NCBI GenBank assembly: GCA_004794655.1
Contig: SMMW01000003.1
Coordinates: 434,001-498,000 of the forward strand
Length of the DNA stretch: 64,000 bases
Direction: 5' to 3'
Source: Marisa cornuarietis
Taxonomy: Eukaryota > Mollusca > Gastropoda > Architaenioglossa > Ampullariidae
Under the pieces are notes generated by a model, which saw nothing but the letters and a program-made list of their open reading frames with translations, was not told where the DNA came from and ran no database searches. Shown here piece by piece: positions 1-64,000 of the stretch. A program made the translations under genes and the position numbers. Position 1 is the stretch's first letter; the number at the start of each line of letters is the position of its first letter.

Positions 1-495
1 GCTGTGTGGAAGTGTTGAGCTGGGCACAACTAGCATCTGTTTCTATCTTGTGACATGCAGTGCGATGACATTTCTTGATATGAAAGAAATTCGCTCCTTA
101 ATTATGCTTTCATACCTCTATTTATTTTAGTAAGAATAAAAATGTTTCAAATTAACCTGTACATGACTTGAGAATGTTTTCTCGTATTTAGCTGTGTTTT
201 CCTGCTACAGCGATGGTTTTGTCACCAATCTAACTGTCAGATTGGTGCTTAGACGATTTCAGTAGTTCTACTTCTGATTTTAGTTCAGAATGAAGGATGC
301 TAGAAATATCTGCAACTTTCATCTATTCCTCAATCAATCACTGAACTTGTGATTTCGATGATTTGAGCTGTGAACCGGAAGGAAGCGGTATTTTATTTTA
401 ATTGATTGTAGTGATAAGGACCTGCCTATTAAACAGATTTATTCTCTGAAGTATTTGATTATTCTGTATACTTGTAACAAGTTATAGCTTTTGTG
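1..495. other. AT-rich sequence without a supported gene
   Basis: No convincing open reading frame, splice-site pair or repeat family is visible. It could be intron, UTR or intergenic DNA of a gene to the left. Confidence 0.4.
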
Positions 496-625
496 TTTCA
501 TTGTTTGCTCAGTCCTTGATGACCCTGTCATTTTTCTTTTGTAAACTACGAATGGAGCCATTTCATTGTTTGCTCAGTCCTTGATGACCCTGTCATTTTT
601 CTTTTGCAAACTACGAATGGAGCCA
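496..625. repeat. 65-bp tandem duplication (2 copies)
   Basis: Bases 496-560 are repeated at 561-625 with only isolated substitutions (for example gtaaac versus gcaaac). The high identity points to a recent slippage or duplication event. Confidence 0.85.
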
Positions 626-2070
626 TCTCATTCAGTCACACTTAACCCCACCCCAACACACATCCTTCGTCTCACTCTCTCTCTCTCTCTCTCACACACA
701 CACAGAGGAAAACAAAGCGTGAAAGTGTGTTTAAATCTCCCCCTCCCTCACCCCCACCCTCACCATTTTCCAAGGTGAGTCTCGTGGAGAATACCAAGGC
801 CGTGCCCAGCAACATTTTCTCCGAGAACAAGGAGTCCCCGAGTATTTCTGTGTCTTAGCAGAGGTGGCCACGTGGCTTCTTACAAATGCAGCGATTTTCG
901 ACTCCCGGGAGAAAGGGGTGGGGTGTTGAATTGTCCCACTGGTGTCAGGTGTCTCAGTGAGGACGTAGTGCCACGTACAGAGCAGTCCGCGAGGACGTAG
1001 AGCGGACATTAACGTAGCCTACGTGGGACGTAGTGTTGGAACACGTTGTCGGCCCATGGCAGACACAATGGGGGGTGACAGCCTCCACAAATTCCAGCAA
1101 GAAATGACGAGATCTCGTAGATTTCCGCATCGGACTCGCAACAGCAGCAGCTGCAACGGCCAGCAGGCTGGACAGTGTCTGGCGCACGTGTGACGTCAGC
1201 TTTACTAGCCAGTACAGACTACATCTCCCTGGTCACTCACATCCTGCTGTACAAATGTGCGATGTAGATGAGGTGACAGGTTGAGCTCATTGTATAATCT
1301 GATAAGATCACCGGCACTAGGAGACAGGACAATAGGAGACCAAGTGCCTGAGGAATCTCCTACGTGGATCACAAAGCCGATGACTGTAGGGAGCACGTCG
1401 GCCATCCAAGCGAGCCACCAGGAACTCCCAGTCATATTTTGGCAGGTGTGAAGCGGTGCAAACTGGTTTGGCCCTGTGACTTGGCACGACACTCCGCCTA
1501 AAACCCTCGTCCAGGATTTCTTGAAGGGATGTCGACTCCAGGGTGGAACTGACTTGCAAACGTAACGGAGCGGATTGGTCGCTCCATACGCGACTTGCTG
1601 ACCACGGCCCAAACAGGCCTGAGTGGTGGACCTCGTTAGATGCATCCTCTATCCAGCTTGTCCCCCTCCCGCTCCCGGAGGAGAAGTACCGGCGGACCAG
1701 GTTAAACCTTTGTCAGCAAGTACCTGTCAATGGATGAACGATTGAATCAACATGTGGGGACTGCTGGCGGTCTGCCCGGACCAACGCGTGAGCCTTTCAG
1801 CAAGTTGTAGGCTGTCACATCCCGGCCAGCCACTTGTATTGGCAGTATTGGCAATTGCGCTGACATTGTGAATGGCAAAGTTATACTTGCACTACGTTTG
1901 TTGCTTAGTTACTTTCATACTTCTCTCTTTTGGACAAAAGTCTTCCACCTCCACCTCCAGCCAACGGACCGAAAACAAGCCGCCATTTTCTGTCGTAGTT
2001 GGTGGAGGACGACGGCACCAGTGCCGGGCTGTACGGTCCTCAGCCTTAGTCACGTGCTGAACGCTTGTTT
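626..2070. other. Unassigned region with weak ORFs and one CRE palindrome
   Basis: A CT/CA microsatellite lies near 675-705. Overlapping minus-strand ORFs cover 1205-1645 (146 codons) and 1317-1559 (80 codons), but I recognise no family and cannot pair splice sites. A perfect CRE palindrome TGACGTCA is at 1191-1198, beside CACGTG. It might be the edge of a gene, but nothing beyond that can be supported. Confidence 0.25.
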
Positions 2071-2074
2071 CTTC

Positions 2075-2405
2075 GAGTCCACTGTGACATGTGACATAGT
2101 GACAAGTCCACTGTGACATGTGACATAGTGGCAAGTCCACTGGGACATAGTGACAAGTCCACTGTGGCTTGTGACATAGTGGCAAGTCCACTGGCACATA
2201 GTGACAAGCCCACTATGGCTTGTGACAAGTCCACTGTGACATAGTGACAAGTCCACTGTGATATAGTGACAAGTCCACTGTGACATAGTGACAAGTCCAC
2301 TGTGACATGTGACATAGTGACAAGTCCACTGTGACATGTGACATAGTGACAAGTCCACTGTGACATAGTGACAACCCCCTGTGGTATAGTGACAAGTCCA
2401 CAATG
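2075..2405. repeat. Minisatellite, about 15-30-bp units
   Basis: Units combine GTGACAAGTCCACTGTGACA with short variable linkers. The open frames seen across it are repeat artefacts. The core resembles that of the next array at 2835-3600. Confidence 0.85.
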
Positions 2406-2526
2406 TCGCTGGTATTGATGACTGTAATTGTGTGGAAGGGGGGGGGGATCGGAGAAACGCCTTTTAGGCGATTTTGTCAAAACATTCTAGAGTGTTCTTA
2501 GGCAAAGGTGTTTATTATCATAATCA

Positions 2527-2580
2527 TGTGTGTGTGTGTGTATATATATATGTGTATGTGTGTGTGTGTGTGTGTGTGTC
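2527..2580. repeat. (GT)n/(TA)n microsatellite
   Basis: Alternating GT with a short TATATATA block, about 54 bp. Between 2405 and 2830 nothing else is recognisable apart from a G run near 2440. Confidence 0.9.
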
Positions 2581-2834
2581 CCTGCTATGATTATAAAGGA
2601 GAGGAACAAATATTTAAGTATAAATGATAAGACGTCAAGATGCTGAGTAGCCAAAGTATGTCAGCAGCTGACAGTTCTCTCCCCCTGCCAAACTACACAC
2701 CTGCAAATGTCCAGTGACGATACCTGAAGATGAGGGATCAGATGAAGAGGATGTTTTGTATTGATAATAATTCCTTGCCTTGTCATCAGCAACAGTGCGC
2801 ACCATAGTAACAACCTTTTGAGAAAAGAGGAGCG

Positions 2835-3600
2835 TTGTGCCAAGTACACTGCATGTCAAGTGACAAGTACATTGCATGTCAAGTGACAAGTACACTGCAT
2901 GTCAAGTGACAAGTACACTGCATGTCAAGTGACAAGTACATTGCATGTCAAGTGACAAGTACACTGCATGTCAAGTGACAAGTACACTGCATGTCAAGTG
3001 ACAAGTACATTGCATGTTAAGTGACAAGTACACTGCATGTCAAGTGACAAGTACATTGCATGTCAAGTGACAAGTACACTGCATGTCAAGTGACAAGTAC
3101 ACTGCATGTCAAGTGACAAGTACACTGCATGTTAAGTGACAAGTACACTGCATGTCAAATGACAAGTACACTGCATGTCAAGTGACAAGTACATTGCATG
3201 TTAAGTGACAAGTACACTGCATGTCAAGTGACGAGTACACTGCATGTTAAGTGACAAGTACACTGCATGTTAAGTGACAAGTAAACTGCATGTCAAGTGA
3301 CAAGTACACTGCATGTCAAGTGACAAGTACACTGCATGTCAAGTGACAAGTACATTGCATGTTAAGTGACAAGTACACTGCATGTCAAGTGACAAGTACA
3401 CTGCATGTCAAGTGACAAGTACACTGCATGTTAAGTGACAGGTGCATTGAAAGCTAAGTGACAAGTACACTGAATGCTAAGTGACAAGCACACTGCACGC
3501 TAAGTGACAGGTACATTGAATGCTAAGTGACAGGTAGACTGAAAGCTAAGTGACAAGTACATTGAATGCTAAGTGACAAGTACACTGAAGGACGATGAGA
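2835..3600. repeat. 23-bp minisatellite, about 33 copies
   Basis: The unit is GTGACAAGTACACTGCATGT plus CAA. Copies become more divergent (GAATGCTAA, GAAAGCTAA variants) toward 3600, as expected for an older array edge. The array ends about 25 bp before the DNA transposon that starts at 3630. Confidence 0.9.
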
Positions 3601-4443
3601 AATAAAAGAACACAGCAGACAGTCAGACGCAGTGGCGTAGGAAGATGTTTGGCTCGGGGGGGGGGGGCAAAACTCCCAGGTGACAGTTAACGGTGTTCGC
3701 ACTCGCACATTACGTAAAAAAGGAGGGGGGAGTACGTGTACGCACGTACGTACACGATGGTAGCATCACAACACACACTGTTTTAGTCTTAAGGCAAAGC
3801 AGCATTAAACAACAAAAAACTGAACCCTGACTCCCCCGACTAACACAATCATAAGAAATGGGATAAACGTTATAATAATAATTATTAAACATGTTAATCA
3901 AGGTTTGCAAGTCAGATGCCCCCCCCCCAAAAAAAAAAAAACAACAACAACTGCGTCTTGTGTGATTTCTGTGGCCATCTACCAAATCACAGACACATAC
4001 TTATGTACAGACCAAACAGTATAACACGGATAACTTATGTTGAGTATAATACAACAAGTACATAATCATAATAAGGAATACCAATAACATGCAGCGTGAA
4101 ATAAAACTGATGGGAGAGAGATTACGCAACACACAAAGAGGGATTATAGTGTTGTGTGCGAATAATCTGGCCCATGGCTACAATCAATTGAGATTTTCCT
4201 GAACTACATGGCTCCGCCTTCACATGGCACACTGACAGATGTCTGCACCTGCTCCCTGAATGGTGGAAGGTGAAGGTGAAGTCACAGTTAATGACGGATT
4301 ACCTCCACAGCCAATGTCCCAACTTTATGTCTACAATAAAATCCCCACATATATCCTATGTAATGTATGTTACCAGCCACAGTCGTTGATGATAAAAGAC
4401 CGCCTTGTGTTGTTTTACTTATGTACTTCTCACTGAGTCGTAG

Positions 4444-7400
4444 ATAGCAATCATAACAGTCTCTCTCTCTCTCAGATAGCAATCATACCAGTCTCTCTCT
4501 CTCTCTCTCAGATAGCAATCATACCAGTCTCTCTCTCTCTCTCAGATAGCAATCATACCAGTCTCTCTCTCTCTCAGATAGCAATCATACCAGTCTCTCT
4601 CTCTCAGATAGCAATCATACCAGTCTCTCTCTCTCAGATAGCAATCATACCAGTCTCTCTCTCTCTCAGATAGCAATCATACCAGTCTCTCTCTCTCTCA
4701 GATAGCAATCATACCAGTCTCTCTCTCTCAGATAGCAATCATACCAGTCTCTCTCTCTCTCTCTCAGATAGCAATCTGATAGGGGAAGCGGATGGCCGAG
4801 TGGTTAGAGCGCTGGCTTCCGAACCGAGGGCGCGCTGGTTCAATTCCCAATAAGCGCAGCAAACTTCCCCCAGTCGACCCAGCTGACGGGAATGGGTACC
4901 TGACTCCATAGAGGGTTGGGGAAGGTAAGGCAGCGAGGGAGAGGAGATGGGCACCACCCTCATGTAAATGCTGGCCCCGAGAAAAGTGGGGTCTCTAACA
5001 CCTCACTCCCCTACCACCTGAACAGGTTATGGGATGAGCTTTACCTTTTACCTTACCTAGCAATCATACCAGTCTCTCTCTCTCAGATAGCAATCATACC
5101 AGTCTCTCTCTCTCAGATAGCAATCATACCAGTCTCTCTCTCTCTCTCAGATAGCAATCATACCAGTCTCTCTCTCTCTCAGATAGCAATCATACCAGTC
5201 TCTCTCTCTCAGATAGCAATAATACCAGTCTCTCTCTCTCAGATAGCAATAATACCAGTCTCTCTCTCTCTCTCAGATAGCAATAATACCAGTCTCTCTC
5301 TCTCTCAGATAGCAATAATACCAGTCTCTCTCTCTCTCTCAGATAGCAATAATACCAGTCTCTCTCTCTCAGATAGCAATCATACCAGTCTCTCTCTCTG
5401 TCAGATAGCAATAATACCAGTCTCTCTCTCTCTCTCTCAGATAGCAATAATACCAGTCTCTCTCTCTCTCTCTCAGATAGCAATAATACCAGTCTCTCTC
5501 TCTCTCTCAGATAGCAATAATACCAGTCTCTCTCTCTCTCAGATAGCAATAATACCAGTCTCTCTCTCTCTCAGATAGCAATAATACCAGTCTCTCTCTC
5601 TCAGATAGCAATAATACCAGTCTCTCTCTCTCTCAGATAGCAATAATACCAGTCTCTCTCACTCTCTCAGATAGCAATAATACCAGTCTCTCTTTCTCAG
5701 ATAGCAATCATACCAGTCTCTCTCTCTCTCAGATAGCAATCATACCAGTCTCTCTCTCTCAGATAGCAATCATACCAGTCTCTCTCTCTCAGATAGCAAT
5801 CATACCAGTCTCTCTCTCTCAGATAGCACTCATACCAGTCTCTCTCTCTCAGATAGCAATAATACCAGTCTCTCTCTCTCTCAGATAGCAATAATACCAG
5901 TCTCTCTCTCTCTCTCAGATAGCAATAATACCAGTCTCTCTCTCTCTCTCAGATAGCAATCATACCAGTCTCTCTCTCTCTCTCAGATAGCAATAATACC
6001 AGTCTCTCTCTCTCTCAGATAGCAATCATACCAGTCTCTCTCTCTCTCAGATAGCAATAATACCAGTCTCTCTCTCTCAGATAGCAATCATACCAGTCTC
6101 TCTCTCTCTCAGATAGCAATAATACCAGTCTCTCTCTCTCAGATAGCAATAATACCAGTCTCTCTCTCTCTCTCAGATAGCAATAATACCAGTCTCTCTC
6201 TCTCTCAGATAGCAATAATACCAGTCTCTCTCTCTCAGATAGCAATAATACCAGTCTCTCTCTCTCAGATAGCAATAATACCAGTCTCTCTCTCTCTCAG
6301 ATAGCAATAATACCAGTCTCTCTCTCTCTCAGATAGCAATAATACCAGTCTCTCTTTCTCTCTCAGATAGCAATAATACCAGTCTCTCTCTCTCTCTCAG
6401 ATAGCAATAATACCAGTCTCTCTCTCTCTCAGATAGCAATAATACCAGTCTCTCTCTCTCAGATAGCAATAATACCAGTCTCTCTCTCTCAGATAGCAAT
6501 AATACCAGTCTCTCTCTCTCTCAGATAGCAATAATACCAGTCTCTCTCTCTCTCTCAGATAGCAATCATACCAGTCTCTCTCTCTCTCTCAGATAGCAAT
6601 AATACCAGTCTCTCTCTCTCTCAGATAGCAATCATACCAGTCTCTCTCTCTCTCAGATAGCAATAATACCAGTCTCTCTCTCTCAGATAGCAATCATACC
6701 AGTCTCTCTCTCTCTCAGATAGCAATAATACCAGTCTCTCTCTCTCAGATAGCAATAATACCAGTCTGTCTCTCTCAGATAGCAATCATACCAGTCTCTC
6801 TCTCTCAGATAGCAATAATACCAGTCTCTCTCTCTCTCAGATAGCAATAATACCAGTCTCTCTCTCTCAGATAGCAATCATACCAGTCTCTCTCTCTCAG
6901 ATAGCAATAATACCAGTCTCTCTCTCTCTCTCAGATAGCAATAATACCAGTCTCTCTCTCTCAGATAGCAATAATACCAGTCTCTCTCTCTCAGATAGCA
7001 ATAATACCAGTCTCTCTCTCAGATAGCAATCATACCAGTCTCTCTGTCAGATAGCAATAATACCAGTCTCTCTCTCTCTCTCAGATAGCAATAATACCAG
7101 TCTCTCTCTCTCTCAGATAGCAATAATACCAGTCTCTCTCTCTCTCAGATAGCAATAATACCAGTCTCTCTCTCTCTCTCTCTCAGATAGCAATAATACC
7201 AGTCTCTCTCTCTCTCTCTCAGATAGCAATAATACCAGTCTCTCTTTCTCAGATAGCAATCATACCAGTCTCTCTCTCTCTCTCTCAGATAGCAATCATA
7301 CCAGTCTCTCTCTCTCAGATAGCAATCATACCAGTCTCTCTCTCTCTCAGATAGCAATCATACCAGTCTCTCTCTCTCAGATAGCACTCATACCAGTCTC

Positions 7401-8522
7401 TCTCTCTCAGATAGCAATAATACCAGTCTCTCTCTCTCTCTCAGATAGCAATAATACCAGTCTCTCTCTCTCTCTCTCTCTCTCAGATAGCAATAATACC
7501 AGTCTCTCTCTCTCTCTCAGATAGCAATAATACCAGTCTCTCTCTCTCTCTCTCAGATAGCAATAATACCAGTCTCTCTCTCTCTCTCAGATAGCAATAA
7601 TACCAGTCTCTCTCTCTCTCTCTCAGATAGCAATAATACCAGTCTCTCTCTCTCTCTCTCAGATAGCAATAATACCAGTCTCTCTCTCTCTCTCAGATAG
7701 CAATAATACCAGTCTCTCTCTCTCTCAGATAGCAATAATACCAGTCTCTCTCTCTCTCAGATAGCAATAATACCAGTCTCTCTCTCTCTCAGATAGCATT
7801 AATACCAGTCTCTCTCTCTCTCAGATAGCAATAATACCAGTCTCTCTCTCTCTCTCAGATAGCAATAATACCAGTCTCTCTCTCTCTCTCTCAGATAGCA
7901 ATAATACCAGTCTCTCTCTCTCTCAGATAGCAATAATACCAGTCTCTCTCTCTCTCTCAGATAGCAATAATACCAGTCTCTCACTCTCTCTCAGATAGCA
8001 ATAATACCAGTCTCTCTCTCTCTCAGATAGCAATAATACCAGTCTCTCTCTCTCTCTCTCAGATAGCAATAATACCAGTCTCTCTCTCTCAGATAGCAAT
8101 AATACCAGTCTCTCTCTCTCTCAGATAGCAATACCAGTCTCTCTCTCTCTCTCTCAGATAGCAATAATACCAGTCTCTCTCTCTCTCAGATAGCAATAAT
8201 ACCAGTCTCTCTCTCTCTCAGATAGCAATCATACCAGTCTCTCTCTCTCTCTCAGATAGCAATAATACCAGTCTCTCTCTCTCAGATAGCAATAATACCA
8301 GTCTCTCTCTCTCTCTCAGATAGCAATAATACCAGTCTCTCTCTCTCTCAGATAGCAATAATACCAGTCTCTCTCTCTCAGATAGCAATAATACCAGTCT
8401 CTCTCTCTCAGATAGCAATAATACCAGTCTCTCTCTCTCTCAGATAGCAATAATACCAGTCTCTCTCTCTCTCTCAGATAGCAATAATACCAGTCTCTCT
8501 CTCTCTCTCAGATAGCAATAAT
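4444..8522. repeat. CT-rich minisatellite inside transposon copy 1
   Basis: Units are AGATAGCAAT(A/C)ATACCAGT followed by a variable (CT)n run, about 28-38 bp, in well over 100 copies. The variable dinucleotide run makes unit length change. Repeat ORFs such as SERERDWYYCYLR on the minus strand are artefacts. A SINE interrupts it at 4777-5057. Confidence 0.95.
4777..5057 (+). mobile_element. tRNA-derived SINE inserted in the minisatellite
   Basis: The head is tRNA-like with an A box TGGCCGAGTGG at 4793-4803 and a B box GGTTCAATTCC at 4837-4847, both RNA polymerase III promoter elements. An unrelated body of about 200 bp follows and ends in a TTTACC/TTACC tail. TAGCAATC lies on both sides (4769-4776 and 5058-5065), consistent with an 8-bp target duplication, although the host array also contains this string. 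It is absent from transposon copy 2. Confidence 0.8.
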
Positions 8523-8542
8523 GTATTGCCTACGACCAAATA

Positions 8543-9271
8543 GTGGTACTTAATATGAAAAGAAAACTAGTGAACTTAGACAAAGATATAATTTGTATTT
8601 GTACTTATATACCACCGTACGATTCACCATATTATAAGGCCACAAACGACATAGATGGTATTGATGCTTTAGAAATGTGTCTCTCAGACTTGAGGGAAAT
8701 GGAAGAAGATTTCTATATCCTTTTGTGTGGAGACATGAACGCACGAACTGGTATGTCCAATAATTGTATATCCCCAAGATATATATTCTCGAAAGACGAG
8801 GAAGAAATACTTTTTGAGAGGACTTCAGATGACCCAGTAATCAACACCTTTGGCAGGAAATTACTTGAGCTGTGCCAGTTGTATGAATGCTCTATTCTTA
8901 ATGGCTGTAGCTTTTTCCATGCAGATAGTAGCAGGACCTTTATTTCACAGGCTGGGTCCAGTTTGCTAGATTACTTTTGTGCATCAAACGATCTGTGCGA
9001 GGAAGGCATATTTTTGTCTCTGAAAGTAGACAATAGAGTAGAGTCAGACCACCTGCCAGTCGTGTTGACGGTAAGCGTGACGCGGACAGACCGAGCTGAT
9101 GCACGTGCAGAGGGGAGGTACGTAGAGAAAGTAGTGTGGGACAAGGACAAGACAGATCTATTTTTAGCTGCACTGAGTACAGGGGAAGCCCAAGAGAAGC
9201 TAGCACGTGCAAGTTGTGAAATAGAACAGGACCCGAACAATGCCATGGGGATTTTTGTGAACTGCCTTTAG
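8543..9271 (+). pseudogene. LINE endonuclease (EEP) domain, N-terminally truncated
   Basis: The 242-codon frame matches the C-terminal half of an exonuclease-endonuclease-phosphatase domain, which nicks target DNA for target-primed reverse transcription. Visible motifs are GDMNAR (about residues 63-68), LLDYFCAS and SDHLPV, which carry the catalytic Asp/Asn and Asp-His. The N-terminal endonuclease motifs are missing because the insertion is 5'-truncated near 8523. The frame ends at a TAG at 9269-9271 and is the same frame as the RT ORF starting at 9287, so one nonsense codon separates them. Confidence 0.8.
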
Positions 9272-9286
9272 TCGGCTGCGACATGC

Positions 9287-11665
9287 ATGAAGAAAAGAAT
9301 CTTTGTAGGAGATCGTAAAAAAGATGCAGAATGGTTTGACCATGAGTGTGTAGAAGCCAAGAAACTCGCCAAGTGTTACCTACGCAAGCTGAGGCGAAAT
9401 ATATCGGACGAGTATCGAACACAGTACGTGGAAGCAAGACGTCAGTATCAGAGAATAATCAGGGAGAAAAAGAAAAATTTCAAAAAGACGAAAGCAGAGC
9501 GATTGTCACAACAAATAAATAATCCTAAGCTCTTCTGGGCAAAAATTAACTCATGTCTTAACAAAAAAATCAGGAAATCAGCTAACGAAAAAATTTCTGC
9601 AAATGAATGGATGAACCACTTTACTGAAGTTTTTAAATCAAATACTGTGAGCTCTCCCAGATTAAACCTCGCTGATGCTGACCAATTGTCCGGAGTAGAC
9701 GCATTAGATGAAACTATAAGCGAAGACGAGGTGCGCTCAGCAATCAGGGGCCTGAACTCTGGGAAGGCATGTGGTGTAGATAACATTTTGGCAGAAATGT
9801 TAAAAGTTGCCGAAGAACACGTATTGGCCTTTCTGACTAAATACTTCAATAATATGTTTGTAAACGGGAAATGTCCCGACCTATGGAAAGAAGCTATCAT
9901 TGTACCAGTCTTCAAAAAAGGAGACCGAGAGTCCCCCAGTAACTATAGAGGAATCTCGCTACTGAGTGTGATTGGTAAATGTTATACTTCAATCCTAAAC
10001 ATTAGGCTGTATGAATGGCTGGAAGAAAACAAGATTATCCCAGAATCACAAGCAGGATTTAGAAAGGGGTACTCTACAACTGACCACATATTCTCGTTAT
10101 ATGCTATTGTCCAGAAATACCTTAGTAAACCAGCTAAACTTTACACATGCTTTGTGGATTTAAAGATGGCCTACGACTCAGTCCAACACGAAACCCTATT
10201 GAGAGCATTAATTAAATGCGAAGTATCCGGACTTTTCACCAGAGCAGTAATGGCGATGTATGACTCCCTGAAGGCACGCATACGGACAAAAACGGAACTT
10301 ACTGAGTCCTTTCACTGTCCCCGCGGCCTTCGACAGGGGTGTGTAGCTAGCCCAACCCTTTTTTCTATTATTATGAATGAAATAGCCGATGCGTTGTCTA
10401 CCGAAGGTAAACACGGTATTCAGCTTTGCCCCGGTCTAGTTGAACTGTTCATTCTGATGTTTGCAGACGACTTGGTACTCTTATCAAGCACACCAGCTGG
10501 TCTTCAAAACCAGCTAAACTGCCTCGCTAAGACACGCCAGAAGCTAGGACTAGAAATTAACAGTAGCAAGACTAAGGTAATGGTCTTTAGGAAGGGGGGT
10601 TTCTTGGGAAGACGGGAAAAGTGGTCCATAGGAGAAACAGCCCTAGAAGTAGTTAACAGCTACGTGTACCTAGGCTTTACTTTTACAACAACCATGAGCT
10701 CGTTCCAAGGGGCTAAGCAGTTAGCGGTAAAAGGGAAAAATGCTACGTTTGACATAGTTAGAGCCTTAAAAAACATTGACAACATGAGTAGACAGACTTT
10801 TTTAAAACTCTTCGACGCAGTAGTACAACCAACCCTTCTATATGCATCTGAAGTATGGGGACTTCTCCATGACAATAGTCCTGTGGAAAAGGTACACCTT
10901 TACGCATGTAAGAAGTTTTTAAATGTCCCCATACTTACTCCATCAGAGATGATATATGGCGAACTTGGAAGGTATCCGCTCATCGTCAGTTGCTATCTGA
11001 GAACAATTAAATTCTGGCTCCGAGTGACAAAAATGCCCATGAACCGCATACCCAAACAAGCATACCAATTACTATTTAATCTAGATGCAAAAGGCAAAAC
11101 AAACTGGGTAACAAAAGTGAGAGTAGCCCTAGGATCTATGGGTTTTAATCTGGTATGGGTAAACCAAGGAGTAGGAGACGATAAAATGTTTCTCGCTACT
11201 CTCAAACGTAGAGTGATAGATGTCACCCAGCAAACGTGGTCGGCCAACATGAGGAATAGTGAACGGTATCAGTTATACAGATCGTACAAATCCACTCTCG
11301 TACCAGAGCTATACTTTGACTATGTAAACATTAAAATTTTCAGGGATGTTTTAGTACGCTATCGGCTAGGTGTGAGCGAGATAAATACCCATAAAAATCG
11401 TTTTATACAACAAAGGACAGAAAACACAAACAAATGCCCTTTCTGTACAAATTATATAGAGGATGAAACCCATGTCCTCTTTCAATGTCCCAGATATGTA
11501 GACCTTCGACCCAAATATCTCCAGCAAGTCTCACAACACAATCAAAAACAATATCTTGTGCAGATACTATCATCCGAGAACGCAGGAAGAATACGACAAT
11601 TGGCATGGTATATTCATAAATGTTTAAGGAGAAGAAGGGAGATAAGCGAAGTTGATATTATGTGA
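9287..11665 (+). CDS. LINE reverse transcriptase ORF
   Basis: A 792-aa open frame encodes a non-LTR reverse transcriptase. Motifs in order are LWKEAIIVPVFKKGD and NYRGISLLS, QAGFRKGYSTTDHI, FVDLKMAYDSV (motif A aspartate), GLRQGCVASPTLFSIIMNE and FADDLVLLSS (motif C, near base 10460). The C-terminus has CPFC(N)EDETHVLFQCP, a CCHC-type zinc knuckle. It is the in-frame continuation of the endonuclease frame at 8543, separated by a single TAG. The RT itself has no frameshift, so the insertion is probably young. No start-codon context supports independent translation. Confidence 0.85.
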   Translation: MKKRIFVGDRKKDAEWFDHECVEAKKLAKCYLRKLRRNISDEYRTQYVEARRQYQRIIREKKKNFKKTKAERLSQQINNPKLFWAKINSCLNKKIRKSANEKISANEWMNHFTEVFKSNTVSSPRLNLADADQLSGVDALDETISEDEVRSAIRGLNSGKACGVDNILAEMLKVAEEHVLAFLTKYFNNMFVNGKCPDLWKEAIIVPVFKKGDRESPSNYRGISLLSVIGKCYTSILNIRLYEWLEENKIIPESQAGFRKGYSTTDHIFSLYAIVQKYLSKPAKLYTCFVDLKMAYDSVQHETLLRALIKCEVSGLFTRAVMAMYDSLKARIRTKTELTESFHCPRGLRQGCVASPTLFSIIMNEIADALSTEGKHGIQLCPGLVELFILMFADDLVLLSSTPAGLQNQLNCLAKTRQKLGLEINSSKTKVMVFRKGGFLGRREKWSIGETALEVVNSYVYLGFTFTTTMSSFQGAKQLAVKGKNATFDIVRALKNIDNMSRQTFLKLFDAVVQPTLLYASEVWGLLHDNSPVEKVHLYACKKFLNVPILTPSEMIYGELGRYPLIVSCYLRTIKFWLRVTKMPMNRIPKQAYQLLFNLDAKGKTNWVTKVRVALGSMGFNLVWVNQGVGDDKMFLATLKRRVIDVTQQTWSANMRNSERYQLYRSYKSTLVPELYFDYVNIKIFRDVLVRYRLGVSEINTHKNRFIQQRTENTNKCPFCTNYIEDETHVLFQCPRYVDLRPKYLQQVSQHNQKQYLVQILSSENAGRIRQLAWYIHKCLRRRREISEVDIM

Positions 11666-11995
11666 AGTCTGATTGATACCCTCTGTATATGGATGCTCTC
11701 TGCTCGAAAAATACCCTTTGTGATTGATAATATTGACATGTGAAAGTTGCCATAATGTATGTGTACATACGATGTGTCTATGTAGGGTAGGGATGAGAGG
11801 GTATAAATGAAGAGGTGTTAGGATGAGCGGGTGTGTGAGAGGACTACTGTACAGTGCATGTCTTTAAAGTGTACGACAGGATGGGTATGAATGGATAGGT
11901 GACTGTATGTATGAGAGGATGAACCCTATATGCTCACCTTGAGTGACAATGGCTGAAATGGCCCTAAGTCAATAAAATGTTCGAGTTCGAGTTCA

Positions 11996-12009
11996 GATAG
12001 CAATAATAC

Positions 12010-12040
<31 letters not shown>

Positions 12041-12776
12041 AGATAGCAATCATACCAGTCTCTCTCTCTCTCTCTCAGATAGCAATAATATCAGTCTCTC
12101 TCTCTCTCTCAGATAGCAATCATACCAGTCTCTCTCTCTCTCTCAGATAGCAATAATACCAGTCTCTCTCTCTCTCTCAGATAGCAATAATACCAGTCTC
12201 TCTCTCTCTCAGATAGCAATCATACCAGTCTCTCTCTCTCTCTCAGATAGCAATAATACCAGTCTCTCTCTCTCTCTCAGATAGCAATAATACCAGTCTC
12301 TCTCTCTCTCAGATAGCAATCATACCAGTCTCTCTCTCTCTCTCAGATAGCAATCATACCAGTCTCTCTCTCTCTCTCTCAGATAGCAATAATACCAGTC
12401 TCTCTCTCTCTCTCTCAGATAGCAATAATACCAGTCTCTCTCTCTCTCAGATAGTACCAGTCTCTCTCTCTCTCTCAGATAGCAATAATACCAGTCTCTT
12501 TCTCTCTCTCTCTCAGATAGCAATAATACCAGTCTCTCTCTCTCTCTCAGATAGCAATAATACCAGTCTCTCTCTCTCTCTCAGATAGCAATAATACCAG
12601 TCTCTCTCTCTCTCTCAGATAGCAATAATACCAGTCTCTCTCTCTCAGATAGCAATAATACCAGTCTCTCTCTCTCTTTCTCTCATATAGCAATAATACC
12701 AGTCTCTCTCTCTCTCTCAGATAGCAATAATACCAGTCTCTCTCTCTCTCTCAGATAGCAATAATACCAGTCTCTC
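11996..12776. repeat. CT-rich minisatellite, right part of copy 1
   Basis: Continuation of the 4444-8522 array beyond the LINE insertion, with the same AGATAGCAATAATACCAGT core. It ends at the B arm of the transposon. Confidence 0.95.
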
Positions 12777-13876
12777 TCTAAAGAAAAGTACGCCGAGACC
12801 CTCTTGAAGATTTTCATTCAGATTTGAGCACCTCACAAACTACCAATACTGTATAGTGACTCTGAGAGTGTCTACCTTACTTAGTTGTAGTCAAAGCCGC
12901 CAATTAGCACTAAGCCGTTGGTGTGTAGTAAGATGGACGTCCTCGTGCTTTGCTAGCTTTTCACAAAGTGTAAGGGTTGCTGTCTGGGTCACTGGGTGGC
13001 TAGACTGGGGTATTGGTATGCAGCTAATTCGTTACTGGCTTCTCTCTTCACGATGGACAGTACGGCCCCTTTAGCTACCAGCTTGTAAGCGACAGCAGAT
13101 AATTGTAGGGTTTAGAAAGGAAACGTGGCGCCAGTGAGTGGGTGGGGGATGTTTATGCTGGTCAAACGACGCAGTCAAAGAAAAGGGGTCGCAATATGGG
13201 GGAGGGGGTCGGAAGATCACACTCCACACCTTTTACCGTCACTGAGACAGAAACAGGGAGCATGCGCGTCTTTGCCTTCGGATTAAGTTCTAGTAACCAT
13301 TAAGCTATCTGCTCCCCCTTAATACTAAACACGACACGTGTCTTGATGATCTCAAAAGTATGCATTGGTCATAAATGTCTTTTAAATATGTTAATAAACT
13401 TACAGTAAACTTACAATCAACCCTAACCCGTGTCTTTGATGCCTCCGAAAAAAATTGTAGTTGCCAATTTGTATTTTTTAAACTGTGTATTTGTGTGTGT
13501 ATGGGGGAAGGGAAAGGTTGGGATACTGTTTCTTGTGAACTGGTGATGGGGAGCAGGGTGATAGCTTGCCCCCAGGATGACCAGACCACCGTAGTGGACA
13601 CCAAAGAAAGGTGACAGACCGCCGCGATTTATGAGCATCTCCCTGGCAGGTCACTCAGCCAAAGCCAGGGAGACATTTACCAGGTCCCCCTCCCACAGCA
13701 GCAGCTATCATTCCAGTTCTCACCCTTGACTCTCTCTTCTTTACTTATTTTACTCTCTGTGAGAGGTTACGTCTCAAATATTCGGGGGGGAGGGGCAAAA
13801 AGATATTCTTGCCCCTCCTGTATTTTCATTGAGGGGGCAGCTGCCCCCCGCTGCCCCCCTGGTTCCTACGCCACTG
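12777..13876 (+). other. B arm of transposon copy 1
   Basis: The 1100-bp arm matches 29919-32005 (reverse complement, minus the L2 insertion) with only a handful of substitutions seen by eye. A 72-codon ORF at 12856-13074 is also open in copy 2 but resembles no transposase, and shared openness is expected from the low divergence. I do not call it a gene. Confidence 0.8.
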
Positions 13877-13963
13877 AGACGTACAAGCAGGTGTCTACCT
13901 GCTCGTGCAGCAACAGAAAATACCAGACAACACAAGGCGCCATGCTGCGAGGCAACAGTTGCA

Positions 13964-13969
13964 TTTATT
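13964..13969 (-). terminator. Candidate poly(A) signal of the JmjC gene
   Basis: AATAAA on the minus strand, about 130 bases 3' of the stop codon and upstream of the transposon end. Placement is typical, but cleavage has not been demonstrated. Confidence 0.5.
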
Positions 13970-14097
13970 TTGTTTCTTTGCGAATAATTCTGTTGCCACC
14001 AGTAGCCGGGGGACTTGTATCCAGGTGATCCACATGGCGGATGTACTGAGGTTCATCAGTTTGTGAGGGGACCTCCGACAGTCTTGCTGATGGAGAG

Positions 14098-14183
14098 TCA
14101 GTCAAACTCGGAGCCGATCGTGATACTGATGGAGCTTCCTACGTTGAGGGTCGAGTGATACCATTTGTTGGTGTCGAGCACAA
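14098..14183 (-). CDS. JmjC gene exon 4 with stop codon
   Basis: Acceptor ATTCCTTACAG then TTGTGCTC. It encodes the last strands, LDTNKWYHST to ITIGSEFD, then TGA (14100-14098). The 3' UTR has an AATAAA on the minus strand at 13964-13969, about 130 bases after the stop, before the transposon boundary at 13876. Confidence 0.87.
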
Positions 14184-14990
14184 CTGTAAGGAATGCAAAG
14201 GAACGTTATTTTGTATAATAGTACTCTGTTAAGTATAATAGTACTCTCTCTCTCTCTCGTACAGACAATAAGTATAATAGTACTCTCTCTCTCTCTGTCG
14301 TACAGACAATAAGTATAATAGTACTCTCTCTCTCTCTCTCTCTCGTACAGACAATAAGTATAATAGTACTCTCTCTCTCTCTCTGTCGTACAGACAATAA
14401 GTATAATAGTACTCTGTTAAGTATAATAGTACTCTCTCTCTCTCGTACAGACAATAAGTATAATAGTACTCTCTCTCTCTCTCGTACAGACAATAAGTAT
14501 AATAGTACTCTCTCTCTCTCGTACAGACAATAAGTATAATAGTACTCTCTCTCTCTCTCTGTCGTACAGACAATAAGTATAATAGTACTCTGTTAAGTAT
14601 AATAGTACTCTCTCTCTCTCGTACAGACAATAAGTATAATAGTACTCTCTCTCTCTCTCTGTCGTACAGACAATAAGTATAATAGTACTCTGTTAAGTAT
14701 AATAGTACTCTCTCTCTCTCGTACAGACAATAAGTATAATAGTACTCTCTCTCTCTCTCTCGTACAGACAATAAGTATAATAGTACTCTCTCTCTCGTAC
14801 AGACAATAAGTATAATAGTACTCTCTCTCTCTGTCGTACAGACAATAAGTATAATAGTACTCTGTTAAGTATAATAGTACTCTCTCTCTCTCTCGTACAG
14901 ACAATACATGACAATACACACGTGTGCTATGTACGTCCATGAATACTTTATGCAGATAAGTTAGTTGTGTGCACGATTGTGTGTGTGTGT

Positions 14991-15038
<48 letters not shown>

Positions 15039-15318
15039 AAGTGGTACATCAGAGAGAATGTCAGGGATGAGATCTGACCCCTTGTTGACCTCATTGTCAC
15101 AAGCCCCTACAGTGGGTCAGCAGGACTTTGTACAAACCCTCTTTTCCTGTAAAAGCAGAGATGGTGGACAGAGACAGCGACCCAAAGGATGTCGGACAAG
15201 AAGTAATTTAAGCCCTTACCACTACCACCGTCCTGCCTCCTACACACAGCCCCTCCCCCCATCCTCACGCACACACACACACACACACAATGGTGCACAC
15301 AGCTTACTTATGTGCCCA

Positions 15319-15351
<33 letters not shown>

Positions 15352-18300
15352 TAATGCACACAATTTACTTATGTGCCCAGGACACACACACACACACACA
15401 ACTAACTTATGTGGCCAGGCTCCACATCCACTTGTAGCGAGGCGATGCATTGTGAGTAACATTCTGATGGCGGCTCCAGAGTCCATCGCTTGCTTCCTGT
15501 GATCTGTGCCTGCCACGACGGCAAGTGGACATTGTCCACCTGGTGTTAACAACAACAATGTTTGTAAGGTAAATACCAATTGTCCACCTGGTGTTAACAA
15601 CAACAATGTTTGTAAGGTAAATACCAATTGTCCACCTGGTGTTAACAACAACAATGTTTGTAAGGTAAATACCAATTGTCCACCTGGTGTTAACAACAAC
15701 AATGTTTGTAAGGTAAATACCAATTGTCCACCTGGTGTTAACAACAACAATGTTTGTAAGGTAAATACCAATTGTCCACCTGGTGTTAACAACAACAATG
15801 TTTGTAAGGTAAATACCAATTGTCCACCTGGTGTTAACAACAACAATGTTTGTAAGGTAAATACCAATTGTCCACCTGGTGTTAACAACAACAATGTTTG
15901 TAAGGTAAATACCAATTGTCCACCTGGTGTTAACAACAACAATGTTTGTAAGGTAAATACCAATTGTCCACCTGGTGTTAACAACAACAATGTTTGTAAG
16001 GTAAATACAATACCTTGTCCACCTGGTGTTAGCAACAACAATGTTTGTAAGGTAAATACCAATAGTCCACCTGGTGTTAACAACAACAATGTTTGTAAGG
16101 TAAATACCAATAGTCCACATGGTGTTAACAACAACAATGTTTGTAAGGTAAATACCAATTGTCCACATGGTGTTAACAACAACAATGTTTGTAAGGTAAA
16201 TACCAATTGTCCACATGGTGTTAACAACAACAACAACAATGTTTGTAAGGTAAATACCAATTGTCCACATGGTGTTAACAACAACAACAATGTTTGTAAG
16301 GTAAATACCAATTGCCCACCTGGTGTTAACAACAATGTTTGTAAGGTAAATACCAATTGTCCACCTGGTGTTAACAACAACAATGTTTGTAAGGTAAATA
16401 CCAATTGTCCACATGGTGTTAACAACAACAATGTTTGTAAGGTAAATACCAATTGTCCACATGGTGTTAACAACAACAATGTTTGTAAGGTAAATACCAA
16501 TTGTCCACATGGTGTTAACAACAACAATGTTTGTAAGGTAAATACCAATTGTCCACATGGTGTTAACAACAACAACAATGTTTGTAAGGTAAATACCAAT
16601 TGTCCACATGGTGTTAACAACAACAACAATGTTTGTAAGGTAAATACCAATTGCCCACCTGGTGTTAACAACAATGTTTGTAAGGTAAATACCAATTGTC
16701 CACCTGGTGTTAACAACAACAATGTTTGTAAGGTAAATACCAATTGTCCACCTGGTGTTAACAACAATGTTTTAAGGTAAATACACATAGAAGTAGCATC
16801 TTGTGTAAAGTATTTTTGTCTGACTTACACAACCCTACATGACCACATTATATCTTACACCAGGCCTGCCTTTGAGTGTAAGGGAAAGAATATTGAAGTA
16901 TATAGAGGAGTTGACGGATGTCAGAGAGAGAGAGAGAGAGAGAGAGAAGAAGAAGAAGAAATGAAATCACGTGATGCTGCTTCTGAAGGTGAGTGATAAC
17001 CAGAGCAGAGTAGCAGTGACCTGAGGATTCTTCTTCCCTCCCTTTTCAGAGAAAGAGCTTCTGAGGCTAGAGGAGGGTCTTGAAGATAAAGACGTGAAGA
17101 AGTAAAGAGTCTCTTGACATGTTTAGCCACTTTCATTGCATTTATTGATGTATACGGATGCTGACATGGTTCTAAGCTCAATACATAGCCATCTTTAGAT
17201 GCCTCTGAACACTGTCTGGACAGTACTATGGCAAGGTGCATTGACAGGACCTTTTGATTATATTCTGGAGTCTTACAATACTGTTTTGAATTTACTTTGC
17301 ACATCCAGTATTTGTTGTGTACAGGTGGACACCTGCTGACCTGCTAGCTGTCGGCATGTTGAGGACAACATTCTCAATGCCCTCTGCAGCCCGCTTTAAC
17401 TTCACTTGGGGCAGAGGGGGGAAAAAGATTCCATACACTTCAGATAATAGAAGTCATAATGGGTGAGTGTGTTCAACTGTATTTGTCAGGAATATGTCCA
17501 GGGTGTTGAAATGTAATATTTAACATTTAAATTGCTTTGTACTTTGAGAGTTTCATCGTTAAGGCAGAAAACGATGTGTGAGAAGAGAGAATCTCTTTGT
17601 GTTTTGAAGTTTGACCAACTGCTGCAGCTTGTGTTTATTTCTTCAAGAATAACGAGGCTTATAGGGGTGTGATTTTTCCAAAGATGCAGAGAGAATGGCG
17701 AGAGGAGCAGCTTTTGTTGTTGGGACATTTTATGTATTTGAGGGGCAGCGCTTTGCTCATCAGTATTTGCATGAAAAGTGTGTACGTGTGTATGTGTGTA
17801 CATGTGTACGTGTGTATATGTGTACGTGTGTATGTGTGTATATGTGTACGTGTGTATGTGTGTATATGTGTACGTGTGTACATGTGTACGTGTGTATGTG
17901 TGTATATGTGTACGTGTGTATGTGTGTATATGTGTACGTGTGTACGTTTTTCTCTAAATGTACAGCCGAGTCGACATCAATTCTGTTGCATGCAAGGGGT
18001 TTGTTAGTGCAAAGGACACGCGGTGGGAGGCATCCGCGATTTAAGTCTCTTGCTAGTAAACGTTGGTCGTAACTGATGCTAATCGTCATGACAACAGCGT
18101 TGTTGCCTATTGGCCATCTTTAAATACATCATTCTGAGTTGTTATTTACTTCTTGGTGTTGGTTATCTGAGAGTGTGCGAGAGCTTGGAATGTTGAGTGT
18201 TTGCTGTTTGAAAGATAAAACTGGTGTGTGGAGGCCCTGCTTAGATGCTGGTGGTGCTTGTGGACTGGACAATCACTGGGGCAGTGGTGTTGATCCCACA

Positions 18301-21300
18301 TTACTGGGGGGAAAGTAGTGGCTGTGTCATGGGTACAAGGTGGTGTATGGCAGGCCAGTCCACTCTATGCTGGCGGTAATCAAATGATGCCTTGGTGAGT
18401 AGGCCCATATCAATGTGGTGAAAGGGATGCTATTTCGCTGGGTATATACAGGGCAACATTGTAGGGTCACTTACAAAACCCAGTGGGGACCTGCGATGGG
18501 CTTCCCCATGTATGCTCCATTTTAAGCTCACGTAGGGCCGAGATGGGTTCGACAAACTTTTGCAGGCTGGGACGTTATTAAAAAACCCAAGATATTTATT
18601 TACATACACTTTTATATATATATATATATACATAAACATTTAGCCACACGAAGGTGTAAACCTTATAACAAATACTTCCCAGCCTGCAAAGCTAGTTGGC
18701 TAGTAGTGGGCCCTACAACAGGTAGACCACCTGTACGTGGGCAATGGTCTCTCCCGCTGCTCAACGCGCGTTGCGACTGATGGTCTGGCCAGTGATTTGA
18801 GCTAAAGCGGTCACCCCCGTTAGTCAACTAGTGAGGCGCCTGATGGGGGTTACCACTGACCTGCGTTAGGTCAGCTGAAGTGGTACGTTCCGCTCGATCG
18901 CGCCTCATCGTGATTCGCCGGCTTGGCTTTGACCTGCCTTTCTCGCGCGCGCGTGGAAAGACAAGCGCGCGACACACGTGACACTAAGGCTTTCATCCTT
19001 TGATCTCCGTCGTGGTAAGTTCGTTTACGCATAACAAATTTACTTACAGGACTTTAAAATTATTTAATTTAATACTAGTATTTTTTATTTTGAAGACAAT
19101 TATTTTCAGTGCATTTCTGGAGATTTTATCATTTGAAGAGCCCTGAATAGTCATTTACCGCGGTGCAGTTCTTCCGCAAAAACACGTGCTGTCATTGATG
19201 TGCTGTCTTTGCGAAGAATAAGCCCGTTTTTCGTGACAAACTTATAAAATTGCTGAATTTGATCTGACTTGGGAAGACGTATTTTTCTCCTGCTCTTTTC
19301 ACGTTATTCAATTAGTTTTAAGGATTCACTAATTCGGATCGCCGTGTTAAAATTTCAGACGTATCAGATAAGTATTTTAGTGAAACTATAGGCCTATATA
19401 TATATATATATATATCTCGTATATTGACTTCGTGCTTTGTTGCTAATAGCTCTGTGCCAGCACCTCTGAAAGGTATAACTTCTACAGGAGCAGAAACATG
19501 CATATATTTATGTTCCACCTGGTTGCTCTACATTAGAAAGAATTATTGACATACAATTATGAAAATCAGTTTACATGTATACAGTAAGAAATGTCTTGCG
19601 CTGGAATAAAACAGTGAATTGTTGCAGCAGTTTATACTCAAGATGTAGTAAAAAAAAAATTTAGTGTGCTGCCTTTCAAATATTATTTAGAAGAAGATAT
19701 ACATTATCTAACAATACTGTTGGAATGCAGTAATTGATTATCAATTCAATGTACTACCTTCATATTGCCTCAGCTACATTGTTGCTTTGTGTTTTTCTTT
19801 CTTCCTCCCTCCTTCCCTTCAAGGAAAGCATATTCAAAGGGGCTTCAGTTGCCGAAGCTTTCTTTTTCGTGCAATACTTCACAACTTCCTGTGCAAGAAG
19901 CAGCATCAAATGATGCATCTTTGGCGAGTCAAGGTTTGTGTGGTTTGCATATTTATGGTTCAGAAGTTTATCTTTCATATAAATAGTGCTTGAAGCCTTT
20001 GTCATGTGGATGGAAGTTACAATACACTAGTTACATGTGGCAACATGATGAAATTTAAACATTTTTACTTGCAGGACCTGCGTCTGTCTCCCCTCCTCTT
20101 TCCTTCGTGTCTAGGGAAGCCTGTTCTTAGGAACTGGAGCTTCCTGTGCGAAAGGCAGCATCAAATGCTGCATCTCGGGAGAGTCAAGGTTTGTGTGGTT
20201 TTATGTGTTATTGTTTTACATATTTGTGCTTCAGAATTTTATCTTCCATTTAAACCTTTGACATGTGAATGGAAGTTACAATACACTAGTTATGTGTGGC
20301 AACATGAAATTTAAACATTTTTACTTGCAGGACCTGCGTCTGTCTCCCCTCCTCTTTCCTTCGTGTCTAGGGAAGTCTGTTCTGAGGAACTGAAGCTTCC
20401 TGTGCGAAAGGCAGCATCAAATAATGCATCTCGGGAGAGTGAAGGTTTGTATGGTTTTATGTGTTATTCTTTTACATATTTGTGCTTCAGAATTTTATCT
20501 TCCATTAAAACCTTTGACATGTGAATGGAAGTTACAATACACTAGTTATGTGTGGCAACATGATGAAATTTAAACATTTTTCCTTTCCTCTGAAAACAGA
20601 AGAAGATTTGCGAAGACTAGAGGAAGATCTGGAGGATGGTGATATGAAAAAGAAAATGGTATGTTTTGCAGCAGCTATTTTCATTTGGTTTACTTTTTAT
20701 TAATAGGGGTGTCACTGTTTTTTTTCAAGATCACTTTATAACTATCTTTAAGGGCATCTTAATTCTGCATGCATTGCCATGAGCTTTTGGTCACATGCCT
20801 CAGTATTGTGGCATTTTACTTACTTTCCAGATCAAGTATTTCTCCTGCATTGGGGAGATAGCATGGCCACGTTGGTGCGCAGCATGCTCAGGAGACTTTT
20901 TTCAACACCCCTTGCACTCCAGTACAATTTTACTGGAGCCAAGGGGAAAAAAGGTTACAATACTCTCCGAGTACGAGGAGTAATGATGGGTGAGTTTGAT
21001 TTACTGTGTTTGTGGAAAATATTTCCAAGATGTGAAAGTGATTATCATCATAAAGGCATATGGGTAATGAAATATGATAATAAATATGAATGTTTAATAG
21101 TTTGATCAACTGATGTGGCTTATAGTGGGTAGGTACCTCAAGCTAATGTTTGATTTATTAAAGATAAAGTACACAAAAAACATTTAAAAGTGAGGGAATT
21201 TATCCCCAAGCTACTTCACAATCACAGTAGTTTGCTGAGTTTGGGATACATGCAGTGGTGTTCCCCCCTGCCCCAGGAAGGTAGAGAAGTTACAGCTTCT

Positions 21301-24300
21301 GTTGTTATGACCTTTTTTCTTTTATGTCAGAGGACAGAATTTTGCTGATTGTTTTCTGTCTTTGTATAAAGTGGGTTTTTTCCCTCTCAATTTACAGCTG
21401 CAGTCTGGAAAACTTTTCCACAAGCTACAGAAGTGGAAATGAATGGTGTGGCACGCCATATCCTAGGCTGCCCATGAAGATCCAGTGTAGTATTCTGTGT
21501 GTGGGTGTGTGTGTGCGTGCGTGCGTACTCACGTGCATGTGGGCGCCATATCCGGGGCTGCCCATGAAGATCCAGTCTGTTTTGCTGGACTGGGAGACGT
21601 GCGGCAGGAAGTAGGGTCGCTGGTAGTGCTGACGTAACATGTTGCCTGCAGAGGAGTCACAGTTGCTCCTGAAACATGGAGTAGCAGTTGTAAGCCCACT
21701 TGCCAGCTGACTTCTTTATTATAATTAACATATCTGTGTTATTTATTATAAATGACATATCTGTGTTACTTCGTTATTATAAATGACATATTTGTGTTAC
21801 TTTGTTATTATAAATGACATATTTGTGTTACTTTGTTATTATAAATGACATATCTGTGTTACTTCGTTATTATAAATGACATATTTGTGTTACTTTGTTA
21901 TTATAAATGACATATCTGTGTTACTTCGTTATTATAAATGACATATTTGTGTTACTTTGTTATTATAAATGACATATCTGTGTTATTTATTATAAATGAC
22001 ATATCTGTGTTACTTCGTTATTATAAATGACATATTTGTGTTACTTTGTTATTATAAATGACATATTTGTGTTACTTTGTTATTATAAATGACATATCTG
22101 TGTTACTTTTGTTATTATAAATGACATATTTGTGTTACTTTGTTATTATAAATGACATATCTGTGTTACTTCGTTATTATAAATGACATATTTGTGTTAC
22201 TTTGTTATTATAAATGACATATCTGTGTTACTTCGTTATTATAAATGACATATTTGTGTTACTTTGTTATTATAAATGACATATCTGTGTTACTTCGTTA
22301 TTATAAATGACATATTTGTGTTACTTTGTTATTATAAATGACATATCTGTGTTACTTTGTTATTATAAAGGACATATTTGTGTTACTTCGTTATTATAAA
22401 TGATATATCTGTGCTATTCAAACACTGACTTCTTTATTATAATTGACATATCTGTGTTATTTATTATAAATGATATATCTGTGTTACTTCGTTATTATAA
22501 ATGACATATCTGTGTTACTTCGTTATTATAAATGATATATCTGTGCTATTCAAACACTGACTTCTTTATTATAATTGACATATCTGTGTTATTTATTATA
22601 AATGATACATCTGTGCTATTCAAACACTGACTTCTTTATTTTAATTGACACATCTATGTTATTCTAACACTGATAAAGAAATGACTAAAATATCCCCACA
22701 GAACTCCTACAGTATGTAGTTAGCATCCAATCTTCACTCTGAAGACCCACTAGTGACTAGTCCTACCTGGGGAGGTAAGCAGTCTGAGGAGAGGGACCTC
22801 ACCAGCAGCTGACAACGTCCCACGTGTGCTGCTCAAAAATGGCGGGGAAGGAAGAGTGAAAGTGACTGCTCTGTGTCAAAGGGTCTGAGAACGCAAAGAA
22901 TGGCTCAGTGAATGGACACAGTCGATGAGAATATCTATTCCAAAGAAAGGAAACACGAAACAGCGCCAAATCATAAGCCTAATCCTCCACCTATGCAATG
23001 TCATGTTGGTCATCCATAACCACCTCCACACCTCTCCTGAGGAGGTTCCAGCAGAAGAACAGGCTGGTTTCAGAGTCAGACAGACACAATCATATTCAGA
23101 TACAAAAGCTACCACAGCTCCATCGACTTTTGACGAGTCTGGCACGAAGGGATGTGGCATGTGATGCAAAGATTGAAGGCCAAAGAGAGCTTCAAAGCCA
23201 CAATTATACAAGAACTCAGAGCCAAGTGCTAGTCAACAACCATGTGGGGGACTTCTTTCAGACAGCAGTGGGCGTTCGTCAAGGATGCACCCTGTCGCCT
23301 GTGCTGTTGGACATTTTAGTGAGAAACATTATGCTTGGGACTGGAGACCCAGTGGCTGAAAATCTCCGCCATGAAACGCAAACCCAGTGGTTTGTACTGA
23401 GAACAATCGCTACCCTCGAGAGACACCAGGAACCTGTTCTAGAAATAGTGACGTGGCGCAAGATTATCTGGTTTGGTCATGTCATCTGGCACCACACACT
23501 AAGACCGCCATTCTCTACACCGTGGAAGAAGGCTGGCAGTGCGATGGGGATGGGGAAGGTGAAGGAGTGGACTGGTCGTTTCATGAAGGACCTGCACGCC
23601 TCCACGCAGGTCAGCCCCACCTAGCGAGCTTTGTCAGCTGCTGCCTCTAGCCAGGACCCCTGACGACCAGCACCGATAGGCCACATTAACTTGTGACCAG
23701 TTACTGACCACTTACTATCAGTCAAGGGACTGACCATGATAGTGATGACCCACGAGAACACACCGCAAGAGCTGCTACAGCCTGTAACCGACTCCGATGC
23801 ATCATACCCAGAGAATTGTCACCACTAACCGATGTACCAATGAAAACCGAGAAACATGCTACCCTCCGTCACATGTACCTACAAAAACATAGACAAACGT
23901 TACCTATCATCCAATGTACATTTAAAAACATACCCAGAGCAATGTCACCTGTCTTCAGATGTACCTATAAAAAATACCCAGAGAAATGTTACCTGTTAGT
24001 CAATATACCTATAAAACATACCCAGAGCAATGTCACCTGTCATCAGATGTACCTATAAAACATACCCAGAGAAATGTCACCTGTCATCTGATGTACCTAT
24101 AAAACATACCCAGAGAAATGTTACCTGTCATCTGATGTACCTATAAAACATACCCAGAGAAATGTTACCTGTCATCAGATGTACCTAAAAAAGAAATACT
24201 TGGAGAAAGGTCACCTATTATCCAATGTACCTATAAAAACAGGTAAAGAAATGTCACCTGTCATCATATATACCTCTAAAAATATACTCAGAGGAATGCT

Positions 24301-24980
24301 ACCCACCACCCGATGTACCAAGGCTGCGACCTATCCTCCATGCGTGCCCGCCGTGGTTCCATCTGCAAAACCTCTCGCAGGTTCCTGAAAGTCGTCTTGT
24401 AGGGGAAGAACTGACAGTTGTTTTCTACGTTCTTCAGCTCCAAACTGTCCTGGCTATACACCTGTTGGAAGAACTCGAAGCTGAAGGTGTCCAGTGCTGA
24501 CCAGTTGCTTGTGGCGTCCGTGACGACCACCGGCTGACCCGAGTAGGCGTAGTGCTCCTCAAAGTCCTGGGGCGAGATGTTCTCCACCTTGTGTACGGAA
24601 GTGACGTTGCGACAGAAGCCGCAGTCCAGTGGAGGCCGCAGCGCATCCGACAGGATCTCTGGTGTACGAAGAAGACATCTTTCAAGCTCAATATCTTCTG
24701 CCGGTAGCCCACGAAAGTTGAACCACATTCGTATGATCCTCTCGTTTTGAAGAGGCCAGTCCAGGAAGCACACCATCGCCAAGGTGCAGGCCAGGAGCAG
24801 CAGACATTTCAAGGTCCTTGTTGTGGTTTGTAAGAAGTAGTTCTTGACCCCGCCCTGGATTTCTGCCAGAGCTGGAAGTTCAGAGACGTCCTGGTCCTTC
24901 AGTCCAAGCTGGCGTGCTTTCTCGCGTAAGTCGTGGAAGAGGAAAACAGGCGAAGGTTTCTCGAGGTCTTTGTCCGCCAT
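14098..24980 (-). CDS. JmjC/cupin-type 2-oxoglutarate oxygenase, N-terminal membrane anchor
   Basis: Four exons join in phase: 24980-24307, 21668-21533, 15539-15407 and 14183-14098, giving 342 aa. Residues about 57-73 are a single hydrophobic segment after a soluble N-terminus, a type II membrane topology that would place the catalytic domain in the lumen or outside. NVT, NIS and NWS sequons follow it. The JmjC fold is recognised by PWYIGWSNCDSSAG, MGSPGYGAHMHVD (iron ligands H270 and D272), LPSWQAQITG, VEPGHI and LDTNKWYHST (distal ligand H324). Such enzymes couple 2-oxoglutarate decarboxylation to hydroxylation or demethylation; the substrate is unknown. The DUF4806 locus lies antisense in intron 2. 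Tandem repeats flank most of its splice sites. Confidence 0.85.
14205..14906. repeat. Minisatellite in JmjC intron 3
   Basis: Units are AGTATAATAGTACT(CT)n(GT)CGTACAGACAATA, about 35-40 bp, with a shorter variant AGTATAATAGTACTCTGTTA. It starts about 24 bases upstream of the exon 4 acceptor. Openness on the minus strand is an artefact. Confidence 0.92.
14983..15036. repeat. (GT)n microsatellite
   Basis: About 54 bp of GT dinucleotides with one TATG interruption, inside JmjC intron 3. Between 15040 and 15265 no coding sequence is recognised. Confidence 0.92.
15268..15420. repeat. Three copies of the JmjC exon 3 donor region separated by (CA)n
   Basis: The true exon end on the minus strand, CCTGGCCACATAA then GTTAGT (near 15401-15420), recurs as CCTGGGCACATAA/GTAAAT (about 15361-15380) and CCTGGGCACATAA/GTAAGC (about 15302-15321). 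Each is followed by a GT-rich run. The duplicated donors match the consensus at least as well as the functional one. Confidence 0.85.
15407..15539 (-). CDS. JmjC gene exon 3
   Basis: Acceptor TAACACCAG then GTGGACAAT; donor CACATAA then GTTAGT. It encodes VDNVHLPSWQAQITGSK to DVEPGHI. It enters in phase 0 and leaves in phase 1. Both ends border tandem copies of their own splice junctions. Confidence 0.88.
15528..16776. repeat. 48-bp minisatellite built from the JmjC exon 3 acceptor, about 26 copies
   Basis: On the minus strand each unit contains TTGTTGTTAACACCAG followed by GTGGACAATTGG, that is the 3' splice site plus the first exon bases, then GTATTTACCTTACAAACA. Units vary by CAA triplets (42-54 bp) and by CCACCTGG versus CCACATGG. 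Because lengths are multiples of three, both strands stay open for over 400 codons; these are not genes. Confidence 0.92.
16777..16925. other. Short non-repeat spacer in JmjC intron 2
   Basis: Nothing recognisable other than the start of an AG-rich run at about 16924-16960 that leads into the DUF4806 relic. Confidence 0.4.
16940..17462 (+). pseudogene. Degenerate DUF4806 copy
   Basis: Three segments parallel the better copy at 20.4-21.0 kb: an exon end ASEG with a GTGAGT donor at 16988; an exon from 17050 reading KELLRLEEGLEDKDVKK and hitting TAA at 17103-17105; and a piece near 17352-17462 reading GMLRTTFSMPSAARFNFT before a GTGAGT donor. The second corresponds to EDLRRLEEDLEDGDMKKKM and the third to SMLRRLFSTPLALQYNFT. 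The TAA falls where the paralogue continues. The downstream intron also resembles that of the paralogue, so this was a segmental duplication. Confidence 0.7.
17778..17950. repeat. GT-rich imperfect microsatellite
   Basis: Mixed GTGTAC/GTGTATATGT units over about 170 bp. The ORFs on both strands here are low-complexity artefacts. Confidence 0.88.
17951..18940. other. Non-coding sequence, no supported gene
   Basis: A (TA)n tract lies near 18612-18630. The stretch 18715-18870 is unusually GC-balanced and may be an old repeat. No splice-consistent coding segment was found. Confidence 0.35.
18895..19016 (+). promoter_or_regulatory. CpG-rich segment ending in a strong 5' splice site
   Basis: A local CpG-rich block (TCGCGCGCGCG near 18943, GCGCGCGACACACGTGAC near 18965) ends at CCGTCGTG followed by GTAAGTTCG near 19015. 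This pattern fits a promoter with a short non-coding first exon, possibly for the plus-strand DUF4806 locus downstream. This is inference from composition and one splice site. Confidence 0.35.
19017..19780. other. AT-rich sequence, possible first intron of the DUF4806 locus
   Basis: A (TA)n tract lies near 19396-19414. No coding segment is recognised. Confidence 0.35.
19780..20590 (+). repeat. Threefold tandem duplication of an exon-intron unit (about 256 bp)
   Basis: Copies 2 and 3 begin at TTTTTACTTGCAG followed by exons starting at 20075 and 20331, exactly 256 bp apart. Each 114-bp exon (20075-20188, 20331-20444) ends before a GTTTGT donor and is phase 1-1, so duplication preserves frame. 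Copy 1 (exon end at 19933) is more diverged on its left side. Copy 2 carries an in-frame TAG; copy 3 is open. Confidence 0.8.
20331..21477 (+). pseudogene. DUF4806-domain gene, spliced, with a one-base frameshift
   Basis: Exons 20331-20444, 20600-20658, 20831-20989 and 21398-21477 have matching phases, except that the third is one base short. The second reads EDLRRLEEDLEDGDMKKKM. The third starts IKYFSCIG, then the frame shifts at a G run (20852-20855) to DSMATLVRSMLRRLFST and ends VRGVMMG. The fourth reads AVWKTFPQATEVEMNGVA and stops at TGA. The order, with the hydrophobic LF-STPLA core followed by AV-KTFPQAT, is the layout of DUF4806 domains found in many invertebrate proteins of unknown function. 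Upstream it may include the exon copies at 19.8-20.2 kb. The frameshift may be real decay or a homopolymer sequencing error. It lies inside JmjC intron 2 on the opposite strand. Confidence 0.65.
21533..21668 (-). CDS. JmjC gene exon 2
   Basis: Acceptor ATGTTTCAG then GAGCAACT; donor ATGCAC then GTGAGT. It runs SNCDSSAGN to MGSPGYGAHMH, so the first iron-binding histidine is its last codon and the paired aspartate is in exon 3. The phases (2 in, 0 out) match both neighbours. Confidence 0.88.
21715..22660. repeat. AT-rich minisatellite, about 31-bp units
   Basis: Core TTATTATAAATGACATAT followed by (C/T)TGTGTTACTT(C/T)G, in roughly 28 copies. The right part contains a longer variant with CTATTCAAACACTGACTTC. 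It lies in JmjC intron 1, beginning about 47 bases upstream of the exon 2 acceptor. Confidence 0.92.
22920..23640 (+). pseudogene. RTE-like reverse transcriptase relic
   Basis: Fragments in two frames resemble endonuclease-RT proteins: ISIPKKGNTKQ, IISLI, EEVPAEEQAGFRV, then GVRQGCTLSPVLLDIL, then WRKIIWFGHVIWHHT and KVKEWTGRFMKDL at the C-terminus. Segments between RT motifs are missing, including motif C (Y/F-x-D-D), and frames shift, so this is a dead copy with internal deletions. It sits in intron 1 of the JmjC gene. Confidence 0.75.
23803..24320. repeat. 44-bp minisatellite derived from the JmjC exon 1 donor, about 11 copies
   Basis: On the minus strand the exon end GGTACATCGGGTG, donor GTGGGTAGCATTCC and CTGAGTATAT align with repeat units GGTACATCAGATGACAGGTAACATTT... 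continuing CTGGGTATG. The first unit therefore overlaps coding sequence. Units left of 23900 are more diverged. Confidence 0.8.
24307..24980 (-). CDS. JmjC gene exon 1
   Basis: It starts at the ATG reading MADKDLEKPS and encodes the cytosolic N-terminus, the membrane segment and the start of the catalytic domain up to QPWYIGW. It ends in phase 2 at a GTGGGT donor. An upstream in-frame CTG exists, but the ATG is the natural start. The donor sits at the edge of a 44-bp repeat array. Confidence 0.85.
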
Positions 24981-25260
24981 CTTGAGCCCCACAGTCTAGT
25001 GTGACAACTGCTGGGTCCTGCGGCTGAGGGCTGACTGTCGTCACTGTACAGTCCAGTGTAGTGCTCTGTCTCAGCGACAAGCCAGGGCGAGGGTCAGGTG
25101 AAAGAAAGGATGGGGGTAAAAGAGAGAAGAAGCTGAGGCAAAAGAGTAATTCGCTCATCACTTCCGCTCTTGTCAGACATGCGCAGAAAGATGTCTCCCA
25201 GGCCTGCCTCTAATATTCTTCTCAACTCAAAGTCGATGGAGGAATTGACTGGGCTTCGCG
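24981..25260 (-). promoter_or_regulatory. Probable promoter / 5' UTR of the JmjC gene
   Basis: Upstream of the JmjC ATG the sequence is GC-richer than its surroundings. It contains an ETS-like ACTTCCGCT near 25159 and a TGCGCA core near 25178, both common in TATA-less promoters. No TATA box is obvious. Inference only. Confidence 0.4.
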
Positions 25261-25479
25261 CTTCGCCAGGCTGATCAATTCAGCTTCCAGATTCGATTAC
25301 ACGCTTGTCAGGACACTGAGTCAGTGAAAGCGAGATTTGGTTGTCTCTCTTGACTGCCTCCATTTCGTTACTAATACTTCAAATTAATTAATGATGTGAG
25401 CGGCAAGATGGCACAAGGAGCACACACAGAGACATGCAAGAGATCTGCCAAAATACACAGCATGTTCTGAGGTTCCAGT

Positions 25480-26130
25480 CCAGTATGAAAGATGAGAATA
25501 CACAGTGTATCCCAGTCCAGTATAAAAGATGAGAATACACAGTGTATCCCAGTCCAGTATAAAAGATGAGAATACACAGTGTATCCCAGTCCAGTATGAA
25601 AGATGAGAATACACAGTGTATCCCAGTCCAGTATAAAAGATGAGAACACACAGCGTGTTCCAGTCCAGTATAAAAGATGAGAACACACAGCATGTTCCAG
25701 TCCAGTATGAAAGATGAGAACACACAGCATGTTCCAGTCCAGTATGAAAGATGAGAATACACAGCATGTTCCAGTCCAGTATGAAAGATGAGAATACACA
25801 GCATGTTCCAGTCCAGTATGAAAGATGAGAACACACAGCATGTTCCAGTCCAGTATGAAAGATGAGAATACACAGCATGTTCCAGTCCAGTATGAAAGAT
25901 GAGAATACACAGCATGTTCCAGTCCAGTATGAAAGATGAGAATACACAGCATGTTCCAGTCCAGTATGAAAGATGAGAATACACAGCATGTTCCAGTCCA
26001 GTATGAAAGATGAGAACACACAGCATGTTCCAGTCCAGTATGAAAGATGAGAACACACAGCATGTTCCAGTCCAGTATGAAAGATGAGAACACACAGCAT
26101 GTTCCAGTCCAGTATGAAAGATGAGAATGG
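25480..26130. repeat. 37-bp minisatellite, about 17 copies
   Basis: Unit CCAGTCCAGTATGAAAGATG followed by AGAA(T/C)ACACAGCATGTT. Left copies carry GTGTATC instead of GCATGTT. A 37-bp period cycles all three frames (111 nt), giving repeat ORFs in every minus-strand frame; none is a gene. Confidence 0.92.
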
Positions 26131-26495
26131 TATATGATCTGTGTGAGCGTGCTTAAAACCACTGATCGTATTTTCTCTACTTGTGTACACAAGCAAGTGT
26201 TTGCTCTAAGAACCTATTGGTGACTTCCCTTAAGACTCCACAATATCAAGACCTGACTATCTCAATATCTCTGACAGGTACAAACAAAAAATAGAAATAA
26301 AAATAAATAAAAGACCCATAACTAAATTAGTTTACTTTGTATGTTTATTATTTCTTTTTGATGTATAGCAACTAATTGAAAATATATATATATATATTGT
26401 ATGTCTTCGGGTGGGCACATTTGTTTTGACAATTAAAAACTGAATACAACTACAAGACAATGGCAGTGTCCCTGCCGTGTAGATCATGATCTTTA
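26131..26495. other. Intergenic spacer, nothing recognised
   Basis: AT-rich, with a (TA)n tract near 26384-26398. No coding potential was seen. Confidence 0.4.
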
Positions 26496-26740
26496 CAATA
26501 CTGCACCACTTTATTTATCCACAAGGGCAATTCCAGATAGAACTCATACTAGCAGTAATATATATATATATATGATATAACAGAGATAATACATGTTGAA
26601 ATTCTCTCTCTCGCACACACATTCCCAGCAACAGTAGATACAGTTGGTGACCTTAGGTCACAGCAGGTTCACGGCCAGTAGAGTTAATCAGGTAAACGGC
26701 ACGTGGACTGAATGGATTGCGGTGATGATTGGTTTTGTAG
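26496..26740 (-). mobile_element. 3' end fragment of a Rex1-like LINE
   Basis: It matches 49655-49915 along its length (shared GTTGGTGACCTTAGGTCAC, CACGGCCAGTAGAGTTAATC, GGCACGTGGACTGAATG), which is the 3' end of the RT-bearing copy. On the minus strand it ends with a GGATAAATAAAG-type tail, as in Rex1/L2-like elements. It is heavily 5'-truncated. Confidence 0.75.
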
Positions 26741-26814
26741 ACAGGCATCTAGTGTGATAGAGTTAGTCACTATGTCATCAGATGGGGAGATGTGTGTGTG
26801 TGTGTGTGTGAGGG

Positions 26815-26865
26815 GGGTGTTTTACGCCGAGCCAGCAGCTAAAGCTATGTCACGGCAATGAACTA
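26815..26865 (-). mobile_element. Possible 3' end fragment of the I-like LINE family
   Basis: TTTTACGCCGAGCCAGCAGC and the following AAAGCTATGTCACGGC resemble the 3' terminus of the I-like LINE at 26930-26970 (TTTTATGCCAAGTCAGCAAC, then TATGGCTATCTCATGGC). It is short and diverged. A GT microsatellite precedes it at about 26793-26810. Confidence 0.5.
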
Positions 26866-26913
26866 GCCCTGTAAACAGATGTCACATAATAGCGTGCCCG
26901 AGACGAGAGCTGA

Positions 26914-29090
26914 GTTAGTTAGTTAGTTGTTGTTTTATGCCAAGTCAGCAACTATGGCTATCTCATGGCAAAAACAATGTACATGACTATTCAAAGGTTG
27001 ATATAAAGTAATTGTACAAGTCTATAGATTTCTCTTTTCTTAGTTTTACAAAATAACAGTTTTGTAAACATATAAGTTCTATCATATCAGGTGAAACATC
27101 TGAATGGACTTTACATATGCCGGGATTGATCTGGAAGAGTGTTTGGCAAAAAGGTCAGCGAGAGTCTGTGCTATAAAATAGTTTTGACGAATTGTAGCGA
27201 GTTTTGAACAGGAGATGAGCAAATGTTCTATGGTTAGGGGGTCTTTACACCAAGGACAAAGTGGGGGGTTTTCTCCTGCAAGCAAAAATCTGTGAGTGAT
27301 AAATGAGTGTCCAGCTTTTAGTCTATTTATAACCACTTTTTCTCGTCGGTTTAGAAATTCTTGTGTTATACAGTCTGATAGTTTTGCAAAAATAGCATGA
27401 AGTTTGTTGTGCTTCATGGAGTCCCAGTGAAGCTGCCAAAGTTGTGAGATATACAGTTTAACAGAAACGTTCCAATCTGAGGCAAATGTTGTATGGACCA
27501 CAAGTGGTTGCTGAAGGGCCTTTTTTGCTGCCTCATCAGCTTTAGTGTTTCCTGGAATATTTGCATGTCCAGGAACCCAAATAAAGATAATGTCAAAATT
27601 GTTATTCTGTAGTAATGATAGAAGTTCAAAGAATTTAACCAGTAGTGGGTGATCTAAACGTTGAGAGTGAAGTGCAAGTAAGGATGACAAAGAGTCTAAA
27701 ATAACTAAGAAGTTTTTCTCTTTAGATGTATGGATATACTGTATTGCAAGTAGAAGGGCTTTTAACTCGGCAGAAAAAAATGGAGCTATGACCTTCCAAG
27801 CGAGCTGTCAGCGGTGGTGTGGAAATGTCCATCGGCACCGCTGCAGCTGCTACAGTTTCTTTTTCAGTATTTTTGGATCCATCAGTGTATAAGTGACAAA
27901 AGTCAGGATAGTCTGTGACTATTTCTCTGAAAAGCTGCTGATAGACTATGTCAGGGGTTTCACCCTTTTTTTTGTTAGAGAGGTCAAAACGAATTTCAGG
28001 TGTGGGAAGTAGCCATGGTGGTGTTCTAGTCAGTGTAATTGGTGCTGTTTTTTGGGGGTCCATTCCCAATTTCTGAAGATGGGGATAAGCTCGTATGGGT
28101 AGAGGTTTTTGTTCATGTTCACGTGCCCTGTATTTCTCCAGAAACTGAACGGAGAAAACTGAGTGGAAAGCAGGGTTTTGGGGCAGAGCTCGAAGTTTCG
28201 ACACATAGGACAACATTAGTTTTAGTCGGCGTAACTCTAGAGGGGGTTCACCTGCCTCTGCATATAGGCTGTGTATTGGAGTAGTTCTGAAAACTTCAAG
28301 ACAAATTCTCAGGCCGTGATGGTGTACAGTGTCTAGCCTTTTTAGGTATGATGTCCTGGCAGATCCATAGACTATGCATCCATAATCCAATTTTGAACGC
28401 ACTAGGGAACGATACAAACGGAGTAAAGTGATTTGGTCTGCACCCCAGTTTGTGTTACTTATCACTCTCAAGATATCTAGAGCCTTCAGGCAAGAAGCCT
28501 GAAGATGACGGATGTGGTTCTGAAAACAGAGTTTACGATCAAAAATAACACCCAAGAAATGGACCTCTTCCACTACTTTGAGTGCTGTTCCATTTACATG
28601 AATAGAAGGTTCAGGAAAAGGACCTCTTAGTTTTGTAAAGTGGATGCACACAGATTCTGAGGGAGAAAATTTGAAACCGTTTTCTAATACCCATTTTGAG
28701 ATGTGGTTTACGCATAACTGTAATTGTCTCTCCAGATCAGGTAGAAGCTTTCCTCGTATACAAAGTGCAAAATCATCTACATATAGCGAGGCAGCCATAT
28801 TTGTGGGAATAGACTTCAGGATGCCATCTATTTTAATACAGAACAATATAGGTGACAGGATACTTCCTTGAGGGACTCCCACCTGCTGTTCATGGGTGTC
28901 TGAAAAGGTATTTTGTATACGGACTCTAAACACACGACATGTTAGAAAGTTTTTGATGAAAATTGGTAGTCGGCCTCGAAAGCCTAGAGAAAATAGATCC
29001 AACAAAATACCTTGCCTCCACACTGTGTCATAGGCTCTTTCTAGGTCAAAGAATACTCCTATGACATGCTCTTTTTTAATAAAAAAAGAC
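26914..29090 (-). mobile_element. I-clade-like LINE, 5'-truncated, with target duplication
   Basis: A 14-bp direct repeat GAGACGAGAGCTGA lies exactly outside both ends (26900-26913 and 29091-29104). The 3' end on the minus strand is an (AACT)n-type tail. Coding content runs from inside the RT domain through RNase H to a C-terminal zinc-knuckle region. RT plus RNase H in one ORF is the layout of I-group elements. Confidence 0.9.
27082..29090 (-). pseudogene. LINE ORF: reverse transcriptase + RNase H, frameshifted
   Basis: The frame enters in the RT at FFDLERAYDTVW (motif A), continues GVPQGSILSPILF and LYVDDFALC (motif C, near 28775), then thumb and connection, and an RNase H beginning LYTDGSKN. 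Near the A run at 27775-27781 the frame shifts by one base: the RNase H continues in the next frame as SAELKALLLAI and IFIWVPGHANIPGNTKADEAA, then CPWCKDPLTIEHLLISCS. The first residues of the apparent ORF upstream of 29090 come from host DNA. It is inactive because of the truncation and frameshift. Confidence 0.85.
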
Positions 29091-29154
29091 GAGACGAGAG
29101 CTGAACCCAGGACATACAACCTTCACTGTATTAGATGGTAACGGGCGCAAACCG

Positions 29155-29918
29155 GACCGCCGGTGTTGTGTGGGATATTGTGGATGTGGTGGTGTGGGAT
29201 GAGCTGTACGTAGTAGTGTGGGATATTGTGGGGTGTGGTGGTGTGGGATATTATGAGCTGTACGTAGTGGTGTGGGATATTGTGGGGTGTGGTGGTGTGG
29301 GATATTATGAGCTGTACGTAGTGGTGTGGGATATTGTGGGGTGTGGTGGTGTGGGATGAGCTGTACGTAGTGGTGTGGGATATTATGGGGTGTGGTGGTG
29401 TGGGATGAGCTGTACGTAGTAGTGTGGGATATTATGGGGTGTGGTGGTGTGGGATATTGTGGGGTGTGGTGGTGTGGGATATTATGGGGTGTGGTGGTGT
29501 GGGATATTATGGGGTGTGGTGGTGTGGGATGAGCTGTACGTAGTAGTGTGGGATATTATGGGGTGTGGTGGTGTGGGATATTGTGGGGTGTGGTGGTGTG
29601 GGATATTATGAGCTGTACGTAGTAGTGTGGGATATTGTGGGGTGTAGTGGTGTGGGATATTGTGGGGTGTGGTGGTGTGGGATATTATGAGCTGTACGTA
29701 GTAGTGTGGGATATTGTGGGGTGTAGTGGTGTGGGATATTATGAGCTGTACGTAGTAGTGTGGGATATTGTGGGGTGTGGTGGTGTGGGATATTATGAGC
29801 TGTACGTAGTGGTGTGGGATATTGTGGGGTGTAGTGGTGTGGGATATTATGAGCTGTACGTAGTGGTGTGGGATATTGTGGGGTGTGGTGGTGTGGGATA
29901 TTGCGGGTGTGTGGTGGT
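29155..29918. repeat. 54-bp satellite-like array, left part
   Basis: Units GTGTGGGATATTATGAGCTG, TACGTAGTAG, TGTGGGATATTGTGGGGTGT. It continues at 34412 beyond transposon copy 2, so the transposon inserted into a pre-existing array. The 18-residue repeat ORFs are artefacts. Confidence 0.93.
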
Positions 29919-30510
29919 CAGTGGCGTAGGAACCAGGGGGGCAGCGGGGGCAGCTGCCCCCTCAATGGAAATACTGGAGGGGCAAGAATATCTTTTTCCC
30001 CCCTCCCCAAATATTTGAGACGTAACCTCTCACAGAGAGCAAAATAAGTAAAGAAGAGAGAGTCAAGGGTGAGAACTGGAATGATAGCTGCTGCTGTGGG
30101 AGGGGGACCTGGTAAATGTCTCCCTGGCTTTGGCTGAGTGACCTGCCAGGGAGATGCTCATAAATCGCGGCGGTCTGTCACCTTTCTTTGGTGTCCACTA
30201 CGGTGGTCTGGTCATCCTGGGGGCAAGCTATCACCCTGCTCCCCATCACCAGTTCACAAGAAACAGTATCCCAACCTTTCCCTTCCCCCATACACACACA
30301 AATACACAGTTTAAAAAATACAAATTGGCAACTACAATTTTTTTCGGAGGCATCAAAGACACGGGTTAGGGTTGATTGTAAGTTTACTGTAAGTTTATTA
30401 ACATATTTAAAAGACATTTATGACCAATGCATACTTTTGAGATCATTAAGACACGTGTCGTGTTTAGTATTAAGGGGGAGCAGATAGCTTAATGGTTACT
30501 AGAACTTAAT

Positions 30511-31497
30511 AATAATAATAATAGTGAAGATTTTTAAAGCGCATATTCACACTCATAGAGAGCATGCTCTTAGCGCTTAAAACGAGGAAGAGACGTGGAC
30601 TAAGTAGACACAGAACAAAGGGGACGAAAGAAAACGACAGTACTGACGAAACAGAAAACATTAAAAGGCATCAAGTAACAGGAACAGAAAAATATAGTGA
30701 TTCTGCGAGAAAGATGGGTAAAGTAGCAAGAGGGAAGGGGGGGGGGGTAAGAAGGACTAGCATTGTGTGGACTGTGTTAGGAGTAATGCTCAAGGAAGAG
30801 GTGAGTTTTCAGTGCAGATTTGAAAGATTCAGTTGTAGGAAGGTGGCGGATATGGAAAGGAAGAGAGTTCCATTGTTTTGCAGCACAGTAGCCAAAAGTC
30901 CTGTGACCATAGGTTGTTGTTCTGGTGACAGGAACAGTTAGGATACGGTCGTCAGACGAAGAGCGTAGTTGTCTGGTCGGAGAGTAAGGGATGAGAAGTT
31001 CAGAGAAATAGTCAGGACAGGAGCCAACAAAGAAATTAAAACACAGCACAGACAGTTTGTACTGAATGCGAGAACGGACGGGTAGCCAGTGTAGAAAACG
31101 AAGGAGAGGAGTGACATGGTCCCGTTTCCTTGCTCTAAGCACCAGACGCGCAGCGGAGTTCTGTACTCTCTGGAGTCTCTGAATGAGGGATTAAGGGCAG
31201 CCTGCCAGCAAGGAGTTGCAGTAGTCAAGTCGAGAAAGAACAAACGCACAGACAAGAGTGTTGGTAGCGCGTGTAGAGAGAAAGTGACGGATGGCACTAA
31301 TCTTACGGAGCTCATAATAGGCAGACCGACAGACAGCTGCTACATGTCTATCGAGTGTCATGTCATCAGTGACAATAAATCCCAGATTCCTAACGGATGA
31401 CGTGAAGGTGATGTTGCTGTCGCCCACCTTGATGTGATTGGGCAGACTGACGAGTGACGGTTGATGTCTTCTTCTATGGCACAAGAGGGCTTCCGTT
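30511..31497 (-). mobile_element. L2/CR1-like LINE 3' fragment inserted in transposon copy 2
   Basis: The B arm of copy 1 reads straight through this point (agaacttaa joined to tccgaagg), so these ~987 bp were inserted later. The minus strand encodes the end of an L2/CR1-type ORF2 in two overlapping frames: SSVRNLGFIVTDDMTLDRHV and LDYCNSLLAGCP, then LRFLHWLPVRSRIQYKLSVL and YCAAKQWNSLPFHIRH. It ends in a short (TTA)n tail, as expected of these families. Confidence 0.85.
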
Positions 31498-32005
31498 ATC
31501 CGAAGGCAAAGACGCGCATGCTCCCTGTTTCTGTCTCAGTGACGGTAAAAGGTGTGGAGTGTGATCTTCCGACCCCCTCCCCCATATTGCGACCCCTTTT
31601 CTTTGACTGCGTCGTTTGACCAGCATAAACATCCCCCACCCACTCACTGGCGCCACGTTTCCTTTCTAAACCCTACAATTATCTGCTGTCGCTTACAAGC
31701 TGGTAGCTAAAGGGGCCGCACTGTCCATCGTGAAGAGAGAAGCCAGTAACGAATTAGCTGCATACCAATACCCCAGTCTAGCCACCCAGCGACCCAGACA
31801 GCAACCCTTACACTTTGTGAAAAGCTAGCAAAGCACGAGGACGTCCATCTTACTACACACCAACGGCTTAGTGCTAATTGGCGGCTTTGACTACAACTAA
31901 GTAAGGTAGACACTCTCAGAGTCACTATACAGTATTGGTAGTTTGTGAGGTGCTCAAATCTGAATGAAAATCTTCAAGAGGGTCTCGGCGTACTTTTCTT
32001 TAGAG

Positions 32006-33597
32006 AGAGACTGGTATTATTGCTATCTGAGAGAGAGAGAGAGAGAGAGACTGGTATTATTGCTATCTGAGAGAGAGACTGGTATTATTGCTATATGAGA
32101 GAGAGAGAGACTGGTATTATTGCTATCTGAGAGAGAGAGAGACTGGTATGATTGCTATCTGAGAGAGAGAGAGAGAGAGACTGGTATTATTGCTATCTGA
32201 GAGAGAGAGAGAGACTGGTATTATTGCTATCTGAGAGAGAGAGAGAGACTGGTATTATTGCTATCTGAGAGAGAGAGAGAGACTGGTATGATTGCTATCT
32301 GAGAGAGAGAGAGAGACTGGTATTATTGCTATATGAGAGAGAGAGAGACTGGTATTATTGCTATATGAGAGAGAGAGACTGGTATTATTGCTATCTGAGA
32401 GAGAGAGACTGGTATTATTGCTATCTGAGAGAGAGAGAGAGACTGGTATTATTGCTATCTGAGAGAGAGAGAGACTGGTATTATTGCTATCTGAGAGAGA
32501 GAGAGAGACTGGTATTATTGCTATCTGAGAGAGAGAGAGACTGGTATTAATGCTATCTGAGAGAGAGAGAGACTGGTATTATTGCTATCTGAGAGAGAGA
32601 GAGACTGGTATTATTGCTATCTGAGAGAGAGAGAGACTGGTATTATTGCTATCTGAGAGAGAGAGAGACTGGTATTATTGCTATCTGAGAGAGAGAGACT
32701 GGTATTATTGCTATCTGAGAGAGAGAGACTGGTATTATTGCTATCTGAGAGAGAGAGAGACTGGTATTATTGCTATCTGAGAGAGAGAGAGAGACTGGTA
32801 TTATTGCTATCTGAGAGAGAGAGACTGGTATGATTGCTATCTGAGAGAGAGAGACTGGTATTATTGCTATCTGAGAGAGAGAGAGACTGGTATTATTGCT
32901 ATCTGAGAGAGAGAGACTGGTATGATTGCTATCTGAGAGAGACAGACTGGTATTATTGCTATCTGAGAGAGAGAGACTGGTATTATTGCTATCTGAGAGA
33001 GAGAGAGACTGGTATGATTGCTATCTGAGAGAGAGAGACTGGTATTATTGCTATCTGAGAGAGAGAGAGACTGGTATGATTGCTATCTGAGAGAGAGAGA
33101 GACTGGTATTATTGCTATCTGAGAGAGAGAGAGAGACTGGTATGATTGCTATCTGAGAGAGAGAGAGAGACTGGTATTATTGCTATCTGAGAGAGAGAGA
33201 GACTGGTATTATTGCTATCTGAGAGAGAGAGACTGGTATTATTGCTATCTGAGAGAGAGAGAGACTGGTATGATTGCTATCTGAGAGAGAGAGACTGGTA
33301 TTATTGCTATCTGAGAGAGAGAGAGACTGGTATGATTGCTATCTGAGAGAGAGAGAGACTGGTATTATTGCTATCTGAGAGAGAGAGAGAGACTGGTATG
33401 ATTGCTATCTGAGAGAGAGAGAGAGACTGGTATTATTGCTATCTGAGAGAGAGAGAGACTGGTATTATTGCTATCTGAGAGAGAGAGACTGGTATGATTG
33501 CTATCTGAGAGAGAGAGACTGGTATGATTGCTATCTGAGAGAGAGAGACTGGTATGATTGCTATCTGAGAGAGAGAGAGACTGTTATGATTGCTATC
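32006..33597. repeat. GA-rich minisatellite inside transposon copy 2
   Basis: Reverse complement of the copy 1 array: (GA)nCTGGTATTATTGCTATCT units, about 28-36 bp, roughly 50 copies. It is less than half as long as the copy 1 array. Confidence 0.94.
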
Positions 33598-34411
33598 TAC
33601 GACTCAGTGAGAAGTACATAAGTAAAACAACACAAGGCGGTCTTTTATCATCAACGACTGTGGCTGGTAACATACATTACATAGGATATATGTGGGGATT
33701 TTATTGTAGACATAAAGTTGGGACATTGGCTGTGGAGGTAATCCGTCATTAACTGTGACTTCACCTTCACCTTCCACCATTCAGGGAGCAGGTGCAGACA
33801 TCTGTCAGTGTGCCATGTGAAGGCGGAGCCATGTAGTTCAGGAAAATCTCAATTGATTGTAGCCATGGGCCAGATTATTCGCACACAACACTATAATCCC
33901 TCTTTGTGTGTTGCGTAATCTCTCTCCCATCAGTTTTATTTCACGCTGCATGTTATTGGTATTCCTTATTATGATTATGTACTTGTTGTATTATACTCAA
34001 CATAAGTTATCCGTGTTATACTGTTTGGTCTGTACATAAGTATGTGTCTGTGATTTGGTAGATGGCCACAGAAATCACACAAGACGCAGTTGTTGTTGTT
34101 TTTTTTTTTGGGGGGGGGGCATCTGACTTGCAAACCTTGATTAACATGTTTAATAATTATTATTATAACGTTTATCCCATTTCTTATGATTGTGTTAGTC
34201 GGGGGAGTCAGGGTTCAGTTTTTTGTTGTTTAATGCTGCTTTGCCTTAAGACTAAAACAGTGTGTGTTGTGATGCTACCATCGTGTACGTACGTGCGTGC
34301 ACGCAGCCCCCACCCTCCTTTTTTACGTAATGTGCGAGTGCGAACACCGTTAACTGTCACCTGGGAGTTTTGCCCCCCCCCCCCAGAGCCAAACATCTTC
34401 CTACGCCACTG

Positions 34412-36345
34412 GTGGTGTGGGATATTATGAGCTGTACGTAGTGGTGTGGGATATTGTGGGATGTAGTGGTGTGGGATATTATGAGCTGTACGTAGTAGTG
34501 TGGGATATTGTAGGGTGTGGTGGTGTGGGATATTATGAGCTGTACGTAGTAGTGTGGGATATTGTGGGGTGTGGTGGTGTGGGATATTATGAGCTGTACG
34601 TAGTAGTGTGGGATATTGTAGGGTGTGGTGGTGTGGGATATTATGAGCTGTACGTAGTAGTGTGGGATATTGTAGGGTGTAGTGGTGTGGGATATTATGA
34701 GCTGTACGTAGTAGTGTGGGATATTGTAGGGTGTAGTGTTGTGGGATATTATGAGCTGTACGTAGTAGTGTGGGATATTGTAGGGTGTAGTGGTGTGGGA
34801 TATTATGAGCTGTACGTAGTGGTGTGGGATATTGTGGGGTGTAGTGGTGTGGGATATTATGAGCTGTACGTAGTGGTGTGGGATATTATGAGCTGTACGT
34901 AGTAGTGTGGGATATTGTGGGGTGTAGTGGTGTGGGATATTATGAGCTGTACGTAGTAATGTGGGATATTGTGGGGTGTAGTGGTGTGGGATATTATGAG
35001 CTGTACGTAGTGGTGTGGGATATTATGAACTGTACGTAGTAGTGTGGGATATTGTGGGGTGGGATGAGCTGTACGTAGTAGTGTGGGATATTGTGGGGTG
35101 GGATGAACTGTACGTAGTAGTGTGGGATATTGTGGGTGTGGTGGTGTGGGATATTATGAGCTGTACGTAGTAGTGTGGGATATTATGGGGTGGGATGAAC
35201 TGTACGTAGTAGTGTGGGATATTGTGGGTGTGGTGGTGTGGGATATTATGAGCTGTACGTAGTGGTGTGGGATATTGTGGGGGTGTAGTGGTGTGGGATA
35301 TTATAGGCTGTACGTAGTGTGGGATATTGTGGGATGTAGTGGTGTGGGATATTATAAGGCTGTACAGTGAGTGGTGTGTGGATATTGTGGGGTGTAGGTG
35401 AGTGTGGGAGTGGGATGAGCTGTACGTAGTAGTGTGGGATATTGTGGGGTGTGGTGGTGTGGGATATTATGAGCTGTACGTAGTAGTGTGGGATATTGTG
35501 GGGTGTGGTGGTGTGGGATATTATGAGCTGTACGTAGTGGTGTGGGATATTATGAGCTGTACGTAGTAGTGTGGGATATTGTGGGGTGGGATGAGCTGTA
35601 CGTAGTAGTGTGGGATATTGTGGGGTGGGATGAACTGTACGTAGTAGTGTGGGATATTGTGGGGTGTAGTGGTGTGGGATATTATGAGCTGTACGTAGTA
35701 GTGTGGGATATTGTGGGGTGTGGTGGTGTGGGATATTATGAGCTGTACGTAGTGGTGTGGGATATTGTGGGGTGTAGTGGTGTGGGATATTATGAGCTGT
35801 ACGTAGTAGTGTGGGATATTGTGGGATGTAGTGGTGTGGGATATTATGAGCTGTACGTAGTGGTGTGGGATATTGTGGGGTGTAGTGGTGTGGGATATTA
35901 TGAGCTGTACGTAGTAGTGTGGGATATTGTGGGGTGTGGTGGTGTGGGATATTATGAGCTGTACGTAGTAGTGTGGGATATTGTGGGGTGTGGTGGTGTG
36001 GGATATTATGAGCTGTACGTAGTAGTGTGGGATATTGTAGGGTGTGGTGGTGTGGGATATTATGAGCTGTACGTAGTAGTGTGGGATATTGTGGGGTGTG
36101 GTGGTGTGGGATATTGTGAGCTGTACGTAGTAGTGTGGGATATTATGGGGTGGGATGAACTGTACGTAGTAGTGTGGGATATTGTAGGGTGTGGTGGTGT
36201 GGGATATTATGAGCTGTACGTAGTAATGTGGGATATTGTGTGGTGTGGTGGTGTGGGATATTGTGAGCTGTACGTAGTAGTGTGGGATATTGTGGGGTGG
36301 GATGAACTGTACGTAGTAGTGTGGGATATTGTGGGGTGTGGTGGT
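34412..36345. repeat. 54-bp satellite-like array, right part
   Basis: Same unit family as 29155-29918. A disordered patch at about 35280-35410 has many single-base indels. The array ends where the sequence turns into GTATTGCAGTCTGGGTCAC. Confidence 0.93.
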
Positions 36346-36384
36346 GTATTGCAGTCTGGGTCACTCCTTCTCTTTTTGATTATT

Positions 36385-36590
36385 TGGAGTGCGGGAGAAG
36401 TACGGTACGTTTGCACTGTGGTGTTCTAGTCCGCTGTCAAGTGGCTCACGTATGTCGAAATACTCTTTACCGTTTGATCCCCTGTTGTGAGTGCGGGAGA
36501 AGCACCACTGCATCGTGTAGGTGTTATGATCCGCTGTCAAGTGGGTAAAGTACCTCGAAATCCCTTTTCCCTCCCCTTAGTCATCAGTGA
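36385..36590. repeat. About 115-bp imperfect tandem duplication
   Basis: GAGTGCGGGAGAAG, then CCGCTGTCAAGTGG, then a CTCGAAAT-like block occur twice (near 36388-36475 and 36490-36565) with substitutions. Confidence 0.65.
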
Positions 36591-36664
36591 CTTAGTAACG
36601 TAAGCAGAATTAGACACTGAAAGAAGTAGGCGGTTATGGGGCGCCAAGAGGGGAATTTTCTCAA

Positions 36665-37510
36665 ATTTGCTATTTCTATATACATTGCAATGTATAATTA
36701 TAGAATGCAATGTATAGCTATACAATGCATTTTATACTTATAGATTACATTTTATACTTATAGATTGCATTCTATAGCTATACATTACATTTTATACTTA
36801 TAGATTGCATTCTATAGCTATACATTGCATTTTATACTTATAGATTACATTTTATAATTATACATTGCATTTTATACTTATAGATTACATTTTATACTTA
36901 TACATTGCATTCTATAGCTATACATTGCATTTTATACTTATAGATTACATTTTATACTTATACATTGCATTCTATAGCTATACATTGCATTTTATAATTA
37001 TACATTGCATTCTATAGCTATACATTGCATTTTATACTTATAGATTACATTTTATACTTATACATTGCATTCTATAGCTATACATTGCATTTTATACTTA
37101 TAGATTACATTTTATAATTATACATTGCATTCTATAGCTATACATTGCATTTTATACTTATAGATTACATTTTATACTTATAGATTGCATTCTATACTTA
37201 TAGATTGCATTTTATAGCTATACAATGCATTTTATACTTATAGATTGCATTTTATACTTATAGATTGCATTCTATAGCTATACATTGCATTTTATACTTA
37301 TACATTGCATTTTATACTTATAGATTGCATTCTATAGCTATACATTGCATTTTATACTTATACATTGCATTTTATACTTATAGATTGCATTTTATAGCTA
37401 TACAATGCATTTTATACTTATAGATTACATTTTATACTTATACATATATTTTATACTTATACATTACATTTTATACTTATAGATTACATTTATTATACAT
37501 TGCAATGTAT
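36665..37510. repeat. AT-rich minisatellite with palindromic units
   Basis: About 20-bp units ACATTTTATACTTATAGATT and GCATTCTATAGCTATACATT, many copies. Edge sequences such as TACATTGCAATGTATA and GAATGCATTC are near-perfect palindromes. Confidence 0.9.
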
Positions 37511-39623
37511 AGCTAGAGAGAGAAAACTCGGTAAAAACCGAAGTGTTTCATTTATATTATACTCAGAAGTTGCTATCCAATTCATTTTATATATACCTTT
37601 CAATTCTGTAGCTATAGAATGCATTCTAGCTATACATTTGAAATCTCTATTTATAGATTGCATTCTATAACTTCTGACTTGAAGTGTATACAGAACGAGG
37701 CTGCCTCATTTGCATATGGGAAAAGAAGGTCAAAGACCAACCAATCAGTGCGCCAACACACGCACATAACGACTTATAACGCTTATAACGACTATATGCT
37801 AAAACTGTCGTAAACCAAATGTAGATCCAACAATTCAGGAATATGAACTGTAACCGGACTGGCCTGTCGCTACTACACTTGCACTCTACACCGCCCTAGC
37901 GCCATAAATCAGTCCCTTCCTCTTTTTAGTTCCAGGGGAGAGGACGGAAGTTCCCAAGGAGAACTTTCTCTCTCTAAAGTTCTGGCTCTCGTTAGTCGGG
38001 TGCCTTGTCTCCTATACTGCCTCGCGTTGTGTTCTTTTTTCCATCTATCTACGGCACCCGCACTCAGCCGACCTTGGAGTCCACAAAAGACCTGCTTTTA
38101 CTCTAGATCAAAGTGTGTTCTCTGTGGTGTGTCTCTCAACTCCTTGATCTTCGCGTGTGTTCTGCTGCTCGACACGATTACAATGGACGACACAATTTCT
38201 TTCTCTCTACTGATTCTCATTCATCTCGTTCACACGACGAGGACACGTACATCACACTAGCATACGGCACACGGACTAAGACACTTACACAAGTGAGTAA
38301 GTTTCAAAGACAAAGTTTATTTACATAATGCCCACCTATAACTACTAGTATCCCTATCCTAACTTACCTACCTAGCTAAATCCTAACACCTAACTCCCTG
38401 GGGTGGGGGAAAGGTGGGGTGGAGCTACGAGAGCCTCTTTTCAGCGGACCAAGCTACCTTGCGGTAGACTTGACACTTCTCTCGAACCTCGAACCACCAG
38501 TTTACTGCTCGACCAAGCAGGACCAGTTGCCTTTCGACAAACTAGGTCCAGAGACGTTGTTTTTGTTGTTTATTCAGTTGGAAAGTGCTTCCACCTTGCC
38601 TGTAAGGTTTGATGTGAGCGAGAGTTACTTGCCCTTACTTGAGGTAAACAAACACGATCAAGACTAAGCGGCTGTGTGCTGTCAGTGAGACAGCATCGCG
38701 TTTTTCAGCATTTAAAAGCTGTTTTCACACGATTTTTTTCTGTGAAAAATACATGGTCATATTATGTGGAATAATCTACATACATGTGTTTTTTTGTTTT
38801 GTTTTTTAGGTGGCTAATAAATCAACACAACTTACTAAAAGTCCCTATACTGTCACAGTCGTAATTCGCTTACATAGTTACTGATAGTAAGTGGCGCCAA
38901 CTCAAAGAATACCGTCTCATTGCCTTCAATTCTTTTATGTAGGTTAGTCAAAATATTGGCCACACCAGCTGTATGTGTCTGTTATTTAATAGCAATAACA
39001 GTCAAAAAAATACTTATCTTATTCCATGAATATTTTATTTCATGGAAAGGCTGTTCATTTTGTACGGTTTGTTCAAAACAAGCATAAAATATTTCATAGA
39101 AAGGAAATAGAAAAAAGAACTAATTACAGACTGCATCATGCAGTACCCCAAATTTAGTCATTTTTCTGACTGCAAAATCTAGTAAAAACTGGTAATATAA
39201 AATACTAACATATCAGTTTAATTAATTTTGATATGTGGTCCTTTCATTCACACTACTTCTCTAAAGTTACAAAAACCTACATTTATCCTTAAAGTCATAA
39301 GCTTAGTTTCTTTTTGTCTGTTTGGGTACGAATCGTGTGATAGTCAATTATTTTAAGAATGTTAAATCACTATTGTTAAATAAAAAACTTTGGTGACTTT
39401 TGAAAATGAATCAAGGCAAAGAGATAATTAACACAAGATTCAAGGAGAGTTTTGTTAAGTCTAAAAAGGTCATAAACTTGGACAGTTTGCAGTGCACGGG
39501 TTCAATGCTTATCTGCAAACTATCAAGCTACATTTAAATTTATGGTTACTTCTGAAAAGATATTTTAGCTTGTTTTTTACTTAGCACTTTTATGCTGCTT
39601 ATTTGTCTCTTACTTTTGCATAT

Positions 39624-39659
<36 letters not shown>

Positions 39660-40770
39660 CACTCAGTGCAACACACACACACACACACACACTGGTTGAT
39701 AGAAACACATAGATCTTCATCAAGATATTCATTTACACATATAGATGTTTGTCAGTTTTTTTTTCAATTGTCACTTGTAATGTTTGACAGAGCAGCATCT
39801 CTGATGCTACAGGTCTCTTGTTCAAATCATATATCATCAAAGTACTGTTGTTATGTTCTATTGTAAAAGTAGCTGTCTAGGAAATGATAAAAGATGTTTG
39901 GAAAGAAGCCTGGAACTTAGTTCCCATCTGTTTGAATCCTGCAGTTAGGATAAACTAACCATTTTGTTTTTGGTTTTGATAAGGCTTATGATTTTTTCTT
40001 CTTTAAAGTTAAGCTTTAGAAGGACTATTAAAATCATCAGTTATTTTTAGAGAAAATTTGTACTCCTGTCTTATATCATAACATTTTTTACAATTAATTT
40101 TAAGATTAGAATATTCTAATTGAATGTTCATCCACCACTTAAAAACTTCTGGAATCCATGGGTCAGTTTTAATTACAGTAGGTTAAAAGTCAGGGTTCTA
40201 TCTTAGTGTCTCCCTGTATATATATATAGATATCTTGATTTGTATGCTTATATATGACAATCTAAACTGTGATGAACTATTAATAATGCTACATTAAATT
40301 TATATTGATTATCAATGTTTGTTAAAAATACTAAACAAGAACACACAAAGTTATAGACCTTACCTTACATCAAAAATTCAGTAAATCCGATTTTTACCAC
40401 ATATTTTCCCACAAAACAGGATGGATAATATACATCTTTTAAGTACGATATTTATATCATAGTATAAAATATTATCATCTTTATATATCACAGAGTTAGA
40501 ATAATGTGAATATCAGCTTAATGAGGACCCATGGTGCAAAGGCGTTGTTAAAGAATTGATACAGTGATTTCGGTATAGGCGACTCATCCGTCACCTGTTG
40601 TAAACATAACTGACATAGTTTTGCACTTGGATAAGTAACAGAACTAGCACACATGGACTTTTAACAATGAAAAAAATACAAATGACTTACTACTTTATTT
40701 CCATATTTAGCAAATGGCGCATTCAGATTTTTTAACACTAGCTCAATAATGTCTTGGTCTTATAGTTTTC
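37511..40770. other. Intergenic region upstream of TMPPE, no supported gene
   Basis: ORFs near 38000-38670 lack family similarity or paired splice sites. A (CA)n microsatellite with interruptions lies at about 39625-39692. From 38850 the sequence is AT-rich and looks unconstrained. Confidence 0.4.
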
Positions 40771-41225
40771 GAATCTCACGAAGCTGGCCGCTTCATGGGC
40801 GGCTTTGTTTACCCCAACTAAGGGAAGTCACTCGCAGGTGATGACGTCAACCTTACAGGCCTCCGGGGGAAAGGGAGAGGGGAGGAAACCGGAGTACCCG
40901 GAGAAAACCCCCGCCGCCCAGTTGTTGTTGTTGTTGTTGTTGTTGTCTTTGAAAGGGAAAGTGCTTCCACCGAAAGGCGATTTCGCACTGTGGGGGGACC
41001 CGCCGCTCAGTGTGACTTTTCTCTGGTATTTATACGGAAATAGCTGGGTGCTACGTCACCCGTTGTGCGGTCTGCCTGCCTCGCGATGCTCCGCTCGCGC
41101 GACCCAGCGTGGGGTGGAAGGGGGTGCAGGGTAGAGGGAAGAAAGCACCGTCAGTGGTACAAGCTGTCTAGCGCTCCCGCTACACAACAAATAGCCATCA
41201 CTCCACATAAGCCAAGAGCAGTACG
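40771..41225 (+). promoter_or_regulatory. Promoter / 5' UTR region of TMPPE
   Basis: A GC-rich block precedes the TMPPE start after kilobases of AT-rich DNA. It holds a perfect CRE palindrome TGACGTCA at 40842-40849, a (GTT)8-type run near 40920-40946 and a TATTTATAC element near 41027-41035 that could serve as a TATA box. Transcription start is not determinable from sequence. Confidence 0.5.
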
Positions 41226-41970
41226 ATGGATTTGCCTGTTAAAAGCAGGCGAGTAATAATCGCCGGCTTGTGTTGCCTGGTCGTTGTTGTAATCGGAGAA
41301 CTATACACATTTTCACAGCATTATGAAACAAGGGCCAGAGCATTTAGAGCACATGTTGGCATTCTTCTTGTTCAGAGTATCCTAGCTTTGATTTCAAAAT
41401 TCATTTGGAATAATGTAATCCGTATAAAAGAAAATCATATCATTGAACGAGAAGTAGTGTCTGATCAGGCAAACGGATTGAAACGGTGGACTGCCATGGA
41501 ATGGATTTTGTTAATTTATATCAGCGTAGTCCACACAAGCAACCTCACAAATCTGTTTTTAATAGGCAGAGAACCACACTGGTTTGCAATGCTGGCATAC
41601 AGCGCTTTAGGTTTTCATTTCCAGCTTGCCACTGGGCTAGGCATACTCAAACTATTTCAGTTTGCCCTGCGCTTTATCCAGTACAGATCAAACAACTTCG
41701 CTAGTGGACTCACCTTCAGGCCAATAAACAAGGTGTCCACACGCAGAACAGTAATAGTAGCCATAATTTATGCATTTTTGGCAACAACATTTGGAATTTA
41801 CAAGGCAGCTCAGATACCTGAAGTAAAAAAAGTCGTGATACCTATTCAGAATCTTCAACACAGCTGGGATGGTGCTCGTATTGTCCAGATCTCAGATGTC
41901 CACTTGGGACCAACAGTTGGATTGACAAAACTCAATATGATAGTTGACATCATCAATACTCTTAGACCAG
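41226..41970 (+). CDS. TMPPE: TMPPE exon 1
   Basis: Encodes the N-terminal multi-span region and the first phosphoesterase block (QISDVHLGP). Donor AGACCAG then GTAAGG, phase 1. Confidence 0.93.
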
Positions 41971-44440
41971 GTAAGGTCACTGTCATTCATTGACCTACAC
42001 CATCATCATCATCATTTTTGATTATGCCCTCATCATCATTTTTGATTATACCATTGCTGCATCAATTCCATTACTACATCAATGTTACATTAACTTTAAT
42101 ATTGTCTTCATAATCAGGCTTAGTTTCCCATGAAGTAATTATTTTACCAGTACGTTTGGAATCAGGGTGATTCACATTCTGGTTGTACTCATTATATGCT
42201 AGGAGTGCTCTGACACATAGTTTGAATGTCAGGAACAAAAATGTTTCGAAACAAAAACAAAGGTGAAATTTACAGAATGTGCAGCCTGAGTCTATAAAGA
42301 AAGTTACAACATAAATATACTCCCATGCTGCATCTTTACAAATACAGATATAGGCTAAGTTATATTCACAAGAGCACTTTCAAATATATTTTGTCTCATT
42401 TGCCCAACTATATACTCTCACACCTATGCATTGGTTCAAGGCTACATGCTCTTTAAATTTGTAGCTCTTTCATGCTTACTTTCCAGCAGATGAGCATTAA
42501 CTGCAGTCAGTCTTTTGTTGTGGCAGATATTGTAGTCATGACCGGTGATCTGGTAGATGGTTCTGTGAGAATGCTTGAGGAAGCTGTGTCACCACTAACA
42601 AGAGTCCGATCAAAGTATGGAAATTTTTTTGTCACAGGTAAGTTGAACTGCATTCGAAGTGCAGTTTCTGTTCCATATCTATTATTATTACAGGTTACAT
42701 AAACATAATTGGTTAGATTGTATCTGTTCAGTTTAAACTTTGCACCTGAGCTTTGTTTTTAAAATAAGTATCTGATACAAATGGTTGAATTTTACATCTA
42801 AGTTTAATATAGTGTAATACATAAATATATAGGCTTTTTCAACTTTATTTGAGTCTCATTCCAAGGCCTATTCAAGGCTTAAGATCACAGTTTCCTCATG
42901 CTCCTCTCTTGAACAGGCAATCACGAGTACTACACAGGGGATGTGGACAACTGGTTCATCAAACTAGAGTATGAGCTGGGCTTCACACCTTTGCATAATA
43001 GTAATGTCAAGGTCATTCCAGATGGAGGAAATGAGGCTGATGAGATCTGTGTTGCTGGCACTGATGATCTAGCTGCTGACTTATTAGGGTGAGGAAGCTT
43101 CTTTCATTTTTGGTTTTACTTCTTTAATTCTTTAAGTAATTTGTGTCTGGACCTGAAGTATAATGTATAATTACTAAACTGCAGTATAATGCATAATTAC
43201 CAAGTTGCAGATGTGTTCAAATAGTGCACTAATATTAAATAACAAGCTATGTATGTTGCTTTTAATGTACATATTAGCAAGATACAAATGAACAATTTAA
43301 TAGAATGTTGTAAAAATAGTTCATTTATTACTTTGAACACCATAAACTGCACATAAGGCCTGGAATGCTGCTGGTTTAGAATGAGTTAACACTCTGCACC
43401 CAGGTATTTGTGGTGTAGTGGTATAATCCGCTTGCATTAACAGGCACTAACCAAAGTGGAGAGCATGAGCTAATGTGGCAAGATGTAGAATTTCTTGTTG
43501 TAATTTGCTGTAAGTATGCAGGTCATGGGTTCAACATCAATGATTCATGGTCCAAGATGTAGAATTTCTTGTTGTAATCTGGCTTAGGTATACAGGTCAT
43601 GGGTTCAACATCAAGCGTGCCCTACATGACTGTGATGACACGAAGCCTGTGATAGTGCTGGCTCATCAACCCAAAGCAGCCAAAGCCATCCTCCAGTCTC
43701 AATACAGAGTAGACCTTGTTCTTGCAGGTATGGAAGCCAGACTCAGCCCAAATTCATAATAGAGCATAGAACTCATTATGAAAGTATTGTAGCCAGAATT
43801 AGTCTGTGTTTGCATTTCTGATCAGGTCTTGTTTTGCCATGTGTGTCATAACATTATTAAATTAACATGATTAAAGTCAGGCTTTAATGTTCACACCTTT
43901 TTTTAAATACATATGCTTACAATTGTAAATCTTTTTTCCAAAATATTTACAAATGGTGAAAATCTGCATGATAAAATTCCTCAAATTTTGTGAACTTTAG
44001 ATATCATAAAGAAGGGGTGGGGTGGGTAAAGGGTCTCAAATTCATCTAGTCTGGCTTAGACTGAAATGCATTGGCTGCCACTCCTGCTAAATACCTGTTG
44101 CATATTGTTATAGTCTAGCTCCAAATTATTCTTGATTATTTTTCATGACCTGGTGCATTTGTGTAATTTTTATGTTGTAGGTTATTGAGATCATAAGCTT
44201 TTATATATTAATGGCTGTCACACAGGACACACACATGGAGGGCAATTTTTCCCAGTGCTGATTGGTGCATACCTCATAAACCCCTTCTTCAGTGGCCTAT
44301 ACCAGTATGGTCAGAGTCATGTGTATGTGTCAACAGGCACACAGTACTGGGGGGTGCCACTGAGACTGGGCTCCTCCATGGAGATTACAGAGATTACACT
44401 GCGTTCAGCTGAAGCCCACAGGGCCACAGAATACATTTAA
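41226..44440 (+). CDS. TMPPE: Transmembrane protein with metallophosphoesterase domain
   Basis: Five exons join in phase: 41226-41970, 42527-42637, 42917-43088, 43588-43727 and 44226-44440, giving 460 aa, close to the usual length of vertebrate TMPPE. About five hydrophobic segments fill residues 10-200. The C-terminal calcineurin-like phosphoesterase has all metal-binding blocks: SDVH (D224, H226), GDLVDG (D256), GNHEYY (N287, H288), LAHQP (H369) and GHTHGGQ (H391, H393). It should be a membrane-bound metal-dependent phosphoesterase; its substrate is not established. The ATG at 41226 is the first in the coding frame. Splice sites are all GT-AG. The gene appears intact. Confidence 0.93.
42527..42637 (+). 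CDS. TMPPE: TMPPE exon 2
   Basis: Acceptor GTGGCAG then ATATTG; donor GTCACAG then GTAAGT. It carries [12 protein letters not shown] and begins the GNHE block, which is split across the intron. Confidence 0.92.
42917..43088 (+). CDS. TMPPE: TMPPE exon 3
   Basis: Acceptor TTGAACAG then GCAATCAC; donor TTAGG then GTGAGG, phase 2. It completes [13 protein letters not shown] and runs to DDLAADLLG. Confidence 0.92.
43484..43613. repeat. Duplicated intron-exon junction before TMPPE exon 4
   Basis: GATGTAGAATTTCTTGTTGT, the acceptor area and GGTCATGGGTTCAACATCAA occur at 43484-43542 and again at 43555-43613. Only the second copy has the usable GGCTTAG acceptor; the first has GCTGTAAG and no productive frame. 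Confidence 0.88.
43588..43727 (+). CDS. TMPPE: TMPPE exon 4
   Basis: Acceptor GGCTTAG then GTATACAG is the only one that keeps phase 2. It encodes [12 protein letters not shown] to [10 protein letters not shown] and VDLVLA. Donor CTTGCAG then GTATGG. A mutated copy of this acceptor region lies about 71 bp upstream. Confidence 0.9.
44226..44440 (+). CDS. TMPPE: TMPPE exon 5 with stop codon
   Basis: Acceptor GTCACACAG then GACACACAC. It encodes [12 protein letters not shown] to the C-terminal ATEYI, then TAA. Confidence 0.93.
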
Positions 44441-44728
44441 TCAAAGCACAGATTATATCATATCCAACATTTGGTGAGTTAGATCAGCAGTGAATGTCAT
44501 TCTTGTTTCTTCAATGTAGTTTCTTTATCAAAAGTGAAGTGTGATCAATGATTTATAACTTTATGTGGTACTGGCACACACACACACACACACACACGAT
44601 CCATATTCACTCTTATACTGGAAGTTTTGGGCATTCTGCTACTTTGTTTTGGGTTATGTTGCAAAAACTTGCTGAGCAAATGCAAGTATGTTGCAAAGTA
44701 GACTTGTATACCAAACTAAAGGAAAATG

Positions 44729-44734
44729 AATAAA
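44729..44734 (+). terminator. Candidate poly(A) signal of TMPPE
   Basis: AATAAA about 290 bases downstream of the TMPPE stop codon, followed by an AT-rich stretch. A (CA)n run lies between at about 44576-44597. Confidence 0.45.
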
Positions 44735-46260
44735 AATTTATGATATTAAAAAGAAAAAGCCAAAGGAATCACAGAAATTGAAACATCTCTAATTTAGTTA
44801 TAAATAATAATTGTTGGCATTTTGTCGAGCATTACAAAGAAGGAATGTTTGCCTTTAGACAATACAGTTTATATATAAAAATCTTAATATATATATTAAA
44901 TCCTCCTTAGAATACCACAATATAAATTAAATTCTAATTACATTTGCCTAAGATTTGCTGTTTAAATGTGTATACTGTTTTGCTGGGCTCTGCTGGTTTA
45001 TTTTGGGTTAACACACAAAAACTTTCTTTACAAGTACAAAATGATGACAAAAATGGTCTAGGTCTTATAAATGCAGCCACAGAAACATTTCTTTTTGTAA
45101 AAATGGATGCAAGATGCATTATTTGATTATTTGATATGCTTATGTGTCTTTGCTATGAACAGTAGTGGCATTGGAGAAATAAAACTATTTTCTTTATCTT
45201 CTACATTCTTTTTATCAGAGATAACAAAAGAGTTATCCTCTGAATAAAAACTTTCAGACTCAGAATTAGAATGGAAGATTTTCGACTAGAACTGAATTCG
45301 AAATCAAAGACCCGCTGACAACTAACATGCTTGCATCATGAAAGCTAAAAGGCAGGAAACCTCACATTCCTTTGTGTCATCTTCCTTTTTGCTTTACACA
45401 CATATTATTTAAAAAAAATGTTACTTGAGTAGAATTACATACATTTTTAATCATTTTTAAGTACTCTTAAAGTAATAAAATAACTTTTAACCTAAAGTTT
45501 TAAAATAAACTGTTATTATATAATGGGTGGCATTCAATCTTGTATTTTTGAAATCAATGGCACCGTATAATGAAAGTTAAATAGACTCTGCATTTTTGTT
45601 TTTCTTTCTTCAAAGTCACATGAAGCCACACCTTCCTTTTTAGGCTGATGAGAATTAATCAGGTTACAGGAGCAGTTAGGCAGGAGGCAAAATAATATGC
45701 ATGTGACTGTTTAAGGAGGGGATTCTTTTGTTCCTTGCCAAGTCTGTGCATATAAATTTGTGGGCATATGCAGTGCATGGAAAGAAACTATTTAAAAAAT
45801 TATAATTTATCTCAATTTCGTGCAATATTATTGCAGAAATGTTACATTTCTGGAAAAAAAACCTCTGAAAGCACATTATTTAAAAAAAATCAGTTTGCAT
45901 TAAATACCATTATTGTGATCTCACTTGAGCACACTGACGCAAACCCATTACTCAGGCTTAGCAGTGTAAACTTACACACACCTTAAGCAGATGAAAAAAA
46001 TATTACCTTGAAGTTAATGATATTCTACAAAACTTTCTCATTGTACTTGAATTGTAAAATGGTAATTGTCAGGTCAGTGGAAAGGTGTGAAGGGAGGCGT
46101 CAGCTGGACCATCTCTTCCCACCTGAACCTTGCAACACTCAGCTCCATGATGTGTTGTTATTATGGTCCTGCCCAGCATGTGAAACTGCAACTCTCAGTG
46201 TCTTGATGTGTTGTCATTATGGCCATGTCGAGCACATGCAATCTGTTGTTACCTGTAGGT
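44735..46260. other. Intergenic DNA, nothing recognised
   Basis: AT-rich with only short unsupported ORFs. Confidence 0.4.
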
Positions 46261-46263
46261 CAT

Positions 46264-46350
46264 CTTGTATAATAATAATAATGTTGGCTTGTATAGCGCC
46301 AAATCCTGGCCTGTGGACAGCTCAAGGCGCTGACGTCAAAAAATAAGATG
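46264..46350 (-). mobile_element. L2-like LINE/SINE 3' end fragment
   Basis: An (AAT)n start followed by TTGTATAGCGCCAAATCC and CTCAAGGCGCT mirrors the 3' end of the element at 30511 (AATAATAATAATAGTG, AAGCGCATATT, TTAGCGCTTA). It is only about 85 bp long. Confidence 0.6.
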
Positions 46351-46429
46351 AGGACAAAATGTGGGTGTGTAGCGGGACGTCACCTCCACGTCACAGGGCA
46401 GCGTCACATACAGCGTCACACACAGTCTT

Positions 46430-47330
46430 CAGCACAAATATCCAACATGTCATACAAGCCGGAATACACTCCATACAACAAATATCCAACATGTCATACA
46501 AGCCGGAATACACTCCATACAACAAATATCAAACATGTCATACAAGCCGGAATACACTCCATACAACAAATATCAAACATGTCACACAAGCCGGAATACA
46601 CTCCATACAACAAATATCCAACATGTCATACAAGCCGGAATACACTCCATACAACAAATATCACATGTCATACAAGCCGGAATACACTCCATACAACAAA
46701 TATCACATGTCATACAAGCCGGAATACACTCCATACAACAAATATCACATGTCATACAAGCCGGAATACACTCCATACAACAAATATCACATGTCATACA
46801 AACCGGAATACACTCCATACAACAAATATCACACATGTCATACAAGCCGGAATACACTCCATACAACAAATATCCAACATGTCATACAAGCCGGAATACA
46901 CTCCATACAACAAATATCCAACATGTCATACAAGCCGGAATACACTCCATACAACAAATATCCAACATGTCATACAAGCCGGAATACACTCCATACAACA
47001 AATATCAAACATGTCATACAAGCCGGAATACACTCCATACAACAAATATCAAACATGTCACACAAGCCGGAATACACTCCATACAACAAATATCCAACAT
47101 GTCATACAAGCCGGAATACACTCCATACAACAAATATCACATGTCATACAAGCCGGAATACACTCCATACAACAAATATCCAACATGTCATACAAGCCGG
47201 AATACACTCCATACAACAAATATCCAACATGTCATACAAGCCGGAATACACTCCATACAACAAATATCACACATGTCATACAAGCCGGAATACACTCCAT
47301 ACAACAAATGTCCAACACGTCATACACTCC
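46430..47330. repeat. 44-bp minisatellite, about 20 copies
   Basis: Unit CATGTCATACAAGCCGGAAT then ACACTCCATACAACAAATAT(CCAA). Units of 41-44 bp leave all three plus frames open for more than 300 codons; no gene is implied. Confidence 0.93.
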
Positions 47331-47466
47331 AGAGAAAATGCAACATCCAACATAAGGCACAAGTTTCACTGGAAGGCCAGCACACGCTCAAGTTCACTGA
47401 TGAACAAGCGGACATGAATCCCACATCACCGCGCCAGTCATGAAGTCCAAATCCAACAAGACAGTA

Positions 47467-47862
47467 TCAAAGGCCATCATGGACTAGCACATTGTCCAAG
47501 CCAGTTGTCTGCACGCATATGTCCAGTTCCTGAAATACCCTCTTCAGCCGTCCGTCCAGTGGCGGGAAAAGGCTGTCTATGTCTATCAAGACCGGGCGGA
47601 TGGGGTCGGATCGCAACACCTTTTTCATGGCCCTGCTGAGAACACCATCCCGCAACAGCTGCAGGCTGTTCCCAGTGGATGTCCTCAACATGCAGCAGTC
47701 TTGTAGAGGAGCAAGGATGGCGACTTCATCATAATAAGGGTTGCCGAAACTCAAAATACGACGGACGATACACAAAAAACGACAGAGAGCCGTCCCCTCA
47801 AGCCAGTTAGGCTTTTGATATATTGACAATGGATGCAGGTGACTGACACCACACAAGATCAT
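47467..47862 (-). CDS. Unrecognised ORF or exon, 131 codons
   Basis: The minus-strand frame reads like real protein: mixed composition, LRDGVLSRAMKKVL, DPIRPVLIDIDSLFPPLDG, RLKRVFQELDICVQ, ending in LDNVLVHDGL then TGA. No family is recognised. The first methionine follows an in-frame stretch that may continue upstream, so this could be a last exon or a fragment of a mobile-element protein. It sits just beyond the 44-bp array. No membrane segment or signal peptide is evident. Confidence 0.35.
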   Translation of the reverse strand: MILCGVSHLHPLSIYQKPNWLEGTALCRFLCIVRRILSFGNPYYDEVAILAPLQDCCMLRTSTGNSLQLLRDGVLSRAMKKVLRSDPIRPVLIDIDSLFPPLDGRLKRVFQELDICVQTTGLDNVLVHDGL

Positions 47863-48180
47863 GTCTATAGCAATGCGACCTTTTATATAATATTTCCTTT
47901 TACAATTTCGTTTTCCCTCTGGGTTTCAAACAAAAATAGGGGCAATACTATACAGACATTTTTGTTAATAGGATGAAGTCAGTATCATGCAAGATGCTTG
48001 GACTGATGACAGGTTAGAAACCATGTTTATATGTATAGACATTCCATGTATCACATGTTATTGCAACACAAGCAAGTAGTATGACTAACACATTCAAAGT
48101 GTTAAGGCTGTGATATCTTCAACGTCAATTGTGCTCTTTTTTCATTGTCATTTTAAAAGATTACAAAGTATTTAACTGTT
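47863..48180. other. Spacer without recognised features
   Basis: AT-rich; no coding or repeat signal was seen. Confidence 0.4.
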
Positions 48181-48184
48181 TTGA

Positions 48185-48440
48185 TTATGTAATATTCACC
48201 AGTTTTGTATATATATATATAATATTCACCAGTTTTGTATATATATATAAAATATTCACCAGTTTTGTATATATATATAATATTCACCAGTTTTGTATAT
48301 ATATATATAAAATATTCACCAGTTTTGTATATATATATAATATTCACCAGTTTTTTATATATATATATATAATATTCACCAGTTTTGTGTATATATATAT
48401 ATAATCACCAGTTTTGTATATATATAATATTCACCAGTTC
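48185..48440. repeat. About 30-bp minisatellite with (TA)n
   Basis: AATATTCACCAGTTTTGT followed by a (TA)n run, about 8 copies of variable length. Confidence 0.92.
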
Positions 48441-49650
48441 ACATACAAGATTGTGCTGATCTCTCAATTGTTTTTAACAGAGTTGATTTATTTTTGTTTT
48501 GTATGCAGACTTTCAGCGAAATGCTATTGTAGTCAAATAAAAAAGCTGCTAAGATTTGTTAGCATTCTTTTTATTCTGTCATGTTTTCTGAGTTTGTAAA
48601 TATTTCTTGTGGTAACAAATGTAATAGCCACTATGGCTGTGGCTGTGGCTATGATCAAGCTCTGTAGATTTTATGCCGTCAGCTATGGCATGAATGGTAA
48701 AAAGTAAAAGTTCCTACAGTACCTTTGGGTTGTATACGACAGTATACGCAATAAACTGTATTTCTTACTAGCTAAGACAAAGACGTATGGACAGAGGTCT
48801 TTCGCCTACCAACCCCACTTGAAATAGATTAGCCATCAGCCTTCAGCACTCTGATTCTTTTACCACCTTTAAGTCTAAACTTAAGACGCATCTTCTCAGA
48901 ATGATGACTTCACACTGACAAATCAACTGTATGGGATTCTGTGTCTAGGACTGTAAAGGCAATAAACTGTATGGGATTCTGTGTCTAGGACTGTAAAGGC
49001 AATAAACTGTATGGGATTCTGTGTCTAGGACTGTAAAGGCAATAAACTACGTGGTTATCTGTCGAGGACATGAATTGTTCAAGTTAAAGCCCATCTTCTG
49101 TCACCTTTAACTTCGCTGATAAATCAAGCCATATGTTTCAGTTGAAGTTTCAGACCAGTCCTTAACCAAGTCAACCATATTAACCTCATCTATTTTGAGG
49201 CTTTCTCATTCACTCCCTTTTGTAACTTAAAGCAGTGCCATAGCAGTGAGAAATGGATGTTGTGGGGTTGTATCTTGGTACTGACTTTGACACCTGTTTA
49301 CACGGCTGACCGTCAGTGGCTTTCTCTGGTTTCTTCCACTCTTATGTGTGTGTGAGGGAGAGAGGGGGGGGGAGACTGAGTAAGTTGTAATATTTTAATG
49401 AATCTGTAAAACATTTGATTTGTTTACTGATCGACACAGTGGTAAAACACTTGTCACCACTACGGTGAGGATTACAATTTTCACATCTTATTTCAGGCCT
49501 CTCTCTCTCTCTCTGCATGGGACACTTGTTTACAGAGCTGAGGCTGATTATCAGTGTTTTTCTGTTTGTTCCTCCTTCATCATCACCCTTGCTATAGTTC
49601 AAAGGTGGAATTAGCACTTTTTAATCCAACAACCGCTCTATATACCATTT
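48441..49650. other. Intergenic DNA with a triplicated 44-bp unit
   Basis: ACTGTATGGGATTCTGTGTC followed by TAGGACTGTAAAGGCAATAA occurs three times at about 48926-49048. Near 48675 GATTTTATGCCGTCAGCTAT resembles LINE 3' ends seen at 26.8-26.9 kb. No gene was found. Confidence 0.55.
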
Positions 49651-49651
49651 C

Positions 49652-51330
49652 AAACATGATACAATACAACTTTATTTGTCCCCAAGGGGCAATTTCAGTT
49701 AGTGCTCATACTAGCAGTATATCCATGATAGAGAACAGATAATACATGTTGGAATAATTTCTCTCTCACGTGTGCGCATAAACTCACATTCCCTGCAACA
49801 GTAGATACAATTGGTGACCTTAGGTCACCTCAGGTTAATACAATATCACGGCCAGTAGAGTTAATCAGGTAAATGGCACGTGGACTGAATGAATTGCGGT
49901 GACGATTGGTTTTGCAAGGTATCGCGTACCTACAGCCAGACCACAAGAGAGAGAACTCACATGTCAACACATGATCAGAAACAGAGAGGACACGGGATGC
50001 CTTCCTGAGGATTTTCTGATGACAAGAAGCTACCAAGTCCCTCTGCCTGATTCCTTTGATCTTAGAACAGATATTAACAAGGGAGACCAGACTATTCCTG
50101 TTTCCTAGGGAGAGGTTGTGGAACCAGGAGATGAAAGAAAACGTGATGAGACTTTCAATGAAGGACTGATAGAACCGAGTGAGGATGGGCTGACAGAAAG
50201 AATTGAGTTTCTGTAAGAGGTACAGGCTTTGTTGACTTATGGAGGATCATGTCAGTGTTGATGTTCCATTTAAGCTTGTTGTCGAAGATGGCACCTAAAT
50301 ATTTTTTAAGAGTCTACTACCTCGATGGCATCATCATGAATAGTACTGATAATTGTCTCAGGCTTGTTCATCCAAAAGTCGAAGATCATTTCCTTAGTCT
50401 TTGAGGCATTCAAGACAAGGAAGTGTTCGTCACACCAGCGGACAAAGTCAGGAAGAGCGCCACTGTGAACATGTTCATTATCATACAGAAGTGACAGGAG
50501 GACAGAGTCATCCTATCAGTAGTGCTTCTGCAGCTGTTAGTATAGAGTATGAACAGTAGTGGAGACAAACAGCAGCCTTGAGGGGAACCTGTACAGGTGA
50601 CAACAGGGTCTGAGAGAAGACCATTAACAGAAACTCTCTGCTGTCTGTTTGTTAAAAAGTCCAGAATCCAGAGAGTTAGTTGGTGGGAGAGATGGAAGTC
50701 TGAGACTAGACTCTCCGCTAACAAGTGAAGAAGAGAAATCAGCAAAGAGAAGCCTGGCATGAGATTTAGGTTTCTCCAGATGTTTGTACAGAGTATTTAG
50801 TATAAACAGCTGAGCATCATCGACACCCATTCCAGGTCTATAGACAAACTGCAGCGGGTCAAGATGTTGACCAACAGCAGTCATTACCTCGCTCCTTACA
50901 ATTTTCTCAAGTGATTTCATGATGAGTGAGGTAAGAGCCACTAGTCTGAAGTCATTGGCTTGACTGGGCCTAGTGATGTTTGGGACAGGCACAATGTGTG
51001 AAAGTTTCCAAATATCAGGAATGTGACCAGAATCTACAGACAGCTGGAGTAGATGTTGTAAAACTTCGCTAAGTTGTTTGGCGCAGTAATGGAGGGTGCA
51101 TCCACAGATCTCATCTGGACCTGGAGCCTTGTTAACATTTACTCCCCTCAAGATATCTTTGACAGAGGACTGGGAAATCACCAACCCATGCTCAGGGACC
51201 AGAGACTGTTTTAATAGGGAAACATTGTGAGAGAAGTCATGTTTCTCAAAGCGGGCATAAAAAGAAATAGTAATAGATAAACTGCCCCTAAGTCGTGAGG
51301 ATTGTTCAAACTCACTTATATCACCCATGA
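49652..51330 (-). mobile_element. Rex1-like LINE, 5'-truncated and degenerate
   Basis: The minus strand carries RT sequence from KAPGPDEICG through IWKLSHIVPVPNI, FRLVALTSLIMKSLEKIV, LDPLQFVYR and LLFADFSSS, then in a shifted frame LTLWILDFLTNRQQRVSVNG and GSPQGCCLSPLLFILYTN. The catalytic Y/F-x-D-D region is disrupted. The 3' UTR ends near 49655 with a GCCCCTTGGGGACAAATAAA-type tail. The same 3' end recurs at 26496-26740. Confidence 0.82.
50410..51328 (-). pseudogene. Broken reverse transcriptase of the Rex1-like LINE
   Basis: Two overlapping ORFs (51328-50624 and 50760-50410) hold consecutive RT blocks, so at least one frameshift separates the fingers/palm start (FADFSSS) from the GSPQGCCLSP block. 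A deletion also seems to have removed residues after motif A. No functional enzyme is expected. Confidence 0.8.
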
Positions 51331-52549
51331 CTCACATCATGCATTTGAGAAAGCACAACACAATTTGATAATTCCAGACATTGTCAATCTCAATAAATGA
51401 TGCATGTGAAAAGGGGTGGGGGAGAGAACATGGCAAGGAAACAGGAAATGTCAAATGGTTACAACGAAGCAGTTTTGGGATATTCAACTTCAATATACAT
51501 CAATATATAACTTCAAAATACATTGTTCATTCATTCCCCTGGGTCGACCTTTCAGACACACACCAGTGTCTGTAAAAATGAGGGAGGTGGTAGCTGACAG
51601 ATTAATATAAGGTCCAGCCTGGTCTGTGGTGGTGTAAACAAGGAGATTCCACTTTTCATGTCTATTTTGTCTCAATATCTCACAGTTGACTCTCCATGTT
51701 CAAACTGCATGAATTTGAAAACAATCTTGTTTTATGATTTTTAAATGATAAGCATGCTGGTGGTGGTAGTGATGATGATGATGATGATGATGATGAACTA
51801 GAAGGTAAGTGTGTTCCAGACAGGTGGGACGATGAAGGGAAATGTACGACTACCAAAAGAGTTTAAACTAATCATAGGGACAGTCAGCAGCATTTCTCTA
51901 GATATCAGAGTGACCTAAAAGGAAAGACAGGCAGGAAGAGTCCCCTCAAACTGCAAAAAGTTAGAAATATATATAAAACTTCAATGGCAATCAATGAAGT
52001 TCCCTGAGTAAAGGTGTCATGTGCTCATGGCTCATGCTCTGATTTACTGAAAACAAAGCATGCTCTTCTGAACTATTTGCACATGCACAATCTGGTCAAC
52101 AGACAAGCCATGCATCACAGTGTTACTCCATTCAAGTTGCAAAGTAACCACTGCAGAGACCAGTCTAGCCTGGGGCAAATGCTGAAGTCAGAGAAGGAGA
52201 AGAATTTATGAATTATATGTTACATATTACAGCTGTAGACTGAACAGCATGTAGAAGATTGTAAAGTTTTCTTTCTTATTTTATACTCTGAGTAAAAAAT
52301 ATTTCTTTGAATATGCCAAGCAGGGTCTTGAGAAGATGGATATGAGAGTGAAGTCTACATGATATTAAACTTTAAAACACATGCTTATGGGGGATATACA
52401 TTTGTTTAGCTTTCCCCTCTACCTGTCACTAAGCATTAAGTCTGAACCAGTGGTCATGAGTTAACCAGGTCTCACTGGACTGTAGTTGCTGAATTATCAA
52501 GACAATTTCACATTGTGATGACACAGTCAGCGCTGTCGCATTTTCTCCT
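51331..52549. other. 3' flank of the TLR gene, no further gene
   Basis: This would hold the TLR 3' UTR. A (GAT)n run lies near 51770-51794. I see no exact AATAAA on the minus strand close to the stop codon. Confidence 0.4.
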
Positions 52550-52761
52550 TTAAGCCTGTATGTTATGTCTTAGTGGTAGCAAACTCTTGGCTAGGCGGTC
52601 ATTCACTTGCTCAATGAAGTCATCTTGGGGTCTGGCCAGGTTGTACCATTCTTGAAAATCATTGTTTTGCATCATTATTCGCAGACTCTTGGGAACTTGT
52701 TCTGGCTCCAGTTTGCCATGCTGCAAAAGTTGTAAACACACTTCGTCTACCACTTTCATAG
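52550..52761 (-). CDS. TLR last exon, end of TIR domain
   Basis: It encodes KVVDEVCLQLLQHGKLEPEQ, VPKSLRIMMQNNDFQEWYN and DDFIEQVNDRLAKSL, the last strands and helix of a TIR domain, then TAA at 52552-52550. The acceptor GTTTGAGTAG has a poor pyrimidine tract, so its exact start is uncertain. Confidence 0.78.
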
Positions 52762-55371
52762 CTACTCAAACTATTTAAAGCATTGGTAACCATATAGCAT
52801 TTGAAAAATGTTGACATTCTTTAGTATAAACCACAATAAATGTATATACACTTTGTGAAACTTGCCCGATTATCAAACCATTTTATTATTTGCAGCAATT
52901 GCCCCAAGACATGCTTGTCTATCAAAGTCTGCCATGTCATTATCATAATGATCCTTTTGTGTGTTAAAGTCCATTTTGCCCACATTCTCATTTGTTAAAA
53001 ATTTGATAAATGAGAAATTGGACCAAATGGACTTTGAATAGCAAACACAAAGCTCCACAACACCCGGTAACCCAACCTATCAATCATATTCACATTAAAA
53101 AAAATATGTACCAATGTCTTATACCACTTCCTTCTTTAAGTATGTCCCTCACCTTAATAACATCCATCTTGTTTATTTGACCGTCATATTTTTGTTGAAT
53201 AATCAGGTGTAGTACAGGGTCACACAAGGGGTCCTTCACCAGTTTGGGTGTGAGAACCACCAAAGCAGCTCTGCAAGCCTCAAGATTATCATCGATATTT
53301 GCAACTTCACTTTTTCCACATTGGCCATCTCTCTCACCAAAATACAGACTATACCTTCCTGTATATCTCTGCCCATGCCCTCCTTGTATTTCACCGTTAT
53401 CCAGGACTGGTAAGATATTTTCACGCACCCACTCAGTGTCCTCTTTGCTGTGAAACAAAAAGAAGTCGTACTTTTTGTCCTCACCAGGAATCGCCTGATA
53501 ATCCCCATGCCTTTGATCCTGACCTTTTACAGCTCGCCTGGTGAATAAAAGGTAAAAATAATTAGGCTGAAAAAACGTTTGACATTGTTTTGCACATTGT
53601 GAAATATGTTTGTAATAGCCTTTGTGAATTTATTTCTTGGTCTAATGTAATATGTAATATTCTGTATCGATAAAATGTCAGCATATTTGCATCATGGCAT
53701 ATGATCAGAGTTGGTGGAATGTGATAGTGTCTAGGTATATGGTCCCTGTTAATAGCAATTATGATCAGCGCTCATGCCATACATACACTATGGATGAGAA
53801 GTGTCTAATGTATGTGTGAGCAGCATGAATATAATGTGCTTGATGCATGGTCAGTGTTAATGCCTTGTGGCCAGTTTGTATTTACAAAATGCTAGTGCCA
53901 TATGTTTTCACTGTTGATGGCTTATGTAATGATAAAAAATAATGACCTACCAAGTCTCACAATACAACTTACTTGATAGCCTTCGTCGCACGGTGTATAC
54001 GGAACCTCAAGAACCATCGCTGGCGGTAGGTGACGCCACAGATGACCAAGGTAATTAAAAAAACAAGGACAGAGAACCCTCCCACATAGTACCACAGGTA
54101 ACTCTCACACTTGATCTTCTGTGCTGTGAATGAAACAAGTGACTTCCCATTCCACTCTGGTGGGCTTGAGACAGAGAAGAGAGTTGACAATAAAGATGTC
54201 AGCTGAAGAATCAAGAGGCAAGAGTATTTACAGCTCATTAAGCTTAACCTGCTTTCCATGGGAAGCTTCAATTCAACAATATTAAGTAAAATAATAATAA
54301 TGGGATTTATATTGTGTGCATTTCCCCACATGGAGGTGAGCTCAGTGCACTTTACAAGATACAAGGGGCAGTAGGTCATGATGCTGTGTGACAGAGATGA
54401 CATCACAATGAAGCAAACATACAAACACACGTGCACAGTGACCATTGCCAGCAACATAAAGGAACATAGAGAAGAGAAGGTGGAGAAAGTAACAGTCAGG
54501 GAAAACCCTGGGTATATAGGGTAAATACATGATGTAGAAGATCTTTTAACTGGAAGCTTCCATTCAACAGTATTATGTGCCATAGCAGATCATGATTAAC
54601 ACATATCTATCATCCCTAAGAGTTCTGACTGAGCTGCTATTGGTGTCTGTCTATAAAGCTTCTCTCTCTCTCCCCTTGAAATTATGATTACAACACAAGT
54701 ATTTCAGTTCTGCAGTTCTGTAAAATATTGTAAAAGTCTTATAAAGTCTTATGAAATCAGGAAGAAATATTCTCATTGGTCTACCTTGCACATTTGTAGG
54801 TTTGCCAGCCTGCCACATTGACTGTAGTGTTGTCCAGCCATGAACGAAACCAGCGAAGGTCACAAGTACAAGCAAAGGGGTTTAAGGAAAGATTGAGCAT
54901 CTTTAGCAGCTGCAGATCTTTTACAGATGTCTGGTTTATCAAAGCAATCTGGTGACAGAGTTGTCAAGTTAACAACACATCCTCCCAGCACGGTGGATAA
55001 TTCAGTCACATTCTCTGGTGAAATAAAGGGCCAGTCAAGATGATAGACATGTCAGGCTAAAATGGTCATACAGAGGGAAGAGAGAGAAAGAGTTCAGTCA
55101 GGGTGCAACGACCAGGAGAGGAGAAAAGTACCTGATTGTTACTAAGGTCCAGTGTCTGCAGATTTCTGGCAGGGGTAGTGAAAAGACCAGGACCCCAGGA
55201 AGACAGGTGATTGTTGCTCAGATCCAAGGTCTCCAACTGGAACAAATTCCTGTAAGACACAAGCTTGACTTTAATGTCAGGGCACTGGGTGTTTGTGTGT
55301 GCGCATTTGTGTGTTTCTGTATGGGTGCTCATTTGTGTCTGTGTGTCTGTCCATTTGTGTATTTGTACCCA

Positions 55372-55429
<58 letters not shown>

Positions 55430-58400
55430 CTGTGTGTCCAGCATACACTAGAGTGTTAGTTCAAGCTTCAGTAATACAGACCCAGTAAATGTCGCATCAG
55501 CTAGAGGTTCCACTAACTCCTAGATGACCCTAAATTTAGTTTTTGAATGATAAACATAATGTAATGGCTTATTCTCCTTTATCTCTCCTGCCAAATCAAT
55601 ATATAATGACTAAAGACAGCCTACGACAATAAAACATTCTCTACAAGCAGATGAAAGGCTTGCCTGAATGCCAAGTCATTGATAACATCGAGGCTGTTGT
55701 TGGACAGCAGCAGTCTCTGTAGTTTGCGCTGACCAGACAAAAACTGTCCACCATCATCATTGGCCAGAACACCCCTGAGATTGTTGTTCTGCAGGTTAAG
55801 GATCTGAAGACTCTCAAGGGCTGTCAAGTCACGGAAGCCCATGAAGGAGCATTGGTTGCTGGACAGATCCAGTGTTGTCAAGGTAGTCAGGTCATCAAAG
55901 ACTCCCTCACTCTTGTCAAATGTTTTCAGGTTATTGTTCTTGAGAATGAGAGTTTCAAGACTGACAAGTGGGGAGAAGAAGTCCTTGGGAAAGTAGCTGA
56001 GCTTGTTGTCATTCAGGTGAAGGATGCGAAGGTTGGACAGACCGAGGAATGAATCCGCTGCCACTTCATGCAGGTTGTTGTTACTGAGGTACAGCTCACG
56101 AAGGTTGACCAGCTGAGCGAAGACCTGGTCCTGAAGCTTCTGAATGTTGTTGCCCTGCACAGAGTGATAGTTCATGCTCAGAGATATACGATGCAGCAGG
56201 GTAGCACATTTTAACGCAAACATAAGTCAAAAGTGACAAAAATGATAACAGCACACAGATGACTGCAATATACATGAAGGCAGCATTGAAGGCAGCATAT
56301 TGGAGTCATTTCAACCCCAATCTGAGGGACCTTGATTTGTTGAAAGAATGCTTGTCATAATCTAAAGCAGGTGTAGGAGGCAGAAATCACAGCTCTCCTT
56401 GCACTGCATTCAATTCCCCCCAACCCCTCCCCCTACAAATGAGATTTCACCTGCCGAGTAGACAGACGTTGTCCACTCACATGCAAGCCTTCAATCTGCA
56501 ATCTTCTGCTCTAGTGTGCAACAAAAAACTATATAAGGCTACGTCACCTCTCTAAGCAAATGTGTTTCCATCATATAGTTAACCTGTTACTACATTAAAT
56601 ATGCATTCCAGTCACATGTGATTTCTAACGTGCAGTCCTGTGTTTTTACCTGCAGTATAATTCTACGTACAGCAGCAATATACTTACAATATAATCCTAC
56701 ATACAGTAACAATATACTTACAATATAATCCTACATACAGTAACAATATACTTACAATATAATCCTACATACAGTAACAATATATCTACAATATAATCCT
56801 ACATACAGTAACAATATAATCCTACAATCATATTTATAGACATATTATGGTACCTGTAGGTATACCACTGTGTGTAAATACATTACCTGTAGGTATACCA
56901 CTGTGTGTAAATACATTACCTGTAGGTATATACCACTGTGTGTAAATACATTACCTGTAGGTATATACCACTGTGTGTAAATACATTACCTGTAGGTATA
57001 CCACTGTGTGTAAATACATTACCTGTAGGTATACCACTGTGTGTAAATACATTACCTGTAGGTATACCACTGTGTGTAAATACACTACCTGTAGGTATAC
57101 CACTGTGTGTAAATACACTACCTGTAGGTATACCACTGTGTGTAAATACACTACCTGTAGGTATACCACTGTGTGTAAATACACTACCTGTAGGTATACC
57201 ACTGTGTGTAAATACATTACCTGTAGGTATATACCACTGTGTGTAAATACATTACCTGTAGGTATATACCACTGTGTGTAAATACATTACCTGTAGGTAT
57301 ACCACTGTGTGTAAATACATTACCTGTAGGTATACCACTGTGTGTAAATACATTACCTGTAGGTATACCACTGTGTGTAAATACACTACCTGTAGGTATA
57401 CCACTGTGTGTAAATACATTACCTGTAGGTATACCACTGTGTGTAAATACATTACCTGTAGGTATACCACTGTGTGTAAATACACTACCTGTAGGTATAC
57501 CACTGTGTGTAAATACACTACCTGTAGGTATACCACTGTGTGTAAATACACTACCTGTAGGTATACCACTGTGTGTAAATACACTACCTGTAGGTATACC
57601 ACTGTGTGTAAATACACTACCTGTAGGTATACCACTGTGTGTAAATACATTACCTGTAGGTATATACCACTGTGTGTAAATACACTACCTGTAGGTATAC
57701 CACTGTGTGTAAATACATTACCTGTAGGCATACCCACTGTGTGTAAATACATTACCCGTGGTGGCCACCACCGTGTGTAAATAAACCTACCTGTAGGTAA
57801 TACCCACCGTGTGTAAATACATTACCTGTAGGTATACCACTGTGTGTAAATACACTACCTGTAGGTATACCACTGTGTAACACACCACCCTGTAGGTATA
57901 TACCACTGTGTGTAATACACCACCTGTAGGTACCATGTAACAAATACATTACCACTGTGTGTAAATACACTACCTGTACGTATACCACTGTGTGTAAATA
58001 CACTACCTATAGGTATACCACTGTGTGTAAATACATTACCTGTAGGTATACCACTGTGTGTAAATACATTACCTGTAGGTATACCACTGTGTGTAAATAC
58101 ATTACCTGTAGGTATACCACTGTGTGTAAATACATTACCTGTAGGTATACCACTGTGTGTAAATACATTACCTGTAGGTATACCACTGTGTGTAAATACA
58201 TTACCTGTAGGTATACCACTGTGTGTAAATACACTACCTGTAGGTATACCACTGTGTGTAAATACACTACCTGTAGGTATACCACTGTGTGTAAATACTC
58301 TACCTGTAGGTATACCACTGTGTGTAAATACACTACCTGTAGGTATACCACTGTGTGTAAATACACTACCTGTAGGTATACCACTGTGTGTAAATACACT

Positions 58401-61400
58401 ACCTGTAGGTATACCACTGTGTGTAAATACACTACCTGTAGGTATACCACTGTGTGTAAATACACTACCTGTAGGTATACCACTGTGTGTAAATACATTA
58501 CCTGTAGGTATACCACTGTGTGTAAATACATTACCTGTAGGTATATACCACTGTGTGTAAATACATTACCTGTAGGTATACCACTGTGTGTAAATACACT
58601 ACCTGTAGGTATACCACTGTGTGTAAATACACTACCTGTAGGTATACCACTGTGTGTAAATACACTACCTGTAGGTATACCACTGTGTGTAAATACACTA
58701 CCTGTAGGTATACCACTGTGTGTAAATACATTACCTGTAGGTATATAACCTGTAGGTATACCACTGTGTGTAAATACACTACCTGTACGTATACCACTGT
58801 GTGTAAATACACTACCTATAGGTATACCACTGTGTGTAAATACATTACCTGTAGGTATACCACTGTGTGTAAATACATTACCTGTAGGTATACCACTGTG
58901 TGTAAATACATTACCTGTAGGTATACCACTGTGTGTAAATACATTACCTGTAGGTATACCACTGTGTGTAAATACATTACCTGTAGGTATACCACTGTGT
59001 GTAAATACATTACCTGTAGGTATACCACTGTGTGTAAATACACTACCTGTAGGTATACCACTGTGTGTAAATACACTACCTGTAGGTATACCACTGTGTG
59101 TAAATACTCTACCTGTAGGTATACCACTGTGTGTAAATACACTACCTGTAGGTATACCACTGTGTGTAAATACACTACCTGTAGGTATACCACTGTGTGT
59201 AAATACACTACCTGTAGGTATACCACTGTGTGTAAATACACTACCTGTAGGTATACCACTGTGTGTAAATACACTACCTGTAGGTATACCACTGTGTGTA
59301 AATACATTACCTGTAGGTATACCACTGTGTGTAAATACTCTACCTGTAGGTATACCACTGTGTGTAAATACACTACCTGTAGGTATACCACTGTGTGTAA
59401 ATACACTACCTGTAGGTATACCACTGTGTGTAAATACACTACCTGTAGGTATACCACTGTGTGTAAATACACTACCTGTAGGTATACCACTGTGTGTAAA
59501 TACATTACCTGTAGGTATACCACTGTGTGTAAATACTCTACCTGTAGGTATACCACTGTGTGTAAATACACTACCTGTAGGGCATACCACTGTGTGTAAA
59601 TACTCTACCTGTGGTATACCACTGTGTGTAATACACTACCTGTGGGTATACCACTGTGTGTAAATACACTACCTGTGGCATACCACTGTGTGTAAATACA
59701 CTACCTGTGGTATACCACTGTGTAAAATACATTACCTGGGGTATACCACTGTGTGTAAATACTCTACCTGTAGGTATACCACTGTGTGTAAATACACTAC
59801 CTGTAGGTATACCACTGTGTGTAAATACACTACCTGTAGGTATACCACTGTGTGTAAATACACTACCTGTAGGTATACCACTGTGTGTAAATACATTACC
59901 TGTAGGTATACCACTGTGTGTAAATACTCTACCTGTAGGTATACCACTGTGTGTAAATACACTACCTGTAGGTATACCACTGTGTGTAAATACACTACCT
60001 GTAGGTATACCACTGTGTGTAAATACACTACCTGTAGGTATACCACTGTGTGTAAATACATTACCTGTAGGTAAAGCTTTTGCAGGCTGGCTGGAAGGTT
60101 TTGTGGCACAGATGTAACTTGCTGATTGTCACCCAGAAACAAGATCTGCAGAGCTGTGAGGCCCAGGAAGGCAGAAGAAGAGACATTTTGTATCTGACAT
60201 GCTGACAAATCCAGTTGTGTGAGCTTGGGCAGGTTGGCAAAGGTTTGGTCAGGAACCACATTAATCTGTGGCATGTCAGAAAGAAACAGAGCTAAAGGCT
60301 GCAACATTATTTTCTCCAGCTTGAGTACAAATGAAGCAGCGAGGGTTCATTGTCACGATGCAGTGAGAGACCAAAGTATGAAAAGGACAATTCTTTATTA
60401 ACGAGATGTAAAGTAAGCAAGACATGCTTTTTTCCACTTTAACTATGATAAATGTAACACACAACATGCAAAATAAGACTGTGGAGGTGTATAAAAATGC
60501 TTTCCATTTTAGTTGAATAGACGATTATTATATTGCTGCCTGCTATAAAGCCGTGATACTTAGTGTGAGTGCAGCTCACAGCCACAGCAACAGGCCGATT
60601 GTCAAACCTTTACTACCTCTGTAAAGTCAATACAGTGGGTTTATATTCTCACATACTCATCTTGATATGCCAGCATGTTTGCGGTTGAATTTTGTTTTCG
60701 ATTTTTCAATATTTTTGTGTGTAAAATCAACCAGTGTACTTGTCCTAGGGGATGAATAAAGTTATATTGTTATTGTATTGCGCTGTATTATCATAGCCTT
60801 ATGTTGTTATTGTTGAAGATGATGACCGTGAGCGGTGTACATGTATAACTGTATTATGCTGCATTATCGTGATCTCACTTTGTTATTTTTGAAGATGATG
60901 ACCCTGAGTGGTGAAGCGGCCAGGAGGCTGAAGGTCTTGGAAGGAATGCTGCCGTCCAACTGAATTTGCCGAATGTCCACTGACTCCAAGCTGGTAAAAT
61001 TCTGCATCCCACGAAACAGGTTCTGCAGCTGCAAGCCGTCGATGGGGTTGTAGCCAATCTTCAGGGACTGCAGTGAGGTCAAAGGTTGCATCGCTTCTGC
61101 ACTTATCTCCCTGATGTACAGAACAACAGCAACAGAATGTTGAATACATAATGAGGAACATGATGATGACAAATGACAACAATAACAATGATGTGCACAA
61201 TACTAATGATGTAAGTTAATAATGTTCAGTAACAAACGTTAGGTAACCATCAGTATGACAACATAACACCAGTACAATAGGAAAGACAATCACGTTGTAC
61301 CTCACTATAATGATGTGGCTATTAGAGTTTTCATCCAATGATTCACTTGAAGCAGAAAACACCTCAGTCTCTCGGAAAAGTGCGCAGTTGTCTTATTCTT

Positions 61401-63641
61401 CTGGTTATGTGACATATTGCAGCTGTGTGTAATCTACTTGCCTTGTGTCTATCATATGTGTGTAATCCACTTGTCATCTGTTATAAGCACATCATCTGTT
61501 TGTCATCGTTGCTTGTGTGCCATCTAATGACCAGTTATAATATTAGCATAATGTGTACCAGTTACATATTACATGTGCTTGTATAGATGACATGACAACT
61601 TACTGAATCTTGTTGCGTGTGATCTCAAGAGCGCGCAGGGAACTTCCTGCCAGTGCCTTGAAGGAGTCATTGGTGAGCCTGATGATCTTGTTGAGACTGA
61701 GTACCAGCTTGTTCAGGTGGGTCATCGTCCCATAGCTAGTGGGGACCGTTCCATTCTCAATCTGATTGGCATTGAGGTCCAAAATCGTGAGGTTGGTCAG
61801 ACGTCGCAGTTCTGGCATCAAAGTCAAACGGTTTGCACCCAAGCTGAGGTACGTTAAGGACTCCGCACCCTTGGTAAGAGAACAACAGATCTGAGTTGAT
61901 GATTTCTTGTGGAAAAGGTGTGGATAAAGCAGTTTTACACAAGCTGTGTGTCACAATAAACACTAGAGTTGTGCTGATGATATGTGTACCTTATTAAATC
62001 CAATATGCAGTACTTTGGTAGAGTCCCACTGTATCAAAGCCCGATGTTTGAGCAAATGGTCCAGTATAACAGCACAAACTCACTATTTTACATCTGTGTT
62101 TGTGGTGTACAGATTAAACAGCATACACATTCACATATTAGAGCCTGGTTTCCCAAAACACATCTCTGATTATGACCTACAGCTTCAGACCCTTCTATTG
62201 CAATTAAAGTGCAATATTAAAGGACAGGATCAGTCATGGTGAACACCATCGAATGTAGTCAAGCAGAGATCCGAATAAACGGAGTGCAGGTGGGGGGGGG
62301 GGAGAGGTGCAGTCCTTCAAATATCCGGGACTGACCATTTCCATGGACAGTAGCTGCGCGGCGGACGTGCGTCTCAGGATCACAGCAGCAACAACGGCGA
62401 TGGCCAGGCTCAGCAACATATGGGACAACAGAAATGTGTTTCCGCACCAAATGAAGGCGTGACAAGTCTTTTGCTGTACCCACCCTGCGGAAAAGAGAAC
62501 AGCTGAGAGACATGGACCTTGATCCCAGAATCGGAGCGACGGATCCAGGTGCTCGAAGTAATTCAGGAGACTCCTTCGGATCTCCTACAGGGAGCAAAAG
62601 ATGAACGACCGTCACCCCTACCATCAGGCGGCGGAAGCTGGTGTCGTAGTTACAGTCCCTGGTGGGGTTCAGTCATGTCATCCGACATGTCACCTTACCG
62701 AAGACTGTCCTCCAAGGATAGTAAAAGCGCTCGATGGCGTGCGAAGAGAAAAGAAAAGCTGGCTGTCTATCGATAGGACAGGTTAAGAGATTGTAGTGTT
62801 TTCAGTCACTAACCTGCTTTGATGTAAAATTCATTCCGAATGTTATTTCTGACAATAATCAGCTATAAAATAATTACAAAACTACTTGAGTACTTTCTTG
62901 AAATTGTCTCATTTACAATGCTAGTCTTCTAAGTCAATGAATTAAAAGCAAACACATGAACTACTGTCTACAGCTTGAGACACACTGTCAGTGACATGAT
63001 GGTCCAGACTACTCTCTATAGCTTGAGACACATTGTCAGTGACATGATGGTCCAGACTACTGTCTACAGCTTGAGACACACTGTCAGTGACATGATGGTC
63101 CAGACTACTCTCTATAGCTCGAGACACACTGTCAGTGACATGATGGTCCAGACTACTGCCTACAGATTGAGACAAACTGTCAGTGACATGATGGTCCAGA
63201 CTACTGTCTACAGATTGAGACACATTGTCAGTGACATGATGGTCCAGACTACTGCCTACAGATTGAGACATATTGTAAGTGACATGATGGTCCAGACTAC
63301 TGTCTATAGCTTGAGACACTGTCAGTGACATGATGGTCCAGACTACTGTCTACAGCTTGAGACAAACTGTCAGTGACATGATGGTCCAGACTACTGCCTA
63401 CAGCTTCAGACATTGTCAGTGACATGATGGCACTTACTTGAAAGACATCAGGGTGCAGTTGCTGGATGTAGCCATTAGTCAAGTAGAGGTTTTTCAGTTG
63501 AGGAAGATTCTGGAAAGCCAGAGGGTCAACCTCGCGAAGTGGGTTGTTGCGAAGGTAGACAGTTATCAGGTTGCTTAAGTTAGCCAACGCCCCCTTGTCA
63601 AGAGATGAGATCTGATTGTGGTCCAGAAACAACGTTTCCAC
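52550..63641 (-). CDS. Toll-like receptor, 5' end outside the window
   Basis: Ten exons are visible: 63641-63438, 61869-61604, 61110-60879, 60265-60065, 56154-55664, 55249-55132, 54948-54785, 54164-53973, 53537-53125 (end uncertain) and 52761-52550, totalling 2493 bases. Repeated LxxLxLxxN units form a leucine-rich ectodomain, followed by an LRR C-terminal cap, one membrane helix and a cytoplasmic TIR domain. Such receptors sense microbial or endogenous ligands and recruit TIR adaptors. The signal peptide and first LRRs lie upstream of 63641. Many introns in the ectodomain contrast with the often intronless vertebrate genes. Every junction is phase-consistent, except that the last one needs a weak donor. 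Confidence 0.88.
53125..53537 (-). CDS. TLR TIR-domain exon (3' end uncertain)
   Basis: Acceptor TATTCACCAG then GCGAGC. TIR box 1 is YDFFLFHSKED. Box 2 is GRYSLYFGERDGQCGKS, with Cys where most TLRs have the BB-loop proline. CRAALVVLTPKLVKDPLCD is the following helix-strand. Two donors are possible: ATTAAG/GTGAGG at 53153 (good consensus, phase 0) and AGTG/GTATAA at 53125 (weaker, phase 1). Only the second keeps the frame into the last exon. Confidence 0.78.
53973..54164 (-). CDS. TLR transmembrane exon
   Basis: Acceptor GTCTCAAG then CCCACCAG; donor ATCAA then GTAAGT, phase 2-2. A juxtamembrane stretch (PPEWNGKSLVSFTAQKIKC) leads into YVGGFSVLVFLITLVICGVT, a clear membrane helix, then a basic stop-transfer (YRQRWFLRFRIHR). 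Confidence 0.88.
54261..54578 (-). mobile_element. L2-like 3' fragment flanked by imperfect 27-bp repeats
   Basis: GGAAGCTTCAATTCAACAAT at 54261 and GGAAGCTTCCATTCAACAGT at 54552 bracket a segment that begins (AAT)n and contains GCACTTTACAAGATACAAG. The two flanks match at 24 of 27 positions, as for an old target duplication. It lies in the intron before the TLR transmembrane exon. Confidence 0.6.
54785..54948 (-). CDS. TLR exon, last LRR and LRR C-terminal cap
   Basis: Acceptor CTGTCACCAG then ATTGCT; donor TGCAAG then GTAGAC, phase 2. It encodes LKMLNLSLNPFACTCDLRWF and SWLDN, then YKCA, the cysteine pattern (CxC...C) of an LRRCT, which shields the end of the solenoid. Confidence 0.87.
55132..55249 (-). 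CDS. TLR exon, LRRs
   Basis: Acceptor TGTCTTACAG then GAATTTG completes an Arg codon with the GC-donor exon. It encodes NLFQLETLDLSNNHLSSW and LQTLDLSNNQ. Donor AATCAG then GTACTT, phase 0. Confidence 0.85.
55376..55422. repeat. (GT)n microsatellite
   Basis: About 45 bp of GT in a TLR intron, preceded by GT-rich imperfect sequence from 55290. Confidence 0.9.
55664..56154 (-). CDS. TLR exon, six or more LRRs, GC donor
   Basis: Acceptor CTGTGCAG then GGCAACAAC. It encodes LRELYLSNNNLHEV, LRILHLNDNKLSYF, LETLILKNNNLKTF, LTTLDLSSNQ, LQILNLQNNNLRGV and LQRLLLSNNSLDVI. The only phase-compatible donor is CATTCAG then GCAAGC, a GC-AG intron; phase 2. Confidence 0.88.
56655..56830. repeat. 34-bp minisatellite, about 5 copies
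   Basis: CTACATACAGTAACAATATA then CTTACAATATAATC, in the same TLR intron as the 33-bp array. 56155-56650 is ordinary intron. Confidence 0.85.
56855..60074. repeat. 33-bp minisatellite derived from a TLR 5' splice site, about 97 copies
   Basis: On the minus strand each unit is TACCTACAG/GTA(A/G)TG then TATTTACACACAGTGGTA. The first unit contains the last nine bases of the exon ending at 60065 and its real donor. Three main variants occur: GTAATG, GTAGTG and GTAGAG. An 809-bp block is repeated (57971 onward and 58780 onward). Patches at 57750-57960 and 59580-59750 are unusually ragged. Confidence 0.94.
60065..60265 (-). CDS. TLR exon, LRRs, ending at the head of the 33-bp array
   Basis: Acceptor ATGCCACAG then ATTAATGTG; donor TACCTACAG then GTAATG. 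It encodes LTQLDLSACQIQNV, LQILFLGDNQQVTSV and LQKLYLQ; the last LRR is completed by GNNIQKLQ of the next exon. The last nine exon bases are the start of the repeat unit that fills the following intron. Confidence 0.9.
60275..60860. other. TLR intron with no recognised feature
   Basis: Near 60746 GGGGATGAATAAAGTTATATTG resembles the terminal bases of Rex1-like 3' ends but is too short to assign. Confidence 0.4.
60879..61110 (-). CDS. TLR exon, LRRs
   Basis: Acceptor TACATCAG then GGAGATAAG; donor AACAAA then GTGAGA. It encodes EISAEAMQPL, LQSLKIGYNPID, LESVDIRQIQLDG and LRVIIFKNNK. Phase 2 in, 0 out. Confidence 0.87.
61604..61869 (-). CDS. TLR exon, LRRs
   Basis: Acceptor CTTACCAAG then GGTGCGGAG; donor AAGATTCA then GTAAGT. 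It encodes LTYLSLGANRLT, LTILDLNANQIE, LNKLVLSLNKII and LRALEITRNKI. Phase 0 in, 2 out. A second AG nine bases downstream is an alternative acceptor. Confidence 0.85.
61900..62950. other. TLR intron, non-repetitive part
   Basis: Weak ORFs near 62234-62786 have no recognisable family. A G run lies near 62293-62302. It may contain an old unclassified repeat. Confidence 0.35.
62955..63430. repeat. 48-bp minisatellite, about 10 copies
   Basis: GTCAGTGACATGATGGTCCA then GACTACTGTCTACAGCTTGAGACA... units. The 16-codon period keeps both strands open. On the minus strand it starts seven bases after the TLR donor at 63437. Confidence 0.92.
63438..63641 (-). CDS. TLR exon with three LRRs (first visible)
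   Basis: Acceptor TTTGCTGCAG then GTGGAAACG; donor TTTCAA then GTAAGT, phase 0-0. It encodes LFLDHNQISSL, VYLRNNPLREV and LYLTNGYIQQL repeats, ending HPDVFQ. A 48-bp array starts seven bases into the next intron. Confidence 0.88.
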
Positions 63642-63721
63642 CTGCAGCAAACGACGTGAATTAACTGGAAGACAGACGGCACAGTGACCAGCTGCAACAC
63701 TAATTTCTAATTGTATAAACT

Positions 63722-63775
63722 TTTAGGGTTAGGGTTAGGGTTAGTGACATGATGTCAGTTAACCCTAACCCTACT
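63722..63775. repeat. Short telomere-like repeats in inverted arrangement
   Basis: TTTAGGGTTAGGGTTAGGG at 63721-63740 and, about 20 bases on, TTAACCCTAACCCTA (63758-63772), the reverse complement. Between them is TTAGTGACATGATGTCAG, which itself holds the TGACATGATG motif of the neighbouring 48-bp array. Confidence 0.85.
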
Positions 63776-63779
63776 ACCT

Positions 63780-64000
63780 GCTTAGCTGTATTCCTAGAGC
63801 CATGGTGTTACTACAGCTGTATTACTAGAGTGATTGTATTACTACAGCTGTATTACTAGAGCCATGGTGTTACTACAGCTATATTACTAGAGCCATGGTG
63901 TTACTACAGCTGTATTACTAGAGTGATTGTATTACTACAGCTGTACTACTAGAGCCATGGTGTTACTACAGCTGTACTACTAGAGCGATTGTATTACTAC
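63780..64000. repeat. About 32-36-bp minisatellite reaching the window end
   Basis: Alternating units CTACAGCTGTATTACTAGAG then CCATGGTGTTA or TGATTGTATTA. It continues past the window edge, in the TLR intron upstream of the first visible exon. Confidence 0.9.

Follow-up and report, generated by a model that had tools for sequence, protein, structure and literature searches.

How did an intron of a Toll-like receptor (TLR) gene come to be filled with copies of its own 5′ splice site, and what might such copies mean for splicing? These questions are raised by a minisatellite in the minus-strand TLR gene of the Marisa cornuarietis window, that is, the whole 64-kb stretch of DNA that was analysed. 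We examined the anatomy of the array, the conservation of the exon end from which it starts, its predicted splicing potential, and the other exon-intron junctions of the window.

Results

The TLR gene and its array-filled intron

The TLR model comprises ten exons from 63641 to 52550 with matching phases and an open frame, and the N-terminus and upstream exons lie outside the window. Pfam detected the class features of an LRR ectodomain and a TIR domain (LRR_8 at 2.1e-26 in the exon e piece; TIR at 5.3e-05, with 23.5 bits against a cut-off of 21.3), and LRRs were found in all three LRR-exon pieces scanned, exon d not being among them; the transmembrane segment is assigned from the sequence alone. 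Orthologues matching at 45–49% come from Littorina, Babylonia, Batillaria, Oncomelania and one further source, and include an Oncomelania entry named 'Toll-like recptor 11'. The features that bear on the array are as follows.

52550..63641, minus strand: part of the TLR gene in the window, 10 exons (a–j), 807 codons plus stop, with LRR, TM and TIR
60065..60265, minus strand: TLR exon d (leucine-rich repeats), ending in TACCTACAG, its boundary placed by the phase-matched gene model and orthologue alignment
56155..60064, minus strand: intron d, 3,910 bp, phase 0, GTAATG...GTGCAG, of which the array makes up 3,214 bp
55664..56154, minus strand: TLR exon e, starting with GGCAACAAC (GNN) and completing LYLQ/GNNI
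56851..60073, minus strand: 33-bp minisatellite, about 97 copies, beginning on the gene strand with nine exon bases (60073-60065)
56656..56818, minus strand: second array in intron d, 34-bp unit, 4.8 copies, carrying GTAAGTATA, with no exon bases seen

Intron d splits LYLQ/GNNI within one LRR, and the 33-bp array occupies 82% of its length. By phase and orthologue alignment, the following intron, after exon e, is of the GC-AG type and begins with GCAAGC at 55663. Upstream of exon a, telomere-like repeats in inverted orientation lie around a short spacer at 63720-63775, with three CCCTAA at 63740-63723 (minus strand) preceded by about two TTAGGG.

The array unit spans the exon d donor

TRF reported the minisatellite at 56851-60073 with a period of 33, 97.4 copies and 93% matches. 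Greedy segmentation, in which the array was cut from the exon end, yielded 96 segments, of which 77 measured exactly 33 bp; the first six bases of the 96 segments were GTAGTG (47), GTAATG (37), GTAGAG (seven) or other (five). A 30-base unit pattern with up to three mismatches matched 89 times in the window, always within 56865-60072, compared with a mean of 0.00 matches in 100 shuffles, and the same search found no unit in the rest of the 64 kb. The array of about 97 copies reported in the preliminary description of this locus is thus real, and so is the donor said to lie in each unit, with 91 of the 96 segments starting with one of the three forms named. Its site is likewise as first described, except that the start moves from 56855 to 56851; the intron itself runs from 60064 to 56155.

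Exon d ends with CTTTACCTACAG/GTAATG at 60065/60064. Segmentation, the gene model and the pattern search agree with the earlier reading that the unit equals the last nine bases of the exon (TACCTACAG, coding YLQ) plus the first 24 bases of the intron, such that each copy re-presents CAG/GTARTG. The match between unit and exon spans exactly these nine bases, the tenth being T in the exon and A in the unit, and TACCTACAG has one occurrence outside the array when both strands of the window are counted. The consensus unit also carries TTTACACACAG and the 14-nt TGGTATACCTACAG.

Among the segments, 21 were distinct, a number to which cutting artefacts contribute. Within the array, the longest exact self-match detected measures 580 bp at a distance of 809, and the recurrence of blocks suggests past turnover in the one haplotype available. 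Indels cluster at about 57730-57960 and 59570-59740, two stretches that may be unpolished sequence. Their appearance could hint that the copy number was inflated by an assembly artefact, but this explanation is highly improbable given the variety of segments, their arrangement in ordered blocks, and the non-repeat flanks on either side of the array.

The exon end is conserved, and a related intron start lacks the array

We next consider whether the exon or the array came first. YLQ at the end of exon d is kept in all four named caenogastropod orthologues aligned (P0121, P0123, P0124 and P0125) and in P0122, while the other five aligned rows, which are more distant, read LNLN (P0126), LYLD (P0129-P0131) or LDLR (P0132) at this site; the alignment covers 10 of the 120 hits listed. 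Because YLQ is conserved across the caenogastropod orthologues aligned, the exon end is old coding sequence that was copied by the array. Copying in the direction from exon to array is therefore strongly supported by the sequence comparison.

The only match to a query made of exon d and the array was P0241, a predicted protein of 100 aa that shares 66 of 70 residues across MPQ and exon d. It reads LYLQ/VMCLYTNKTMQQ..., consistent with the same intron and a GTNATG start (nucleotides deduced from the codons), and its continuation past exon d, VMCLYTNKTMQQKRAQ..., was read as intron. Since P0241 starts with MPQ, which is the reading of the end of intron c in the Marisa TLR, it looks like unspliced sequence. 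No array and no second copy (no second YLQV) is present in the 30 intron codons (90 nt) seen. The first six intron codons are VMCLYT in P0241 versus VMYLHT in the array-bearing gene, a four-of-six match in which each of the two mismatches is reachable by one nucleotide change; outside the array, seven of the window's 90,228 stop-free 6-mers match VMYLHT equally well. P0241 could be a recent paralogue, and it would represent either the pre-array state or a contracted one, array loss and array gain not being separable from a single sequence.

These observations also bear on whether a dispersed satellite invaded the intron and came to end at the donor by chance. Tandem arrays make up about 34% of the window, and some other units do recur at several of its sites. 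The 33-bp unit, however, holds conserved coding bases and is absent elsewhere in the window, and in P0241 a similar intron start is present as a single copy, so that an invasion of this kind is exceedingly improbable. The origin from the splice site that was first proposed draws support from the same conserved exon bases and single-copy intron start. Most likely, the junction was the seed and the array is a local, recent expansion.

Array donors match the real donor in predicted strength

Including the real donor, there are 90 CAG/GTARWG sites, which provide the copies with AG/GT signals. Pairing of the real donor with U1 was predicted at −8.1 kcal/mol, and the three main array donors fall at −8.0 to −8.2, with −6.6 for the rarer TAG/GTAGTG; within the TLR gene, only the exon i donor was predicted to pair more strongly (−10.1). 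If the real donor is the one used, the choice must rest on position or exon context.

The reading frame had been described as open into the array. It does continue from exon d through 110 intron codons before a stop at 59734, but the 33-bp register is lost in the tenth unit. A retained array would be expected to yield a premature stop. Thirty-nine of the 90 donors are in frame, and an open frame without a stop is kept by nine of the 89 array donors (10 of 90 when the real donor is counted). It is conceivable that the array serves as a decoy or alternative-splicing device, in which array donors compete with the real one and add VMYLHTVVYLQ steps of 11 residues between LRRs; alternatively, a retained array would terminate the protein 110 residues further on, so that the receptor lacked its membrane and TIR portions. 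The U1 predictions for the three main donors and the nine that keep the frame open are compatible with such a device. Set against them are the register breaks with the stop, the count of only 39 in-frame donors among 90, the intron start of P0241 that lacks an array, and the alignment, where none of the 10 sequences has the array peptide at this place. We regard this function as very unlikely.

Recursive splice sites consist of an AG directly followed by a GT. The array likewise presents AG/GT, differing in its weak polypyrimidine tract and many copies. Each CTACAG/GTARTG could in principle act as a joined acceptor and donor, a ratchet point for stepwise removal of the intron with the mRNA unchanged, and the sequence implies that a step joining the exon to a unit-end AG would regenerate both exon end and donor and could be silent. 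The number of CAG/GTARWG sites and the normal exon end that such a step would give both favor this idea, and each unit contains a branch-like UUUAC motif whose A sits 21 nt ahead of the unit end. The tract argues the other way: pyrimidines account for 10 of the 20 nt before the unit-end AG, at the low end of the 10–17 counted for 13 modelled acceptors. Recursive splicing of the array is thus possible but unlikely.

Other splice junctions of the window are also duplicated

Copies that cross a junction and lie within 600 bp were found for four of 27 modelled boundaries: the donors of exon c, exon d and exon 24980-24303, and the acceptor of TMPPE exon 4. Those other than exon d are listed here together with an array that adjoins exon a.

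60774..60898, minus strand: two-copy duplication over the exon c donor (60879/60878), with 60898-60850 copied at 60822-60774, 38 of 49 identical
43479..43614, plus strand: two-copy duplication over the TMPPE exon 4 acceptor (43587/43588)
23891..24319, minus strand: 44-bp array whose first copy covers the inferred donor of coding exon 24980-24303 together with the exon's last bases
62960..63430, minus strand: 48-bp array, 9.9 copies, beginning at the eighth intron base after TLR exon a, with no exon bases

In TMPPE, about 62 bp including 27 exon bases are near-identical between the copy (43479-43540) and the real sequence (43553-43614). The junction of exon 24980-24303, for which exon and donor are predicted, is identical to its copy inside the 44-bp array at 40 of 51 positions. 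The gene that contains this exon gave no Pfam match; comparison of the exon with PDB sequences gave weak matches to JMJD5 (E 0.02) and a ryanodine receptor (E 0.02), and the gene may be described as weakly JmjC-like. Splice junctions are not spared from duplication in this window.

Control sets of 1,500 positions each also contained sites with copies within 600 bp: 469 among random window positions, 611 among intron-interior positions and 133 when intron d was left out. Four of 27 boundaries is no clear excess over random positions. For arrays, 88 TRF rows were merged by hand into 36, and the 29 with units of at least 15 bp were retained, seven with shorter units being left out. Three of the 29 end within 10 bp of an exon edge, and in each case the edge is a donor, never an acceptor. 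Random placement at this tolerance, which was picked after the cases had been seen, put a mean of 0.22 near an exon edge, and the fraction was 0.0017 (P 0.002); a tolerance of 5 gave one observed (0.11) and a tolerance of 15 gave three (0.003). With a null in which arrays were truncated at exons, a mean of 1.7 arrays touched a donor and the fraction rose to 0.24, and for seeds spanning a junction, with two taken as observed, the fraction was 0.043. Because these tests disagree (P 0.002, 0.04 or 0.24 depending on the null) and the tolerance was post hoc, no enrichment of arrays at donors is claimed. The broader idea that 5′ splice sites are the preferred birthplaces of minisatellites here, and that the arrays are self-erasing chains of recursive splice sites, is decidedly unlikely. 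If it were true, steps to unit-end AGs would rebuild the exon end and donor, and introns would gain kilobases with the mRNA unchanged.

The TMPPE-like gene (41226-44440, plus strand) adjoins the TLR gene (52550-63641) in the window and is closest to Pomacea canaliculata, with 85% over 69% of the query and 86% in the alignment. The Batillaria matches to TMPPE and the TLR are numbered consecutively (BaRGS_00008528 and BaRGS_00008527) and come from contigs of equal length, which suggests that the linkage of the two genes is conserved. Elsewhere in the window, a unit of AGATAGCAATAATACCAG plus a TC run is dispersed, with arrays at 4442-4761, 5058-8522, 12025-12779 and 32037-33598 (the last as the reverse complement), and arrays at 29168-29918 and 34410-36348 have a GTGTGGGATATT... 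unit in common, with several nested periods. A 48-bp array (15531-16784) lies within 15304-16824, where several frames are open on both strands, up to 506 codons. An open frame of 797 aa at 9272-11665 contains a reverse transcriptase domain (RVT_1, 9.5e-36); two further frames, at 27722-29122 and 50624-51331, resemble RT on visual inspection, and a Pfam scan of the latter gave no match.

Discussion

Our findings suggest that the minisatellite very probably arose when an exon-intron junction was duplicated in tandem. According to this explanation, one 33-bp stretch of nine exon and 24 intron bases was duplicated inside a caenogastropod TLR intron, and the array would then have grown, including by block duplication, as expected from unequal exchange. 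The exon-proximal donor would be used and the array removed as part of an ordinary intron, its length presumably drifting in a nearly neutral manner. It may be tolerated because exon d stays intact upstream and because joining the exon to any unit-end AG would restore TACCTACAG/GTA, with no change to the final mRNA. The array is probably removed by splicing without harm. Decoy sites, alternative receptor tails and copy-number-dependent splicing, all raised in the preliminary description, are proposed effects that may occur; the predicted U1 pairing of the main array donors and the human boundary repeats discussed below are consistent with them.

Minisatellite-like tandem duplications of exon-intron boundaries have been named 'mirages' in the globin and Adh3 genes of amphioxus (PMC3087553), with further cases in TnC and PGBD5 (PMC3902484). 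The array in intron d has this anatomy, with a unit that spans an exon-intron boundary and copies that carry AG/GT signals. In the portions of these reports available to us, the amphioxus arrays (Adh3, the globins BflGb6 and BflGb9, TnC and PGBD5) share with ours a unit over the boundary and AG/GT signals in many copies, and they show length instability (PMC3087553). They affect several genes of the same genome, at either the 5′ or the 3′ boundary, as do the duplications in this window (PMC3087553, PMC3902484). The present array differs in belonging to a gastropod and in having about 97 copies of a 33-bp unit, compared with 3–6 units in BflGb6 and 2–7 in PGBD5. The amphioxus data, as far as those portions go, suggest that regular splicing is undisturbed, with cryptic use left open (PMC3087553), and a predicted exon within the repeats had no transcript support (PMC3902484). 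By analogy, amphioxus genes that splice normally despite their arrays would count against the proposed splicing effects.

Human genes in segmental duplications offer a different comparison. Their internal tandem repeats, according to the available part of that study, resemble ours in having units of about 30 bp, with some at exon-intron boundaries, and have about four copies on average; the boundary repeats are linked to novel introns, often with a transcript that retains the repeat (PMC2812944). Altered introns of this kind would count, again by analogy, against the normal splicing that we assume. Here, however, the intron is also present in the array-less P0241. Duplication of sequence bearing AG/GT creates new potential donor/acceptor pairs (PMC3443670, PMC4974935, both in part), and the array has such pairs in common with it; unlike in intron creation by that route, a new intron is not indicated here, intron d being found in P0241 as well.

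Among the literature matches listed, 'mirage' pointed only to amphioxus, and none described a boundary minisatellite in a mollusc or gastropod, which does not prove that such a case is unpublished, or combined recursive splicing with repeats. A search for Pomacea, minisatellite and intron gave no match; a Conus match speaks, in its available text, of simple repeats, and repeats are unmentioned in the available part of a paper on gastropod hemocyanin introns (PMC8599328).

The array in the Marisa TLR gene extends minisatellites of the exon-intron boundary from amphioxus to a mollusc immune receptor, with far more copies than the amphioxus counts cited above. With some 90 near-identical donors of similar predicted strength behind a single exon, it constitutes a natural test of first-donor choice by the spliceosome, and it also offers a test of whether such arrays lengthen introns silently.
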